A stretch of DNA of 64,000 bases from Rhodopseudomonas palustris. GTDB lineage: Bacteria; Pseudomonadota; Alphaproteobacteria; Rhizobiales; Xanthobacteraceae. The position numbers were made by a program, and so were the translations under genes. Positions 1-64,000 of the stretch are shown here, piece by piece (the first letter of the stretch is position 1; each line of letters begins with the position of its first letter). The notes beneath the pieces are model-generated. The model was not told the origin of the DNA and did no database searches. It saw only the letters and a list, made by a program, of their open reading frames with translations. The stretch spans positions 620,001-684,000 of the forward strand of contig NZ_CP041387.1 in NCBI RefSeq assembly GCF_007005445.1, read 5' to 3'.

Positions 1-1095
1 TGGAAGGCCGCAGAGCCCGGCCGCATCGTGGTCGGCTTTCTTCCCTACTACGCTCCCCGCGAACTGGTGCACGCCGCCGGCGGATTGCCGCTCGGGATCT
101 TCGGTGGCGGCGACCAGCTCGAAGTCATCCACGGCGACGCCTACTATCAGAGCTACATCTGCCGAATTCCGCGTTCGACCATCGAGCTCGGCGTCTCCGG
201 CCGGCTCGATTTCGTCGACGGCATGATGTTCCCATCGATCTGCGACGTGATCCGCAATCTGTCGGGGATGTGGAAGCTGATGTTCCCGTCCAAGGGCGCG
301 CGCTACATCGACCTGCCGCACAATTTTGACGACGATCTCGGCGGCGAGTTCTATGTCAGCGAGCTGCGCGAAACTTGCGAATGGCTGTCGAGCCTCACCG
401 GCAAGCCGATCACCTCCGATGCGATCCGCGCCTCGATCGCGGTGTTCAACGACAACCGCCGGCTGGTCCGTGCGCTGTATCAACTGCGCGCCGACGAGCC
501 GTGGAATGTGCCGTCGTCGGAGCTGTATCTGCTGCTCCGCGCCGGCATGGTGATCCCGGTCGAGGAGCACAACCAGATGCTCACCAATTACCTGGCGGCA
601 GTGCGGCTGCAGCAACGGCCGATCAAGGATAATTCGCGCGTGGTGATCTGCGGCATGTTCTGCGAGCAGCCACCGCTGAACCTGATCAAGTCGATCGAGC
701 TGTCCGGCTGCTACATTGTCGACGACGACTTCATTCTGGTGACGCGCTGGGAGAATTCCGACGTCGCGCTCGACGGCGATCCGTTGCGAAATCTCGCTCG
801 CGCCGATCTGCACGATTCCAAATCGACGCCGCCGAAATACGAGCCGGACGAGGCCAAGAAGGGGCTGTATCTGGTCGACAGCGTGCGGAAGAACCGCGCC
901 GAAGGCGTGATCTTCGCCATGACGTCGTTCTGCGATCCCGGCCTGCTGGAGCGACCGATGCTGCAAGCGGTACTGAAGAGCCACGGCATCCCACAGATCG
1001 CATTCAAATACGCCGAGAATTCCGGCCAGATGCAGCCGATCCGCGAGCAGGCCGGCACCTTCGCCGATTCGATCAAATTGTGGAGCGGAGCATGA
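1..1095 (+). CDS. badD: Benzoyl-CoA reductase subunit BadD (BcrC type), 5' end outside window
   Basis: This is one of the two HgdB-family subunits that bind benzoyl-CoA in the ATP-dependent class I benzoyl-CoA reductase, the central dearomatising enzyme of anaerobic benzoate degradation. The reading frame is open from base 1, so the N-terminus is missing; 364 codons are visible. Cysteines that could ligate the active-site [4Fe-4S] cluster occur in YICRIPRS, ICDVI, ICGMFCEQ and SFCDPG. The stop codon overlaps the start of badE (ATGA). Its place ahead of badE, badF and badG fits the known badDEFG operon. The family is certain; the subunit name rests on order and similarity to BcrC. Confidence 0.93.
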   Translation, partial: WKAAEPGRIVVGFLPYYAPRELVHAAGGLPLGIFGGGDQLEVIHGDAYYQSYICRIPRSTIELGVSGRLDFVDGMMFPSICDVIRNLSGMWKLMFPSKGARYIDLPHNFDDDLGGEFYVSELRETCEWLSSLTGKPITSDAIRASIAVFNDNRRLVRALYQLRADEPWNVPSSELYLLLRAGMVIPVEEHNQMLTNYLAAVRLQQRPIKDNSRVVICGMFCEQPPLNLIKSIELSGCYIVDDDFILVTRWENSDVALDGDPLRNLARADLHDSKSTPPKYEPDEAKKGLYLVDSVRKNRAEGVIFAMTSFCDPGLLERPMLQAVLKSHGIPQIAFKYAENSGQMQPIREQAGTFADSIKLWSGA

Positions 1096-2402
1096 CCGTC
1101 ATCGTCGGACCGAAGACCAAGCCGCCGGAAGCCATCAAGGATGCGTCGATGGCGCGGCAGAAGCAGATGGTCAACGCTCACTACGATCGCCTCGCGAGCG
1201 CCAAGGAGCGCGGCGAGAAGGTGGCCGCGACCTTCGTGCCGGGCAATCTCAACGAGCTGCTGATGTGCTTCGACATGGTCAACAACCTGCCGGAGGTCAA
1301 CGCGATCCAGAACGGGCTGCGGCGGCAAAGCGGCGGCTACGTGATGGAGGCGGAAAAGCTCGGCCATTCCGAGGACGTCTGCACCTACGTCAAATCCGAC
1401 ATCGGCATGATGGCCAAGGGCAATATCGGCCCGAACGGCAAGCCGCTGCCGGATCCGGACGTGTTGCTGCTGTCCTACACCGGCTGCTTCACCTTCATGA
1501 AATGGTTCGAGCTGCTGCGCCGTCAGTACAAGTGCGAGACCATCATGTTCCAGACGCCGTATCTGGCCGACGGCCGGATCACCACGGACATGATCAGCTA
1601 TATGGTCAAGCAGCTCCGGCAGGACGTGATCCCGAAGCTGGAACGGATCTCGGGCGTCAAATTCGACATCGACCGGCTGCGCGAATACTTGCGCAAATCC
1701 GCCAAGGCCGAGGACGATCACGTCTGGGTGCTGCAATCGGCCAAGCACAAGCCGTCGCCGATCGACGCCTATTTCGGCGGGATCTATTACATCGGGCCGA
1801 TTTTCGGCGCCTTCCGCGGCACCGACGACGCGATCGAATACTACAAATTCCTGCGCGCCGAGGTCGAGCAGCGGATCGCGCAGGGCAAGGGGCCGGTGAC
1901 GCCCGATGGCAACATGGGGCAGGAGCGCTACCGCCTGGTGGTCGAAGGCCCGCCGAACTACACCAATTTCCGCCAGTTCTGGAAGATGTTCTACGACGAG
2001 GGCGCGGTCGTCGTCGCCTCGAGCTACACCAAGGTCGGCGGCACCTATGATTACGGCTTCCGCCACGATCCGGACCGCCCGCTGGAGTCGCTCGCCGAAT
2101 ACTGCCTCAATGTCTACACCAACCGCAACCTGCCAATGCGGGTGGATATGCTGGAGAACTATATCAACGAATACCAGGCGGACGGCCTTCTGATCAATTC
2201 GATCAAGAGCTGCAATTCGTTCTCCGCCGGCCAGCTCCTGATGATGCGCGAGGTCGAGAAGCGCACCGGCAAGCCGGCGGCGTTCATCGAGACCGATCTG
2301 GTCGACCCGCGCTATTTCTCCGCCGCCAACGTCAAGAACCGGCTGGAGAGCTATTTCCAGATGATCGAACAGAAGCGCGCGGGCTTCCGCGGCGCCGCCT
2401 GA
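1092..2402 (+). CDS. badE: Benzoyl-CoA reductase subunit BadE (BcrB type)
   Basis: This is the second HgdB-family subunit of class I benzoyl-CoA reductase (436 aa). With BadD it forms the module that carries the active-site iron-sulfur cluster and binds the substrate. The ATG at 1092 overlaps the badD stop (ATGA) and has GGAGCGG just before it, so it is preferred over an upstream in-frame TTG at 1080. Recognisable segments include [17 protein letters not shown] and the C-terminal [24 protein letters not shown], typical of 2-hydroxyacyl-CoA dehydratase/benzoyl-CoA reductase subunits. It is followed after 11 nt by badF and is probably translationally coupled to it. Confidence 0.94.
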
Positions 2403-2413
2403 GGAGCGCAACG

Positions 2414-3727
2414 ATGCGGACTTTCGTTGGAATCGATCTCGGCTCCACCACCACCAAGGCGGTGCTGATGGACGAGAACAAGGAGGTTATCGGGCGCGGC
2501 ATCACCAATTCTCGCTCGAACTACGCTACCGCCGCCCGCGTCGCCTCCGAAGAGGCGCGGATCGACGCCCGCTTCACATTGTTCCGCCGCGCACTTCACG
2601 TCGGCGAGGCCGGCCACGAGCATAGCGCCGAGTTTCTGGCGGCGCTGGAGCGCAACTTCCGGCTGATCCAGTTTCTCGAGCAGCTCGACGATCTGGAGGA
2701 GACGTGTCATCGCCAGCTCGAGGCGGATCGCTTCAAGTCGATTGCCGGCCCGCTGCAGGAGGCGCTGCACATCATCTTCGCCCGGCTGCGGCAGGAGGCG
2801 GCCTCGCTCTATGCTCCTGGTGCCAAGCGCAAGTCGGATTTTTTCCGCGACATCGCCGGCTCGCGGTTTCATGTCCACGCCGAAGCGGTGGCCCGCGAGA
2901 TGGGCATCGCGCTCGACATGGTGCTGAACGCCTACGACAAGTCGATCATCGAGGTCGAGAACCGGCCGCCGGGCGGCGACCTCAGCGACAAGTTTCGCCG
3001 CGCCGTAGCGCGAATGCTGGCTGCGGATTCGCACGCGGCCGACGGCGAAGGCGATTTCGCCGCGATGATCGAATCGGCGCTCGGGATCGAATTGGAGGAA
3101 ACCTATCTGGTCGGAACCGGCTACGGCCGGGTGACGCTGCCGTTCTCCAAGGAGCACATTCGCTCCGAGATCCTGTGCCACGGCCTCGGCGCCCACATGA
3201 TGTATCCCGGCACGCGCACCGTGCTCGACATCGGCGGCCAGGACACCAAGGGCATTCAGATCGACGGTCACGGCATCGTCGAGAATTTCCAGATGAACGA
3301 CCGCTGCGCCGCCGGCTGCGGCCGCTATCTCGGCTACATCGCCGACGAGATGAACATGGGGCTGCACGAGCTCGGCCCGCTGGCGATGCAATCCAATCGC
3401 CCGGCGCGGATCAACTCGACCTGCACGGTGTTCGCCGGTGCCGAACTGCGCGATCGGCTGTCGCTCGGCGAGAAGCGCGAGGACATTCTGGCCGGCTTGC
3501 ACCGCGCCATCATCCTGCGGGCGATCTCGATCATCTCGCGCTCGGGCGGCGTCACCGATCAGTTCACCTTCACCGGCGGCGTCGCCAAGAACGAGGCGGC
3601 GGTGCGCGAGCTGCGCAAGCTGATCCAGGAGAACTACGGCGAGGTGACGATCAACATCAATCCGGACTCGATCTACACCGGCGCCCTCGGCGCCTCCGAA
3701 TTCGCCCGCCGCGCCGTCGCGGCGTGA
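2414..3727 (+). CDS. badF: Benzoyl-CoA reductase ATPase subunit BadF (BcrA type)
   Basis: BadF (437 aa) is one of the two ATP-hydrolysing, electron-activating subunits of benzoyl-CoA reductase and belongs to the BadF/BadG/BcrA/BcrD (HgdC activator) family of the actin/Hsp70 fold. The phosphate-1 motif [14 protein letters not shown] lies at the N-terminus, and [14 protein letters not shown] and [10 protein letters not shown] lie further on. Two cysteines, in [12 protein letters not shown] and [11 protein letters not shown], sit where this family binds the cluster shared with the partner subunit. It is longer than BadG because of an insertion at about residues 60-220. It lies in a tight operon between badE and badG. 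Confidence 0.95.
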
Positions 3728-3779
3728 ATGGTAGCGCTCGGATGATCGAACGCTCGGCCGGACTTGCGAGGAGAAAACG

Positions 3780-4613
3780 ATGACCATCACGTCGGGGATC
3801 GATGTCGGGACCGGGGCCATCAAGGTGGTGGCGTTCGCGGTCGAGGGCGACCAGGAGCGTTGCCTCGGTAAGCGGGTCGAGCGGGTGCGGCAGCGCGATC
3901 CCTTGAAGCTCGCCGGCGACATCTACGACGATCTGCTGAAAGAGACGGGCCTGGCGCGCGCCGACGTCGCCTATTGCGCCACCACCGGCGAGGGCGAGGC
4001 GCTCACCTTCCACACCGGGCACTTCTACTCGATGACGACGCATGCCCGTGGCGCGATCTATCTCAATCCGGGCAGCCGCGCGGTGCTCGACACCGGCGCG
4101 CTGCACGGCCGGGCGATCCGCATGGACGATCGCGGCAAGGTGCTGGCCTATAAGATGACCAGCCAGTGCGCGTCGGGCTCCGGACAGTTCCTGGAGAACA
4201 TCGCCCGCTATCTCGGCATCGCGCAGGACGAGATCGGTTCGCTGTCGCAGCGTGCCGACAATCCGGAGAAAGTCTCCGGCATCTGCGCCGTGCTGGCCGA
4301 GACCGACGTCATCAACATGGTGTCGCGCGGTATCTCGTCGCCGAACATTCTGCGCGGCATTCATGAATCGATGGCCGACCGGCTGGCCAAGCTGCTCAAG
4401 ACCCTCGGTAGCCTCGATGGCACGGTGCAGATGACCGGTGGACTGGCGCTCGACGCCGGGCTGGTCGACGCGATGAAAGACGCCGTGGTCAAGGCCAGGG
4501 TCGACGTCGCGATCGAGAGCCATCCGGACGCGATCTATGCCGGGGCGATCGGCGCAGCGCTGTGGGGGGCCTTCCGTCACAAGAGGCTTGCCGACATGGC
4601 CCGCGCCGCCTGA
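3780..4613 (+). CDS. badG: Benzoyl-CoA reductase ATPase subunit BadG (BcrD type)
   Basis: BadG (277 aa) is the shorter ATPase subunit of benzoyl-CoA reductase. With BadF it couples ATP hydrolysis to electron transfer from reduced ferredoxin onto the BadDE module. The nucleotide-binding start is IDVGTGAIKVVAF. The cluster-binding cysteines are in TSQCASGSGQFLENI and SGICAVLAETDVIN, and the C-terminal MTGGLALDAG completes the ASKHA fold. The start ATG at 3780 is preceded by GAGGAGAAAACG. It lies 52 nt after badF in the same operon. Length and motifs match the BcrD/HgdC activator family without gaps. Confidence 0.95.
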   Translation: MTITSGIDVGTGAIKVVAFAVEGDQERCLGKRVERVRQRDPLKLAGDIYDDLLKETGLARADVAYCATTGEGEALTFHTGHFYSMTTHARGAIYLNPGSRAVLDTGALHGRAIRMDDRGKVLAYKMTSQCASGSGQFLENIARYLGIAQDEIGSLSQRADNPEKVSGICAVLAETDVINMVSRGISSPNILRGIHESMADRLAKLLKTLGSLDGTVQMTGGLALDAGLVDAMKDAVVKARVDVAIESHPDAIYAGAIGAALWGAFRHKRLADMARAA

Positions 4614-4728
4614 TAATTGCGATCAGCCTGAAGCCGGGTGGATGCCGATATCGGCATTCACAACCGGCGAGCGGAAAGCGGCGTCAAGATCGCTTCCGGA
4701 CAACCATAAAGGCGATCAGGAGGAAACC

Positions 4729-6303
4729 ATGAATGCCGCCGCGGTCACGCCGCCACCCGAGAAATTCAATTTCGCCGAACATCTGCTGCAGACGAATCGC
4801 GTCCGGCCGGACAAGACGGCGTTCGTCGACGATGTCTCGTCGCTGAGCTTCGCGCAGCTCGAAGCCCAGGCGCGTCAGCTCGCGGCTGCCTTGCGCGCGA
4901 TCGGCGTCAAACGCGAAGAGCGCGTGCTGCTGCTGATGCTCGACGGCACCGACTGGCCGGTGTCGTTTCTCGGCGCAATTTATGCAGGCATCGTCCCGGT
5001 CGCGGTTAACACGCTGCTGACCGCCGATGACTACGCCTACATGCTGGAGCATTCGCGCGCCCAGGCGGTGCTGGTCAGTGGCGCGCTACATCCGGTGCTG
5101 AAGGCGGCGCTGACCAAGAGCGATCACGAGGTTCAGCGGGTGATCGTCTCGCGCCCCGCGGCTCCGCTGGAGCCGGGTGAGGTCGATTTCGCCGAGTTCG
5201 TCGGCGCAAAGGCGCCGCTCGACAAGCCCGCCGCTACGCAAGCGGACGATCCGGCATTCTGGTTGTATTCGTCGGGTTCGACCGGGCGGCCGAAGGGGGT
5301 GGTGCACACCCACGCCAATCCGTACTGGACCTCTGAGCTGTACGGCCGCAACACGCTGCACCTGCGCGAGGACGACGTCTGCTTTTCGGCGGCGAAACTG
5401 TTTTTCGCCTACGGCCTCGGCAACGCGCTCACCTTTCCGATGACGGTCGGCGCCACCACGCTGCTGATGGGCGAGCGGCCGACGCCGGACGCGGTGTTCA
5501 AGCGCTGGCTCGGCGGTGTAGGCGGGGTGAAGCCGACCGTGTTCTACGGCGCGCCGACCGGCTACGCCGGCATGCTGGCCGCGCCGAACCTGCCGTCTCG
5601 CGACCAGGTAGCGTTGCGGCTCGCGTCCTCGGCGGGCGAGGCGCTGCCGGCGGAGATCGGGCAGCGGTTCCAGCGCCATTTCGGCATCGACATCGTCGAC
5701 GGCATCGGCTCGACCGAGATGTTGCACATCTTCCTGTCGAACCTGCCGGACCGGGTGCGCTACGGCACCACCGGATGGCCAGTGCCGGGCTATCAGATCG
5801 AGCTGCGCGGCGACGGCGGCGGCCCTGTCGCCGACGGTGAGCCCGGCGATCTCTACATTCACGGCCCGTCGTCGGCGACGATGTATTGGGGCAACCGGGC
5901 CAAGAGCCGAGACACCTTTCAGGGCGGCTGGACCAAGAGCGGCGACAAATACGTCCGCAACGACGACGGCTCCTACACCTATGCGGGCCGCACCGACGAC
6001 ATGCTGAAGGTCAGCGGCATCTATGTCAGCCCGTTCGAGATCGAAGCGACGCTGGTGCAGCATCCCGGCGTACTCGAAGCTGCCGTGGTCGGCGTCGCCG
6101 ACGAGCACGGCCTGACCAAGCCGAAGGCCTATGTGGTGGCGCGGCCGGGTCAGACTCTGTCGGAGACCGAGCTGAAGACTTTCATCAAGGATCGGCTGGC
6201 GCCGTACAAATATCCGCGGAGCACGGTGTTCGTCGCTGAACTGCCGAAGACCGCCACTGGCAAGATTCAGCGCTTCAAGCTGCGCGAGGGTGTGTTGGGC
6301 TGA
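4729..6303 (+). CDS. badA: Benzoate-CoA ligase BadA
   Basis: BadA (524 aa) activates benzoate with ATP and CoA to benzoyl-CoA in the cytoplasm, producing the substrate for benzoyl-CoA reductase and potentially for the box enzymes downstream. It is an ANL adenylate-forming enzyme. The P-loop-like motif YSSGSTGRPKG is near residue 180, SSAGEALP and GSTEMLHIF follow, and the C-terminal acetylation/catalytic lysine motif KTATGKIQR is near residue 510. The start ATG 4729 has a textbook AGGAGG at 4718-4723, so upstream in-frame codons are rejected. The 115 nt between badG and badA hold no gene and could carry a separate promoter. Confidence 0.95.
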   Translation: MNAAAVTPPPEKFNFAEHLLQTNRVRPDKTAFVDDVSSLSFAQLEAQARQLAAALRAIGVKREERVLLLMLDGTDWPVSFLGAIYAGIVPVAVNTLLTADDYAYMLEHSRAQAVLVSGALHPVLKAALTKSDHEVQRVIVSRPAAPLEPGEVDFAEFVGAKAPLDKPAATQADDPAFWLYSSGSTGRPKGVVHTHANPYWTSELYGRNTLHLREDDVCFSAAKLFFAYGLGNALTFPMTVGATTLLMGERPTPDAVFKRWLGGVGGVKPTVFYGAPTGYAGMLAAPNLPSRDQVALRLASSAGEALPAEIGQRFQRHFGIDIVDGIGSTEMLHIFLSNLPDRVRYGTTGWPVPGYQIELRGDGGGPVADGEPGDLYIHGPSSATMYWGNRAKSRDTFQGGWTKSGDKYVRNDDGSYTYAGRTDDMLKVSGIYVSPFEIEATLVQHPGVLEAAVVGVADEHGLTKPKAYVVARPGQTLSETELKTFIKDRLAPYKYPRSTVFVAELPKTATGKIQRFKLREGVLG

Positions 6304-6320
6304 ACCGGGAGGAGGGCGAT

Positions 6321-6566
6321 ATGGCGCTGATGATCAACGAGGACTGCACGGCCTGCGACGCGTGCCGGCCGGTGTGTCCGAACCAGGCGATCTCGGCGAG
6401 CGACACGATCTACGCGGTCGATGCGCTCCGCTGCACCGAGTGTGTCGGCGCCGAGGACGAGCCTCAGTGCCAGCTCGTCTGCCCGGCCGATTGCATCGTG
6501 CCCAATCCGGATTGGCGCGAGACGCCCGAGCAGTTGCAGGACAAGTACCAGCAATTGCATTCCTGA
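6321..6566 (+). CDS. badB: 2[4Fe-4S] ferredoxin BadB, electron donor to benzoyl-CoA reductase
   Basis: BadB (81 aa) is a small low-potential ferredoxin, expected to carry electrons to the BadFG subunits. The first cluster motif is CTACDACRPVCP. The second, starting CTEC, has an enlarged loop before CQLVCP. This is the Alvin-type insertion, together with a C-terminal tail, that is typical of ferredoxins of benzoyl-CoA reductase systems. A GGAGG stretch precedes the ATG. The gene follows badA by 17 nt and ends the plus-strand bad operon, facing badM tail to tail across 46 nt. Confidence 0.94.
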   Translation: MALMINEDCTACDACRPVCPNQAISASDTIYAVDALRCTECVGAEDEPQCQLVCPADCIVPNPDWRETPEQLQDKYQQLHS

Positions 6567-6612
6567 GCGGTGTCGCCAGATGTCGCGTCGGCTTGTCCGA
6601 AGCCGGCGCGGA

Positions 6613-7077
6613 TCACGCCCGTCCGGCGGACGAATGCCGCGTCGAGGCGCCGTTCGGACCGCGATCGGCCTTGCGGCGTTCGGTGTCGATTACCTTGAGC
6701 AGCGAGGTGATCGATACCGACCGCAGCGTCGTCATCGCGATCTCGTCGATGTCGCGCAGAACCTTGTGCAGCGCGCGGCTCTCTTCATGCTCGTCGGAGG
6801 CGGCCTCCTGCAGATCGAGGCCGGTGTCTTCGAACAACGCGATGATGTCGAGCAGGGTGACGCGCTTGGGATTGCCGGCGAAGCGATAGCCGCCGCCGGG
6901 GCCGCGCACCGATTCGATCAGCCGCGCCCGCACCAAGGTGCGCAGCACCTTGGCCAGATGATTGAGCGAAATGTCGTATTTGTCGGCGATGTCGCCGGCC
7001 GAAACCTGACGATCCGGATTCGCCGCGAGTTCGAGCACGGCGTACAGTCCACACATCGTCGATTTCTGCAGCCGCAT
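6613..7077 (-). CDS. badM: Rrf2-family transcriptional repressor BadM
   Basis: BadM (154 aa) is a winged-helix Rrf2-family protein known in R. palustris as a repressor of the badDEFGAB promoter. The family start MRLQKSTMCGLYAVLEL fixes the start at 7077, not an upstream codon at 7110. The recognition helix region is ISLNHLAKVLRTL and the wing is RGPGGGYRFAGNP. The cysteine triplet that binds an Fe-S cluster in IscR-type relatives is absent, since the only cysteine is at residue 9. The protein therefore should not be a canonical Fe-S sensor. It is convergent with badB and downstream of badL. Confidence 0.92.
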   Translation of the reverse strand: MRLQKSTMCGLYAVLELAANPDRQVSAGDIADKYDISLNHLAKVLRTLVRARLIESVRGPGGGYRFAGNPKRVTLLDIIALFEDTGLDLQEAASDEHEESRALHKVLRDIDEIAMTTLRSVSITSLLKVIDTERRKADRGPNGASTRHSSAGRA

Positions 7078-7138
7078 CGGCGTCAATCTTCGTGTTGGTC
7101 TCGACCACAAACCGCGCGAGCGTGTCGGGACGGTTCGA

Positions 7139-7615
7139 TCAGTCGAGATTCTTTTCCATTCCGATGAACCGGCCGACCATCAGGCCCTGACTGCGGAAGA
7201 ACGCCATGACGAGCTGATTGTCGTGCTCGATCATCGTGCGGACCTTCCTGACCCCCGCCTGAGTGAAAATTAGACAAATCTCTTCAAAGAGTTGCGTGCC
7301 GATACTGTTCACCCTTATCGCAGGATCGACGGTCAACGCAAACACCCAGCCGCAGCTTTCCGCACCGAACTCGAAGTCCCGCACTTCGCCGCAGATGAAT
7401 CCGACCACCTGACCTTTCAGCTCGGCGACCAGGAAGGCGCGGCATCCGGCGCGGCTCTGCGAGAAACTCTCAAACAGGCTTTGCCAATACCGCGGCTTGA
7501 CTTCGCCGGTCGCCGCCTCGTCGATCGCCGCCACGCGCGCCACATCCGGCGCGGCAGCGGGCCGGATCTGCACATCGCGGTACGGCTCCGCCGCGGTGAT
7601 GCTGCTTGCACTCAT
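7139..7615 (-). CDS. badL: GNAT-family acetyltransferase BadL
   Basis: This is a 158-aa GCN5-related N-acetyltransferase. The fold is visible as ALTVDPAIRVNSIGTQLFEEI, the acetyl-CoA binding region, followed by MIEHDNQLVMAFFRSQGL. In R. palustris the protein at this position, BadL, acetylates aminobenzoates to acetamidobenzoates that relieve BadM repression; that role is taken from knowledge of the family, not from the sequence alone. The start at 7615 has GGGAGG upstream and is chosen over a long open extension that overlaps the transporter gene. It lies 61 nt ahead of badM and is likely co-transcribed with it. Confidence 0.87.
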   Translation of the reverse strand: MSASSITAAEPYRDVQIRPAAAPDVARVAAIDEAATGEVKPRYWQSLFESFSQSRAGCRAFLVAELKGQVVGFICGEVRDFEFGAESCGWVFALTVDPAIRVNSIGTQLFEEICLIFTQAGVRKVRTMIEHDNQLVMAFFRSQGLMVGRFIGMEKNLD

Positions 7616-7713
7616 CGCGTTGTCCTCCCTCGTGGTGCCGCGTGATCCCGGCTCCTGATGCGGATTATGCAGCCACGGCGCGGGGCGTCGATTGATCTTT
7701 GAGACGAGGCGGT

Positions 7714-8432
7714 TCAGACGCCCAGCATGGTTCTGACCATCTCCTGATCGGCGAGCAGTTCGGCGGAAGTGCCCTCGAACACCACCTGCCCCTTGGTCAG
7801 GACGACATGGCGGTCGACCAGGTCGACCAGATCGTCGAGATTCTTGTCGACGATCACGATCGAGATGCCCCTTCGGGCGATGATGCCGAGCGTCTCCCAG
7901 ATCGCGTCGCGCATCTTGGGCGCAAGCCCTTCGGTCGCTTCGTCGATCAGCAGGATGCTGGGATTGCTGAGCAGCACCCGGCCGATCGTCAGCATCTGCT
8001 GCTCGCCGCCGGAGAGCTGATTGCCCCAGATCCGCCGCCGTTCGAACAGCCGCGGAAACATCTGGTAGATCGCCTCCCGGGTCCAATCGACCCGGCCATC
8101 TGGGCCCGGGCGCGCCGCAAACAGCAGGTTTTCCTCGACCGACAGGTTCGGGAAGATGCCGCGTCCTTCCGGCACGAACCCCATGCCGGCCCGCGCCTTG
8201 ATATTGGCCCTCGCGTCGGTGACGTCGCGGCCGTCGAGCAGGATCGCGCCGCGCTTCGGCTTCAAGAGGCCCATCAGCGTCCGCAGCAGCGTCGTTTTGC
8301 CCATGCCGTTGCGGCCGAGCAGGCTGACGGTCTCGCCGCGGCCGACGTGGAAGTTCACGCCGCGCAGGATGTGGCTGGGCCCATAGAAGGTGTCGATGCC
8401 GCGCGCGTCGAGCATCGCCTGTGCCGCTGCGG

Positions 8433-8436
<4 letters not shown>
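7714..8436 (-). CDS. hbaH: ABC transporter ATPase HbaH (LivF type)
   Basis: This is the 240-aa ATP-binding subunit of a branched-chain-amino-acid-type (HAAT) importer. Walker A is GRNGMGKTTLL, the signature is LSGGEQQM and Walker B is ILLIDEATEGLAP, as in LivF. The start codon overlaps the end of hbaG. The location inside the hba cluster, downstream of a LivK-like binding protein, LivH-like permease and LivM-LivG fusion, indicates uptake of 4-hydroxybenzoate or a related aromatic acid. The symbol is assigned by synteny with R. palustris hbaEFGH. Confidence 0.88.
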
Positions 8437-10220
<1,784 letters not shown>

Positions 10221-10222
10221 CT

Positions 10223-11083
10223 TCAGGCCCGCCCGAACAGCCCGGCCGGGCGGATCACGAGCACCAGCGCCATCAGCGCATAGATGATGATGCTTGAGAA
10301 CTGCGGCAGGAACACCTTGCCGAAGGCATCGGTCAAGCCGATCAGCAGCGATCCGATGAACGCGCCGCGCACCGATCCGATGCCGCCGATCACCACCACC
10401 ACGAAGGAGATGATCAGCACGCGGTCGCCGATGCCTGGATAGGCGCTTTCGATCGGAGCCGCGAGCATTCCGGCGGTGGCGGCGAGCGCGACGCCGGTGG
10501 CGAAAACCATGCGGAAGATCAGGCGCGAGTCGAAGCCGAGCGCCTCGACCATTTCGCGGTTGGATTCGGCGGCGCGGATCAGGCGGCCGATCCGGGTCTT
10601 CTGAATGATCAGCGCCATCGAGATCGCCAGCGCGACGCAGATCGCCATCAGGGCGAGCCGATACACGGGGTAGCTCAGACCTTCGGTGAGCCTGACGCTG
10701 TGCGCCAGATAGCTCGGCGCCGGAATCGAGTGCGGATACGACCCCCACACCACCTGCTGGAATTCGTTGAAGATCAGGATCAGCGCGAAGGTCAGCAGCA
10801 CCTGCTGCAGGTGATCGCGATCGTAGAGATGGCGGATGAACAGCCACTCGATCGCCAGACCGAGCAGGAAGGCGAGGGGAATGCCGGCGACCAGCGCCAG
10901 GAAGACGTCGCCGAACATGCCGGTCAGAGACAGTGCCAGATAGGCGCCGATCATGTAGAACGAGCCGTGCGAGAGATTGATGACGCCGAGAATGCCGAAT
11001 ACCAGCGTCAGGCCGCTGGCGGCCAGAAAGATCACCAGCCCGGTCTGAAGGCCGTTCAGCGCCTGAATTAGGATGAGACTCAT
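10223..11083 (-). CDS. hbaF: ABC transporter permease HbaF (LivH type)
   Basis: This is a 286-aa integral membrane subunit of the HAAT-type importer. It has about eight hydrophobic segments and the family hallmark SGLTLVFGILGVINLSHGSF near the N-terminus. The C-terminal region GGIGSVRGAFIGSLLIGL is also typical of LivH. It is separated by 2 nt from hbaG and by 81 nt from hbaE, and is read in the order hbaE-F-G-H. It should form the translocation pore together with the membrane half of HbaG. Confidence 0.9.
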   Translation of the reverse strand: MSLILIQALNGLQTGLVIFLAASGLTLVFGILGVINLSHGSFYMIGAYLALSLTGMFGDVFLALVAGIPLAFLLGLAIEWLFIRHLYDRDHLQQVLLTFALILIFNEFQQVVWGSYPHSIPAPSYLAHSVRLTEGLSYPVYRLALMAICVALAISMALIIQKTRIGRLIRAAESNREMVEALGFDSRLIFRMVFATGVALAATAGMLAAPIESAYPGIGDRVLIISFVVVVIGGIGSVRGAFIGSLLIGLTDAFGKVFLPQFSSIIIYALMALVLVIRPAGLFGRA

Positions 11084-11164
11084 GAGAACCGGTCACCGAT
11101 GTCGGTCGTGCGGGACAGCGGACGGCGACGATGCGCCGGCCGCTGCAGCAGGTGTCGGCGGGTG

Positions 11165-12343
11165 TCAGCTCAGCTTGCAGCCGATCGCTTCGTCGGCGAC
11201 CGCCGGGGCGGCGAGGCCGAGATTGACGCTCTTGCCGCCCTTCAGCTCGCGCAGATAGAAATTCTGCACCGGGTTGTGTGCAGCCGACAGTTTGAACGGT
11301 CCGCGCGGACTGGCAAAGCTCGCCTTCGCCATCGCGGCGTTCAGCTCCTTGCGTTTGCTGACGTCGCCGCCGACCGCTTTGAGACCGGCGTCGAGCAATT
11401 GCCCGGCATCCCAGCCCTGCACCGCGAACACGTCCGGCGGGATCTTGTAGGCGGCCTCGAATGATTTGACGAACGCCAGGTTCTCGGCGTTGTCGAGGTC
11501 GACCACGTAGTGCAGCACGGTCTTGATGCCGTCACCGGCTGGCCCCGCCGCGGCTTCGACGCCGTCGGTGAGGAAGCCGGGCCCCCACAGCGGGATGCCG
11601 AGATTGGCCGCCGCATAATCCTTGATGAATTTCAGCGCTCCGCCGCCGGAGAAGAACGCATAGACGCAGTCCGGCTTCAGCGAGGCGATCTCGGCCAGCG
11701 CCGATTGGAATTCGACGTCGGGGAACGCGATGGTGATGTCCTTCACCACCTCGCCCTTGCCGGCGATGAAAGACTTCTTGAAGCCGGACACCATCTCTTC
11801 GCCCGCGGCGTATTTCCAGGTCACCGTCACGGCCTTCTTCAGGCCGGCCTTGATCATGGCATCGCCGGTGGCACGGCCGATCTGGCCGTTGGCGAACGAG
11901 GTCCGGAACACGTTAGGCGCGCACATCGCGCGGGTGATGATGTCGGCTCCGGCGTTCGGCACGATCGTCGGAATGCCGTCCTCGCGGGCGATCTTCACCA
12001 TCGCCATCGCGACGCCGGAATGCACCGTGCCAACCAGCACGTCGGCCTTCTCGCTCTGGATCAGCTTGGTGGTCAGCTCGGTGGCCTTGGGCGGCGCGGA
12101 TTCATCGTCGACTTTGACGAAGCTGATGCTGCGGCCCGCGAGCTTGCCGCCCTGCGACTGCACATACAGCTCGAGCCCGCGGGTGATCGCTTCGCCGAGC
12201 GGTGCATAAGTCCCGCTATAAGGCAGCAGCAGCCCGACCTTCAGCGCGCCGGCCTGCGCGTAGGACGGGCGAATGAACGGGCCGCACGCCAGCGCGGCAC
12301 CGGCCGACGCTCCGAGCGACAACAGACGACGTCGATCGATCAT
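11165..12343 (-). CDS. hbaE: Periplasmic aromatic-acid binding protein HbaE (LivK type)
   Basis: This 392-aa substrate-binding protein belongs to the type 1 periplasmic-binding (Leu/Ile/Val) family. The N-terminus contains RRRLLSLGASAG followed by a hydrophobic stretch and AQA, a plausible Tat-type signal peptide. The mature start, LKVGLLLPYSGTYAPLG, is typical for LivK homologues. It is the first gene of the hbaEFGH transporter operon, 174 nt downstream of hbaA on the same strand. The ligand is inferred from the cluster to be 4-hydroxybenzoate or a related aromatic acid. Confidence 0.9.
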   Translation of the reverse strand: MIDRRRLLSLGASAGAALACGPFIRPSYAQAGALKVGLLLPYSGTYAPLGEAITRGLELYVQSQGGKLAGRSISFVKVDDESAPPKATELTTKLIQSEKADVLVGTVHSGVAMAMVKIAREDGIPTIVPNAGADIITRAMCAPNVFRTSFANGQIGRATGDAMIKAGLKKAVTVTWKYAAGEEMVSGFKKSFIAGKGEVVKDITIAFPDVEFQSALAEIASLKPDCVYAFFSGGGALKFIKDYAAANLGIPLWGPGFLTDGVEAAAGPAGDGIKTVLHYVVDLDNAENLAFVKSFEAAYKIPPDVFAVQGWDAGQLLDAGLKAVGGDVSKRKELNAAMAKASFASPRGPFKLSAAHNPVQNFYLRELKGGKSVNLGLAAPAVADEAIGCKLS

Positions 12344-12517
12344 GGTAGTCCTCCCCTCGGTCTTCCTCGCGAGCGATCAGCTCGTCATTGTGTTTTTTCG
12401 GTACTTTATTGCGACTATTACATCGAGCCAGATCATTCTGCGAGACACCAATGAGGCCGATGGTCGCATCGTCAGTCTCGCTGATATTGCGCTGCACCCG
12501 CAAGCCCGACTTGGCTG

Positions 12518-14137
12518 TCATCGTGCGTTGCCGGCGGTGGCCCGCCCGTAAAGCGTGGAAGTGGAACGCGCGCTTTCCGTGGCTTCAGCTTCGCCGAGCG
12601 TCATCTCGCGCAGCAGATAGCGCTGCAGCTTGCCGCTCGACGTCTTCGGCAGATCGTCCATGATCTGAATCCAGCGCGGATATTTCCATGGCCCGATCGC
12701 AGACTTGACGTGCTCCTTCAGTTCGTCGAACAGCGCGCCGGGATCGATTTCGGCGTGCGACTCCAGCACGATGAACGCTTTCGGCTTCACCAGCCCATCG
12801 GTGTCCTCGGCCGGAATCACCGCGGCTTCCAGCACCTTGGCGTGACTCATCAGCGCCTGTTCGATTTCGAACGGTGACACCCAGATGCCGCTGACTTTGA
12901 AGATGTCGTCGGTTCGCCCGCAATAGGTGTAAACGCCGTCGGCGCGCCGGTAGTATTTATCTCCGGTCCGGGTCCATTCACCGACGAAAGTTGTTCGTGT
13001 CTTGTCGCGCTGATTCCAGTAGCCCGCGGCCGACGAGCCGCCGCTCACCAGCAACTCGCCGATCTCGTCGTCGGCGACGTCCTGGCCGCTCTCGTCGACC
13101 AGCCGCAGTCGATAGCCGTCGACCGGTACTCCCGACGTTCCGTATTCCACGGCGTGTGGGAGGTTGGTCAGGAACAGGTGGCCCATCTCGGTCGAGCCGA
13201 CTCCGTTGACGATGTCGCGGCCGAAGCGATTGCGCCAGTTGAGCCCGACCTGCGCCGGCAGCGGTTCACCGGCGGACACGCACAGGCGTAGCTGGTCCGG
13301 GAGCGTCTCGGTGCGCGAGCGCGGATCGGCCAGCATCGCGGCATACAGCGTCGGCACGGCGAACAGCATCGTCGGCTGGTGCGCCTGCAAAGTATCGAAC
13401 ACCGTGTCGGCGGTTGGCCGCTCGGGGTACAGCACCGAGGTGGCGCCGATCCCCATGGTGCAGAACATCGCGTTGCCGAGCCCATAGGCGAAGAACAGCT
13501 TGGCCGCCGAGAACACCACGTCGTCTTCGCGGTAGCCGATCCGGCGGCCGGCGTTCTCCGCCATCACCCGCGGACTCGAATGCACGTGCATCACGCCCTT
13601 CGGCATTCCCGTGGTGCCGGAGGAATATTGCCAATAGGCGATATCGTCGGCGCAGGTTGCCGCCGGTGCGCCGCCTTCATGCTCTGCGGCGAGCAGATCG
13701 GCCAGTTGCAAGGTCGGCGATAGAGTGTCGCCGACGGCGACGATTGTGCGCAGATGCGGCAGATCGGCCGCGGCCTCCTCGATCGCCGGCAAGAATTCCG
13801 AGGAAGCGAACACCACTTTCGATCGCGAATCCTCCAGCAGATAGCGATACTGGTCCGCATTCAGCCGGGTGTTGAGCAGTACCGGTACAATGCCGGCGCG
13901 GATCGCGCCCCAAAACAGGATCGGGAAGTCGACGGTGTCCTTGAGCACCAGCGCAATACGATTTTCCTGCTCGACGCCGAGGCGCGCCAGCATCGGGCCG
14001 ACACGTGCGACGGCGTCGCGGAGCTCGCCATAATTCAAGCTGCGCTGCGGATCGATGAAGGCGATCTTGCCGCCCCGGCCTTCCGCAACGTTGCGATCGA
14101 CGAAATCGACCGCCGCGTTGTAGTCGCGTAGCGGCAT
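12518..14137 (-). CDS. hbaA: 4-Hydroxybenzoate-CoA ligase HbaA
   Basis: HbaA (539 aa) converts 4-hydroxybenzoate, ATP and CoA to 4-hydroxybenzoyl-CoA, the substrate of HbaBCD. It is an ANL-family benzoate-CoA ligase paralog of BadA with YSSGTTGMPKG, SAGEPLP, GSTEMGHLF and the C-terminal lysine motif KTSSGKLQR. The start ATG at 14137 is preceded by GGAGGGGG. It is transcribed away from hbaBCD, so the 165-nt intergenic region is a shared divergent control region. The assignment to 4-hydroxybenzoate over benzoate rests on synteny. Confidence 0.92.
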   Translation of the reverse strand: MPLRDYNAAVDFVDRNVAEGRGGKIAFIDPQRSLNYGELRDAVARVGPMLARLGVEQENRIALVLKDTVDFPILFWGAIRAGIVPVLLNTRLNADQYRYLLEDSRSKVVFASSEFLPAIEEAAADLPHLRTIVAVGDTLSPTLQLADLLAAEHEGGAPAATCADDIAYWQYSSGTTGMPKGVMHVHSSPRVMAENAGRRIGYREDDVVFSAAKLFFAYGLGNAMFCTMGIGATSVLYPERPTADTVFDTLQAHQPTMLFAVPTLYAAMLADPRSRTETLPDQLRLCVSAGEPLPAQVGLNWRNRFGRDIVNGVGSTEMGHLFLTNLPHAVEYGTSGVPVDGYRLRLVDESGQDVADDEIGELLVSGGSSAAGYWNQRDKTRTTFVGEWTRTGDKYYRRADGVYTYCGRTDDIFKVSGIWVSPFEIEQALMSHAKVLEAAVIPAEDTDGLVKPKAFIVLESHAEIDPGALFDELKEHVKSAIGPWKYPRWIQIMDDLPKTSSGKLQRYLLREMTLGEAEATESARSTSTLYGRATAGNAR

Positions 14138-14241
14138 TGCCCCCTCCGCCGTCGTTGAGTTGATTTGATCTAAGCGTCCACCTGAAGTGATCTCCTTGAT
14201 TTTTGCTAAGCGGTTCGTCGGTTGTGCGGCGTGACGATCGC

Positions 14242-14255
14242 TTGACTTTGGTCAT
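14242..14255. promoter_or_regulatory. Candidate HbaR/FNR-type operator in hbaA-hbaB divergent region
   Basis: TTGACTTTGGTCAT is a near-symmetric 5-4-5 dyad of the Crp/Fnr type (TGAC/GTCA arms). Its centre is about 54 bp upstream of the hbaB start and about 111 bp upstream of hbaA. A second, weaker FNR-like element, TTGATTTTTGCTAA, lies at 14196-14209, about 65 bp upstream of hbaA. HbaR is a Crp/Fnr-family activator of 4-hydroxybenzoate genes, so these are reasonable targets. No footprint information is available from the sequence. Confidence 0.5.
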
Positions 14256-14302
14256 GGATGTCGCCCTCCCGCGCCGACAGTCTTGCGGCGAGGGAGCGAC
14301 CC

Positions 14303-14794
14303 ATGGATGAAATGATGTTGCGACGCCGCAAGCGGCTGCTCGGCCTGAACGTCAACGGCCGATGGCGCGAGGACGCGGTCACCGACGACATGCTGCTGGT
14401 CGATTACCTGCGCGACGTTGCGGGCCTCACCGGCGTCAAGATCGGCTGCGACGGCGGCGAGTGCGGCGCCTGCACGGTGCTGATCGACGGCGAGCCGGCG
14501 CCGTCGTGCCTGGTGCTCGCAGTGCGCTGCGAGGGGCGGCATGTCGAAACGGTCGAAGGTCTAGCGGCGAACGGGCGGTTGCATCGACTGCAACAGACCT
14601 TTCATGACCATCTCGGCGCGCAGTGCGGCTTCTGCACGCCGGGCATGATCATGGCGGCGGAAGGCCTGCTACGCCGCAATCCGTCGCCGACCGAGGACGA
14701 GATCAGGATGGCGCTGTCCGGCAATCTCTGCCGCTGCACCGGCTACGCCAAGATCGTTGAATCGGTGCAGGCCGCCGCGGAGATTTCGCCATGA
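14303..14794 (+). CDS. hbaB: 4-Hydroxybenzoyl-CoA reductase 2[2Fe-2S] subunit HbaB
   Basis: HbaB (163 aa) is the small iron-sulfur subunit (gamma, xanthine-oxidase family) of 4-hydroxybenzoyl-CoA reductase, which removes the phenolic hydroxyl to give benzoyl-CoA. The plant-type 2Fe-2S motif is [21 protein letters not shown]. The C-terminal 2Fe-2S motif comprises [10 protein letters not shown] and [10 protein letters not shown] 14303 with AGGGAG at 14291 is preferred to an upstream open start at 14258, because the homologous proteins start here. Its stop overlaps the hbaC start (ATGA). Confidence 0.95.
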
Positions 14795-17124
14795 GCGGTC
14801 CGGCGTTCCAGGGGGGGCTCGACCGTGCCGGCGTGCCGCTGGTCGACGGCGTCGACAAGGTGACAGGGCGGGCGCGTTACACCGCCGACCTCGATCATGC
14901 CGGCGCGTGGGTCGCACGCATCTTGCGCAGTCCGATCAGTCACGGCGAGATCGTTCGGGTCGATATCAGCAAGGCGCTGGCGCTGAAGGGGGTCGCGGCG
15001 ATCGTCACCGGCGAGGATTGCGCGATCACCTACGGTGTGCTGCCGATCGCGATGAACGAGTATCCGATGGCGCGCGACCGTGTCCGGTATCGCGGCGAAC
15101 CGGTTGCGGCAGTGGCGGCGGTCGATGCCGAGACGGCGCAGCGCGCGCTCGACCTGATCGAGCTCGATCTGCGCGAGCTGCCGGCCTACTACGAGTCGGA
15201 GGCCGCGCGTGCCCCTGACGCCTGGCTGCTGCACGACAACAAGCCGGGCAATATCGAACGCGAGGTTCACAACGAGTTCGGCGATCTCGCCGCAGGTTTC
15301 GAAGCCGCCGATTTGATCCGTAGCCACACGCACCATTGTGCCGAGGTCAACCACGCCCAGATCGAGCCGCATGCCTGCCTGATGGAGTACGATCCGGTCA
15401 CCGGGCGGCTTACGGTGCAGAGCGTGTCGCAGGTCAGCTATTATTTGCATCTGATGCTGGCGCGCTGCCTCGAGATCGATCCGTCGCGGGTACGGGTGAT
15501 CAAGCCGTTCGTCGGCGGCGGCTTCGGCGCGCGGGTGGAGGTGCTGAACTTCGAGGTGATCGCCGCGCTGCTCGCCCGCAAGGCCGGCGGCAGGGTGTCG
15601 ATGCGGCTGAGCCGCGAAGAGACGTTCATCACCCATCGCGCCCGGCCGCAGACCGACGTCACCTTGAAGATCGGCATACGCCGCGACGGCCGGTTCACCG
15701 CCTGTTCGTGCGAAGTGGTGCAGCGCGGCGGTGCCTATGCGGGCTACGGCATCGTCACCATCCTGTATGCCGGTGCGCTGCTGCAGGGGCTCTACGACAT
15801 TCCGGCGGTCAAATACGACGGCTACCGCATCTACACCAACCTGCCGCCGTGCGGCGCGATGCGTGGGCACGGTTCGGTCGACGTCCGTCATGCCTTCGAG
15901 AATCTGATCGATCGGATGGCGCGTGAACTCGGCCTCGATCCTTTTGCGGTGCGCCGTGCCAATCTGCTGGCGGCGCCGACGCGCACGCTCAACGATCTGA
16001 TGGTCAACAGCTACGGCCTCGCCGAGTGCCTCGACAAGGTCGAGCGCGCCAGCGGCTGGCGCGATCGGATCGGCAGGTTGCCGCCGGGCAAGGGCCTCGG
16101 CATGGCCTGCTCGCACTACGTCAGCGGCTCGGCCAAGCCGATCCACTTCACCGGCGAACCCCACGCGGTGGTGGCGCTGCGGCTCGATTTCGACGGCGGC
16201 GTCACCGCGCTCACCGGCGCCGCCGACATCGGCCAGGGTTCTTCGACGGTGGTGGCGATCACCGTCGCAGAAACGCTGGGCATCGCGCTCGACCGGGTCC
16301 GGGTGATCTCCGGCGATTCCGCCATCACTCCGAAGGACAATGGCGCGTATTCGTCGCGCATCACCTTCATGGTCGGCAATGCCGCCATCGATGCGGCGAC
16401 CAAGTTGAAACAGATCCTGATCGCGGCGGCCGCGCGCAAACTCGAAGCCGCGCCGGAGCAGATCGAGTGTGCCGGCGAGAGCTTCCTGATCGGCAGCGGG
16501 GCCCAGGCCGCGCTCGGCTTTGCCGAGGTAGTGAAAGCAGCGCTGGTCGACGAGGGTGCCATCACGGTCAAGGGCACCTTCACTTGCCCGCCGGAATCGC
16601 AGGGCGGCAAGCATCGCGGCGGCGCGGTCGGCTCGACCATGGGATTCAGCTACGCCGCCCAGGTGGTCGAGGTCAGCGTTGACGACGCGACCGGCCTGAT
16701 CACTGTCGACAAGGTCTGGGCGGCGCTCGATTGCGGTCGCGCCATCAATCCGCTCGCGGTGGTCGGGCAGGTGCAGGGCGCGGTGTGGATGGGGATGGGG
16801 CAGGCAATGTGCGAGGAGACGCGCTATCTCGACGGACTGCCCGCGCATGCCAGCTTTCTCGAATACCGGATGCCGACGATGATCGAATCGCCGCCGATCG
16901 AGGTTGCAATCGTCGAGAGCGTCGATCCGTTTGGGCCGTTCGGTGCCAAGGAGGCCAGCGAAGGTGCGCTCGCTGGTTTTCCGCCGGCGATGGTCAACGC
17001 CGTCGCCAATGCGATCGGCATCGATCTCGATGATCTGCCGGCGACGCCTGATCGCGTCGTCGAGGCGCTGGCGCGGAGGCGGCGCGAAGCGAAGCGGGCG
17101 GTGGCGGTGAGGGCCGCCTCATGA
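14791..17124 (+). CDS. hbaC: 4-Hydroxybenzoyl-CoA reductase molybdenum subunit HbaC
   Basis: HbaC (777 aa) is the catalytic alpha subunit that carries molybdopterin cytosine dinucleotide. The family pattern is intact: an N-terminal domain with GKARYTADLDHAG-like sequence (here GRARYTADLDHAG), the cofactor-binding GGGFGARVEV, AMRGHGSVDVRHAFENL, a QGSSTVVAITVAETLG segment and the C-terminal PFGAKEASEGALAG. The length is normal for the family. The gene overlaps its neighbours by 4 nt on both sides (hbaB-hbaC-hbaD), indicating a coupled operon. Confidence 0.95.
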   Translation: MSGPAFQGGLDRAGVPLVDGVDKVTGRARYTADLDHAGAWVARILRSPISHGEIVRVDISKALALKGVAAIVTGEDCAITYGVLPIAMNEYPMARDRVRYRGEPVAAVAAVDAETAQRALDLIELDLRELPAYYESEAARAPDAWLLHDNKPGNIEREVHNEFGDLAAGFEAADLIRSHTHHCAEVNHAQIEPHACLMEYDPVTGRLTVQSVSQVSYYLHLMLARCLEIDPSRVRVIKPFVGGGFGARVEVLNFEVIAALLARKAGGRVSMRLSREETFITHRARPQTDVTLKIGIRRDGRFTACSCEVVQRGGAYAGYGIVTILYAGALLQGLYDIPAVKYDGYRIYTNLPPCGAMRGHGSVDVRHAFENLIDRMARELGLDPFAVRRANLLAAPTRTLNDLMVNSYGLAECLDKVERASGWRDRIGRLPPGKGLGMACSHYVSGSAKPIHFTGEPHAVVALRLDFDGGVTALTGAADIGQGSSTVVAITVAETLGIALDRVRVISGDSAITPKDNGAYSSRITFMVGNAAIDAATKLKQILIAAAARKLEAAPEQIECAGESFLIGSGAQAALGFAEVVKAALVDEGAITVKGTFTCPPESQGGKHRGGAVGSTMGFSYAAQVVEVSVDDATGLITVDKVWAALDCGRAINPLAVVGQVQGAVWMGMGQAMCEETRYLDGLPAHASFLEYRMPTMIESPPIEVAIVESVDPFGPFGAKEASEGALAGFPPAMVNAVANAIGIDLDDLPATPDRVVEALARRRREAKRAVAVRAAS

Positions 17125-18104
17125 CGGGTCTGAATGCGTTGAATTTGCTTCGTCCGGGCTCGATCGATGAGGCGATCGCCGCACTGCTGGCGCATCCGGG
17201 AGGACGGCTGCTCGGCGGCGGCACGGATCTGCTCGTCAACATGCGGCGCGGCATCGCTCAGCCTGAGATGCTGATCGACACCACCGGCATCGCCGAGATC
17301 AAACGGCTCGTCGTCGATGGCAGCGGCGTGACCATCGGCGCCGGAGTCACCGTGGCGACCCTCGCCGCCGACAGTCTGGTTGCGGCCCGCTATCCGGCGC
17401 TGAGTGAAGCTGCTCGCAGTGTGGCGGGGCCCGGTCATCGCAAGCTTGGGACCGTCGGCGGCAATCTCTGCCTCGACACCCGCTGCATCTATTACAACCA
17501 AAGCGAATGGTGGCGGCGGGCGAATTCGTACTGTCTGAAGAACCGCGGCGACACCTGCCACGTCGCACCCAAGGGCAACCGCTGCCACGCCGCCTTCAGC
17601 GGCGATCTTGCGCCGGCCCTGCTGGTGCTCGGCGCCGAGGTCGAGATCGCCGGGCCGGGCGGCCGGCGCCGCATCGCGCTCGCCGAATTGTATGTTGAAG
17701 ATGGGCGGGCGCATCTCGCGCTGCGGCCAGGCGAGGTCGTTGTTGCGGTTCGGCTGTCGCCCGACCCGCCTGCGTCGCGCTACGTCAAGGTGCGGCAGCG
17801 CGGCGCGATCGACTATCCGCTTGCCGGCGTCGCTGTTGCGCTGACACGTTCGGGCTCCAAGATCGGGCAACTTCGCATCGCGCTGACAGGGACCAATTCA
17901 AGGCCGTTCCTGCTCGCCGAAACCGCCGCCTTTACGCAGCGGCCGCTCGACGATGCGATGCTGCGCGAGATCGATCGGCTGGTGCAGAAGCAAGTGCAAC
18001 CGATGCGGACGACGCTGATGCCGGCCAACTACCGGCGCGTCGTCGCGGCGGCCCTGGCGAGCCGCATCACGGCCGAGCTGTTCGCCTCGCTGGCGCTGGT
18101 GTAA
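17121..18104 (+). CDS. hbaD: 4-Hydroxybenzoyl-CoA reductase FAD/[4Fe-4S] subunit HbaD
   Basis: HbaD (327 aa) is the FAD-binding beta subunit. FAD-binding signatures are GGGTDLLVNMRRG and TVGGNLC. A cysteine-containing insertion provides C122, C138, C146 and C155. These fit the extra [4Fe-4S] cluster that distinguishes 4-hydroxybenzoyl-CoA reductases from other xanthine-oxidase enzymes and lets electrons run from ferredoxin toward the substrate. This insertion is the best single argument for the specific enzyme identity of hbaBCD. Its end faces hbaR tail to tail with 24 nt between. Confidence 0.95.
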   Translation: MTGLNALNLLRPGSIDEAIAALLAHPGGRLLGGGTDLLVNMRRGIAQPEMLIDTTGIAEIKRLVVDGSGVTIGAGVTVATLAADSLVAARYPALSEAARSVAGPGHRKLGTVGGNLCLDTRCIYYNQSEWWRRANSYCLKNRGDTCHVAPKGNRCHAAFSGDLAPALLVLGAEVEIAGPGGRRRIALAELYVEDGRAHLALRPGEVVVAVRLSPDPPASRYVKVRQRGAIDYPLAGVAVALTRSGSKIGQLRIALTGTNSRPFLLAETAAFTQRPLDDAMLREIDRLVQKQVQPMRTTLMPANYRRVVAAALASRITAELFASLALV

Positions 18105-18128
18105 TCTGGATCCATCCACGATCACGCT

Positions 18129-18854
18129 TCAACGCACGGCCTGCAGCTTGCCGCGCACCGCACTGCGGCCGTCGGTTGCCAGCTTGCGCAACCTTGCGAC
18201 ATCGCGCACCGCGACTTGCGACGCCTCGACAGTGACGCCGATGCTGCGCAGCTTGGCGAAGGCCCGCGACAGCGATTCCGGCGTCAACCCCAACTCACCG
18301 GCGATCAGCGCCTTGTCGTAGGGCAGCACAAGCGCGCAGGAGCCGTGCTCGGCGATCGCCAGCGAGGCGAGGAATTCGGCGAGCCGCTGCACCCCGCTCT
18401 GCGCCTTGAGCTGTTCGACGCGCTGCACCAGATGGTGCATGTGCTGGCAGATCGAAGCGATCATCGGCACCGAGATATCCGGATTGGCTCGGATGCAGCG
18501 GACCAGATGATCAGCAGGGATTCGCGCGACCCGCGCGTCGGTGACGGCTTCGGCGTTGGCCAGATAGCGGTGGCCGGTCAGCGCCGCGGCTTCGGCGAAG
18601 CTGCCGCCGCGGCTCATGATCTCGATCACCGCCTCGTCGCCGGCCAGGTTGCTGCGAAACAGCTTTACCCAGCCGCTGACGACGATAAAGAAAGCTGTCG
18701 CCGGCTCGTCCTGACGCACGATCGATTCGCGCGCTCGCAGGCTGATCGCAGTGGCCGGCGCGATCATGTGCGCGACGGTCTCCGCCTTCAGTCCGCGAAA
18801 CACGGCGATCCGGGTGATGATCTGCAGATCACCACCGGTGAGCTTCGAAGCCAT
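18129..18854 (-). CDS. hbaR: Crp/Fnr-family regulator HbaR (4-hydroxybenzoate responsive)
   Basis: HbaR (241 aa) is a Crp/Fnr-type activator known in R. palustris to switch on 4-hydroxybenzoate degradation. A cNMP-binding-like domain fills residues 15-145 and a C-terminal HTH contains IAGELGLTPESLSRAFAKLRSIG. There are no N-terminal cysteines, so it is not an oxygen-sensing Fe-S FNR. This agrees with the idea that oxygen control is supplied from above by an FNR-type protein through the box upstream. ATG 18854 is chosen; an in-frame TTG at 18869 would add five residues. Confidence 0.93.
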   Translation of the reverse strand: MASKLTGGDLQIITRIAVFRGLKAETVAHMIAPATAISLRARESIVRQDEPATAFFIVVSGWVKLFRSNLAGDEAVIEIMSRGGSFAEAAALTGHRYLANAEAVTDARVARIPADHLVRCIRANPDISVPMIASICQHMHHLVQRVEQLKAQSGVQRLAEFLASLAIAEHGSCALVLPYDKALIAGELGLTPESLSRAFAKLRSIGVTVEASQVAVRDVARLRKLATDGRSAVRGKLQAVR

Positions 18855-18912
18855 CGAGAGCGTTTCCAATCTTGGTTACGCCAACTACACCCCAGGCGCG
18901 TTTCGCGCTTCC

Positions 18913-18926
18913 TTGATCGCCATCAA
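18913..18926. promoter_or_regulatory. Perfect FNR box upstream of hbaR
   Basis: TTGATCGCCATCAA matches the FNR consensus TTGAT-N4-ATCAA at all ten specified positions. The centre is about 65 bp upstream of the hbaR ATG. A TGTAGT hexamer at 18889-18884 (minus strand) would put the box near -41.5, as for a class II activator. In R. palustris the FNR-type regulator AadR controls hbaR, so AadR is the expected ligand. The same site is about 120 bp upstream of the divergent alcohol dehydrogenase gene. Confidence 0.85.
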
Positions 18927-19046
18927 CTATTTTGGGCATTCCGGTACGAAATTGTATTGCGTTGCAGCGCGATGCTGCAGAGCAGTGACGGAGCAGCGCC
19001 TCCGGAGATGCGTTGAAAACCTGCGAACCGCTGCTAACCTGTGGGC

Positions 19047-20159
19047 ATGGACATTCGGGCGGCGGTGTTTCGGGAGGTCGGCGCGGCGTTACGCGTCGAG
19101 CGGGTTGTGCTGGACCCGCCGCAGCCGACCGAAGTCTTGGTGCGGCTCGCAGCGATCGGCCTGTGCCGGACGGACTATCACGTGATGCGCGGCGAGCGAC
19201 GAGTCGCGATGCAGCCGATGGTGCTGGGCCATGAAGCCGCCGGCGTGGTCGACCTGATCGGCGATCAGGTGCAGGGCATTGCCCCGGGCGATCACGTGGT
19301 GCTCACTTTCATTCCCGGCTGCGGGCGCTGTCGGTGGTGCCTGCGAGGATTGCATCATCTGTGCGCCGAGGGCCCTCGCATCACCCACGGGCCGCAACTT
19401 GACGGCAGCTTTCGCCGGCGCGATGCCGACGGTTGCGACGTCGGCGCCTTCTGCATGATCGGGGCGTTTGCGGAGGCCACCGTGGTCGACCAGGCCTCGG
19501 TGCTGGTGATCGACAAGGACGTTCCGCTCGATCATGCCAGCCTGATCGCCTGCGGCGTGCCGGCCGGCGTCGGCGCCGCGCGGTATCGCGCGCGCGTCAA
19601 GCCGGGCGATACGGTGCTGGTGGTCGGCTGCGGCGGCGACGGCATGAACGTGGTGCAGGGCGCAAAACTCTGCGGCGCTTCGATGATCATCGCCGCCGAC
19701 ATCATCGCACAGAAGCTGGAATGGGCGCGGGCTTTCGGCGCCACCCACGGCACCACGGCGCAACGCGATGAGTTGATCAGCGCAGTATTGGCCTTGACCG
19801 AGGGCACTGGCGTCGATCACGCCTTCGTCTGCATCAACCCAGCCGAAACGCTGCTGCCGGCGTTTCGTGCCACCGCGAAGGCCGGCAACGTTGTGGTCAC
19901 TGCGATCACGCCCGACACCGTCAAGCAGATCGACGTGCCGCCTCTGGAACTGTTTGCCACCCAGAAGGCGATCATGGGCGCGGTGTACGGCTTCGCCAGC
20001 CCGAGGCTTCAGATTCCTGAACTGCTGGGTCTGTATCGCCGCGGCGATCTTAAGCTCGGTGAGCTGATCAGCCGGACCTATCGGCTGGACGAGATCAACC
20101 AAGGCTATGCCGACCTCGATGCCGGGCGAAACCTGCGCGGCGTGGTGCTGATCGACTGA
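19047..20159 (+). CDS. Zinc-dependent alcohol dehydrogenase, MDR family
   Basis: This 370-aa medium-chain dehydrogenase has the catalytic zinc ligands in GLCRTDY and LGHEAAG. The structural-zinc cysteines are in CGRCRWCLRGLHHLC, and the Rossmann motif is VVGCGGDGMNVVQ. It therefore should oxidise an alcohol or reduce an aldehyde with NAD(P). It is divergent from hbaR and 32 nt ahead of the hydrolase and box genes, so a role in the aerobic aromatic pathway is possible, but the substrate is unknown. ATG 19047 is preferred to GTG 19041. Confidence 0.85.
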   Translation: MDIRAAVFREVGAALRVERVVLDPPQPTEVLVRLAAIGLCRTDYHVMRGERRVAMQPMVLGHEAAGVVDLIGDQVQGIAPGDHVVLTFIPGCGRCRWCLRGLHHLCAEGPRITHGPQLDGSFRRRDADGCDVGAFCMIGAFAEATVVDQASVLVIDKDVPLDHASLIACGVPAGVGAARYRARVKPGDTVLVVGCGGDGMNVVQGAKLCGASMIIAADIIAQKLEWARAFGATHGTTAQRDELISAVLALTEGTGVDHAFVCINPAETLLPAFRATAKAGNVVVTAITPDTVKQIDVPPLELFATQKAIMGAVYGFASPRLQIPELLGLYRRGDLKLGELISRTYRLDEINQGYADLDAGRNLRGVVLID

Positions 20160-20191
20160 ATCCGTGCGAGCTAACGATAAGAGGAAACATA

Positions 20192-21013
20192 ATGGTAGGC
20201 CTGAGTCCGACCGGCACGCTGGCAATCGAAGGCGCCCAGTTGGAGTATCGCTTCGTTGGTCCGCAGCCGGACGTCGCACCCACCCTTGTGCTGCTGCACG
20301 AAGGTTTGGGCTCGGCGGCGTTGTGGGGCGAATTTCCGGACAAGCTCGCGGCCGCGACCGGTGCCGGCGTGTTCGCATATTCCCGGGCCGGCTATGGCCG
20401 CTCGACGCCGGCCGCGTTGCCGCGCCCACTCGACTACATGCATCGCGAGGCTCTACAGGTCCTGCCGCGGGTGCTTGACCAGATCGGCTTTCGCCGCGGC
20501 TTGCTGGTCGGCCACTCCGACGGCGCCTCGATTGCGGCGCTGTATGCCGGCGGTGTCGCCGATCACCGCATCCGCGGCGTCTCGCTGATCGCGCCGCACT
20601 TCGTCGTCGAAGACATTTCGGTGGCGTCGATCGCGGCGATCCGCACGACCTACCAGACGACCGAGCTGCGGGCCAAGCTGGCGCGCTGGCACGACGACGT
20701 CGACAATGCCTTTTACGGCTGGAACGACGCTTGGCTCGATCCGGCGTTCCGCGCCTGGGACATCGCCGACTCGCTCGCTTACATCCGGGTGCCGCTGCAG
20801 ATCGTGCAGGGCGAGAACGATCAGTACGGAACGATGCGGCAGATCGAGATCGCACGTTCGGAATGCTACTGCCCGCTCGAAGTGGAGCTGCTCGCGGGAG
20901 CAGGTCATTCGCCGCACCGCGAAGCGGCCGAGGCGACTCTGCGGCTGATCGCTGACTTCGCAGACCGCATCCTGAGCGGCCACGCCGAGGCGAAGGACGG
21001 CCGGGCGGCCTGA
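20192..21013 (+). CDS. Alpha/beta hydrolase
   Basis: This 273-aa alpha/beta-hydrolase-fold protein carries the nucleophile elbow GHSDGAS, an oxyanion region after LVLLHEGLGSAALWG, and a C-terminal histidine in GAGHSPHREA. It may hydrolyse a thioester, ester or lactone. Hydrolases of this type occur with box genes in other bacteria, where they may clear dead-end CoA thioesters; that role is inference. AGAGGAAA precedes ATG 20192. It is 32 nt downstream of the alcohol dehydrogenase and 120 nt upstream of boxC, with a promoter-like region between. Confidence 0.8.
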   Translation: MVGLSPTGTLAIEGAQLEYRFVGPQPDVAPTLVLLHEGLGSAALWGEFPDKLAAATGAGVFAYSRAGYGRSTPAALPRPLDYMHREALQVLPRVLDQIGFRRGLLVGHSDGASIAALYAGGVADHRIRGVSLIAPHFVVEDISVASIAAIRTTYQTTELRAKLARWHDDVDNAFYGWNDAWLDPAFRAWDIADSLAYIRVPLQIVQGENDQYGTMRQIEIARSECYCPLEVELLAGAGHSPHREAAEATLRLIADFADRILSGHAEAKDGRAA

Positions 21014-21043
21014 GGTCGTCGACGACGCCGGTCGCGCACTAAA

Positions 21044-21101
21044 ATGCATCACAGTCGCATTTGCGGCTGGACTTGCCGGCGTAAGATGAATTATAATGCA
21101 T
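21044..21101 (+). promoter_or_regulatory. Candidate boxC promoter with paired ATGCAT elements
   Basis: A perfect TATAAT at 21092-21097 lies 36 nt upstream of the boxC ATG. It runs into an ATGCAT palindrome at 21096-21101. A second ATGCAT sits at 21044-21049, 52 bp away, about five helical turns. BoxR/BzdR regulators of benzoyl-CoA pathways are known to bind TGCA-containing repeats, so these may be operator halves for such a repressor. No boxR gene is in the window, and the -35 element is weak. Confidence 0.45.
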
Positions 21102-21133
21102 GTTAGAAGCAAGAGGAAACGCAGGGAGCCGCC

Positions 21134-22828
21134 ATGGCCGAGGCCGCAGACACGCGCCCGCTCGCGAACGGAGCTGTGCGGGTCGATTTTCAGACCGAGC
21201 CGTCCCGTTACCGGCATTGGAAGCTGACGGTCGATGGCGAGATCGCGACGCTCACCCTCGACGTCGACGAGAACGGCGGCCTGTTTGAAGGTTACCAGCT
21301 CAAGCTGAATTCCTACGATCTCGGCGTCGACATCGAACTCGCCGACGCGATGCAGCGGCTGCGATTCCAATATCCCGCCGTGAAGGTGATCCTGCTGCGC
21401 TCCGGCAAGAACCGGGTGTTCTGCGCCGGCGCCAATATCCGTATGCTGGCCGGCGCCAGCCACGTCCATAAGGTCAATTTCTGCAAGTTCACCAACGAGA
21501 CCCGCAACGGCATCGAGGATTCGTCGCAGCATTCCGGCCAGCGTAGCATCGCGGTGATCAACGGCACCGCGGCCGGCGGCGGCTACGAACTCGCGCTTGC
21601 GGCCGATCATATCATCATGGCCGACGACGGCTCGGCCGCGGTGGCGCTGCCGGAAGTGCCGCTGCTCGCGGTGCTGCCGGGCACCGGCGGCCTGACGCGC
21701 GTGATTGATAAGCGCAAGGTTCGCCGCGATCACGCCGACGTGTTCTGTACCATCGAGGAAGGCATCAAGGGCAAGCGCGCGGTGCAGTGGCGACTGGTCG
21801 ACGACATCGTCGCCACCACCAAGCTCGACGCCAAGGTGGCTGAGCGCGCCCGCGAACTCGCTGCGGCCTCGCCGCGTCGTGGAAGCGGTACGGGCGTGGA
21901 GCTGCCCCCGCTGCAGCGCCAATTCGACGATACCAGCGTGCGCTACGGCTTGGTCGGCGTCGAGATCGATCGCGCCGCCCGGATTGCGACGATCACGCTC
22001 ATCGGTCCGAACGCGGCCCCGCCGACGTCGGTCGAGGCGCTGCAGGCACAAGGCGCGTCGTTCTGGCCGTTGCAGCTCGGCCGCGAACTCGACGACGCCA
22101 TTCTGCATCTGCGGCTGAACGAGCCGGAGCTCGGACTATGGGTGTTCAAGTCCCATGGTGATGCAAGCCAAGTGCTGGCCTATGACGCGTTGCTCGAATC
22201 GCACAAGGACCACTGGCTGGCCAACGAGATCCGCCATTTCTGGAAACGCGTGCTGAAGCGCGTCGATGTCACGTCGCGCTCGCTGGTGACGTTGGTGGAG
22301 CCGGGCTCGTGCTTCGCCGGCACGCTGGCGGAGCTCGTGTTCGCGGCCGACCGCAGCTACATGCTGATCGGCTCGCGTGACGGCGACAACCGCCCGCCGC
22401 CGATGCTGACCCTGTCCGCGCTCAACTTCGGTGCCTATCCGATGAGCCATGGTCTCACCCGGCTGCAGTCGCGCTTCCAGGCTGATCCGGCCGACCACGC
22501 GGCGGTCCAGAGTAAAACTGGAGAAGCACTCGACGCCGAGGCGGCCGAGACGCTCGGTCTGGTCACGTTTGCGCTCGACGATATCGATTGGGACGATGAG
22601 GTCCGCGTCTTTCTGGAAGAGCGCGCATCGTTCTCGCCCGACAGTCTCACCGGCATGGAAGCGAACCTGCGCTTCGTCGGCCCCGAGACGATGGAGTCGA
22701 AGATCTTCGCGCGCCTCACTGCCTGGCAGAACTGGATCTTCCAGCGCCCCAATGCGGTCGGCGAGGTCGGCGCGCTGCGCCGTTACGGCAGCGGCCAGAA
22801 GCCGCAATTCGACATGACGAGAGTGTGA
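21134..22828 (+). CDS. boxC: Benzoyl-CoA-dihydrodiol lyase BoxC
   Basis: BoxC (564 aa) hydrolytically opens 2,3-epoxybenzoyl-CoA to 3,4-didehydroadipyl-CoA semialdehyde and formate in the aerobic benzoyl-CoA pathway. It is a long member of the crotonase superfamily: FCAGANIRMLAG and GTAAGGGYELALAADHI form the oxyanion-hole region, with a second crotonase-like half toward the C-terminus. The length matches BoxC and is about twice that of ordinary enoyl-CoA hydratases. The start has GGGAGCC upstream. boxB follows, separated by a 165-nt gap holding a REP-like palindrome. Confidence 0.94.
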   Translation: MAEAADTRPLANGAVRVDFQTEPSRYRHWKLTVDGEIATLTLDVDENGGLFEGYQLKLNSYDLGVDIELADAMQRLRFQYPAVKVILLRSGKNRVFCAGANIRMLAGASHVHKVNFCKFTNETRNGIEDSSQHSGQRSIAVINGTAAGGGYELALAADHIIMADDGSAAVALPEVPLLAVLPGTGGLTRVIDKRKVRRDHADVFCTIEEGIKGKRAVQWRLVDDIVATTKLDAKVAERARELAAASPRRGSGTGVELPPLQRQFDDTSVRYGLVGVEIDRAARIATITLIGPNAAPPTSVEALQAQGASFWPLQLGRELDDAILHLRLNEPELGLWVFKSHGDASQVLAYDALLESHKDHWLANEIRHFWKRVLKRVDVTSRSLVTLVEPGSCFAGTLAELVFAADRSYMLIGSRDGDNRPPPMLTLSALNFGAYPMSHGLTRLQSRFQADPADHAAVQSKTGEALDAEAAETLGLVTFALDDIDWDDEVRVFLEERASFSPDSLTGMEANLRFVGPETMESKIFARLTAWQNWIFQRPNAVGEVGALRRYGSGQKPQFDMTRV

Positions 22829-22876
22829 GCCGTCGCGGCGCATTCGATCGACGCGCACCGGCACAACGCCAGCCGC

Positions 22877-22952
22877 GTCATTGCGAGCGAGGCGAGGCAA
22901 TCCAGAAGTGTGATGTGCGGAGCTGGATTGCTTCGTCGCTTCGCGCAATGAC
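22877..22952. repeat. REP-like inverted repeat, family A
   Basis: Two imperfect inverted arms of about 29 nt (22877-22905 and 22923-22952) start GTCATTGCGAGCGAGG and end GCGCAATGAC. The same arrangement recurs at 45325-45404 and 49358-49441. It sits in the gap between boxC and boxB, and could form a hairpin that stabilises or attenuates the transcript. Such palindromes are common in Bradyrhizobium/Rhodopseudomonas genomes. Confidence 0.8.
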
Positions 22953-22993
22953 GACCACAACGTTTGGATACACGAACGAACCGGGAGCCGCCC

Positions 22994-24445
<1,452 letters not shown>

Positions 24446-24589
24446 TCCGCACCAGATCTATGAAGGGCTCGCATCGTGGGCCTGCGCTCAGGCTCGCCCG
24501 CCAAACGCCGGGCGGCCCCTAAATTACGGTGATCCGGCGCCGACGTGCAGCGGTCGTCGGCGCTGAGCTGCCGGGAGATCCGGACTCGA

Positions 24590-24913
24590 TCATTGCCGGT
24601 CCGATGTACCGCTCGCGGTGTCGTCGATCTCGGATCGCTTGGCAAGCAGTGTTGCGGGAGCGTCGTAGCCTTTACGGCTACTGTAGAATACCAGAACCAT
24701 CAGGCCGATACCGATCAGCAGCGAAAACCCGATGCCGAGAGCCATCGCCACATAGCCCTGGACCGGGACATCGACATCGCCGGTCACCAGACCTTCGTAG
24801 GCAAACACCCCGGCGAGGCCGAGCAGCACGAGCAGGATCAGGATGACGGCCCAGATGGCAATCGGCTTCGTCCCAGGCGGCGACGGACGTTGCGGATCGG
24901 TGGTCCTGGCCAT
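24590..24913 (-). CDS. Small membrane protein, function unknown
   Basis: This 107-aa protein has a polar Pro-rich N-terminus and two hydrophobic segments, roughly residues 21-43 (AIWAVILILLVLLGLAGVF) and 54-80, followed by a charged tail. I do not recognise the family. ATG 24913 has GGAG upstream and avoids overlap with the hydrolase gene. It lies 41 nt downstream of that hydrolase on the same strand, at the end of the stress-type operon that begins with the DUF378 gene, and may therefore share its EcfG-like promoter. Confidence 0.65.
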   Translation of the reverse strand: MARTTDPQRPSPPGTKPIAIWAVILILLVLLGLAGVFAYEGLVTGDVDVPVQGYVAMALGIGFSLLIGIGLMVLVFYSSRKGYDAPATLLAKRSEIDDTASGTSDRQ

Positions 24914-24954
24914 GTCGATCGTCTCCGGCTTTCGCTGCGCCGTGAACCGGCCGT

Positions 24955-25620
24955 TCATGCCTGCCGCAGCCATTGGTTCTGCCGCCACTGGCTGAGTGCC
25001 ATCACGCCGAGATGGCCGAGCGGCTCGAATACCACGTGCTCGATCGGGACCGTTGCGGCGGCGCGTTTCACCAGCGCGCGGCGCCGGGCGCGGGGCACGT
25101 AGCGGTCGAAGCTGCCGACCGAGAACCGGCTCGCCGGGTCGATCCTATCGAGCCATTCGATCGGATTGAGGCCTCGCAGTGCACGGGTGAAATCGCCGAG
25201 CGTCACGCCGAGCGCTTCCGCCTGGCGACGCACCCGCCGCGCAGCGGGGCTCTGCCAGATCATCAGGTCGCCGCGGTCGGCGGAGGCGAAGCTCCACAGC
25301 GCGGTGTTGTAGCGGCCGGCGAGCAGCGTTGCCGGTACCGACCCCATGCTGAGGCCGACCAGCACCCGTGGGCGTCGGCGCTCGATCTGATCGGCGGCAT
25401 CTTCGATCACCGACCGATTGGCCCGGGCACAGGCCTCGGGATCGGCGGCGACCACTGCGGCAGGCAACTCGTAACAGAGCCGCCATCGCCGCAGCCCGAC
25501 CAGACCGAAGTCGAGCGCGGTCTGGAAGCTGGTGCGCCATGGCAGGAAATAGATCGCTCCGTTCGCATCGTTACCGACGATCCGGCGAAACCCATCCTCG
25601 GCAGCCATGACGCGGGCCAT
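24955..25620 (-). CDS. Alpha/beta-hydrolase-like protein
   Basis: This 221-aa protein contains VGLSMGSVPATLLAG, a GxSxG nucleophile elbow. EPLGHLGVM near the end may provide the histidine. It lacks a signal peptide. The start ATG shares one base with the stop codon of the DUF378 gene (TGATG), which fixes the start at 25620 and indicates translational coupling. The substrate is unknown. Membership of the putative EcfG-controlled unit suggests a stress role. Confidence 0.75.
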   Translation of the reverse strand: MARVMAAEDGFRRIVGNDANGAIYFLPWRTSFQTALDFGLVGLRRWRLCYELPAAVVAADPEACARANRSVIEDAADQIERRRPRVLVGLSMGSVPATLLAGRYNTALWSFASADRGDLMIWQSPAARRVRRQAEALGVTLGDFTRALRGLNPIEWLDRIDPASRFSVGSFDRYVPRARRRALVKRAAATVPIEHVVFEPLGHLGVMALSQWRQNQWLRQA

Positions 25621-25868
25621 CAGTAGGTGTTGGTGCCGTAGGTCGCTGCACGCGACGACAGCAGTCGGGACAACGGCACGATCTGATACGCCGCCGAAAT
25701 CGCAACCAGGATGTACACGATCCGTGCGGCGGCCGAGGAGGTCGCTGTCTCGTGGGCGCCGTTGCCGAGAATGGCGGTTACGAGATCGAAATCGAACAGG
25801 CCGACGAGACCCCAGTTCAGGCCCCCGATGATGACCAGCAGAAGCGTCAGGATGTTGATGATGCGCAT
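25620..25868 (-). CDS. DUF378 (YuzA-type) small membrane protein
   Basis: This 82-aa protein contains the DUF378 hallmark GGLNWGLVGLFDFDLVTAILG flanked by two transmembrane segments, with a second hydrophobic segment IVYILVAISAAYQIV. Its function is unknown in all relatives. It is the first gene of a three-gene unit and has an EcfG-type promoter starting 27 nt upstream. Proteins of this family often occur in stress-response loci. Confidence 0.88.
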   Translation of the reverse strand: MRIINILTLLLVIIGGLNWGLVGLFDFDLVTAILGNGAHETATSSAAARIVYILVAISAAYQIVPLSRLLSSRAATYGTNTY

Positions 25869-25894
25869 GGCTTTCTCCGTTGATGTGCCGATCC

Positions 25895-25920
25895 AACGCG
25901 CGCTGCGATCGGCTCGTTCC
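25895..25920 (-). promoter_or_regulatory. EcfG-type general-stress promoter for DUF378 operon
   Basis: On the minus strand GGAAC (25920-25916), 17 nt and CGTT (25898-25895) give an exact match to the alphaproteobacterial EcfG consensus GGAAC-N16/17-CGTT. The predicted transcription start is about 20 nt upstream of the DUF378 start codon. Confidence 0.75.
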
Positions 25921-26065
25921 TAATCCCCGTTATGATGGCCGGTTGGAGTCGTTCTGTTTCTCGATGGAATCAGGACCGTGCTTCGGCGTGCGCGCACCAG
26001 GCGCAACCTCATGTGGCGCCCCGGATGCGCGCCGGGGCACCGAGCTGCGTAGCCTGCCGAACTGG

Positions 26066-26926
26066 TCAGATAAACGGCTTGCCGCCGGTCACCGCGACCG
26101 TCGTGCCGGATGTGTAGCTCGAAAGCGGATCTGCCAGCATCACGTAGGCGGTGGCGAGTTCGGCGGGTTGCCCGGCGCGGCCGAGCGGGACCTGCTTGCC
26201 GAAATTCGTCACCGAATCCTCGGGCATCGTCGATGGAATCAGCGGCGTCCAGATCGGACCGGGCGCGACCGCATTGGCGCGGATACCCTTGCTCGCCAAC
26301 ATCTGCGCCAGGCCGCCGGTGAAATTCTGGATCGCGCCTTTCGTGGTCGCATACGCCAGCAGGATCGGGTTCGGCATGTCGGAATTGACCGAGGCGGTGT
26401 TGATGATCGAGCTGCCGGGCTTCATGTGCGGCACCGCCGCCTTGGTCAGATAGAACATCGCGTGGATGTTGATCGCGAATGTCGTCTGCCATTCCTCGTC
26501 GCTGATCTCGCCGATGTCCTCGAACGTCGCCTGATGCGCCGCGTTGTTGACCAGGATGTCGATGCCGCCGAGCTCTTCGACAGCGCGGGCGACGATCTTG
26601 CGGCAGTGCTCGGGCTGGCTGATATCGCCGGCGACGAGCACGACCCTGCGTCCCTCGGCCTCGACCAGTGCCTTGACCTGCTGCGCGTCGTCGTCCTCGC
26701 TCAGATAGGAAATCAGCAGATCGGCGCCTTCGCGAGCGTAGGCGATCGACACCGCGCGGCCGATACCGCTGTCGCCGCCGGTGATCACCGCGACCTTTCC
26801 GGTCAATCGGTTCGAGCCCTTGTAGCTGTGCTCGCCGTGATCGGGACGCGGTGTCATTTGCTCAGTTGCGCCCGGCATGTGTTGGCGCTGGCTGGGATAC
26901 GGCGGCTCTGGATAGGTCTGTGTCAT
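26066..26926 (-). CDS. SDR-family NAD(P)-dependent oxidoreductase
   Basis: This 286-aa short-chain dehydrogenase has the nucleotide-binding motif TGGDSGIGRAV, NNAA, the catalytic-serine region NTASVNSD and the YxxxK motif YATTKG. The SDR catalytic core begins near residue 42, after a polar Pro/His-rich N-terminal extension. It resembles the YhdG/YgfF-type SDRs found in general-stress regulons. The substrate is unknown. An EcfG-like promoter lies 31-55 nt upstream of the start. Confidence 0.88.
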   Translation of the reverse strand: MTQTYPEPPYPSQRQHMPGATEQMTPRPDHGEHSYKGSNRLTGKVAVITGGDSGIGRAVSIAYAREGADLLISYLSEDDDAQQVKALVEAEGRRVVLVAGDISQPEHCRKIVARAVEELGGIDILVNNAAHQATFEDIGEISDEEWQTTFAINIHAMFYLTKAAVPHMKPGSSIINTASVNSDMPNPILLAYATTKGAIQNFTGGLAQMLASKGIRANAVAPGPIWTPLIPSTMPEDSVTNFGKQVPLGRAGQPAELATAYVMLADPLSSYTSGTTVAVTGGKPFI

Positions 26927-26956
26927 CGAAAAAGCACTCCCATGTGGCGGATCGCT

Positions 26957-26981
26957 AACCGCGGGAGAGCGCTGCTGTTCC
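26957..26981 (-). promoter_or_regulatory. EcfG-type promoter for SDR gene
   Basis: GGAAC (26981-26977), 16 nt and GGTT (26960-26957) lie on the minus strand just upstream of the SDR start. The -10 has G for C at its first, less conserved base, a variant shared with four other candidate promoters in this island. Confidence 0.6.
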
Positions 26982-27003
26982 TGGTAGGGCAGGTGTGGTT
27001 CGC

Positions 27004-27372
27004 TCAGGACCGGAACAGCGCAGTGATGACTGCCTCGGGTTCGGCCGGCTTTTCGAACCTGACGATGTGCTCGAACCGCGCCGGAATGGTGTGGTGATCG
27101 TAGCCAGTCGTGAACACGAAGCGAATGCCGCGCGCGATCAGTTCGTCCGCAAGCGGGAAAACCATCTCCCCCTGCAGATTGATGTCGAGCACCGCGGCGT
27201 CGCAATGCGCGCTGGATGCCAGCGCCGCGAGCGCATCGTCGACTCGCGAGAACGGTCCGACCACATCGGCACCGCTCTCCTCGAACTTCCGTACCATGTC
27301 GTCGGCAATGAAGTACTCGTCCTCGGCCAGAAGGATCCGCCGCCCCGACAGCACTCCAGAGCGACCCGTCAT
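27004..27372 (-). CDS. Single-domain response regulator (REC only)
   Basis: This 122-aa stand-alone receiver domain has the acidic pair E17-D18, phosphoacceptor D63 (VLDINL), T88/T89 (FTTGYD) and K108 (FEKPA). There is no output domain, so it probably acts as a phosphate sink or an intermediate in a relay. The HWE kinase about 600 nt upstream on the same strand is its likely partner. The start ATG 27372 is chosen because the receiver fold begins shortly after it. Confidence 0.88.
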   Translation of the reverse strand: MTGRSGVLSGRRILLAEDEYFIADDMVRKFEESGADVVGPFSRVDDALAALASSAHCDAAVLDINLQGEMVFPLADELIARGIRFVFTTGYDHHTIPARFEHIVRFEKPAEPEAVITALFRS

Positions 27373-27664
27373 CGCGCCTGCTCCCGGTCGGTCGTGTCGG
27401 GCGCCAGGCTGAAAGTGCACCGCGCGCTGACGTTCGTGGATCCGAACGTGATGGTCAGGTTCAGGGCGTGATGCCATACGACGCCTGACGGTCGGCAGAG
27501 GTGGCTCGGGATGTCGTCGAGGTCATCGTTGTAGGGCGCGGATTCACGGCGGTCGCGGGTGAGCCGTGTCGGGAGTGCCGCTCCGGACGATGGTCCAGCG
27601 CGGCCGCGGGGAGAGACGCTGCGTCGATTCGCCCGGGGCGCTATTCTTGCCTGCTCGCGGTATT

Positions 27665-27862
27665 TCAGCGCCGCGCCTCGCGCGACTCCAGCCACGCGAG
27701 CATTCCCAACGCGGCCTGCGTCGATCTGGCGCGGCGCTCCCAGTTCTCCTGGGCCTCGGGATCGCCGCTCTGCTCGGCCTCCTGCTGCCACCGATAGGAA
27801 AGTGCGGACAGCCGTTGTTCGAGCGACAGATGCTGTTTGGTGCGGTTGCGACGCTGTTTCAC
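27665..27862 (-). CDS. Small hypothetical protein
   Basis: This 65-aa, strongly basic and acidic, probably helical protein (SLEQRLSALSYRWQQEAEQS) has no recognisable domain. Codon use resembles its neighbours. It lies between the histidine kinase and the response regulator on the same strand. The 292 nt between it and the response regulator contain no further supported gene. It could be a small regulatory partner, but nothing in the sequence shows this. Confidence 0.5.
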   Translation of the reverse strand: MKQRRNRTKQHLSLEQRLSALSYRWQQEAEQSGDPEAQENWERRARSTQAALGMLAWLESREARR

Positions 27863-27961
27863 GCTGATCCCTTTCGCTTGTTAGGATCAGCTTAGTTGTA
27901 TCCCGGCGTTGATGCATTCACCTATGCTAATTATCGGATCGCGAGTGAACGGGCGGTCGTC

Positions 27962-27993
27962 GCACCATTGTCAAGACTCCTTGACAATGGTGC
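27962..27993. terminator. Perfect 14-bp stem-loop over the histidine kinase stop codon
   Basis: Arms GCACCATTGTCAAG (27962-27975) and CTTGACAATGGTGC (27980-27993) are perfectly complementary with a 4-nt loop ACTC. The minus-strand histidine kinase stop codon (27973-27971) is inside the hairpin. No T-run follows in either direction, so it may be an RNA-stability element or a weak terminator instead of a classical terminator. Confidence 0.55.
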
Positions 27994-28666
27994 GTTCGAG
28001 CTGCCGACCGATCCGTCCGGACAGTGGAAAGCGGATCGTACATCGCAGCCCGTCCGGCTCGAAGGCGAGGTCGGTTTCCGCCCTGAGTTCGTATACCAAC
28101 GTGCGCGTCAGCACTTCGGTACCGAAGCCGTTGTGAGAAGGAGCGCCTGCGATCGCCGTGTCGGTCTCCTTCCAGATGAAAGTCAGAATGGAATCCGAGC
28201 CTTCACCGTCTACGCTCCAGGTGATGTCGATCGTGCCGCCGTTGCCGAGCGCGCCGTGCTCGACGGCGTTGACAGCGAGTTCGTGTACCGCGAGTGCGAC
28301 GACCTGGCCGGCGCGCGGCTGCAGATGCAGATCGGGCCCGGCGATCGTCGTTCGGTCGCCGTCGCGTGCCTGATAGTGCAACAGCTCGTCGGCGAGCAGC
28401 TTGTGGAGATCGATCGCGCCTTGCTCGTCGGCAATAGCTTGGGCGCGCATCAGGGCGTCGAGGCGATCTTCGAGATGGCCGACATAAGAATCCAGATCGC
28501 GCTGGGTGCCGGCCGACTTGCGCACGATCGTTCGCAGCATCGCCATGGTGCTGCGAAACCGGTGGCGTAGCTCCCCGGGCGCATCGCGCTTGTCGAGCAG
28601 GCACCGTAGCCGGCGGTTGTCCGCCTTGAGCTCGGCGATGCGAGTGGGAAGATCATCGTTCGGCAT
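27971..28666 (-). CDS. HWE-type sensor histidine kinase
   Basis: This 231-aa soluble kinase has the HWE-family phosphorylation site H35 in ELRHRFRST, the N-box HELAVNAVEHGAL, the diagnostic WxE motif in FIWKE and a glycine-rich GFGTEVL. There is a short N-terminal coiled region but no PAS, GAF or membrane sensor domain, so the input probably comes from a partner protein. HWE/HisKA2 kinases commonly feed the PhyR-NepR-EcfG general stress pathway in alphaproteobacteria. It begins 7 nt after the Crp/Fnr gene, in one operon. Confidence 0.85.
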   Translation of the reverse strand: MPNDDLPTRIAELKADNRRLRCLLDKRDAPGELRHRFRSTMAMLRTIVRKSAGTQRDLDSYVGHLEDRLDALMRAQAIADEQGAIDLHKLLADELLHYQARDGDRTTIAGPDLHLQPRAGQVVALAVHELAVNAVEHGALGNGGTIDITWSVDGEGSDSILTFIWKETDTAIAGAPSHNGFGTEVLTRTLVYELRAETDLAFEPDGLRCTIRFPLSGRIGRQLERTIVKES

Positions 28667-28673
28667 CTGCTAC

Positions 28674-29444
28674 TCACCGCGAAGTCTGGCCAACGTCCGA
28701 GACGTGGGTAGAGTTCAGCAGCGAAAGCGAGCCGAACGGGTGCAAATACCCGTTGTCGAAGAACGACAATTCCCGCAGACCGTCGAGGTCGCGGATCGTC
28801 AATCGACGGCCGCGTAACGAAATCATGCCTGTCCTTCTCAACTCTTGCAGCGAACGATTGATGTGAACCATCGACAGGCCGAGCAAGTCACCGAGATCGG
28901 CTTGGGTGACGGGCATGTCGTAGGAGATTTCGTCCTCGTCGACGAGGCCGATCATCGTCAGCCGCAGATGCAATTCGCAGAACAGGTGACCCAGTCGTTC
29001 GGTGGCGGTGCGTCTGCCAAGGCTGACCAGATGCTCGCGGTCGATCGCGGACGCGACTAATAGATCCCACCACAACGCCTCCTCGATCCGCGGACTGGCG
29101 CTGGCGGCGGCACGGATCGCCTCCGGGCGGATCTGGGCGATCACCACCGGCGTCAGTGCTGCGACGCCGTGATCCATGAAGCGTGGGAGAACACCGAAGG
29201 GCTCGCACAGATCGCCGGGCAAGAACAAGGACACGATCTGGCGGCGGCCGTTTTCCAGCGTGATGTAGCGGCAAGCCCAGCCGTCGAGCACGAGCGGCAG
29301 ATAGCGGGGCTCTCCACCGAACGGCACCACGTCCTCGCGCGCTCCGACCGCACGGGTCGACTGGGTGAGACGAACGAGAAGCTCCTCGCTGTCCTTGGTC
29401 AGTCGTGCCCCGTGTCGGAGTTTACGCAGGAAAGGATGAACCAT
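28674..29444 (-). CDS. Crp/Fnr-family transcriptional regulator
   Basis: This 256-aa protein has an N-terminal cNMP-binding-like beta barrel (VPFGGEPRYLPLVLDGWACRY, SLFLPGDLCEPFG) and a C-terminal winged HTH (VTQADLGDLLGLSMVHINRSLQELRRTG). There is no FNR cysteine cluster. Regulators of this subgroup are common in rhizobiales, often near stress genes. It lies immediately upstream of the histidine kinase. ATG 29444 is chosen; the open frame further upstream does not look like protein. Confidence 0.85.
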   Translation of the reverse strand: MVHPFLRKLRHGARLTKDSEELLVRLTQSTRAVGAREDVVPFGGEPRYLPLVLDGWACRYITLENGRRQIVSLFLPGDLCEPFGVLPRFMDHGVAALTPVVIAQIRPEAIRAAASASPRIEEALWWDLLVASAIDREHLVSLGRRTATERLGHLFCELHLRLTMIGLVDEDEISYDMPVTQADLGDLLGLSMVHINRSLQELRRTGMISLRGRRLTIRDLDGLRELSFFDNGYLHPFGSLSLLNSTHVSDVGQTSR

Positions 29445-29629
29445 CGGGGCGCCTCTGCCAAGCAAGCCGCCGTCGAGGCGAAACGACCACCTTGGCCGCA
29501 AGCTGGATCGATCTGGTTGCCATCTGCCTCTTGCCACCCGAGTATGTCGTGTCAGCCCCGGTTCCGCCACCGTCGCTTGTGGCCGCCGCACAGGTAACGG
29601 GCGAGCCATATTGCGAACGGGTCTCGGAC

Positions 29630-29654
29630 AACCCCGGCTTCACAGAACGGTTCC
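29630..29654 (-). promoter_or_regulatory. Candidate EcfG-type promoter upstream of Crp/Fnr-kinase operon
   Basis: GGAAC (29654-29650), 16 nt and GGTT (29633-29630) lie on the minus strand, about 180 nt upstream of the Crp/Fnr start. The surrounding gap 29445-29863 also contains a weak 39-codon reading frame and the catalase hairpin, but no other gene that I can support. Confidence 0.45.
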
Positions 29655-29759
29655 AGTGGCGATGTCGGCTTCGGCCGCCAGCTCCGCCACGCCTTTATCT
29701 ATGTTAGAGACCCTTCGGGCGAGCAGGCTATACTTCAGATCAGCGCCGCGGGCGGGCAT
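29640..29759 (-). CDS. Possible 39-aa small ORF
   Basis: The frame reads from MPARGADLKYSLLARRV to a stop at 29640. Its composition is protein-like (AELAAEADIATG), but it has no homologue known to me and no strong ribosome binding site. It overlaps the candidate EcfG promoter. It may be the tail of a lost gene or noncoding. Confidence 0.2.
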   Translation of the reverse strand: MPARGADLKYSLLARRVSNIDKGVAELAAEADIATGTVL

Positions 29760-29827
29760 GCGGCGTCGATCTTCTTGGGGGAGGGGAGAGCGATCGCTCT
29801 GGCTTACGCCGGGTATTTCGAGGTCGT

Positions 29828-29853
29828 GGTGAGCGCGGGGGGCCGCGCTCACC
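29828..29853. terminator. 11-bp stem-loop after the catalase gene
   Basis: GGTGAGCGCGG and CCGCGCTCACC are perfect inverted arms with a 4-nt loop, ending 10 nt beyond the catalase stop codon on the minus strand. The GC-rich stem without a T-run suggests a factor-assisted terminator or a 3'-end stabiliser. Confidence 0.5.
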
Positions 29854-29863
29854 AGTGTCGGCC

Positions 29864-30739
29864 TCATTCGGCCGCAGCAGCCTTGCTGTTGATCTGCTCG
29901 CTCTGCGCGCCCGACAGCGGCCGCGCCGGCCCGAGCACGGGCTCCTCGCCGAGCGGTTCGAAATGACCGGCGTAGAACTCGCCGCGGCCGTCGATCGAGG
30001 GCCCTGTGGAGAACCGTCCCTCCGGCGGCGGGGTGCCGTCCCGCGAGGTGCCCATCATGAAGTAGCTGAAGCGCTGATGCTCCTCGCGCTGATCGAAGCT
30101 GTTCGGAATCGGCAGCGCGGCTGTGCCGCCGAGTTCCTCGATCACCGCCAGCCATTGCTGCTGATGCATGGTGTCGCGCGCGATCATGAAGTGCAGCATG
30201 TCGCGCATTCCGGGATCCGAGGTCGAGTTGAACAGCCGCACCGCCAGCGTCCGGCCGGTGGCCTCCGCGGCGACGTTGCAATACATGTCGGCGGCGATGT
30301 TGCCACTGGCATAGATGTGGGAGCAGTCGAACGGGACGCCGTCCGAATTGGCCGGGAAGGCGGCGAGGCCGGTCGACAGCAGATGGCGCTGCATCATGCC
30401 TTCCAGCACCTGGCGGGTACTCTCGCCGCCCATCACGGCGCCGACCACCTTGTCCGCCGCACCTTCTTCCTGCGCGCTCAGCGGAGCGTCCTCGAGGTTC
30501 AACGCCACCGCGGTCGCCAGCATCTCGACGTGCCCCATTTCCTCGGTCGCGGTGTTGAGCAGCAGGTCGCGATATTTGTTGTTGGGCGCGCGGGCGCCCC
30601 ACGCTTGGAAGAAGTACTGCAGACAGACCCGGATCTCGCCTTCGATGCCGCCAATCGCCTGCTGAAGCTGTCGGGCGAAAAGAGGATCGGGCTTCTCGAC
30701 ACGGACAGGATATTGCAGCCGCTTGTCATGGTAGTACAT
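29864..30739 (-). CDS. Manganese catalase
   Basis: This 291-aa ferritin-like dimanganese catalase decomposes hydrogen peroxide without haem. Metal-ligand helices are visible: IEGEIRVCLQYFFQAWG, TEEMGHVEMLATAVA and the later MIARDTMHQQQWLAVIEEL. The N-terminus MYYHDKRLQYPV is typical of the family and fixes the start at 30739. An EcfG-like promoter lies upstream. In related bacteria Mn-catalases are classic members of the general stress regulon. Confidence 0.93.
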   Translation of the reverse strand: MYYHDKRLQYPVRVEKPDPLFARQLQQAIGGIEGEIRVCLQYFFQAWGARAPNNKYRDLLLNTATEEMGHVEMLATAVALNLEDAPLSAQEEGAADKVVGAVMGGESTRQVLEGMMQRHLLSTGLAAFPANSDGVPFDCSHIYASGNIAADMYCNVAAEATGRTLAVRLFNSTSDPGMRDMLHFMIARDTMHQQQWLAVIEELGGTAALPIPNSFDQREEHQRFSYFMMGTSRDGTPPPEGRFSTGPSIDGRGEFYAGHFEPLGEEPVLGPARPLSGAQSEQINSKAAAAE

Positions 30740-30808
30740 CGAGTGTTTCCTTTCGAACTCTGGGCGTTGGGAAGATGCGGCCCGGAGCCGCACCACCGCT
30801 GCTCCGCA

Positions 30809-30833
30809 AACCGAACGTCCAGACCATCGTTCC
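30809..30833 (-). promoter_or_regulatory. EcfG-type promoter for Mn-catalase
   Basis: GGAAC (30833-30829), 16 nt and GGTT (30812-30809) lie on the minus strand, predicting a leader of about 60 nt before the catalase start. Confidence 0.6.
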
Positions 30834-30950
30834 TAATCTCGTTGGCTGCGGTGTTTGGGCCCCGCGCGCAGATGTCGGCTTGTGCCCGAACGGCGATGCG
30901 GATCCGGATCACGGCAGGAACGATCGCGATGTTCGGTGCTTAAGGTAGCC

Positions 30951-31073
30951 ATGAACGACGACAAGCTCGACGCGAAGCGAACCGGAAACGAGCCCGCCCC
31001 GCTCCTGTTGCTGGCGGTAGCGCTGGTTCCCCTGATCGGCATTGTGGCGTGGTTGCTGGGCCTGTTCGGCTGA
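30951..31073 (+). CDS. 40-aa single-span membrane peptide
   Basis: This frame encodes 40 residues: a charged N-terminus (MNDDKLDAKRTGNEP) and one hydrophobic helix (LLLLAVALVPLIGIVAWLLG). AAGGTAG lies just before ATG 30951. It lies between the divergently read catalase gene and the convergent DUF72 gene, with 3 nt between its stop and the DUF72 stop. No family is recognised. The clean charged-then-helix layout and ribosome binding site favour a real small protein. Confidence 0.5.
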   Translation: MNDDKLDAKRTGNEPAPLLLLAVALVPLIGIVAWLLGLFG

Positions 31074-31076
31074 GCC

Positions 31077-31844
31077 TCAGGCCCGACGCGGCGAAACTAT
31101 CGGTGTCGTAACCATCGCTTGTAGCCGCAACGCGTCGCCCGGCGCCGCGCTCTTCTGGTCGTTGTCGAAATAGACGTATACGTCCGCGCCGGCGCGCTTC
31201 CATGCCTTCGCCCGCTCGGCCCAGTGCTGCAATGTCGCGATCGGATAGCGCCCCTTGTAGCGGCCGCCGGGGCCGTGGCCGCGGATATAGACGAAGTCCG
31301 CCGTCCGGCGCCACGGCGCCGGCGCATCGTGATGATCCGAAAAACACAACGCCGCATTGGCTTCGCGGAGCAGGCGGAGCACCTGCGGCGTGTACCAGCT
31401 CGAATGCCGAAATTCGAACACGTAGCGCCGCTGCGGCGACAACATCTGCAGGAAGTCTCCGAGTCGCTGGATGTCGGCCTGAAATTGCGGCGGCAATTGA
31501 AACAGAATCGGACCGGCCTTGCGCTTCAGCAGCGCCAGGCGGTCCTCCATCAGGGCGAGGCTGTTCGCAGATTTCCCCGACAGCCGCTTCCAATGCGTGA
31601 TGAACTTCGACGCTTTCCAGGCGAAAACGAAATCCTTCCCGGTCTGGTCGTGCCAGGATCGCACCGCGGTCGGCGTCGGTGTGCGGTAGAACACCCCGTT
31701 AAGTTCGGTGGTCGCGAGCTGGCTGGCGTAGTATTGCAGTTGATGCTTGGCCGGGAAGCCGTCGGGGAAGAACGGTCCCCGCCACGACTGGTAATGCCAT
31801 CCAGAGGTGCCGATCAGGATTCGCGCCAAGGCGATGCGCTCCAT
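31077..31844 (-). CDS. DUF72 (YecE-type) protein
   Basis: This 255-aa DUF72 protein, a TIM-barrel family of unknown activity, begins with ILIGTSGWHYQSWRGPFFP. It also contains the family segments FVFAWKASKFITHWKRL, LFQLPPQFQADIQRL, FEFRHSSWYTPQV and the C-terminal VYVYFDNDQKSAAPGDAL. The length is normal. ATG 31844 is preferred because the fold begins directly after it. It is convergent with the 40-aa ORF and divergent from the next SDR gene. Confidence 0.9.
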   Translation of the reverse strand: MERIALARILIGTSGWHYQSWRGPFFPDGFPAKHQLQYYASQLATTELNGVFYRTPTPTAVRSWHDQTGKDFVFAWKASKFITHWKRLSGKSANSLALMEDRLALLKRKAGPILFQLPPQFQADIQRLGDFLQMLSPQRRYVFEFRHSSWYTPQVLRLLREANAALCFSDHHDAPAPWRRTADFVYIRGHGPGGRYKGRYPIATLQHWAERAKAWKRAGADVYVYFDNDQKSAAPGDALRLQAMVTTPIVSPRRA

Positions 31845-31893
31845 TTGTCTCCGCGACAAGCGCACAGCGCCTCACTGGTTCCGAACGTGGCGA

Positions 31894-31918
31894 GGAACGC
31901 GCCACGATGCTGCCGGTT
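31894..31918 (+). promoter_or_regulatory. EcfG-type promoter for SDR gene
   Basis: GGAAC (31894-31898), 16 nt and GGTT (31915-31918) end 25 nt upstream of the SDR start at 31944, a normal distance for a short leader. Confidence 0.6.
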
Positions 31919-31943
31919 GACCGCAGAACCACCGGAGCATGTC

Positions 31944-32729
31944 ATGACCGAACAACGTCCCTTCGCCGTCGTCACCGGAGCGTCCACCGGCATCGGATTC
32001 GAACTCGCCAAATGCTGCGCCCAGGGTGGTTTCGATCTGCTGATCGTCGCCGACGAGCCGGAGGTCGAGATGGCGGCGGCCGAACTACGCGCCTCCGGTG
32101 TCTCGATCGAGGCGGTGCAGGCCGATCTGTCGACCGCGGACGGCGTCGATAGCCTGGTTGCCGCCACCAAGGGGCGGCAGGTCGACGCGTTGCTTGCCAA
32201 CGCCGGCCGCGGACTCGGACACGCCTTTCTCGACCAGGACATCGATGCTGCCCGCCACGTCATCGACACCAACGTCACCGGCACGGTGCTGCTGGTTCAC
32301 CGCGTCGGCAACGATATGCGTCGGCGCAATTCGGGCCGCATCCTCATCACCGGCTCGGTCGCCGGCTTCACGCCGGGCAGTTTCCAGGCGGTCTACAACG
32401 CCACCAAATCGTTTCTGAACTCGTTTTCCTTCGCGCTGCGCGACGAGTTGAAGGATACCGAGGTGACCGTCACCTGCCTGATGCCCGGACCGACCGAGAC
32501 CGCGTTCTTTCGCCGCGCCGACCTGTTGGACACCGCGGTCGGCACCGCCGAGAAGGACGACGCCGGCGAAGTTGCCCGGATCGGTTTCGATGCGATGATG
32601 AATGGCGAGGGCGATGTCGTCAGCGGCTGGAAGAACAAGCTGCAGACGGCGGCCGCCAGCGTCATCCCGGCCGGCGTGCTGGCCAGCCAACATCGCAAGA
32701 TGGCCGAGCCCGGCAGCGCCAAGAGCTAG
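31944..32729 (+). CDS. SDR-family oxidoreductase
   Basis: This 261-aa short-chain dehydrogenase has VTGASTGIGFELA as the cofactor motif, LLANAGRGLG, the catalytic serine in ITGSVAG and the YxxxK motif YNATKS. It resembles the DltE/YdfG-like subgroup. The substrate is unknown. ATG 31944 has CGGAG upstream and replaces a much longer open frame. An EcfG-like promoter precedes it. A 13-bp tandem repeat begins at its stop codon. Confidence 0.87.
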   Translation: MTEQRPFAVVTGASTGIGFELAKCCAQGGFDLLIVADEPEVEMAAAELRASGVSIEAVQADLSTADGVDSLVAATKGRQVDALLANAGRGLGHAFLDQDIDAARHVIDTNVTGTVLLVHRVGNDMRRRNSGRILITGSVAGFTPGSFQAVYNATKSFLNSFSFALRDELKDTEVTVTCLMPGPTETAFFRRADLLDTAVGTAEKDDAGEVARIGFDAMMNGEGDVVSGWKNKLQTAAASVIPAGVLASQHRKMAEPGSAKS

Positions 32730-32753
32730 CGCTAGGAGCTAGCGCTAAGAGCT
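32723..32753 (+). repeat. 13-bp tandem repeat at the SDR 3' end
   Basis: GAGCTAGCGCTAG is repeated almost exactly 2.4 times, with the SDR stop codon inside the first copy. It is a short slippage-prone tract with an AGCGCT core. Confidence 0.75.
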
Positions 32754-33225
32754 GAAGCGACGGTGACGCAGGGCGCAAATTGCGACGCCGATCCGGTGGT
32801 CGCTGCCATGACGCCGCAGCGATCCGTAGTGATCACCTGTTCTGAGCCAGCGCGCGCTTCGCCGTCGCCGACTGGTTGACCGGGGCCGAGAGCCTCGATC
32901 ATGTCATCGAACCCGGTCTGCCATCGGTGAGCGAGCGCGCGCCGGGAGAAGTTGAAGCTCTTCTCCGGCCCCGGCTCGCCCGGTCCGGCGCGGTAGCTCA
33001 GAAAGCACGGTCTCGTCTTCGCGGGCGGCGGGGCCATTCGTGCTCCGTTCGAGCGACCTGATCCGGATCTTGTCCTTGAGCCGCAGATAGGTCTGATTGC
33101 CGAACAGCAGATCGTTCTTGCGCTCGAGAGCGGCTTCCAGCGTCGCCGGTGCCCGATCGTCGCGCGCATACAGATCGAGCACGAACAGTCGCAGTGGAAC
33201 GCGGCAGGTCGCCCACGGTTCTCAG
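32732..33225 (-). pseudogene. Remnant of a patatin-like phospholipase (DUF3734 C-terminus), frameshifted
   Basis: Two minus-strand frames together give the C-terminal part of a DUF3734 patatin-like phospholipase. One reads LRLFVLDLYARDD, then AALERKNDLLFGNQTYLRLK (33182-33050 region). The other, shifted, frame reads LSYRAGPGEPGPEKSFNFSRRAL, then AHRWQTGFDDMIEAL (32990-32870). The N-terminal patatin domain with its GxSxG is absent, and a stop codon lies just upstream of the fragment. It is therefore truncated and frameshifted, a decayed gene between the stress SDR and the membrane protein gene. Confidence 0.7.
33196..33220 (+). promoter_or_regulatory. EcfG-type promoter for membrane protein-hydrolase pair
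   Basis: GGAAC (33196-33200), 16 nt and GGTT (33217-33220) lie 35 nt upstream of the next start codon. It overlaps the end of the phospholipase remnant. Confidence 0.6.
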
Positions 33226-33255
33226 TGCAACGCATGGAAATGGTGTTGGAGAATC

Positions 33256-33615
33256 GTGTTGCGCATTGTTCCGACCCGGATTCACGGAGCGATCGACTAC
33301 CTGGTGTCGTTGCTGGTGCTGGTCCTGCCGTTCGCGGCGGGCGGGCAGGGCGCGGTGCGCTGGCTGTTCGTCGCGATCGGCTGCGCCGGCATCGGCTACA
33401 GCCTGATCACTGACTACGAATGGGGCGCGCTGCGGCTGCTGCCGATGCCGTGGCATCTGGCGCTCGACGTGGTGTTCGGCGTCGCGCTGCTCGCGGTCGG
33501 CGCGCTGCTCGGTTTCTCGCCGCTCGGCGTCATCAGTTTGGTCGTCGGCGCTGCGGCGCTGGCGCTCGCAGCCATCACCGAGCCGGAGCCGCACCGGGCG
33601 AGCCGCATGGCATGA
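33256..33615 (+). CDS. Small multi-span membrane protein (SPW-like)
   Basis: This 119-aa protein has four hydrophobic segments (IDYLVSLLVLVLPFAAGG, WLFVAIGCAGIGYSLI, LDVVFGVALLAVGALLG, VISLVVGAAALALAAI) and the IHGAIDYL start seen in small SPW/DUF-type stress membrane proteins. No ATG is available: GTG 33256 or TTG 33259 follows GGAG at 33248. The stop overlaps the ATG of the next gene (ATGA). The function is unknown. Confidence 0.7.
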   Translation: MLRIVPTRIHGAIDYLVSLLVLVLPFAAGGQGAVRWLFVAIGCAGIGYSLITDYEWGALRLLPMPWHLALDVVFGVALLAVGALLGFSPLGVISLVVGAAALALAAITEPEPHRASRMA

Positions 33616-34220
33616 TGATCAAGCCCGCCCCCGTGGAGCCGATCGAATCCGCCGTTCACCTCTGCGTCGATATGCAGCGTATCTTCGCCCGCGGCGGCGT
33701 CTGGGAGACTCCGTGGATGGAGCGCGTGCTGCCGGTGGTCGCCGACATTGCGGCGCGCTACGCACCGTCGACGATCTTCACCCGGTTCGTCACGCCGGAA
33801 CACCCGGAGCAGCGGCCGGGACGCTGGCGACGCTACTATCGGCGCTGGGAGGCGGCGCTGCGGCCGAACCTCGCGCCTGGACAGCTCGATCTGGTGCCTG
33901 AACTGCAGCGGCTGGTGCCGCCTGCGCGCATCGTCGACAAGCCGGCATACTCCGCCTTCAAGCATGCGGATCTGGCGTCGCTGCTCGCGGACCACGGCAT
34001 CGGAACGGTGGTGATCACCGGCGCGGAGACCGACGTGTGCGTCCTGGCTACCGTGCTCGACGCGGTCGACCTCGGCTTTCGCGTCGTGCTGGTCGAGGAC
34101 GCGCTGTGCAGTTCGTCCGATCCTGGCCATGATGCACTGATGACGATGTATCGAACGCGATACGGCCAGCAGATCGATCTTCTCGGCCGGAACGAGCTGT
34201 TCGATCTGTGGCGGCCCTGA
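33612..34220 (+). CDS. Isochorismatase-like cysteine hydrolase
   Basis: This 202-aa protein belongs to the isochorismatase/nicotinamidase superfamily. The catalytic triad is visible as Asp in LCVDMQRIF, Lys in VDKPAYSAF and Cys in GAETDVCVLATV. Members hydrolyse amides, ureido groups or vinyl ethers; the substrate here cannot be told. It overlaps the preceding membrane protein gene by 4 nt, so the two are coupled and share the EcfG-type promoter. Confidence 0.88.
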   Translation: MMIKPAPVEPIESAVHLCVDMQRIFARGGVWETPWMERVLPVVADIAARYAPSTIFTRFVTPEHPEQRPGRWRRYYRRWEAALRPNLAPGQLDLVPELQRLVPPARIVDKPAYSAFKHADLASLLADHGIGTVVITGAETDVCVLATVLDAVDLGFRVVLVEDALCSSSDPGHDALMTMYRTRYGQQIDLLGRNELFDLWRP

Positions 34221-34246
34221 CGCCGGACGATGTGCCGGTTCCGATA

Positions 34247-34271
34247 GGAACGCTGCACATTCGCTCACGTT
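34247..34271 (+). promoter_or_regulatory. EcfG-type promoter for DUF892 gene
   Basis: GGAAC (34247-34251), 16 nt and CGTT (34268-34271) are an exact consensus match, 33 nt upstream of ATG 34305. Confidence 0.75.
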
Positions 34272-34304
34272 GAATGCGCGATCATTTCAACTGGAGACTG
34301 AAGA

Positions 34305-34796
34305 ATGGCTCAGGACGCACGAGAGATCTTTGTTACCGGGCTTCGCAATGCCCACGCCATGGAAACCCAGGCGCGCGAGATGATGGAACGCCAGTCCGAG
34401 CGGCTGGACGACTATCCGGAAGTCAAGGCCCGCGTGCAGCAGCATTTGCGGGAAACCGAAGGCCAGCTTCAGCGTCTTGACGAGTGCCTGTCGGCCTGCG
34501 GCGAAAGCGCCTCCACGCTGAAGGACGTCACGCAGTCGTTCATGGGCAACATGGCGGCGCTGGCCCACACCGTGATGCCCGATGAGATCCTCAAAAACAC
34601 CTTCGCCAACAATGCCTTCGAGCATTTCGAAATCGCCGCCTACAAATCCTTGCTGTCGCTCGCCGACATCGCCGGCGTCAGCTCGGCCAAGCCGTTGCTG
34701 CAGGCTTCGCTGAAGGAAGAAGAGGCCATGGCTGCATGGATCAATCAGAACATCGACAGCGTCACGCGTTCCTACGTTCAGGCGCAGGCGGCCTGA
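34305..34796 (+). CDS. DUF892 (YciE/YciF-type) ferritin-like stress protein
   Basis: This 163-aa four-helix ferritin-like protein begins with AREIFVTGLRNAHAMETQAREMM and has the later helix motif NAFEHFEIAAYKSLL with conserved Glu and His. YciE/YciF-type proteins are induced by osmotic and general stress, and their metal use is uncertain. It is monocistronic: an EcfG promoter lies directly upstream and a GC-rich hairpin 32 nt downstream. Confidence 0.9.
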   Translation: MAQDAREIFVTGLRNAHAMETQAREMMERQSERLDDYPEVKARVQQHLRETEGQLQRLDECLSACGESASTLKDVTQSFMGNMAALAHTVMPDEILKNTFANNAFEHFEIAAYKSLLSLADIAGVSSAKPLLQASLKEEEAMAAWINQNIDSVTRSYVQAQAA

Positions 34797-34827
34797 GCGC
34801 GCGAACCCAATTGATCTTGAACGCGGT

Positions 34828-34846
34828 GGCCGGGCTCAGCCCGGCC
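34828..34846. terminator. Hairpin between convergent DUF892 and dehydrogenase genes
   Basis: GGCCGGGCT and AGCCCGGCC are perfect 9-nt inverted arms around a single C, so the effective loop is a few bases of the stem ends. It lies between two convergent genes, and may end transcription from both sides, although only a short ATTCCTTT follows. Confidence 0.5.
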
Positions 34847-34916
34847 ATTCCTTTGCGAGGGCTCATTGCGCAAGAGCGAATTCCGGTTCCGCGCAATGAC
34901 CGCGACCACGCTCCCC

Positions 34917-36086
34917 TCACGGCCTCATCACGACCTTGATGCAGCCGTCCTTCTTGTCGCGGAAGGTCTTGTACAGCTCCGGACCTTCCTCGAGCGTGGC
35001 GCGGTGGGTGATGACGAAAGAGGGGTCGATCTCGCCCTGTTCGATGCGGCCGAGGAGTTGCGGCAGATAGTGCTGCACCGGGGTTTGCGCCATGCGCATC
35101 GTCAAGCCGCGGTTGATCGCCGAGCCCATCGGGATCTTGTCGAGCAGTCCGCCATAGACGCCGACGATCGATACCGTGCCGAAGTTGCGGCAGCAGTGGA
35201 TCGCTTGGCGCAGCACGTGCGGCCGGTCGGTGCCCATGAAGGTCGCCATCTTCACCCGGTCGACCATCGAGTCGAAACTGGCCGTGGCAGACGCTTCAGT
35301 GCCGACCGCATCGATGCAGGCATCGGCGCCGCGGCCGTTGGTGAGATCCTGGATCTTGTCGTAGACGTCGTCGTCCATGAAGTCGATGGCGATCGCACCT
35401 GATTGCTGCGCCAACTCCATCCGCTCCGGCACCGTGTCGATCGCGATCACCCGCTCTGCGCCGAGCAGGAACGCGCTCTTGATCGCCATCTGGCCGACCG
35501 GGCCGCAGCCCCACACCGCCACGGTTTCGCCGCCCTTCAGGTTGCAGAAGTCCGCCGCCATGAAGCCGGTCGGAAAAATGTCGGACAGGAACAGCACCTG
35601 CTCGTCGGTCAATCCGTCCGGCACCTTGATCGGGCCGACGTCGGCATAGGGCACCCGCAGATATTCGGCCTGGCCGCCGGCATAACCGCCGAGCATATGC
35701 GAGTAGCCGAACAGCCCGGCCGGCGAATGACCCCACATCTTCTCCGCCGCCTTGGCGTTCGGGTTCGAACGCTCGCACCCGGAGTAGAAGCCGCGCCGGC
35801 AGAAGAAGCACTCGCCGCAAGAGATGGTGAACGGAACGACCACCCGGTCGCCGACCTTCAGCTTGGTGTTGTCGGCGCCGACTTCGACGACTTCGCCCAT
35901 GGTCTCGTGGCCGAGCACATCACCGCTCTGCATCGACGGCATGATGCCGTCCATCAGGTGCAAGTCCGAGCCGCAGATCGCACACGCCGTCACCTTGATG
36001 ATCGCATCGCGGCCGTGCTCGATCTTCGGGTCCGGCACGCTCTCGCAGCGGATGTCGTTCTTGCCGTGCCAGGTCAGCGCTTTCAT
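34917..36086 (-). CDS. Zinc-dependent dehydrogenase (glutathione-independent formaldehyde dehydrogenase-like)
   Basis: This 389-aa MDR-family enzyme has catalytic-zinc residues in [13 protein letters not shown] and [12 protein letters not shown]. The structural-zinc cysteines are in [15 protein letters not shown] and the Rossmann motif is [12 protein letters not shown]. The long loop [17 protein letters not shown] is typical of the formaldehyde/threonine-dehydrogenase-like subgroup that dismutates or oxidises aldehydes. GAGGAGCT precedes ATG 36086. The upstream 216-nt gap to the efflux operon shows nothing notable. Confidence 0.87.
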
Positions 36087-36302
36087 CTGCAGCTCCTCGT
36101 CGTTGATCGCGAGGGCAAAGCCGCAGACGTTCGGATGTTCCTTTTGCACCGGGCACATCAGTGGAGCGGCATCTGCCATGCCGCTCCCCTTTAGCGTAGC
36201 TCGGTCAGCTCGTTGTCGACCAGGGAACAGCCATGGTCCTGTCCCTTCCCCGCCGACCTGATCTCACCAGTTCCGGATCAACCGCACCGTTGGGCCGCAG
36301 GA

Positions 36303-39300
36303 TCACCCTCCAGACACCAGCATTGCGCCCGCGGCTCGCCGCCTGGCCGCACGGGTGAGTTTGAAGCCCTCGACCAGGCCGTAGATCGCCGGGATCACGA
36401 TCAGCGTCAGCAGCGTCGACGACACCATGCCGCCGATCATCGGCACCGCGATCCGCTGCATGATCTCGGAGCCGGTGCCGCTGCTCCACAGGATCGGCAT
36501 TAGACCGGCCGTGATCGCCACCACGGTCATCATCTTCGGTCGGACCCGCTCGACCGCGCCTTCCATGATCGCATCCTGCAAGTCGCGCCGCGTCAGGGGC
36601 CGGCCCTCGGCCGCGCATCTGACCTTCGCGGCGGCCAGCGCGTGATCGAGATAGATCAGCATCACCACGCCGGTTTCGGCGGCGACGCCGGCGAGCGCGA
36701 TGAAGCCGACCACCACCGCGACCGAGAGGTTGAAGCCGAGCGCCCAGATCATCCACAAACCGCCGACCAGCGCGAACGGTAGCGACAGCATCACGATCAG
36801 CGTTTCGGTCAACGATTTGAAGTTCAGGTACAGCAGCAGGAAGATGATCGCGAGCGTCAGCGGCACCACGACCTTCAACCGGGCTGCGGCGCGTTCGAGA
36901 TACTCGTACTGGCCGCTCCAGGTCACGTAGGCGCCGGGCGGGAAGCTGACGCCGGCCTGCACTGCCTGCTTGGCGTCGGCGACGTAGCCGCCGAGGTCGC
37001 GGTCGCGGATATCGACATAGATATAGGTCGCGAGCTGGCCGTTCTCGGTGCGGATCGAGCTCGGGCCGCGCGTCGGCTGCACCGTCGCCACCTCGCCGAG
37101 CGGCACCGCGCCGCCGGCCGGCAGCGGCACCAGCACGTCGCGGGCGATTCCTTGCGGATCGTCGCGCAGCTCACGCGGATAGCGCATGTTGACGGTGAAG
37201 CGCTGGCGGCCTTCCACCGTCGTGGTCACGGTCTGGCCGCCGAGTGCGGTGGCGATGGTGTCCTGCACATCCTGGATCGCGAGCCCATAGCGCGCCAGCG
37301 ACGTGCGGTCCGGGACGATCTCCAGGTAGTAGCCGCCGATGGTGCGTTCGGCATAGGCCGAGGAGGTACCGGGGACGGTCTTCACCACCTGCTCGACCTG
37401 TTTGGCGAGGCGGTCGATCTCGACCAGATCGGTACCGATCACTTTGACACCCACCGGCGTGCGGATGCCGGTCGACAGCATGTCGATCCGCGCCTTGATC
37501 GGCATCGTCCAGGCGTTGGAGACGCCGGGGAATTGCAGTGCCTTGTCCATCTCGGCGATCAGCCCGTCCGTGGTCAGGCCCTGTCGCCATTCCGACTTCG
37601 GCTTGAGATTGATCACCGTCTCGAACATTTCGGTCGGCGCCGGGTCGGTCGCAGTCGATGCGCGGCCGGCCTTGCCATACACCGAGGCGACCTCAGGAAA
37701 GCCGCGGATGATGCGATCCTGCACCTGCAGCAACTCGGCGGCCTTAGTGATCGACAGACCGGGCAGGGTGGTCGGCATGTAGAGCAGCGTGCCTTCGTCG
37801 AGCGACGGCATGAACTCGGTGCCGAGCTGGCGCGCCGGCCAGATCGAGATGCCGAGCACCACCAGCGCCAATACGATCACCAGCGTCTTGGCGCGCAGCA
37901 CGCCGCGGATCACCGGGCGATAGATCCAGATCAGCGCGCGGTTGATGATGTTGCGATGCTCCGGCACGATCTTGCCGCGGACGAAGATCACCATCAGCGC
38001 CGGCACCAGCGTCACCGACAGCAGCGCGGCCGCCGCCATCGCGAACGTCTTGGTGAAGGCGAGCGGCCCGAACAGCCGCCCTTCCTGCGATTCGAGCGTG
38101 AAGATCGGCAGGAACGACACGGTGATGATCAAGAGGCTGAAGAACAGCGCAGGCCCGACCTCGGAGGCGGCCTCGATCAGGATCGCGACGCGAGACTTGC
38201 CCGGCTCGGCGCGCTCCAGGTGCTTGTGGGCGTTCTCGATCATCACGATCGCGGCGTCGACCATGGCGCCGATCGCGATCGCGATGCCGCCGAGGCTCAT
38301 GATGTTGGAGCCGAGGCCGAGCAGCTTCATTGCGGCGAAGGCCATCAGCACGCCGATCGGCAGCATCAGGATCGCCACCAGCGCGCTGCGGACGTGCAGG
38401 AGGAAGATGATGCACACCGCGGCGACCACCAGGCTCTCTTCGAGCAGGGTGTGCTTCAGCGTGTCGATCGCGCTGTAGATCAGCGTCGAGCGGTCATACA
38501 CCGGCACGATCTCGACCGATTTCGGCAGGCTGCTGGCGATCTCCTGGAAGCGTTTCTTGACGTGCTCGATCACATCGAGCGCGTTGACGCCGAAGCGCTG
38601 CAGCACGATGCCGCTGGCGACTTCGCCTTCGCCGTTGAGCTCGGCGATGCCGCGGCGCTCATCGGGGCCGAGCTCGACACGTGCGACGTCTTTCAGCAGC
38701 ACCGGTGTGCCGCCGCTGGCCTTCAGCACGATGTTGCCGAGGTCGTTGATGTCCTTGATGTAGCCTTTGCCGCGGATGACGTATTCGAACTCCGACAGTT
38801 CGACGGTGCGGCCGCCGACATCGGCGTTCGAGGCGCGGATCGCCTCGCGCATCCGCGCCATGGTGATGCCGCGGTCGCGCATCCGCTGCGGATCGAGCAC
38901 CACGTTGTACTGCTTGACGAAGCCGCCGATGCTGGCGACCTCTGCGACGCCTTCGGCCTTGGCGAGCGCAAACCGCAGATTCCAATCCTGGATCGAGCGG
39001 GTGTCGGCGAGGTTCAGCTCCTTGGACATCACCGCATATTGATAGACCCAGCCGACGCCGGTGGCGTCAGGGCCGATGCTCGGTGCCACCCCGGCCGGCA
39101 GGCGTGAGGCGGCGCCGTTGATGAATTCCAGCACCCGCGACCGCGCCCAATAGATGTCAGTGCCATCCTCGAAGATCACATAGACGAACGACACGCCGAA
39201 GAACGAGAAGCCGCGCACCACCTTCGACTTCGGTACTGTCAGCATCGCGGTGGTCAGCGGATAGGTGACCTGATCCTCGATCACCTGCGGCGCCTGCCCG

Positions 39301-39461
39301 GGATATTCGGTGTAGACGACGACCTGGGTGTCGGAGAGATCCGGAATGGCGTCGAGCGGTAGATGCAGCAGGGCGTACAGGCCCGCTGCTGCGGCGAAGC
39401 CGGTGCCGAACAGCACCAGCAGCAGATTGCGCGCCGACCAGGCGATGATGCGGGCGATCAT
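36303..39461 (-). CDS. Heavy-metal RND efflux pump, CusA type
   Basis: This 1052-aa inner-membrane proton/metal antiporter belongs to the HME-RND subfamily that exports Cu(I)/Ag(I). The typical N-terminus LLLVLFGTGFAAAAGLYAL is followed by PLDAIPDLSDTQVVVYTEYPG. GGIAIAIGAMVDAAIVMIEN marks the TM4 proton-relay region, and WMIWALGFNLSVAVVVGF lies in the C-terminal half. Twelve transmembrane segments are expected. The start overlaps the end of the membrane-fusion gene by 4 nt. The name CusA is by family; metal specificity is inferred. Confidence 0.92.
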   Translation of the reverse strand: MIARIIAWSARNLLLVLFGTGFAAAAGLYALLHLPLDAIPDLSDTQVVVYTEYPGQAPQVIEDQVTYPLTTAMLTVPKSKVVRGFSFFGVSFVYVIFEDGTDIYWARSRVLEFINGAASRLPAGVAPSIGPDATGVGWVYQYAVMSKELNLADTRSIQDWNLRFALAKAEGVAEVASIGGFVKQYNVVLDPQRMRDRGITMARMREAIRASNADVGGRTVELSEFEYVIRGKGYIKDINDLGNIVLKASGGTPVLLKDVARVELGPDERRGIAELNGEGEVASGIVLQRFGVNALDVIEHVKKRFQEIASSLPKSVEIVPVYDRSTLIYSAIDTLKHTLLEESLVVAAVCIIFLLHVRSALVAILMLPIGVLMAFAAMKLLGLGSNIMSLGGIAIAIGAMVDAAIVMIENAHKHLERAEPGKSRVAILIEAASEVGPALFFSLLIITVSFLPIFTLESQEGRLFGPLAFTKTFAMAAAALLSVTLVPALMVIFVRGKIVPEHRNIINRALIWIYRPVIRGVLRAKTLVIVLALVVLGISIWPARQLGTEFMPSLDEGTLLYMPTTLPGLSITKAAELLQVQDRIIRGFPEVASVYGKAGRASTATDPAPTEMFETVINLKPKSEWRQGLTTDGLIAEMDKALQFPGVSNAWTMPIKARIDMLSTGIRTPVGVKVIGTDLVEIDRLAKQVEQVVKTVPGTSSAYAERTIGGYYLEIVPDRTSLARYGLAIQDVQDTIATALGGQTVTTTVEGRQRFTVNMRYPRELRDDPQGIARDVLVPLPAGGAVPLGEVATVQPTRGPSSIRTENGQLATYIYVDIRDRDLGGYVADAKQAVQAGVSFPPGAYVTWSGQYEYLERAAARLKVVVPLTLAIIFLLLYLNFKSLTETLIVMLSLPFALVGGLWMIWALGFNLSVAVVVGFIALAGVAAETGVVMLIYLDHALAAAKVRCAAEGRPLTRRDLQDAIMEGAVERVRPKMMTVVAITAGLMPILWSSGTGSEIMQRIAVPMIGGMVSSTLLTLIVIPAIYGLVEGFKLTRAARRRAAGAMLVSGG

Positions 39462-40852
39462 GGCTGGGCTCCGGCGTGGTCGTGAGCGTGATTGTGGGAC
39501 GACGCGGGCTGCTCAGCGGCGGGTGCATTTGATGCTTCGGCAAAGCCCTTCAGCGCCGCCTTCAGGTTGCTCTCGGCATCGATCAGGAAGTTGGCGGAGG
39601 TGACCACCGCTTCGCCTTCGTCGACCCCATGTTTGATCTCGACGATGCCGTCGCCGCGTCGTCCGAGCGTCACGGCGCGCGGCTCGAATCGGCCTTCTCC
39701 CTTGTCGATCAGCACGACGCGACGACTGCCGCTGTCGAGCACCGCCGAGGTCGGAATCGTCAGCACCGGCGCGTCGCCGCCGACGTCGATGTCGGCATCG
39801 ACATACATATCCGGGAGCAGCTTCAGATCGGGATTGGCGAGCTCGACCCGCAGTCGCGTGGTGCGGGTGTCGCGATTGACCTGCGGATAGAGCAACGCAA
39901 TCGTTCCGGACAGCGCGCGATCCGGGAAGGCGCGCGCCCAGATCGTTACCTTCTGGCCAACAGCGAGAGAGCCGAGATCGCGTTCCGCGACGTCGACCAG
40001 CGCCCACACCGTTGAGATGTCAGCGATCCGAAACAGCACATCGCCGACATTGGCGCGCATGCCCTCGGTGGCGTTGCGCTCCAGGACGATGCCGTCGCGT
40101 GGTGCACGCCACTGCACGCGCACAGGCGCGGTCCGCGTTCGATCCATCTCGGCGATGGTTTCCTCGGGCAGGTCGAGATTAACCAGCCGCTGCCGGGAGC
40201 CGCGGCCGAACGCCTCGATCGTATTGGTGGTCTTCGAGTTGATGGTCGACAGATATTCGGCGGCAGCCGACGCGATTGCCGAGCTGTAGATCTGCATCAG
40301 CGGCTGCCCGGCTTTGACGAAGCTGCCGGTGGTGACGTCGGTGATCTTCTCGATGAAGCTCTCGCTGCGCATCGCGATCACCGAGACGCGGCGCTCGTCG
40401 AGCTGGATCACGCCCGGCGCCTTCACCAGCACATGGAGTGCGCGGCGTTCGGCCGGTTCGGATTTCACGCCGCTGCGCTGGATCTTGCCGGGGGAGAGCT
40501 TGACCGTGCCGTCGGCACTGTCGTCGCCCTCATAAACCGGGACGTAGTCCATCCCCATCGAGTCTTTCTTCGGCACCTTGGAGATGTCCGGCAACCCCAT
40601 CGGGTTGCGGTAGTACAGAATCTTGCGATTGGGATCGGGCGCCGGCTTCGGCGCCGGTTGAACCGAGGGCTCGTCCGCTTCGTAGACCGGCAGAAAAGCG
40701 CGGCCGTGGGCGTCGGTCGCCGGCACGGCCGACCAGCGCGGCGCGCCGGATGGATCGCGGTAGTACAGCGGCGACCGCTCGTCCGCCGCGGCGGGCGCAG
40801 CGAGACAGAGTCCGATCAGAAACAGCAGGGATGGTGAGCGCAGTGAAGCCAT
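39458..40852 (-). CDS. Periplasmic adaptor of metal efflux, CusB type
   Basis: This 464-aa membrane-fusion protein has a signal peptide (LLFLIGLCLAAPAAA). Two tandem heavy-metal-binding repeats follow (YYRDPSGAPRW...FLPVY and YYRNPMGLPDI...DYVPVY), then the barrel-sandwich and HlyD-like domains. The end is His-rich (SSHNHAHDHAGAQP), which could chelate metal. It links the CusA-like pump to an outer-membrane channel; no CusC-like gene is in this operon. The first upstream codon at 40861 would add three residues. Confidence 0.9.
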   Translation of the reverse strand: MASLRSPSLLFLIGLCLAAPAAADERSPLYYRDPSGAPRWSAVPATDAHGRAFLPVYEADEPSVQPAPKPAPDPNRKILYYRNPMGLPDISKVPKKDSMGMDYVPVYEGDDSADGTVKLSPGKIQRSGVKSEPAERRALHVLVKAPGVIQLDERRVSVIAMRSESFIEKITDVTTGSFVKAGQPLMQIYSSAIASAAAEYLSTINSKTTNTIEAFGRGSRQRLVNLDLPEETIAEMDRTRTAPVRVQWRAPRDGIVLERNATEGMRANVGDVLFRIADISTVWALVDVAERDLGSLAVGQKVTIWARAFPDRALSGTIALLYPQVNRDTRTTRLRVELANPDLKLLPDMYVDADIDVGGDAPVLTIPTSAVLDSGSRRVVLIDKGEGRFEPRAVTLGRRGDGIVEIKHGVDEGEAVVTSANFLIDAESNLKAALKGFAEASNAPAAEQPASSHNHAHDHAGAQP

Positions 40853-40942
40853 GACGTGCACCGTCGCGCGCCGCGAGGGCGCAGTTCGATTGTCGGGAGA
40901 AGTGAGGGACGGCGGCGCCGCGGCTTGCGGCGCCGCTTGCGC

Positions 40943-41338
40943 CTACTTGAACGCCTTGACGATCACCTTGCCGGTGACGGTCTCGGGCTCGCCCTGGACC
41001 TTCGCCGACAGCGTGATCAGGTAGCGGCCCGCCATCGGCAGGTCGGTCTTGAAGGCGTACACGCCGGGCTCCGGCGACGGCAGCGCCGTCACCGGCGACA
41101 CCATGTCGGCCATGTTGTCCGGCGCCATGTCGACCCGGGTCTTGAAGATCACAGCGCCTTCCACCGGCTTGCCGGTGGTCTTGTGGACGAGGCGGATCGC
41201 AACGGTGACGTCGTCGCCCTTCTTCATCTCGGGGGTCTTGGGCTCGAACGCGTAGTCACCCGCGCCGGCCATTGCGGCGGTCGCAAACAGGGTGAGCGCG
41301 GCGGCGCAGGCCGCGGCGGTGCAGAATTTCGCAGTCAT
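40943..41338 (-). CDS. Periplasmic FixH/YtkA-like protein
   Basis: This 131-aa protein has a signal peptide (AACAAALTLFATAAMAGAG) and a single Ig-like beta-sandwich domain (VTVAIRLVHKTTGKPVEGAVI, AGRYLITLSAKVQG) of the FixH/YtkA type. Several methionines (RVDMAPDNMADMV, LPMAG) could bind copper. It lies 90 nt upstream of the cusB-like gene on the same strand, and probably belongs to the efflux operon as a periplasmic metal-handling protein. ATG 41338 has GGAG at the best spacing. Confidence 0.75.
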   Translation of the reverse strand: MTAKFCTAAACAAALTLFATAAMAGAGDYAFEPKTPEMKKGDDVTVAIRLVHKTTGKPVEGAVIFKTRVDMAPDNMADMVSPVTALPSPEPGVYAFKTDLPMAGRYLITLSAKVQGEPETVTGKVIVKAFK

Positions 41339-41435
41339 CATGATCTCCAAACGTGTCTGATCTCGTGCCGCGGCCGAACGGCACGCAGCAGCTATCGGCG
41401 CGGGCGAAACGCTCGCGCGGTTCGTCAGCAGGAGA

Positions 41436-41843
41436 TCAGACGCGAGGAGGCCGGAACGGCGGGCTGCCGGCGTGGTCCGGCACGAACAGGTCGGGCGGCG
41501 GGAACACCGTGCTGGTGCGTCGGGCGATGAATTTCACAGGCACCGTAGCAACCGGCGAGAAGCCGACTGAGGCGCCGACGCAGCAGAACCCGAGCGGGCA
41601 CTTGGCCGGATGTTTCGGCAAGGAGGGCGTTACTGGCGCCGCATCGTCGGTGGCGCCGTGGCAGGATTCGACGGCGGCGGTGACGTGGTCAGCGTGGGCG
41701 CCGGCGTGATGCTCGTGGTGCTGGATGTGCTGCGCGGCTTCCGCCGGTCCGGTAGGCAGCAAGACGGCCGACGCCGAGCCGACCGGCAAAGCCGCCAGCG
41801 ACAACGCCATCATCAGCGCCAAGATCGTCCGGAACAGTCGCAT
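41436..41843 (-). CDS. His-rich secreted protein, first gene of the efflux operon
   Basis: This 135-aa protein has a signal peptide (ILALMMALSLAALPVGSASA), then a His-rich stretch (AAQHIQHHEHHAGAHADH) and cysteines in CPLGFCCVG. It is not assigned to a family. The metal-ligand-like composition and position at the head of the RND operon suggest copper or silver binding in the periplasm. A CsoR-like palindrome lies about 130 nt upstream. Confidence 0.65.
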   Translation of the reverse strand: MRLFRTILALMMALSLAALPVGSASAVLLPTGPAEAAQHIQHHEHHAGAHADHVTAAVESCHGATDDAAPVTPSLPKHPAKCPLGFCCVGASVGFSPVATVPVKFIARRTSTVFPPPDLFVPDHAGSPPFRPPRV

Positions 41844-41968
41844 CCCGCTTTCAGCTCGCCAAGGGCTATCGGTCCTCCGATAGCACGTCGCCAGAGGTAA
41901 GACTTGTCACGCGTCAAATTCAAGACCGACGCTTATTGGAAGGCGCGACGGTCTCGATTTTGATGATC

Positions 41969-41985
41969 ATACCCCTGTAGGGTAT
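41969..41985. promoter_or_regulatory. CsoR/RcnR-type metal operator candidate
   Basis: ATACCC-CTGTA-GGGTAT is a perfect 6-bp inverted repeat of the TACCC...GGGTA type recognised by CsoR-family copper regulators. It lies in the 543-nt gap 41844-42386 between the efflux operon and the encapsulin gene, closer to the former. No csoR gene is in the window. Apart from this site and the dyad at 42246, I see only an AT-rich tract in the gap. Confidence 0.55.
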
Positions 41986-42245
41986 CCAGGCGCAAGGGTG
42001 CCGTTTCGGCGTCCGCAATGGGACTGGGCGCGCGCCGGGCGCCGCATCGAGCCCTTCCTGGTGCGGTGCACCGGTCCGGCGCCTACTGCCGGCCCTGCAG
42101 TGGCCGCCGGGACACAATTCCACATCCATCTAAAGAATTATTCTCGTGGCGCGAAGGAACTCATTCTTCGGCGGCAGCCTTCGAGAAAATGCACTGCTAA
42201 TCGCCTGGGCTGAATCGACAGCAATGAGTTGAGTGCATCTGTTAG

Positions 42246-42260
42246 TAGAAATCTATTCTA
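42246..42260. promoter_or_regulatory. AT-rich dyad upstream of encapsulin gene
   Basis: TAGAA-ATCTA-TTCTA is a perfect 5-bp inverted repeat in an AT-rich tract 127-141 nt upstream of the encapsulin start, in otherwise GC-rich DNA. A smaller hairpin, CGGCAC-TTAG-GTGCCG, lies at 42350-42365 next to the ribosome binding site. Either could control expression; the regulator is unknown. Confidence 0.35.
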
Positions 42261-42386
42261 TTAGTTGCATGTCCCGCGACAGATCGCTGACATGGACACA
42301 GATCAAATCTTCTCCTATTCCGCAAAGGTGGTCCATTTGAGCGACGCGCCGGCACTTAGGTGCCGCGGCGCCGAGGGTAGTGATTC

Positions 42387-43331
42387 ATGACTGAAGATAC
42401 CGAAGTTCGCAGGACGCTCGCTGAAGGCGCAGCGCGCCAACTCGCCAACGCGACTAAGACCCGTGCGCAGTGGGGAGGCATCTCCCCGCGTTGGCTGGTA
42501 CCGCTGTTGCAATGGACGCCGGTCGAGGCTGGTATCTTCCGTCTCAATCGCGTCAAGGAAACGCGCGGCGCGACCGCATCTGCTTCGTTCGACGTCGAGT
42601 GCAGCCCGCGGCGCGACCGCGATCCGGATCTGCCGGAGACCTTCGTCGACTACGAGGAGCATCCGCGCGAGTACTTCCTCAATGCGGTGACGACCGTGCT
42701 GGACGTCCAGACCCGCGTCTCCGACCTCTACAGCCATCCGTTCGATCAGATCCAGGAGCAACTCCGGCTGCTGATCGAGAAGGTCAAGGAGCGGCAGGAA
42801 GGCGAACTGATCAACAACGCCGAATATGGCCTGCTCGCCAACACCGCGCCGTCGCAGCGGATTTCGACCCGGAAGGGCCCGCCGACCCCGGACGATCTCG
42901 ATGAGCTGATCACCAAGGTCTGGAAGGAGCCGGCGTTCTTCCTGGCGCATCCGCGCGCCATCGCGGCGTTCGGTCGCGAGTGCACCCGCCGCGGTGTGCC
43001 GCCGCCGACCATCAATATGTTCGGCTCGCCGTTCCTCACCTGGCGCGGGCTGCCGCTGGTGCCGTCCGACAAGGTGCCGTTCGACGAAGCCGGCCGCACC
43101 AAGATCCTGCTGCTGCGCACCGGCGAGAAGAAGCAGGGCGTGGTCGGTCTGTTCCAGCCCGGCGTACCCGGCGAAGTGGCGCCGAGCCTGTCGGTGCGGT
43201 TCATGGGCATCAACCGCAAGGCGATCGCCTCGTATCTGATCTCGCTGTACTGCTCGCTGGCGGTGCTGACCGAGGACGCGCTCGGTGTGCTCGATGACGT
43301 CGAGGTCGGTACGTATCATGAGTACGCCTGA
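42387..43331 (+). CDS. Family 2A encapsulin shell protein
   Basis: This 314-aa HK97-fold shell protein of the SrpI-like family 2A encapsulins self-assembles into a nanocompartment. Recognised segments are AQWGGISPRWLVPLLQWTPVEAGIFRLN at the N-arm, VDYEEHPREYFLNAVTTVLDVQTRVSDLY, then LLIEKVKERQEGELINN and a C-terminal domain ending ALGVLDDVEVGTYHEYA. There is no signal peptide and no cNMP-binding insertion, which separates it from family 2B. It overlaps the desulfurase gene by 14 nt, the standard cargo arrangement. AGGG precedes the start. Confidence 0.92.
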   Translation: MTEDTEVRRTLAEGAARQLANATKTRAQWGGISPRWLVPLLQWTPVEAGIFRLNRVKETRGATASASFDVECSPRRDRDPDLPETFVDYEEHPREYFLNAVTTVLDVQTRVSDLYSHPFDQIQEQLRLLIEKVKERQEGELINNAEYGLLANTAPSQRISTRKGPPTPDDLDELITKVWKEPAFFLAHPRAIAAFGRECTRRGVPPPTINMFGSPFLTWRGLPLVPSDKVPFDEAGRTKILLLRTGEKKQGVVGLFQPGVPGEVAPSLSVRFMGINRKAIASYLISLYCSLAVLTEDALGVLDDVEVGTYHEYA

Positions 43332-45297
43332 GCCGACCCTGCCGCATCCGGGCTCGGCGGCTCTGCCGCAAGGCGGAGCGCTGCCGCATCCGGCGTCGCT
43401 GGAGCAGGCGTCCGCCGCAGCGGTCGGTGCACCGGATGTCGCCTCGATCGCGCGGCTGGCCAACGCGTTCTTCTCGGCGTTGCCGACCGGGGCGGTGCCG
43501 GAGCCCGGCGCCGCGCTCGGCTCGGCGCCACTGTTTGCCGCCGAGCCGCTGCACAATGCGATTCCAGGCACGCCGGCGCTATCGCCCTCCTATAAGCCGA
43601 ACCACAATCCCGGCGCGGCCTCGCCGACCCCCACCGTGGGCGCGGCGCGGCCGTCGGCACCGATCTTCGCGCTCGATCCTAATCTGGCGCCGGAGCCGAC
43701 CACGGCGGTTGGCTCGTTGCCGCAGGAGCTTAAGGTGCCGCTCGCGGCTCCGCCTGTGGCGCCGCCGCCTCCGTCTGCACCGGCGGTGCAGCCTGTGTTT
43801 CCGCGCGATACTGATCTGGCCGCGCTACCAGGCCGGCTCGACGAATCCCGCAGCTTCGTGCCGCGCAGCGTATTGCCGAGCGCGGGGTCATTCGGGGCCA
43901 ACGCTGCGGCGACGGCAGCTCCGCTGTATTTTCTCGCCGACAATCCGGCCCTGGCCCATGCGACGCCGGCATCAGCCGCGCCGCCCCGTGTCGATACCTT
44001 CGACCTCACCGGGCTGGCGCCGCAGCATCGCCCCGACGTGCATGTGCTCGATCTGTCCGGCGCGCGGCCGTTCGACGCCAACGTCTTCAAGCGTGATTTC
44101 CCGATCCTGCGCGAGACCGTCAACGGTCGGCCGCTGGTGTGGCTCGACAACGGCGCCACAGCGCAGAAGCCGCAATGCGTGATCGATCGGTTGGTGCAGT
44201 TCTACACGCACGAGAACTCCAACATCCATCGTGCCGCCCACACGCTGGCGGCACGGTCGACCGATGCCTATGAGGCGGCCCGCGACAAGGTGCGCGGCTT
44301 CATCAACGCGCCCTCGGTGAAGGATATCGTGTTCGTGCGCGGCGCCACCGAGGCGATCAACCTCGTGGCGCAGGCCTGGGGCCGCCGCAATGTCGGCGAA
44401 GGCGACGAGATCGTGGTGTCGCATCTCGAGCACCACGCCAACATCGTGCCGTGGCAGCAACTCGCCGCCGAGAAAGGCGCGCGCTTGCGCGTCGCGCCGG
44501 TCGACGATCACGGCCAGATCCTGCTCGACGAATACGAAAAGCTGCTCGGGCCGAAGACCAAGATCGTCGCGTTCACGCAAGTCTCCAACGCGCTCGGCAC
44601 AGTCACCCCGGTCGCCGAGATGACCGCGTTGGCGCATCGCCATGGCGCCAAGGTGCTGGTCGACGGTGCCCAAGGCGTCTGCCACATGCCGGTCGACGTC
44701 CAGGCGCTGGATGTCGATTTCTACGCCTTCTCCGGTCACAAGATGTTCGCGCCGACCGGCATCGGCGTGCTGTACGGCAAGGCCGATGTCGTCGAAGCGA
44801 TGCCACCGTGGCAGGGCGGCGGCAACATGATCGCCGACGTCACCTTCGAGAAGACGATCTTCCAGGGGCCGCCGGATCGGTTCGAAGCCGGCACCGGCAA
44901 TATCGCCGATGCGGTCGGTCTTGGCGCGGCGATCGATTACTTGACTCGCATTGGCATGGCCAACATCGCGGCGCATGAGCACGAGTTGCTCGCCTATGGC
45001 ACCGAGCATCTGCTGACGGTGCCGGGCCTCAAGCTGATCGGCACCGCGCGCGAGAAGGCAGGCATCCTGTCGTTCGTGCTCGACGGCTGCCGCAGCGAGG
45101 ATGTCGGCAAGGCGCTCGATCGCGAAGGTATCGCGGTGCGCGCCGGCCATCATTGCGCCCAGCCGATCCTGCGCCGGTTCGGGCTGGAAAGCACGGTGCG
45201 GCCGTCGCTCGCTCTCTACAACACCCATGACGACATCGACGCGCTGGTCGACGCGTTGCGGCGATTGCAGAGTGGGCGAGGTGTGCGCGGGAGCTGA
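43318..45297 (+). CDS. Encapsulin cargo cysteine desulfurase with long disordered N-terminus
   Basis: This 659-aa protein has two parts. Residues 1 to about 253 are a low-complexity Pro/Ala-rich region with short conserved-looking islands (IARLANAFFSALPTG near 44-58, APLYFLADNPALAHA near 201-215, DVHVLDLSGARPFDANVF near 240-257). This is the expected cargo-loading extension. Residues 254-659 are a complete group II (SufS-like) PLP-dependent desulfurase with K475 in SGHKMFAPTG and the active-site cysteine C613 in GHHCAQP. It should release sulfur from cysteine inside the shell. ATG 43318 lies within the encapsulin gene. Confidence 0.93.
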   Translation: MSTPEPTLPHPGSAALPQGGALPHPASLEQASAAAVGAPDVASIARLANAFFSALPTGAVPEPGAALGSAPLFAAEPLHNAIPGTPALSPSYKPNHNPGAASPTPTVGAARPSAPIFALDPNLAPEPTTAVGSLPQELKVPLAAPPVAPPPPSAPAVQPVFPRDTDLAALPGRLDESRSFVPRSVLPSAGSFGANAAATAAPLYFLADNPALAHATPASAAPPRVDTFDLTGLAPQHRPDVHVLDLSGARPFDANVFKRDFPILRETVNGRPLVWLDNGATAQKPQCVIDRLVQFYTHENSNIHRAAHTLAARSTDAYEAARDKVRGFINAPSVKDIVFVRGATEAINLVAQAWGRRNVGEGDEIVVSHLEHHANIVPWQQLAAEKGARLRVAPVDDHGQILLDEYEKLLGPKTKIVAFTQVSNALGTVTPVAEMTALAHRHGAKVLVDGAQGVCHMPVDVQALDVDFYAFSGHKMFAPTGIGVLYGKADVVEAMPPWQGGGNMIADVTFEKTIFQGPPDRFEAGTGNIADAVGLGAAIDYLTRIGMANIAAHEHELLAYGTEHLLTVPGLKLIGTAREKAGILSFVLDGCRSEDVGKALDREGIAVRAGHHCAQPILRRFGLESTVRPSLALYNTHDDIDALVDALRRLQSGRGVRGS

Positions 45298-45324
45298 TGG
45301 GAAGATGTCGCGTGTGAGGATGTC

Positions 45325-45404
45325 GTCATTGCGAGGAGCGAAGCGGCGAAGCTAGCCAGCTTCGTGCACTGAGCTGGATTGCTTCGCCTTCGGCTACCAA
45401 TGAC
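45325..45404. repeat. REP-like inverted repeat, family A
   Basis: Arms starting GTCATTGCGAGGAGCG and ending CTACCAATGAC form a second copy of the palindrome seen after boxC, here in the gap between the desulfurase and serine acetyltransferase genes. Confidence 0.75.
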
Positions 45405-45456
45405 GGGGAGAGATTGTCACTGAACGCTGTAAGGCCAACTCACCGGAGCCGCCCGC

Positions 45457-46404
45457 ATGTCGCAATCCGCCGAGCCCCGTGTCGTCACTGAGCCAGCATG
45501 GGACCTCGGCGAAATCGTCGCCGAACTCGCAGGGCTCCGCGCCATCTCCCAGCGGCGGCGCTATCGCAGCCGATCGCTGCCGGAATTGCCGTCGCGCGAA
45601 GCGGTAGCCGGTATCGTCGATGCTTTGGTGGCGGCGCTGTATCCGCGTCACTTCGGGCCGGCGGGGCTGTCGGAAGACACTCTCGACATCTTTGTCGCCG
45701 ACACCATCGAGCAGGTGCTGCGCCGGCTGCGCCGCGAGGTCGGCCGCGAACTGCGCCTTGCCGATCTCGACGGCGCCGCCAAGCCCGGCGAGATCGAACA
45801 GCAGGCGCTGACCATCGCGGCGGATTTCGCCCATGACCTGCCGCGCATCCGCGCGCTGCTCGACAGCGATATCCGCGCCGCGTTCGATGGCGATCCGGCA
45901 GCGAAGAGCCTGGACGAAGTCGTATTCTGCTATCCGGGTGTCGCCGCGATGATCCGGCATCGCATCGCGCACCGGCTGTACGTGCTCGGGGTGCCGATGC
46001 TGGCGCGGATCGTCGCGGAGATCGCCCATGCGCAGACCGGCATCGACATCCATCCCGGCGCGACCATCGGCGAGAGCTTCTTCATCGATCACGGCACCGG
46101 CGTCGTGATCGGCGAGACCGCGCGGATCGGCAAGCGGGTGCGGCTGTATCAGGCGGTCACGCTCGGGGCCAAGCGGTTCGAGACCGACGAGCACGGTCGC
46201 ATCGTCAAAGGCGGCGACCGTCATCCGATCATCGAGGACGAGGTCGTGATCTATGCCGGCGCCACGGTGCTCGGGCGGGTGACGATCGGGCAGGGCTCAC
46301 AGGTTGGCGGCGGCGTCTGGCTGACGCGCGATGTGCCGCCGAACAGCGTCATCACCCAGGCCAAGGCGCGCTATGACGCCTTCGAGGACGGTAGCGGTAT
46401 CTGA
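45457..46404 (+). CDS. Serine O-acetyltransferase (EpsC/CysE-like)
   Basis: This 315-aa enzyme makes O-acetylserine, the carbon skeleton for cysteine. An N-terminal helical domain is followed by a left-handed beta-helix with hexapeptide repeats: TGIDIHPGATIGESFFIDHGTG, VVIGETARIGKRVRLYQ and the catalytic loop region TLGAKR...RHPIIEDEV. The family is the longer EpsC-like type found next to encapsulin desulfurases. It is 159 nt downstream of the desulfurase gene on the same strand, so the locus joins cysteine synthesis and cysteine desulfuration. Confidence 0.92.
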   Translation: MSQSAEPRVVTEPAWDLGEIVAELAGLRAISQRRRYRSRSLPELPSREAVAGIVDALVAALYPRHFGPAGLSEDTLDIFVADTIEQVLRRLRREVGRELRLADLDGAAKPGEIEQQALTIAADFAHDLPRIRALLDSDIRAAFDGDPAAKSLDEVVFCYPGVAAMIRHRIAHRLYVLGVPMLARIVAEIAHAQTGIDIHPGATIGESFFIDHGTGVVIGETARIGKRVRLYQAVTLGAKRFETDEHGRIVKGGDRHPIIEDEVVIYAGATVLGRVTIGQGSQVGGGVWLTRDVPPNSVITQAKARYDAFEDGSGI

Positions 46405-46578
46405 GCTGGCAAGCCTGCGAAAGAATTTTCTCCCGTTTGGCGCTTTCGGGTCAGATATTGGTCGCGATTTGCTGTCAGTGCGACGGCCACGTTGTTTTTA
46501 TTCTCCAGGCATTGCGATGCGGGAGGCCGGCCGGTAGTCGATAGGGAACGCCGCCACGCGGGCGGTCACCTGGAATCG

Positions 46579-47700
46579 ATGAACGAGCCCATCATGAATG
46601 CTCCCTGGCAACCGCCCGCGGGAGAGCGCCCCGCCTTCGTATCGACGCAGCCGACCACCGGTATCCTGATCGACCGTGTCCGCAAGGTGTATTCGGCACG
46701 GAAGAGCAGCGCCGAAGTCGTCGCCCTCGACGATATCAGCCTGACCGTTCCGAAAGGCTCCATCCTCGGCGTGATCGGCCGCAGCGGCGCCGGCAAGTCG
46801 ACGCTGATCCGGCTGATCAACGGGCTGGACAAGCCGTCGAGCGGCCGCGTCGTCGTCAACGGCGTCGAAATCACCGCGCTGTCCGAACGCGATCTGCGCA
46901 CCGCGCGGCGCTCGATCGGCATGGTGTTTCAGCATTTCAACCTGCTGTCGTCGCGCACCGCCTACGGCAATGTCGCACTGCCGCTCGAGATCGCCGGCAC
47001 GCCGAAAGCTGAGATCGAAAAGCGCGTGCTGCCGCTCTTGGACATGGTCGGGCTCGCCGACAAGCGCGACCGCTATCCGGCGGAGCTGTCCGGCGGTCAG
47101 AAGCAGCGCGTCGGCATTGCCCGCGCACTCGCCACCGAGCCGTCGGTGCTGCTGTCGGACGAAGCCACGTCCGCGCTCGATCCGGAAACCACCGACCAGA
47201 TTCTCGAGCTATTGAAGCAGATCAATCGCGATCTGCATCTCACCATACTGTTCATCACCCACGAGATGGCGGTGGTGAAGGCGCTGGCCGACCGCGTCGC
47301 GGTGATCGAAGGGGGCCGCATTGTCGAGGACGGCGCAACCTTCGACGTGTTCGCCACCCCGCGCCACGAGGTGACGCGGCGGTTCGTTTCGTCGGTGACC
47401 GGCAGCGGCGCGCCGGACTGGCTCTTGGAAAAGCTGCAGCCGCATCAGCCGCCGGGTGGGCAGGCGGTGCTGCGCATCACCTTCAAGGGCAGCGACGCCA
47501 ACCAGCCGCTGCTGTCGCGGGTGTCGCGCGAGCTCGGCGTCAATCTCAACATTCTCTCGGGGCAGGTCGAGATGATCGCCGGCCATCCGTTCGGCACGCT
47601 GATTGTGTCGCTCGACGCCGCGCCCGAGGTGCTGCGCCAGGTGATCGCGCAACTGTCGGCCGGCAACAACCTGGTGGAGCAGCTCGGCTATGTCGCCTGA
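46579..47700 (+). CDS. metN: Methionine ABC transporter ATPase MetN
   Basis: This 373-aa ATPase belongs to the MetNIQ D-methionine/L-methionine importer. Walker A is [11 protein letters not shown], the signature is [15 protein letters not shown] and Walker B is [13 protein letters not shown]. The C-terminal 85 residues form the NIL/ACT-like regulatory domain ([19 protein letters not shown]) that senses methionine by trans-inhibition. Its end overlaps metI by 11 nt. An N-terminal extension of about 30 residues precedes the ATPase core; a second in-frame ATG lies at 46594. Confidence 0.92.
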
Positions 47701-48358
47701 ACTCATTCGCATGATCGCGTCGTCGACGCTCGACACCCTCTACATGGTCGGGTTGGCGGGGTTGTTCGGCACGCTGATCGGCCTGCCGCTCGGCATCTTC
47801 CTCGCCACTTCTCAAACCGGTGAGCTGTTCGCCGCACCGATCGCCAATCGCCTGATCGGCGTCGTCGTCAATGCGACGCGTTCGACGCCGTTCATCATCC
47901 TGGTGGTGGCGATCGTGCCGCTGACCCGGCTAATCGCCGGCACTTCGATCGGCACCGCGGCGGCGACCGTGCCGCTGACGATCGCTGCGATCCCGTTCAT
48001 TGCCCGCGTCATCGAAGCGGCGATCCGCGAGGTCGATCACGGCCTGATCGAAGCGGCGCGTGCGTTCGGCGCCAGCCCGCTTCAGATCGTCCGCAAGGTG
48101 CTGTTGCCCGAAGCGATGCCGGCGGTGACGATGGCGCTGACGCTGACCATCGTCAGCCTGCTCGGCTATTCGGCGATGGTCGGTGCCGTCGGCGGCGGTG
48201 GTCTCGGCGACCTCGGGATTCGCTACGGCTATCAGCGCTTCATGCCGGAGGTGATGCTGACTGTGGTGCTGGTGCTGATCGCGCTGGTGCAGGGCGTGCA
48301 GACGCTCGGCGACACGCTGGCGCGCAAGCTCGATAAGCGCCGCATCCGCCGTCACTGA
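47690..48358 (+). CDS. metI: Methionine ABC transporter permease MetI
   Basis: This 222-aa five-to-six-span permease of the MetI type begins with [24 protein letters not shown]. It carries the cytoplasmic EAA-type coupling helix [24 protein letters not shown] and the family segment [20 protein letters not shown]. It overlaps the end of metN and precedes metQ by 28 nt, in the usual metNIQ order. Confidence 0.93.
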
Positions 48359-48386
48359 TTTCCATGTCTCGACCAGGAGCTTCTCA

Positions 48387-49160
48387 ATGCGCCGTCTTGC
48401 CGTTTCCCTGATCGCGCTGGCCTTCGCCGGCGCCGCCCATGCCGAGACCATCCGGGTCGGCGTCACCGCCGGTCCGCACGCCGAGATCCTCGACGTGGTC
48501 AAGAAGGTCGCCGCCGAGCGCGGCCTTGACATCAAGCCGGTCGAGTTCACCGACTACGTGGTGCCGAACCAGGCGCTGGCGCAGAAGGAGCTGGAGGCCA
48601 ATTCGTTTCAGCACGAGCCGTATCTGAAAGCGCAGGTCGCCAAGACCGGTTGGACCATCGTCAAGGTCGCCAACACCATCGCGTCGCCGCAGGGCGTGTA
48701 TTCGGTCAAGGTCAAGGCGCTCGCCGATCTGAAGCCGGGCGCCACCGTGGCGATCGCCAACGATCCGTCGAACGGCGCGCGTGGCCTACAGATCCTGGCG
48801 CTGCACGGCCTGATCAAGCTGAAGGACGGCGTCGGCGCCACTGCGACGGTCGCCGACATCATCGACAATCCGAAGAAGCTGAAATTCGTCGAACTCGACG
48901 CCGCCCAGCTGCCGCGCTCGTTGCAGGACGTCGATCTGGTCTCCATCAACAACAACTACGCGGTGCAGGCCGGCCTCGATCCGTCCAAGGATGCACTCGC
49001 CCGTGAGAACGTCGAAGGCCCCTGGGTCAACATCATCGCGGTGCGCGAAGAGGACAAGGACAAGCCCTGGGTCAAGCAACTGATCGACGCCTATCACTCC
49101 GACCCGGTCAAGCAGTTCGTCGAAACCCGGTTCAAGGGGACTTATATCCCGGCGTGGTGA
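48387..49160 (+). CDS. metQ: Methionine-binding protein MetQ
   Basis: This 257-aa NlpA/MetQ-family periplasmic binding protein has the signal peptide RRLAVSLIALAFAGAAHA. It lacks the lipobox cysteine, so it should be soluble or otherwise held, unlike E. coli MetQ. Family hallmarks are FTDYVVPNQALAQKELEANSFQH, IANDPSNGARGLQILALHGLIKL and INNNYAVQAGL. It closes the metNIQ operon. A REP-rich intergenic stretch follows. Confidence 0.92.
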   Translation: MRRLAVSLIALAFAGAAHAETIRVGVTAGPHAEILDVVKKVAAERGLDIKPVEFTDYVVPNQALAQKELEANSFQHEPYLKAQVAKTGWTIVKVANTIASPQGVYSVKVKALADLKPGATVAIANDPSNGARGLQILALHGLIKLKDGVGATATVADIIDNPKKLKFVELDAAQLPRSLQDVDLVSINNNYAVQAGLDPSKDALARENVEGPWVNIIAVREEDKDKPWVKQLIDAYHSDPVKQFVETRFKGTYIPAW

Positions 49161-49189
49161 GGCGAAGCGACTAGGCTCCACACACAAAC

Positions 49190-49305
49190 GTCATCCCCCG
49201 CGCATGCGGGGGATCTAGTATTCAAGTACTTCAGCTATTCTAGCGCGGTCCGTTTCGCCAATGATTCCCTGGAATACTGGATCGCCCGCTTTCGCGGGCG
49301 ATGAC
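49190..49305. repeat. REP-like inverted repeat, family B
   Basis: Arms of 34 nt at 49190-49223 and 49272-49305 are nearly complementary: they start GTCATCCCCCGCGCATGCGG and end GCGGGCGATGAC. The middle is AT-rich. It lies directly after metQ in the 340-nt gap 49161-49500, which contains only this and the next repeat. Confidence 0.8.
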
Positions 49306-49357
49306 GGCAGCGATCGGTACGCGCGCCTGCTTCGCTGGTCAATCACGTCCTCTCCCC

Positions 49358-49441
49358 GTCATTACGAGCGCAGCGAAGCAATCCACAAAGCCTCGTGTAC
49401 GGAGCTGGATGGCTTCGTCGGCTTTGCCTCCTCGCAATGAC
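49358..49441. repeat. REP-like inverted repeat, family A
   Basis: Arms GTCATTACGAGCGCAGCGAA... and ...CTCGCAATGAC, with the shared CTGGAT-GGCTTCG inner motif, form the third copy of family A in the window. It is between the convergent metQ and PaaK-like genes. Confidence 0.8.
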
Positions 49442-49500
49442 GGTTCGGAGAGGTGCGGCGGAACGCTGACGCTCCGCCGCCTGTTCCTCCGTCTTCTTCC

Positions 49501-50838
49501 TCAGCTCCACACCCCGCTGCGCCGGTCCTCGACCCGCTTGGCCTTGTGCGTGGCGCGCGGCAGGGTGTCGGGCTTCAGCACCGAGACTGCGGCCGAGACG
49601 CCGGTGATGGCCTTGAGCTTGCGTTCGAACCGGTCGGCGAGCGTGTGAGTCTCGCCGTTGTAGCCGTGGATGTGCTCGACCTCGACGGTGAGACGGTCGA
49701 GGTGATTGATCCGGTCGACCACCAGTCGATATTCGCCGGTCAGCTCATGATCCTGCCGCGCTACGGCTTCGACGTCGCTCGGGAACAGGTTGACGCCCTT
49801 GATGATCAGCATGTCGTCGCGTCGGCCGTGGACACCGTTGAGCCGGATCGCGGTGCGGCCGCAGCGGCACGGCTCCGGATTGAAGCTGACGATGTCGCCG
49901 GTGCGGAAACGGATCATCGGCCGCGCTGTTTTCTGCAGCGTGGTCAGCACCATTTCGCCGCGGTCTCCCGGCTTCACCGGCTCGCCGCTGTCGGGATCGA
50001 TCACTTCGACCAGGATGTGATCCTCGGCCCAGTGCAGGCCATCCTTTTGCTCGCACATCCCGGCGCAAGAGCCGAAGATGTCGGACAGACCGTAGTAATC
50101 ATACACCGAGGCGCCCCACAGTTGCTCGATGCGGTCGCGGGTCTCCCGGATCGAGCCGCCGGGCTCGCCGGCGACGAAGATCCGGCGCACAGCAAGGTCC
50201 TTGCGCAGGTCGTAGCCTTCCTTGATGGCGGTCTCGCCGAGATACCAAGCGTAAGACGGCGTGGTCCAGATCACGGTCGCCTGGAACTGGCGGAGGATCT
50301 GCAGCAGCCGGTCGGACGGCAACGTGCCGGCGTGGATCGTCAGTGCGCCGAGCTTCTGCGCGCCGAGCACGCACGGTCCGCCGATGAACAGAGAGAAGTT
50401 CAGCGAATGCACGTAGCGGTCGCTCGGCCGCATCCCGGACGACCAGAACTGCCGCGCCTCGTAGTCGATCCAGCCGTCGAAATCGGCCTGCGTGAACGGC
50501 GAGGCGGTGGGCACGCCGGTCGAGCCGGACGACGCGGAGATATAGACGATGTCACGTTCCGGCACTGCGACGAGGTCGCCGAATGGCGGCACCGCGAGCT
50601 GGCGATCGCGCAAGCTGCGCTTGTCGATGAAGGGAAAGCGGCGGATGTCGCCCAGCGATTTGATCTGGCTCGGCGAGACCTTCGCGGCGTCGAACGCGGC
50701 GCGATAGGCCGGCGAGCCCGCATAGGCGTGGGCGACGTGCTTTTGCAGCAGCGACAGTTTCAGCGCGTCCCAGTCGGCGCGCGATTGGGTTTCGAGCTTG
50801 GCGTCCCAGTACGGGCGCTCGTCGGAAGTCGCGGTCAT
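49501..50838 (-). CDS. PaaK-like aryl/phenylacetate-CoA ligase
   Basis: This 445-aa adenylate-forming CoA ligase of the phenylacetate-CoA ligase family has the P-loop SASSGSTGVPT, YDYYGLSDIFG, the zinc-type cysteine pair in EPCRCGRTAIRL, and the hinge GRRDDMLIIKGVNLFPSDVE. The C-terminal ACT-like domain ends normally. The acid it activates is unknown; phenylacetate, benzoate-type or heteroaromatic acids are possible. It is 93 nt downstream of a MetQ-like gene, an unexpected neighbour. No paa oxygenase genes are nearby. Confidence 0.88.
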   Translation of the reverse strand: MTATSDERPYWDAKLETQSRADWDALKLSLLQKHVAHAYAGSPAYRAAFDAAKVSPSQIKSLGDIRRFPFIDKRSLRDRQLAVPPFGDLVAVPERDIVYISASSGSTGVPTASPFTQADFDGWIDYEARQFWSSGMRPSDRYVHSLNFSLFIGGPCVLGAQKLGALTIHAGTLPSDRLLQILRQFQATVIWTTPSYAWYLGETAIKEGYDLRKDLAVRRIFVAGEPGGSIRETRDRIEQLWGASVYDYYGLSDIFGSCAGMCEQKDGLHWAEDHILVEVIDPDSGEPVKPGDRGEMVLTTLQKTARPMIRFRTGDIVSFNPEPCRCGRTAIRLNGVHGRRDDMLIIKGVNLFPSDVEAVARQDHELTGEYRLVVDRINHLDRLTVEVEHIHGYNGETHTLADRFERKLKAITGVSAAVSVLKPDTLPRATHKAKRVEDRRSGVWS

Positions 50839-50931
50839 GTGCGGTGGTCCTGAATGCGGACGACCGGCCGTGGGGCCGGTCGCGCTATCGATGGAAGGAT
50901 GAACAGGCGATCGTTGCGACGGCGTCCGGTG

Positions 50932-51717
50932 TCACCAGGTGGTGAGAATGGTGCCGTTGAAGCGTTGCTCGGTGAAGGCCTTGACCTCCGGCGAGCGATA
51001 GATTTCGACGAACTTCTTCAGCGTCGCATTGTCCTTGTTCTTGGCCTGCACCGCGAACACCAGGTTCCAGTTGGTGTCGGCGCCTTCGAGCAGCAGCGCG
51101 CTCTTCGGGTCGAGCCCGGCGCTGAGCGCGTAGTTGAGATTGACCGCGGAGAAGTCGAGGTCGTTCAGCGAGCGCGGCAACTGCGCGGCGTCGAGTTCGA
51201 CGATCTTCAGATGCCTGGGGTTCTCGGCGATGTCGGCGATCGTCGCCTTGATGCCGATGCCCGGCTTCAGCTTGATCAGCCCGGCCTTCTCGAACAGTTG
51301 CAACGCCCGGGCGCCGTTCGACGGATCGTTCGGGATTGCGGCACTGGCGCCGTCCTTGATATCGGCCAGCGTCTTGACCTTGTTCGAATAGATCCCGATC
51401 GGCACGATGATGCTCTTGGCGATCGACACGATATCGTAGCCGCGCTGTGCCACCTGGTTGTCCAGATAGGGTTGGTGCTGGAAGTTGTTGATGTCGAGAT
51501 CGTTCTGCGCCAGCGCCGCATTCGGCACCGTGTAGTCGGTGAATTCGGTGATCTTCACCTCGATGCCCTGCTTGGCGGCGAGGTCGCCGGCGTAGCGCAG
51601 GATCTCGGCGTACGGACCGGCGGTGGTGCCGATCCGGACCACTTCGGTGCTGAAAGCCGGGGTCGCGGCGGTGAGCGCGGCGAAAGCGGCCGCGGCGAGA
51701 ACGAGTTTACGTGCCAT
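50932..51717 (-). CDS. NlpA/MetQ-family periplasmic binding protein (second copy)
   Basis: This 261-aa paralog of the MetQ at 48387 has a signal peptide ending TPAFS and no lipobox. Shared segments are FTDYTVPNAALAQNDLDINNFQHQPYL and IPNDPSNGARALQLFEKAGL. It has no adjacent ATPase or permease, so it may use MetNI from upstream or bind a different ligand. It is probably co-transcribed with the PaaK-like ligase. The 251 nt upstream contain a small GACCA/TGGTC hairpin and nothing else clear. Confidence 0.88.
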   Translation of the reverse strand: MARKLVLAAAAFAALTAATPAFSTEVVRIGTTAGPYAEILRYAGDLAAKQGIEVKITEFTDYTVPNAALAQNDLDINNFQHQPYLDNQVAQRGYDIVSIAKSIIVPIGIYSNKVKTLADIKDGASAAIPNDPSNGARALQLFEKAGLIKLKPGIGIKATIADIAENPRHLKIVELDAAQLPRSLNDLDFSAVNLNYALSAGLDPKSALLLEGADTNWNLVFAVQAKNKDNATLKKFVEIYRSPEVKAFTEQRFNGTILTTW

Positions 51718-51968
51718 GGGAATTCAACCTCGATATGTGACCATCTCGGTGGTCGTGGTTTGCGGGGAAACTATCGGCCGCTTGATCCGGCGGCCATTTC
51801 GAAATCTGCGGCGGAGCGAGAGCGGGATTTCCCGATCCTGCGCTGCCGCAGAAGATTCGTGTCGTGGGTGCGGGTCATGGTGCCGGCCGCACCCCCGCGC
51901 CGATCACGACGCGAAGGCGGCTTTGGCGAGCCGTATTTGACTGGGGTGAGAAGTGCTGCCGCTACGGG

Positions 51969-52160
51969 CTATTGCAGCCGCGGACGGCCTTCCTTCCAGC
52001 AGCGGGTTGCGGCCTTCTGGGCGGCGACCAGCGAACCGAACGACTGCCGCTCCAGACTGTTGAAGTCGTGATGCGCGGCGAAGAAGCAGAACTTGCGCCC
52101 GTCCCGGACGACGATGCCGGCGGTGCGGGCTTGAACTTCGATAACGTAAGCGTCGGACAT
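51969..52160 (-). CDS. Small conserved-looking hypothetical protein
   Basis: This 63-aa soluble protein (SDAYVIEVQARTAGIVVRDG...FCFFAAHHDFNSLERQSF) reads like a compact beta-alpha fold. It resembles short hypothetical proteins of Bradyrhizobiaceae, but I cannot name a family. The ATG has GGGAGAG-like sequence upstream. Its location is between the MetQ paralog and another small ORF on the same strand. Confidence 0.6.
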   Translation of the reverse strand: MSDAYVIEVQARTAGIVVRDGRKFCFFAAHHDFNSLERQSFGSLVAAQKAATRCWKEGRPRLQ

Positions 52161-52231
52161 GACTCTCCCACTGGCAAAGCCAGCGCCTTCTGATCTCTGA
52201 TGATGTCGGTGGTGTCGAAACGGTGTCGGCG

Positions 52232-52393
52232 TCAGCCGAGATTCATTCGACAGCTACAACAGAGGCCGGAGCGGGAGAGTGCGTGTCCCGACGAGATCAC
52301 GCCGCGCGAGGCCGAGACGGCCGTGATGAGCGCAAGCGGAGTACCGAATTGCGGTGCAGTTAAGTCAGCAATGATTGAGATGTTGGCGTTCAT
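52232..52393 (-). CDS. Small hypothetical protein
   Basis: This 53-residue frame (MNANISIIADLTAPQFGTPLALI...) starts at an ATG with GGAGATC upstream, which is chosen over a start 30 nt earlier. It has a short hydrophobic segment and a CCSC motif near the end. No family is recognised. The 328 nt that follow to 52721 contain nothing I can support. Confidence 0.35.
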   Translation of the reverse strand: MNANISIIADLTAPQFGTPLALITAVSASRGVISSGHALSRSGLCCSCRMNLG

Positions 52394-52721
52394 GAGCCGA
52401 TCTCCGTCAACAAAGGAGCCCACGAGCCGTGTCGTGGCGCTTTAGCGATTAAACCCGCGGCGCAAGCTGCTCCGTCAAATCCCGCGATCCGAGCTCACGA
52501 AGAACATCGGACGAGCCAACTCTGCCAAACGCGGATGTGAAGTCAACGTGCGCGGAAAAATAAGATCGATTTGGCGCCGGATCGCGCCAGTGGGAAAACG
52601 CCGGCGTCGGCGCATCGCGCAAAGAGGAATTTCTGCTGCGCTGCCGTCGGTGGCGACGTGGCCTCCGCCCGGCGCTCGGCGCTGCCGCCGTCGGAACGTA
52701 CGATCAGATTCGCGTGTGCGA

Positions 52722-53534
52722 TCAGGGCTGCATTGTGGATCCGGACGGCCGTACCGCTCGCGCTGGAATTCCGGCACCGTCCGCCGGTGCAATCCCGCTG
52801 AAGTCGATTGCTTCGCCCCGCATCCGCGATAGCGTCGCAAGCGCCCGGTCGCGGTCGCCTTCGAGCAGTTCGCGATAGTGCGTCTCGGCTGCGTTCGGTC
52901 GGCGTTGCCGGATCGCCCGCAGCGTTGCCGCCATCAGGTCGGCGCTGTGCCGGCGGATTTTCCGGGTCTGGTAATCGAGCGGTGATTTCCAGATCGTCGT
53001 CCACACCGTCTGGTTGGCGAGGTCGGCGAGGAGTTCGACCAGCAGCTCGTTGCCGGAGCCGCGCGCGATGGTGCGCACGGCGCGCGTCGTGGTGCGCGCG
53101 AAGCTGATTGGATCGTCGATCTCGACACCTGCATTCAGCTCATCGCAGCGCCGCGCCAAAGTATCAACGAAGCTCTCGATCGGCGAGGTCGCCATCGTCC
53201 GCACCGCCAGCATCGACAGCGCGGTGCGGACGTTGAACAGGTCGGCGACGGATTTCAGCGAAAGCGGTTTGACGTAAGCGCCGCGGCGCGGATTGAGCTC
53301 GACCAGACGGCGCCGCTCGAGAATCCGGATCGCTTCGCGGATCGGGCCGCGGCTGACGCCGAAGTCACGTGCGAGGTCGAGTTCGACCAGACGTTCGCCC
53401 GCTTTACGACGTCCGGAGACGATATCCGCGCCGAGCTCTTCGGCGATCTGATCGGGCAGCGTGCGCAGAGAGAACCGGCCCACCGGGGCGCCGTCATCGT
53501 CGGCCGGGGGCCTGCGATAGTTGGTCGCTGCCAT
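52722..53534 (-). CDS. GntR-family regulator, FadR/FCD subgroup
   Basis: This 270-aa regulator has an N-terminal winged HTH (LPDQIAEELGADIVSGRRKAGERL, DFGVSRGPIREAIRILERRRLVELNPRRGAYV) and a C-terminal all-helical FCD ligand domain (LFNVRTALSMLAVRTMA). It is divergent from the Opp transporter-ligase-carboxylase genes and has a perfect palindrome in front of it, so it probably represses both itself and that operon until its organic-acid or CoA-ester ligand appears. GAGGAG precedes ATG 53534. Confidence 0.9.
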   Translation of the reverse strand: MAATNYRRPPADDDGAPVGRFSLRTLPDQIAEELGADIVSGRRKAGERLVELDLARDFGVSRGPIREAIRILERRRLVELNPRRGAYVKPLSLKSVADLFNVRTALSMLAVRTMATSPIESFVDTLARRCDELNAGVEIDDPISFARTTTRAVRTIARGSGNELLVELLADLANQTVWTTIWKSPLDYQTRKIRRHSADLMAATLRAIRQRRPNAAETHYRELLEGDRDRALATLSRMRGEAIDFSGIAPADGAGIPARAVRPSGSTMQP

Positions 53535-53593
53535 GATGTCTCCTCGGGCTCCGTGACGCGCCTCGCGCGTTGCTGGCCCTTCGTAGCGTGACA

Positions 53594-53613
53594 GTCGATT
53601 GTTGACAATCGAC
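53594..53613. promoter_or_regulatory. Palindromic GntR operator candidate
   Basis: GTCGATTGT and ACAATCGAC are perfect 9-nt inverted arms separated by TG (20 bp in all). The core TTGT-N2-ACAA resembles FCD-type GntR operators. It lies 60 bp upstream of the regulator gene and about 164 bp upstream of the divergent oppD-like gene. Confidence 0.7.
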
Positions 53614-53776
53614 AAACGGTGTCCTTTGATGATGGCGCCGACGCCGGGCAGAGACCGGCGACAAGCCGCAACAGGCGACGGCCCGCACGCTGACGCGGCG
53701 GATCAAGGGAGGACATGGCGATGACGTTCGCGCAGTTGCGAACCCGCACTCGATATGTCGGGGCGATGGCGCGGTG

Positions 53777-54817
53777 ATGTCGCGCGGTCATGCCGTCGAA
53801 TTGAATCGCGCAGCCGTACCGGCTGTCGCCGCGGCGCCGCTTCTTGCGGTGCGGGATCTGTCGCTGTCTTTCGCCACCGCTGGCGGCTCGCTGCCGATCA
53901 CCCGCAACGTCGGCTTCTCGATCGCTCCCGGCGAGCGCGTCGGCCTGGTCGGCGAGAGCGGCTGCGGCAAGACGGTGACGGGTCTGTCGCTGCTGCGGCT
54001 GCTGCCGGCGCACAATGCGCAGGTGCGCGGCGAGATCGTGTTCGACGGCGTTGATCTGTTGAAGCTGTCGCCGCGGCGGATGCGAGCGGTGCGCGGCCGC
54101 GACATTGCGATGATCTTCCAGGAGCCGATGAGCGCGCTCGATCCGGTGTTCACCGTCGGCGATCAGATCAGCGAAGCCTATCGGGTACATTTTCCGGTGA
54201 GCCGGGCCGAGGGCCGCGACCGCGCGATCGAGGCGCTGCGCGAGGTCGGCATTCCGGCGCCGGAGCGGCGCTGCGACGAGTATCCGCACCAACTCTCCGG
54301 CGGGATGCGGCAGCGCGTGATGATCGCGATGGCGCTGATCTGCAAGCCGAAGCTTTTGATCGCGGACGAGCCGACCACGGCGCTCGACGTCACCGTACAG
54401 GCGCAGATCACCGACCTGTTGCGGTCGCTGAGCGAGCGAACCGGCACTGCGCTGATCTTCATCACCCATGATCTCGGTGTCGTCGCCGAAACCTGCACCC
54501 GGATGATCACGATGTATGCCGGCGAAGTCGTCGAAGATGCGCCGGTCGACGACGTGCTGACGCGGCCGCGCCATCCGTACACCTCGGGTCTGCTGCGTTC
54601 GTTGCCTGGGCTCAGCGCCCGACGCGGCGTGCTGTCGTCGATTCCCGGTCGGGTGCCGTCGCCGAATGCGATGCCGGCCGGCTGCCGCTTTCGCGCGCGC
54701 TGCGCCCATGCGGCGGTCGGCTGCGAGCGTGAGCAGGCGATGGTCGAGGTCGATGCTGGCCATGGCGCTCGCTGCTGGCGCGCGACCGAGTTGGCTTTGC
54801 CGGGAGCGGTGAATTGA
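53777..54817 (+). CDS. Opp/Dpp-type ABC transporter ATPase (OppD-like)
   Basis: This 346-aa ATPase has Walker A GESGCGKTVTG, signature LSGGMRQRVMIAMAL, Walker B LLIADEPTTALDV and the C-terminal oligopeptide-transporter extension with CRFRARCAHA, whose cysteines bind an Fe-S cluster in some family members. It is the first gene of the operon oppDF-A-BC. ATG 53777 is preferred to GTG 53774. The end overlaps the next gene (TTGA). Confidence 0.9.
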   Translation: MSRGHAVELNRAAVPAVAAAPLLAVRDLSLSFATAGGSLPITRNVGFSIAPGERVGLVGESGCGKTVTGLSLLRLLPAHNAQVRGEIVFDGVDLLKLSPRRMRAVRGRDIAMIFQEPMSALDPVFTVGDQISEAYRVHFPVSRAEGRDRAIEALREVGIPAPERRCDEYPHQLSGGMRQRVMIAMALICKPKLLIADEPTTALDVTVQAQITDLLRSLSERTGTALIFITHDLGVVAETCTRMITMYAGEVVEDAPVDDVLTRPRHPYTSGLLRSLPGLSARRGVLSSIPGRVPSPNAMPAGCRFRARCAHAAVGCEREQAMVEVDAGHGARCWRATELALPGAVN

Positions 54818-55863
54818 CACATTCAGCCCCGGCCGATCCGAGCGAGATCATCGCGGTGCGCGATCTGCGCATCCTGTTTCCGACTCGCGACGGCCACGAC
54901 ACCGTCAAGGCCGTCGACGGCATGGACTTCGAGGTTCGCACCAGCGAGACCTTCGGCATCATCGGCGAATCCGGATCGGGCAAGACCACGCTGGGACGCG
55001 CTTTGGTGTCGCTGCTGAAGCCCACAGAAGGGCAGATCCTGCATCAGGGCGTCGATCCTGCCGCGCTCGGCGCCAAAGCGTTCCGCAAGCATCGCCGCGA
55101 CTACCAGATCGTGTTTCAGGATCCCAATGCGGCGCTCAACCCGCGGATGACCATCATCGACAGCGTGGTGGAGCCGCTGGAGATCGTCGGCGAGGGCGAC
55201 GCGGCGTCACGCCGCCGCCGCGGCATCGCGGCGCTGGAGCGCGTCGGCCTGTCTCCGGAGGCCGCCGATCGCTATCCGCACCAGCTCTCTGGCGGACAGA
55301 AACAGCGCGTCAACATCGCGCGGGTGCTGACGCTGCGTCCCAAGGTCATCGTCTGCGACGAGGTGGTGGCGGCGCTCGACGTCTCGATCCGCGGCGACGT
55401 GCTCAACCTGTTCGCCGATCTGCAGCGCGAGTTCGGTCTCACCTACGTATTCATCACCCACGACATCTCGGTGGTGTCGCACATCTCGGACCGGATTGCC
55501 GTCACCTATCTAGGCAAGCTGATGGAGCTCGGCCCGGCCGAAGACGTGATCGAGCATCCGCTGCATCCCTATACGCGCGCGCTATTGTCGGCCGAGCCGA
55601 TTCCGTTGCCGTCGCATCTGCGGGTCGATCGCCGCATCATTCTCGAAGGCGAGATTCCGAGCCCGGTGGCGCCGCCGTCAGGCTGCCGGTTTCGCACCCG
55701 CTGCCCTTCGGTGCAGCCGCGTTGCGCCGCCGAGGTGCCGGCGTGGCGCGAGGTCAGGCCGGGACACCGCGTCGCCTGTCATTTCGCGACCACGGGCGGT
55801 CCGCCACCCGATCAACGACAAGCAGAAAACACAACAATCATGGGAGGACTAACATGCGCGTGA
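54814..55863 (+). CDS. Opp/Dpp-type ABC transporter ATPase (OppF-like)
   Basis: This 349-aa ATPase has [44 protein letters not shown] and the C-terminal cysteine motif CRFRTRCPSVQPRC. The start is TTG at 54814 overlapping the stop of the previous gene, with GGGAGCGG upstream; no ATG is available at the right place. Its own end overlaps the start of the binding-protein gene by 10 nt. Confidence 0.88.
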   Translation: MTHSAPADPSEIIAVRDLRILFPTRDGHDTVKAVDGMDFEVRTSETFGIIGESGSGKTTLGRALVSLLKPTEGQILHQGVDPAALGAKAFRKHRRDYQIVFQDPNAALNPRMTIIDSVVEPLEIVGEGDAASRRRRGIAALERVGLSPEAADRYPHQLSGGQKQRVNIARVLTLRPKVIVCDEVVAALDVSIRGDVLNLFADLQREFGLTYVFITHDISVVSHISDRIAVTYLGKLMELGPAEDVIEHPLHPYTRALLSAEPIPLPSHLRVDRRIILEGEIPSPVAPPSGCRFRTRCPSVQPRCAAEVPAWREVRPGHRVACHFATTGGPPPDQRQAENTTIMGGLTCA

Positions 55864-57407
55864 TCGATCTGGGAAACCGCACCTTACGCCGCCGCGATGT
55901 TCTGGCGCTGTTCGGCGGCGCCTCTGCGGCCGGCGTGCTCGGATTGCCGCGCGAAGTGCTGGCCGCCAAGACCGGCGGCATTCTCAAGGTCGCTGCCCCT
56001 GCCAATCCGTCGTCGCTCGATCCGGCGACCGGTGGCGCCGGCTCCGATCACAGCATCCTGTGGACGATGTACGACACGCTGGTCGAATGGGACTACGACA
56101 CCTTGAAGCCGAAGCCCGGCATGGCGAAGTGGTCGTATCCCGATCCCAAGACCATGGTGCTGGAGATCTCCGAGGGTATCAAGTTCCACGACGGCACGCC
56201 GCTCGACGCCGAGGCAGTCAAGTTCAACCTCGATCGCAATCGCTCCGACCAGCGTTCCAACGTCAAATCCGATCTGCTGACTATCGAAGCTGTTGAAGTG
56301 ACCGGCCCGCTTCAGGTAACGCTGAAGCTGAAGAATCCCGACACCTCGCTGCCGGCGATCCTGTCGGACCGCGCCGGCATGATGGTGTCGCCGACCAATA
56401 TCAAGGCGCTCGGCAACGAAACCGACCGCAAGCCGGTCGGCGCCGGCCCGTGGAAGTTCGTGCGCTGGAACGACAACGAGATCATCGTCGTCGCCCGTAA
56501 CGAAAGCTACTGGCGCAAGGGCCGGCCGTTTCTCGATGGTATCGAGTTCAACATCATCCCGGAGAACGCCACGGCGCTGCGCTCGGTGGTCGCCGGCCAG
56601 AACGACATGACGTTCCAATTGCCGGCGCGGCTGAAGCCGGTGATCGAGCGCTCCAGGGATCTCAAGATGGTGTCGTCGCCGACGCTGTACTGCATCCAGG
56701 TGTACTTCAACTACGCCCGCGCGCCGCTCGACAACGTCAAGGTTCGTCAGGCGATCAACTTCGCGCTCGATCGCGACGCCTTCGTCAAAGCGGCGCTGAG
56801 CGGCCTCGGCGAACCGGCCCGGATGACGCTGCCGAGCACCCATTGGGCCTACGCCAAGGACGTCGCCGGCACCTATCCGTATGATCCGGACAAGGCGAAA
56901 AAGCTGCTCGCCGAAGCCGGCTACAAGGACGGGCTGGAGATGACGATCGGCGGCTACACCGATCAGGACTCGGTGCGGCGCGGCGAAATCATCCAGGACC
57001 AGCTCGGCAAGGTCGGCATCAGGCTGAAGTTCACGCGCGGCACCATCGCCGAGATCAGCGCGCAGTTCTTCGCCCAGGAGAAGAAATTCGACATGCTGGT
57101 GTCGGCCTGGACCGGTCGGCCCGATCCGAGCATGACCTACGCACTCGGCTTTGACAAAGGCGCCTACTACAACGCCGGCCGCACCGCCGATCCGGAGCTG
57201 TCAAAGCTGATCCAGGAGAGCCGCGCCAGCCAGGATCTCGCCGAACGCGCCGCGGTGTTCGCCAAGATTCAACGCATCACGGTGGGGCAGGCGCTGTCGG
57301 CTCCGCTTGCGTTCCAGTTCGAACTCGATGCGCTGTCGGCGAAGGTGAAGGACTTCCAGCCGAACCTGCTCGGCAAGCCGAAGTTCGAGAACGTCTCGCT
57401 CGCCTGA
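55854..57407 (+). CDS. Periplasmic solute-binding protein, Opp/Dpp family (SBP_bac_5)
   Basis: This 517-aa cluster C binding protein has an N-terminal TLRRRDVLALFGGASAAG, consistent with a Tat signal peptide. Family segments include GILKVAAPANPSSLDPATGG, the LEISEGIKFHDGTPLDAEAVKFNLDR hallmark and KVRQAINFALDRDAFVKA. Ligands in this family range from peptides to nickel and organic compounds, so the ligand here is open. A ribosome binding site, GGGAGG, lies inside the oppF tail. A strong hairpin follows the gene. Confidence 0.9.
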   Translation: MRVIDLGNRTLRRRDVLALFGGASAAGVLGLPREVLAAKTGGILKVAAPANPSSLDPATGGAGSDHSILWTMYDTLVEWDYDTLKPKPGMAKWSYPDPKTMVLEISEGIKFHDGTPLDAEAVKFNLDRNRSDQRSNVKSDLLTIEAVEVTGPLQVTLKLKNPDTSLPAILSDRAGMMVSPTNIKALGNETDRKPVGAGPWKFVRWNDNEIIVVARNESYWRKGRPFLDGIEFNIIPENATALRSVVAGQNDMTFQLPARLKPVIERSRDLKMVSSPTLYCIQVYFNYARAPLDNVKVRQAINFALDRDAFVKAALSGLGEPARMTLPSTHWAYAKDVAGTYPYDPDKAKKLLAEAGYKDGLEMTIGGYTDQDSVRRGEIIQDQLGKVGIRLKFTRGTIAEISAQFFAQEKKFDMLVSAWTGRPDPSMTYALGFDKGAYYNAGRTADPELSKLIQESRASQDLAERAAVFAKIQRITVGQALSAPLAFQFELDALSAKVKDFQPNLLGKPKFENVSLA

Positions 57408-57413
57408 TCGCCC

Positions 57414-57437
57414 GGCGCCGCGAGAGATCGCGGCGCC
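57414..57437 (+). terminator. Intercistronic stem-loop after the binding-protein gene
   Basis: GGCGCCGCGA and TCGCGGCGCC are perfect 10-nt arms with loop GAGA, followed by CTTTCTCT. Hairpins at this place in ABC operons usually protect the binding-protein message and lower permease expression. Confidence 0.6.
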
Positions 57438-57459
57438 CTTTCTCTGGACTGGTTTGGCC

Positions 57460-58416
57460 ATGTTGAACGCTCCGCGTCTGCGCATCATCGGTCGCCGCCT
57501 GCTGCACGCGGTGCCGGTGGTGGTGCTCTCCACCTTCATCGTGTTCGGTCTGCTCAAGCTGGTGCCGGGCGACGTCGCCGTGACGCTGGCGGGCGACAAC
57601 GCATCCGAGCAGCGTATCGCCGAGATCCGCGAACTCTACGGCCTGAACCAGCCGTTCCTGGTGCAATACGGCTCGTGGCTGTCGAAGGCGGTGCAGGGCG
57701 ATCTGTCGAATTCGCTGGTGTCGAGCGAAGCGGTGCTGACTTCGATCGAGCGCTGCCTGCCGCATACGCTGCTGATCGTCGCGCTGGCGCTGCTCACCGC
57801 ACTGGTGATCGGCGTGCCGCTCGGCATTGCGGCTGCGGCGAAGCCGGGCTCATGGATCGACGGCATCGTGATGGCGGTTGCGTCGCTCGGCGTCGCGGTG
57901 CCGAATTTCTGGCTCGGCATGCTGCTGGTGGCGTTCTTCTCGCTGCAGCTCAATTGGCTGCCCGCGACCGGCGCGGTGTCGCTGATGAAGGACCCGGCCG
58001 CCGCTCTCAGCCACGCGCTTCTGCCGGCATTGGCGCTCGCTTCCGGCGGCATCGCCGAGGTGGCGCGGCAGCTGCGCTCGTCGCTGGTCGAGATCCTGTC
58101 GTCGCAGCAGGTCCGCACGCTGCACGCCAAGGGACTGGCGCCGTCGTCGATCCTGTGGCGGCACGGCCTGAAGAACGTCAGCGTCAATCTGCTCACCGTG
58201 ATCAGCCTGCTCGCCAACCGGATGCTGGCCGCCACCGTGGTGGTGGAGGCGGTGTTCGCCATTCCGGGGATGGGCGGCTTGATCGTCAACGCAGCGATGA
58301 ACCGCGATTTCCCGGTGGTGCAGGGGGTGGTGTTCACCATGGTGCTGATCGTGGTGGCGCTCAATCTGCTCACCGACATTCTCTACAGCGTGCTCGACCC
58401 GAGGATCTCGACATGA
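57460..58416 (+). CDS. Opp/Dpp-type ABC permease (OppB-like)
   Basis: This 318-aa six-span permease has the N-terminal DppB signature VVLSTFIVFGLLKLVPGD and the coupling helix region RQLRSSLVEILSSQQVRTLHAKGLA. The later AIPGMGGLIVNAAMNRDFPVVQG is typical of the family. ATG 57460 is preferred to an upstream TTG 57454. The stop overlaps the next start by 4 nt. Confidence 0.9.
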   Translation: MLNAPRLRIIGRRLLHAVPVVVLSTFIVFGLLKLVPGDVAVTLAGDNASEQRIAEIRELYGLNQPFLVQYGSWLSKAVQGDLSNSLVSSEAVLTSIERCLPHTLLIVALALLTALVIGVPLGIAAAAKPGSWIDGIVMAVASLGVAVPNFWLGMLLVAFFSLQLNWLPATGAVSLMKDPAAALSHALLPALALASGGIAEVARQLRSSLVEILSSQQVRTLHAKGLAPSSILWRHGLKNVSVNLLTVISLLANRMLAATVVVEAVFAIPGMGGLIVNAAMNRDFPVVQGVVFTMVLIVVALNLLTDILYSVLDPRIST

Positions 58417-59297
58417 CCACGGTCTCGCTCGCGGCCCCGCAGCATCACCACCGCTGGCGTCGGTCGCGCCGTTTCCTGCGCTGGTTCGTCTCCGATCTGC
58501 GCGGCGCCATCAGCCTGACGTTTCTGCTGGTGCTGCTGGTGATCTCGCTGCTGGCGCCGTGGATTGCGCCATACGATCCGGTCGCACAGAACATCGATGC
58601 GGCGCTGGCGCCGATGTCGGCGCAGCATTGGCTCGGGGCGGACGATCTCGGCCGCGACACGTTGAGCCGTCTGATCTACGGCGGCATGGCGTCGCTGTAT
58701 GCGAGCTTCCTGGCGGTGGCGATCGCGGTGCTGATCGGCGTGCCGGTCGGCATCCTCGCCGGCTATCTCGGCGGCTGGGTGGACACCATGATCAGCCGCG
58801 TCATCGACAGTTTCCTGTCGTTCCCGGCAATCGTGCTGGCGATCGCCGTCACCGGTGCGCTCGGCATCGGCCTCACCAACGGCATGATCTCGGTCGGCAT
58901 CGTGTTCGCGCCGCAGCTCGCGCGGCTGGTGCGGGCGCGGACGCTGGTGGTGCGGCAGGAGCTGTATGTCGACGCTGCGCGCTGCTTCGGCGGCTCGACC
59001 GGCCGCATCCTGTGGCGGCATGTTCTGCCGAACGCGATCCAGCCAGTGATCGTGCAGGTGACGTTGCTGCTCGCCGCGGCGCTGCTCGCCGAGGCCAGCC
59101 TCAGCTTCCTCGGCCTCGGCATTCAGCCGCCCGATCCGAGCTGGGGCGCGATGCTGGCGCGCGCCTATCAGAACATGGAGATAGCGCCGGAGCAGATGTA
59201 TCCGCCGGGGCTCGCCATCCTGTTCACCGCGCTCGCCTACAATACGCTCGGCGAATCCTTGCGGGCGGCGCTCGATCCGACCATGAAGCGCAATTGA
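58413..59297 (+). CDS. Opp/Dpp-type ABC permease (OppC-like)
   Basis: This 294-aa permease has HWLGADDLGRDTLSRLIYGG, the OppC hallmark, followed by VRARTLVVRQELYVDAARCFGGS in the coupling loop and SFLGLGIQPPDPSWGAML near the C-terminus. It is translationally coupled to the OppB-like gene. The acyl-CoA ligase gene follows after 26 nt. Confidence 0.9.
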   Translation: MTTVSLAAPQHHHRWRRSRRFLRWFVSDLRGAISLTFLLVLLVISLLAPWIAPYDPVAQNIDAALAPMSAQHWLGADDLGRDTLSRLIYGGMASLYASFLAVAIAVLIGVPVGILAGYLGGWVDTMISRVIDSFLSFPAIVLAIAVTGALGIGLTNGMISVGIVFAPQLARLVRARTLVVRQELYVDAARCFGGSTGRILWRHVLPNAIQPVIVQVTLLLAAALLAEASLSFLGLGIQPPDPSWGAMLARAYQNMEIAPEQMYPPGLAILFTALAYNTLGESLRAALDPTMKRN

Positions 59298-59323
59298 TCA
59301 ATCAAGAACAACAAGGACGGGAC

Positions 59324-61039
59324 ATGACCGTGGACGCCAAGGAAGCCGACTATCTGGCAAAGCTGCACGCGCTGTGGGCCAAGGCGTGGCCGATGGGCAC
59401 GCCGCGCGAGCCGCAATATCTGCACGGCGAAGTCGCGCTCAGCGAGTACTTGCGCGCCTGGGCGAAATCGGCACCGCAGCGGCCGGCGGTGATCTTCTAC
59501 GGCCACGTCACCACCTATGCGAATCTCGATGAGCAGAGCGACCGCTTCGCTGCGTTGCTGATGCAGAAGGGCGTCAAGAAGGGCGACCGCGTCGCGGTTT
59601 TCCTGCCGAACTGCCCGCAGTTCCACATCGTATTCTTCGGCATTCTCAAGCTCGGTGCGATCCATGTGCCGGTCAGTCCGTTGTCGCGGGCGTTCGAGCT
59701 GTCCTACGAGCTCAACGACACCGACGCCGAAGTCATCGTGGCGCTCGACCAGCTCGCCGGCGTGGTCGAGCAGGTCCGCGCCGAGACCTCGCTGCGCGAA
59801 GTGATCGTCACCAGCTTCGCCGACGTGATCCCGGCCGATCCGACGATCCCGGTGCCGGACTCGGTGAGCGGCCCGCGTATCGCGGTGCCGGGCGCGACCG
59901 ACCTGCTGCCTGCGCTCGCGGCATTGCCGAGGCCGGAGCCGCTGCCGCCGGCCTCGCTCGACGATGTCGCGGCGCTGAACTACACCGGCGGCACCACCGG
60001 CATGCCGAAGGGCTGCGTCCACACCCAGCGCGACATGGTCTACACGGCGGCCGCCAATCACGGCATCTCGGTGGTGGCCGATCAGAACAGCGTGTTCCTG
60101 TCGTTCTTCCCCGAGTTCTGGATCGCGGGCGAGAACTTCGGTCTGATCTTCCCGATGTTCACCGGCGCCACGCTGGTGCTGCTGGCGCGGTGGGATGCGC
60201 TCGGCGTGCTGAGCGCGATCCAGCGTTACAAGGTCAACGTCACGGCGATGCCGGTCGACGGCGCGGTCGAGTTGATGGATCACCCGCGCTTCAAGGAGTT
60301 CGATCTGTCCTCGCTCAGCCAGGTGCGGGTGGTGTCGTTCGTCAAGAAGCTCAACCCGACCTACCGCAAGCGCTGGAAGGATCTCACCGGCACGATCCTT
60401 ACCGAAGCCGCGTGGGGCATGACCGAGACCCACACCTCGAACACGTTCACGGCCGGCTTCCAGGGCGACGATTTCGATCTGGTGTCGCAGCCGATCTTCG
60501 TCGGCCTGCCGGTGCCCGGTGCGGAGTTCAAGATCACCGACTTCGAGACCGGCGAACTGGTGCCGCTCGGCGGCGAAGGCGAAATCCGCGTCCGCACGCC
60601 GTCCCTGCTCAAGAGCTACTGGAATAAGCCGGAGGCGACCGCGCAATCGCTGGTCGATGGCTGGCTGCGCACCGGCGACATCGGCACCATCGATTCCGAT
60701 GGCTTCCTGCACTTCCTCGGCCGCCGCAAGGAGATGCTCAAGGTCAAGGGCATGAGCGTGTTTCCGCCGGAGATCGAAGCACTGCTCGGCCAGCATCCGA
60801 AGGTGCTCGGTTCAGGCGTTGTCGGGCGCGACGATCCCGGCAAAGGCCAGGTGCCGGTCGCCTTCATCCAGCTCAAGCCGGAAGCCGAAGGCACCATCAC
60901 GCCGGCCGAGCTGCAGGCCTGGTGCGCCGAGCGGATGGCGGTCTACAAGGTTCCGGAGATCCGTATGATCGACGCGTTGCCGATGACCGCGACCGGCAAG
61001 GTGAAGAAGCAAGAGCTGAACGCCAACGCGCCGCTGTGA
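59324..61039 (+). CDS. Acyl/aryl-CoA ligase (AMP-forming)
   Basis: This 571-aa ANL-superfamily enzyme has YTGGTTGMPKGCVHTQ as P-loop, GMTETHTSNTF, the hinge GRRKEMLKVKGMSVFPPEIEA and the catalytic lysine motif MTATGKVKKQE near the C-terminus. It probably activates the acid imported by the neighbouring transporter. The chain length or ring type cannot be read from the sequence. ATG 59324 is preceded by AAGGACGGG. The downstream carboxylase would act on its product or on a later intermediate. Confidence 0.9.
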   Translation: MTVDAKEADYLAKLHALWAKAWPMGTPREPQYLHGEVALSEYLRAWAKSAPQRPAVIFYGHVTTYANLDEQSDRFAALLMQKGVKKGDRVAVFLPNCPQFHIVFFGILKLGAIHVPVSPLSRAFELSYELNDTDAEVIVALDQLAGVVEQVRAETSLREVIVTSFADVIPADPTIPVPDSVSGPRIAVPGATDLLPALAALPRPEPLPPASLDDVAALNYTGGTTGMPKGCVHTQRDMVYTAAANHGISVVADQNSVFLSFFPEFWIAGENFGLIFPMFTGATLVLLARWDALGVLSAIQRYKVNVTAMPVDGAVELMDHPRFKEFDLSSLSQVRVVSFVKKLNPTYRKRWKDLTGTILTEAAWGMTETHTSNTFTAGFQGDDFDLVSQPIFVGLPVPGAEFKITDFETGELVPLGGEGEIRVRTPSLLKSYWNKPEATAQSLVDGWLRTGDIGTIDSDGFLHFLGRRKEMLKVKGMSVFPPEIEALLGQHPKVLGSGVVGRDDPGKGQVPVAFIQLKPEAEGTITPAELQAWCAERMAVYKVPEIRMIDALPMTATGKVKKQELNANAPL

Positions 61040-61047
61040 AACGAGAC

Positions 61048-61075
61048 GGCCGGCGACGCTAAGGCGTCGCCGGCC
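61048..61075. terminator. Perfect 12-bp stem-loop between ligase and carboxylase
   Basis: GGCCGGCGACGC and GCGTCGCCGGCC are exact inverted arms with loop TAAG, between the ligase stop and the carboxylase start. No T-run follows; it may reduce readthrough or protect transcript ends. Confidence 0.55.
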
Positions 61076-61102
61076 CAAAGCTACCTGCCGAGGAAATCCC
61101 CA

Positions 61103-64000
61103 ATGCCGTTCCGAAAACTGCTGATCGCCAACCGCGGCGAGATCGCGATCCGTATCGCGCGCGCCGCCGCCGAGTCCGGCCTGACCACAGTGGCGATCCA
61201 TCCCGCCGAGGACGCGGCGTCGCTGCACGTCCGCATCGCCGATCACGCCGAACAGATTCCCGGCCGCGGCGCGCGGGCCTATCTCGACATCGAGGCGGTG
61301 ATTGCGGCGGCGAAGGCGGCTGGCTGCGATGCGCTGCATCCCGGCTACGGCTTCCTCAGTGAGAATGCCGACCTTGCGCGGCGCTGCGCCGAGGAGGGCA
61401 TCACCTTCGTCGGGCCGTCGCCGGAGGCGCTGCGGCTGTTCGGCGACAAGGTCGCGGCCAAGGAGCTGGCGAAGCGCTGCGATGTGCCGATCATCGCCGG
61501 CACGGTCGGTCCGTCGACGCTGGAGGAGATTCAGACGTTCTTTGCCTCGCTCGGCGACAAGCCGGCGGTGATGATCAAGGCGATGGCCGGCGGCGGCGGT
61601 CGCGGCATGCGCATCGTCGAGCGCGCCGAGGATCTCGCCGACGCCTATGGGCGCTGTCAGTCCGAGGCCAAGGCGGCGTTCGGCTACGAGGGCGTCTATG
61701 CCGAGCGGCTGATCCGCAACGCGCGGCACATCGAGGTGCAGATCATCGGCGACCGGCATGGCGGCGTCAGTCAGCTCTGGGAACGCGAATGCACCATTCA
61801 GCGCCGCAACCAGAAGCTGGTCGAGATCGCGCCGAGCCCGTCGCTGTCCGAAAGCCTTCGCAGCAGAATCGTCGAAGCCGCCAAGGCGCTGGCCGCGATG
61901 GCGAATTACGACAGCCTCGGCACCTTCGAGTTTCTGGTCGACGGTGACGCCGGCGAAGGTGCCGGCGTCTACGCGTTCATCGAGGCCAATCCGCGACTGC
62001 AGGTCGAACACACCGTCACCGAAGAGGTGCTGGCGGTCGATCTGGTGCGTGCCCAGCTCGCAGTCGCCGGCGGCGCGACGCTGGCCTCGCTCGGCCTCGA
62101 TCAGCCCTCGGTGCCGCGGCCGCGCGGGTTCGCGATCCAGCTCCGCGTCAACATGGAGACGATGGACGCCAAAGGCGCGACCAAGCCGACCGGCGGTAAG
62201 CTTGCGATCTTCGAGCCGCCATCCGGGCCCGGCGTCCGCGTCGATACGTTCGGCTATGCCGGCTACACCACCAGCGCGTCCTACGATTCACTGCTCGCCA
62301 AGGTGATCGTGCATGGCCGCGGCGACTGGGCCGAGGCGGTCGCAAAGGCCGCGCGGACGCTGCGCGAATTCCGCATCGGCGGCGTTGCCACCAACGTGCC
62401 GTTGCTGCAGGCGATCCTCGCGCACGCCGATTTCAAGGCCAATCGGGTCAGCACCAGCTTCATCGATCGCCATGTTGCCGAGCTGGTCGAGGCTGCGCAG
62501 CAATTCGACCATCCGCTGATCGCGACCGAAGGCGCCGACCCGCGCGGCAGCAGCCCGACGGCTACTTCGGAGCCGGTCCCCGAGGGCGCGGTCGCGATTG
62601 CCGCGCCGCTGCAGGGCACTGTGGTGGCGATCACGGTCGCGGAAGGCGACGTGGTGCGGCCGGGGCAGCAGCTCGCGGTGATCGAGTCGATGAAGATGGA
62701 GCATCTGGTCGCGGCCGAGCAGGGCGGGCGCATCCGGCGTATCGTCGCCGCCGACGGCGTGACGCTGATGCAGGGCGAGCCGATCCTGTATCTCGAGCCG
62801 CAGGACGTCGAAGGCGACCACGTCGTCGCCGAAGAGGATATCGATCTCGACGCGATCCGGCCGGACCTCGCCGAGATGCTGGCGCGGCAGGCCAACACCC
62901 TCGACGAGAACCGGCCGGACTCGGTGGGGCGGCGGCGCAAGACCAATCAGCGCACCGCGCGCGAGAACATCGCGCAGCTCGTCGACGACGGCTCGTTCAT
63001 GGAATACGGCAGCCTGGCGATCGCCGGCCAGCGCCGCCGCCGTTCGCTCGACGATTTGATCAAGAACACCCCGGCTGACGGCCTCGTCACCGGTGTGGCC
63101 ACCGTCAATGCCGCGGAGTTCGGCGAGCACGCCGCGCGCTGCATGGTGATCGCCTACGATTACACCGTGCTGGCCGGCACCCAGGGCCACATGAACCACA
63201 AGAAGATCGACCGGATGCTGACGCTGGTCGAGCAGTGGCGGATGCCGCTGGTGTTCTACGCCGAAGGCGGCGGCGGCCGGCCCGGCGATACCGATCGGCT
63301 CGGCATGACCGGTCTCGACGGTCCATCCTTCGTGCAGTTCGCCAAGCTGTCCGGCCTGGTGCCGGTGGTCGGCGTCGTCTCCGGCTATTGCTTCGCCGGC
63401 AACGCCGCGATGCTCGGCTGCTGCGACGTCATCATCGCCACCCAGAACGCCTCGATCGGCATGGGCGGGCCGGCGATGATCGAGGGCGGCGGCCTCGGCG
63501 TTTATCATCCGGCCGAGGTCGGACCGGTGTCGTTCCAGTCGCCGAACGGCGTGGTCGATATTCTGGTGCAGGACGAAGAGGAGGCGACCCGGGTCGCGCA
63601 GAAATATCTGTCCTACTTCCAGGGCGCGGTGAGCGAATGGAAGGCGCCGGACCAGCGGCTGCTGCGCCGGGCGATCCCGGAGAACCGGCTGCGGGTCTAC
63701 GACATCCGCAATGTCATCGATCTTATCGCGGATGAAGATTCGGTGCTCGAACTGCGCCGCGATTTCGGCGTCGGCATGATCACCGCCTTCATCCGGATCG
63801 AGGGCAAGCCATTCGGTCTGATCGCCAACAATCCGAAGCATCTCGGCGGCGCGATCGACGCCGACGCCGGCGACAAGGCGGCGCGCTTCCTGCAGCTCTG
63901 CGACGCATTCGACATTCCGATCGTGTCGCTGTGCGACACGCCCGGCTTCATGGTCGGCCCCGAGGCCGAGAAGACCGCGATCGTCCGTCATGTTGCGCGG
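61103..64000 (+). CDS. Single-chain biotin-dependent acyl-CoA carboxylase, 3' end outside window
   Basis: 966 codons are visible and the frame is open at the end of the window. Residues 1 to about 450 form a biotin carboxylase (KLLIANRGEIAIRIARAA, ATP-grasp GGGGRGMRIV, EANPRLQVEHTVTEE). Residues about 495-570 are a BCCP domain with the biotinylation site ESMKMEH (K531). From about 600 a carboxyltransferase begins (GTQGHMNHKKIDRML, then GYCFAGNAAMLG). This BC-BCCP-CT layout in one chain is that of the single-chain acyl-CoA carboxylases, called long-chain acyl-CoA carboxylase in mycobacteria, and not of the usual multi-subunit enzymes. The acyl-CoA substrate is unknown. Confidence 0.92.
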   Translation, partial: MPFRKLLIANRGEIAIRIARAAAESGLTTVAIHPAEDAASLHVRIADHAEQIPGRGARAYLDIEAVIAAAKAAGCDALHPGYGFLSENADLARRCAEEGITFVGPSPEALRLFGDKVAAKELAKRCDVPIIAGTVGPSTLEEIQTFFASLGDKPAVMIKAMAGGGGRGMRIVERAEDLADAYGRCQSEAKAAFGYEGVYAERLIRNARHIEVQIIGDRHGGVSQLWERECTIQRRNQKLVEIAPSPSLSESLRSRIVEAAKALAAMANYDSLGTFEFLVDGDAGEGAGVYAFIEANPRLQVEHTVTEEVLAVDLVRAQLAVAGGATLASLGLDQPSVPRPRGFAIQLRVNMETMDAKGATKPTGGKLAIFEPPSGPGVRVDTFGYAGYTTSASYDSLLAKVIVHGRGDWAEAVAKAARTLREFRIGGVATNVPLLQAILAHADFKANRVSTSFIDRHVAELVEAAQQFDHPLIATEGADPRGSSPTATSEPVPEGAVAIAAPLQGTVVAITVAEGDVVRPGQQLAVIESMKMEHLVAAEQGGRIRRIVAADGVTLMQGEPILYLEPQDVEGDHVVAEEDIDLDAIRPDLAEMLARQANTLDENRPDSVGRRRKTNQRTARENIAQLVDDGSFMEYGSLAIAGQRRRRSLDDLIKNTPADGLVTGVATVNAAEFGEHAARCMVIAYDYTVLAGTQGHMNHKKIDRMLTLVEQWRMPLVFYAEGGGGRPGDTDRLGMTGLDGPSFVQFAKLSGLVPVVGVVSGYCFAGNAAMLGCCDVIIATQNASIGMGGPAMIEGGGLGVYHPAEVGPVSFQSPNGVVDILVQDEEEATRVAQKYLSYFQGAVSEWKAPDQRLLRRAIPENRLRVYDIRNVIDLIADEDSVLELRRDFGVGMITAFIRIEGKPFGLIANNPKHLGGAIDADAGDKAARFLQLCDAFDIPIVSLCDTPGFMVGPEAEKTAIVRHVAR

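Follow-up and report, generated by a model that had tools for sequence, protein, structure and literature searches.

The locus at 42387–49160 of the window (the whole 64,000-nt stretch of Rhodopseudomonas palustris DNA analysed here) most probably carries a three-gene family 2A encapsulin cassette composed of a shell, the cysteine desulfurase packaged in it and a serine O-acetyltransferase (SAT) dedicated to the system, while the methionine importer genes metNIQ are a resident neighbour that is not needed by this system. The unit is shell–cargo–SAT, a cassette of about 4.5 kb that genomes have or lack as a whole, because SAT tracks the shell, metNIQ is separable, and the metN leader is kept regardless of the shell. 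The sequence-only reading of this locus as a sulfur acquisition and storage “island” thus holds for the shell, its desulfurase cargo, the sulfur context and the SAT link, but not for methionine import as a part of the unit.

Gene content of the locus

All six genes lie on the (+) strand in the order shell, cargo, SAT, metN, metI, metQ, and the coordinates and strand previously assigned to each of them (42387–49160) are borne out, including SAT on the same strand followed by metN, metI and metQ up to 49160 (Table 1).

Table 1. Features of the encapsulin locus and its surroundings in window coordinates
Feature	Position	Strand	Remarks
Stretch that G006 and G011 lack, their loci being otherwise collinear	41919..46489	.	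Genes within: shell, cargo, SAT
Shell upstream region	42100..42386	+	Genus-conserved short blocks (AAAGAAT; AATCTT with those next to it); the start codon is preceded by a short hairpin
Family 2A encapsulin shell protein (SrpI type)	42387..43331	+	314 aa; profile models, structure matches
Cysteine desulfurase cargo	43318..45297	+	659 aa; Ala/Pro-rich N-terminal ~250 aa, then SufS-like domain
Cargo N-terminal motif SIARLANAFFSALP	43444..43485	+	Residues 43–56; resembles LARLANEFFS
Cargo N-terminal motif ATAAPLYFLADNPA	43909..43950	+	Residues 198–211; resembles AASPYYFLDG
Dispersed REP-like palindromic repeat between cargo and SAT	45323..45410	.	Further copy at 49352–49442
Serine O-acetyltransferase, EpsC type	45457..46404	+	315 aa; NF041874
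Conserved metN leader	46490..46593	+	About 105 nt; outside the cassette
metN, methionine ABC transporter ATPase with NIL domain	46594..47700	+	Neighbour, outside the cassette
metI, permease	47690..48358	+	Neighbour
metQ, binding protein	48387..49160	+	Neighbour

The assignment of the first gene to the family 2A encapsulins, suggested earlier, is confirmed by the model NF041162 encap_f2a (518.5 bits, above the cut-off of 380). The shell also exceeds the cut-off of the 2B model NF041163 (433.4 bits vs 400), with the match split in two and its better part beginning at model position 209. Nevertheless, the Pfam scan (E ≤ 0.001) returned the SrpI-like domain only, with no cNMP-binding domain found in the shell, and a SrpI-like protein without this inserted domain is what distinguishes the family 2A shells. 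The protein aligns with the solved family 2A shells, SrpI among them at 455 bits, and its F272 and Y283 align with F262 and Y273 of SrpI, which PMC8049743 places at the three-fold cargo site of the shell.

The adjacent gene proved to encode a cysteine desulfurase, as had been claimed: it exceeds the cut-offs of NF041166, the model of the family 2A cargo cysteine desulfurase (860 bits, cut-off 800), and of the SufS-like model TIGR01979 (580.2 bits, cut-off 475.1). SGHK at 472 and RAGHHCAQP at 608, which we take to be the PLP lysine and catalytic cysteine motifs of the SufS-like cysteine desulfurases, are both present. The 14-nt overlap with the shell gene (43318–43331) stands provided that the cargo starts at ATG 43318; with the alternative in-frame ATG at 43294, 24 nt upstream, it would be 38 nt. 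The N-terminal 250 aa of the cargo contain 40% Ala+Pro (a composition count, not a prediction of disorder), and this long N-terminus bears two motifs (at residues 43 and 198), as expected for the family 2A cargo, which resemble the published cargo N-terminal motifs (PMC8049743).

SAT exceeds the cut-off of the EpsC-type model NF041874 (173.1 bits, cut-off 150) and remains under that of the classic CysE model TIGR01172 (173.7 vs 210.65). The REP-like repeat preceding it has 59 matches in this genome, a count in which palindromes score on both strands, and sits between cargo and SAT in 9 of the 11 genus loci, the window included (not in L135 and L141). For the transporter, the best match of MetN is TIGR02314 MetN (405.3 bits, below the cut-off of 499.7) and the NIL domain is present, while MetI and MetQ are above the cut-offs of NF008049 (227.6 vs 212) and TIGR00363 (238.7 vs 228.85), respectively. 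The metN start is probably 46594 and not 46579, since two relatives lack the first ATG (46579). No MetI locus other than this metNIQ was found in the genome.

Neighbours of family 2A shells and the proposed function

In a wider set of 78 shell loci, we scored the neighbours within 5 kb of the shell. The cargo was found in 71 of them, SAT of type 1 in 42 and SAT of type 2 in 18; of the 49 wider loci whose sequence reaches 5 kb or more to either side, 38 had SAT of either type. Together with all 11 shell genomes of the genus, these data sustain the proposed link between SAT and the encapsulin. A published survey lists SAT among the most enriched accessory genes near the family 2A encapsulins (PMC8346489), and the links among shell, desulfurase, SAT and sulfur are already in print (PMC8346489, PMC8049743). 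The suggestion that SAT feeds cysteine to the desulfurase fits the presence of a cysteine-synthase-like gene in 17 of the 78 loci and the cysK-epsC-srpI-cyd gene order annotated in S. elongatus, the chemistry itself being a matter of prediction.

According to the mechanism we propose, the shell would self-assemble and take in the desulfurase through its long N-terminus with the two motifs. SAT would raise O-acetylserine, from which a cysteine synthase encoded at another locus would make more cysteine; the packaged desulfurase would convert cysteine into alanine and sulfur, the latter presumably being held in the shell. metNIQ, located downstream with its own leader, may be expressed independently, and the system would not need it. 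Against this mechanism, the knockouts in S. elongatus are described as having no growth defect under sulfur starvation (PMC8049743).

Perhaps the cassette does not serve storage at all, and the sulfane sulfur that the packaged desulfurase releases is channelled to a special acceptor for Fe-S or redox use. This was proposed in PMC8346489 because rhodanese genes are enriched, and it agrees with the 7 of 78 loci that have a rhodanese-like cluster at most 5 kb from the shell and with the rhodanese-domain gene after cyd on the S. elongatus plasmid. However, no rhodanese occurs among the ten window genes scanned (42.4–54.8 kb), and the introduction of a 2025 paper terms the desulfurase encapsulins sulfur storage systems (PMC12407261), so we consider the channelling unlikely for this locus.

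Distribution of the cassette and metNIQ in Rhodopseudomonas

The genus comparison comprised 16 Rhodopseudomonas genomes, 11 with the shell and 5 without it (G009 and G013, with fragmentary rpoB, were left out of the rpoB tree). SAT is present in exactly the 11 genomes carrying the shell and was not found at E ≤ 1e-30 in the five shell-less ones. metNIQ adjoins the shell, in the same order and strand, in seven of the 11 shell genomes. In G006 and G011, the sequence corresponding to the window positions 36318–41918 is followed by 46490–52639, with about 230 bp of other intergenic DNA replacing 41919–46489; shell, cargo and SAT are missing, while metNIQ is in place. G009 passes from 42387–46402 directly to 49500–51857, retaining the cassette without metNIQ. 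In G001 and G003 the two parts are separated, by about 1 Mb or by lying on different contigs; in G013, the next long frame after SAT (overlapping contig) resembles a TonB receptor by eye, and MetI was not found in this genome. G007, G010 and G012 have neither the cassette nor metNIQ.

The metN leader is kept in all 11 genus genomes having metNIQ, four of which are without the shell adjacent. Its 17-base pattern was present in 10 of 296 family genomes, and its covariance model matched 4 of 119 genomes (5 genus genomes in that draw); both sets of matches are confined to the genus, and the idea of a widespread RNA was dropped.

These distributions bear on the possibility of a single module for acquiring and storing sulfur, made up of shell, cargo, SAT and metNIQ, in which imported methionine would be a sulfur source. 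The seven-genome adjacency, spanning two clades with differing outer flanks, speaks in its favour, as do the joint absence from G007, G010 and G012, which fits a block, and the sulfur-type genes recurring near the shells elsewhere (CGS-like in 8, Sbp-like in 6 and SsuB-like in 6 of the 78 loci, the cluster names being the analyst’s reading of the sequences). Moreover, SAT and metN are not separated by a terminator beyond chance (6 terminator-like sites in 41850–49500 vs 4.3 expected). However, four of the 11 shell genomes lack the adjacency, loci lacking the cassette still have metNIQ with its leader, 2 of the 78 wider loci carry MetN at a distance of up to 5 kb from the shell, and no common element is evident, in a comparison by eye, between the metN leader and the shell upstream region. 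The spread of the adjacency over two clades that differ in their outer flanks could reflect selection for the linkage or shared ancestry alone. The sequence-only reading had itself named poor conservation of the metNIQ and SAT neighbours as evidence against it, and such a lack is seen for metNIQ but not for SAT. Support for a broader sulfur module that includes methionine import is therefore weak, and the joint module appears improbable. It is likewise improbable that in part of Rhodopseudomonas the cassette has become integrated, together with the cell’s only methionine importer, into a larger sulfur module under common regulation, passing imported methionine sulfur into the encapsulin store, the trace of which would be the same seven-genome adjacency and the joint absence in three genomes.

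No report of metNIQ beside an encapsulin was found in the open-licence literature; the tables on gene neighbourhoods supplied with the two surveys may well list metN.

Sequence preceding the shell gene

The conserved blocks and the hairpin upstream of the shell may have a function. The folding of the hairpin gives a mean z of −1.4 over 11 rows of the genus. The corresponding means are −0.5 in 80 other rows and, for a control stretch lying further upstream, −0.23 in 91 rows; the rows are partly redundant. We regard the hairpin as no more than a feature of the genus.

Iron-type (Irr/ICE-like) control of the shell gene was considered because the conserved AAAGAATTATTCT stretch upstream of the shell hinted at it. 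The palindrome that we assumed to represent this motif had 3 matches in the window (at ≤3 mismatches) vs a shuffle mean of 2.12; two are elsewhere in the window and the third (42242–42256) is upstream of the shell and off the conserved stretch, and this control was rejected. The sigma-70 scan of 41850–49500 returned no promoter-like site; reading by eye gives a weak −35/−10 pair at 42293–42321 (TGGACA, 17 nt, TATTCC). As for riboswitches, no Rfam match before the shell or metN came close to the gathering score.

Significance and comparison with known systems

The presented analysis assigns an encapsulin sulfur compartment, known here from its genes, to a purple bacterium and corrects the view that the encapsulin system includes methionine import. 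Close relatives differing by the whole shell–cargo–SAT cassette at one site represent natural “plus/minus” pairs, which could be used to test the physiological role of the family 2A desulfurase encapsulins.

The SrpI/CyD system of S. elongatus, encoded by the plasmid operon cysK-epsC-srpI-cyd-rhodanese, has a family 2A shell with an EpsC-type SAT beside it, as in the window, and its CyD cargo bears the same two N-terminal motifs as the window desulfurase. It differs from the window, where SAT is downstream of the shell–cargo pair, metNIQ comes next, and the ten genes scanned include no cysteine synthase or rhodanese. The best solved-structure match to the window shell is the family 2A shell PDB 8t6r (470 bits over residues 7–313), which we take to be the sulfur-storing shell of Acinetobacter baumannii. 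The plasmid-borne family 2A locus of Azospirillum brasilense differs in having SAT annotated as cysE, a divergent XRE regulator and no metNIQ in the 14.9-kb stretch shown, while its shell–cargo–SAT order and, by annotation, its 14-nt shell/cargo overlap match the window. Shell, cargo and SAT here are an ordinary family 2A set, a known kind of nanocompartment with a known helper gene.

Structure of the Locus

The six genes that the sequence-only reading had united into one sulfur acquisition and storage island, including a methionine importer, are all present as described, although the proposed single module stands only in part: the family 2A encapsulin, its cysteine desulfurase cargo and the serine O-acetyltransferase (SAT) are a set already known, while the methionine importer (metNIQ) is most plausibly a resident neighbour of this shell–cargo–SAT cassette.

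Features of the locus (window coordinates)
Feature	Position	Strand	Remarks
Inverted repeat	41972-41990		ATACCCCTGTAGGGTAT
Shell gene	42387-43331	+	family 2A by NF041162, 518.5 bits, cut-off 380
Cargo gene (cysteine desulfurase)	43318-45297	+	NF041166 dedicated cargo, 860 bits, cut-off 800
REP-like palindromic repeat, dispersed	45323-45410; 49352-49442		first copy between cargo and SAT
SAT	45457-46404	+	
metN leader	46490-46593		conserved, includes CGTTGTTTTTATTCT; predicted hairpin before start codon
metN	ends 47700	+	
metI	47690-48358	+	
metQ	48387-49160	+	
PaaK-like CoA ligase together with the adjoining second MetQ	49501-51717	-	
Second metQ	50932-51717	-	

The shell protein aligns over nearly its full length with the solved family 2A shells SrpI of S. 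elongatus and 8t6r (PDB), and its F272 and Y283 are the alignment counterparts of SrpI F262 and Y273, which are described as close to the cargo density (PMC8049743). In the cargo, the match to SufS-type enzymes begins at residue 251, and the 250 residues before it comprise 40% Ala plus Pro and hold both SrpI-cargo motifs of the same paper, according to which cargo loading requires the N-terminal domain. The 14-nt overlap of shell and cargo, with an in-frame cargo ATG and a long open frame, recurs in 31 of 91 compared rows (with some redundancy among them, and some truncated where a contig ends), partly because of the shell C-terminal HEYA codons.

The shell gene is single in its genome; besides a 52% relative, matched over its catalytic domain, the cargo has two weaker ones; SAT has one 37% and one weak relative, and MetI occurs once at E ≤ 1e-30. 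Thus, the desulfurase and SAT have relatives elsewhere, and the metI described here is the only one found. Both MetQ copies of the genome lie in the window; the second is 53% identical to the first and has no metN or metI alongside on its strand. In the distant locus L071, a PaaK-like relative (79%) is also encoded 3.3 kb from a shell gene.

Variation within Rhodopseudomonas

The shell was found in 11 of the 16 Rhodopseudomonas genomes compared (G000–G015), and SAT (E ≤ 1e-30) in exactly these 11; random drawing would yield identical sets with a chance of 1 in 4368, which is no true probability because the genomes are related. MetI (≥88% identity) also occurs in 11 genomes: it adjoins the shell in seven (G000, G002, G004, G005, G008, G014, and G015), is distant from it in G001 and G003, and is present in the shell-less G006 and G011. 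It is absent at this identity from the shell-bearing G009 and G013 (a 58% relative lies elsewhere in G009), and G007, G010, and G012 have neither gene.

Window DNA was further compared with 14 stretches fetched from genomes of the genus. Both flanks of the cassette (~36.3–41.9 kb and from 46490 on) align collinearly in G006 and G011 at 90–92% identity, but the intervening stretch, which encodes shell, cargo and SAT, is replaced there by ~230 bp of other intergenic DNA. In G009, window positions 42387–46402 are directly joined to 49500–51857, so that metNIQ is missing there. At the shell locus of G001 and of G003, only shell, cargo and SAT match the window. The G013 shell contig stops inside SAT; in a contig that overlaps it, the first long frame beyond SAT resembles, by eye, a TonB receptor.

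The seven genomes with adjacency split into two clades: G000, G004, G005, and G015 share the outer flanks of the window (the G015 contig begins at 41596), and in G002, G008, and G014 the match is limited to the region from the shell start to just past metQ (the G008 sequence has just 881 bases ahead of the shell gene). In a 14-genome rpoB tree, G011 falls outside the group of G000, G004, G005, G006, and G015 with a support of 0.999 and is thus not the sister of G006; the metNIQ tree pairs G006 with G005 (0.989) and positions G011 with poor support. Therefore, cassette absence arose more than once, or recombination exchanged the site. Since shell–metNIQ adjacency occurs in two clades, loss is a simpler reading than gain. 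As a useful by-product, the comparison supplies closely related genomes that either carry or lack the cassette at a single site.

Among the flanking features, the PaaK-like gene of G011 matches in two pieces and may be frameshifted there. The inverted repeat, which resembles a CsoR-type operator, lies ahead of divergent metal-efflux-type genes (CusA/CusB-like by eye), and similar repeats occur in both cassette-less genomes.

Intergenic Elements

A block of ~105 bases before metN is kept in all 11 metNIQ genomes (44 of 110 columns invariant), including the four without an adjoining cassette. In its predicted hairpin, 4 of 13 pairs are preserved via two-sided changes in at least one sequence, and other pairs are broken in some. 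Pattern and strictly filtered model searches recovered the leader in 10 of 296 and 4 of 119 genomes, respectively, all within the genus, and no Rfam family came near the threshold. Judged by this conservation, metNIQ has its own putative front end. The palindromic repeat separates cargo and SAT in 9 of the 11 loci of the genus, that of the window among them, and has 59 matches in its own genome (palindromes counted on both strands); it may loosen or tune SAT expression.

Comparison with Known Systems

The wider sample consisted of the best 80 of at least 561 confirmed shell relatives, i.e., the shells nearest to that of the window; the shell frame was clustered in 78 loci (L037 and L038 are outside the count). 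Within 5 kb of these nearest shells we found cargo in 71/78, SAT of type 1 in 42 and type 2 in 18, and, under names that are our reading of the sequences, genes like cysteine synthase (17), XRE-cupin (14) and Rrf2 (6) regulators, CGS (8), rhodanese (7), Sbp (6), SsuB (6) and CysA (3). MetN was there in 2/78 (L003 and L004, both Rhodopseudomonas). In 49 of these loci the sequence extends 5 kb or more to each side of the shell; all 49 have cargo, 38 some SAT and one MetN. A further locus, L049, has weaker MetN, MetI and MetQ relatives 6–9 kb off.

A 2024 study reportedly found elemental sulfur in an Acinetobacter encapsulin. Desulfurase encapsulins are cited as sulfur storage in the text of PMC12407261. 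Shell and cargo are described as increasing under sulfur starvation, and the knockouts described in the same text as having no growth defect (PMC8049743). SAT and rhodanese are given as the most enriched accessory genes among 1281 family 2A operons with a desulfurase (PMC8346489), and the word methionine is absent from the main texts of PMC8346489 and PMC8049743. Annotated records near shells hold the same gene kinds as our sequence-read clusters: cysK, epsC, an Rrf2 regulator and rhodanese in S. elongatus, and an XRE regulator and cysE in Azospirillum.
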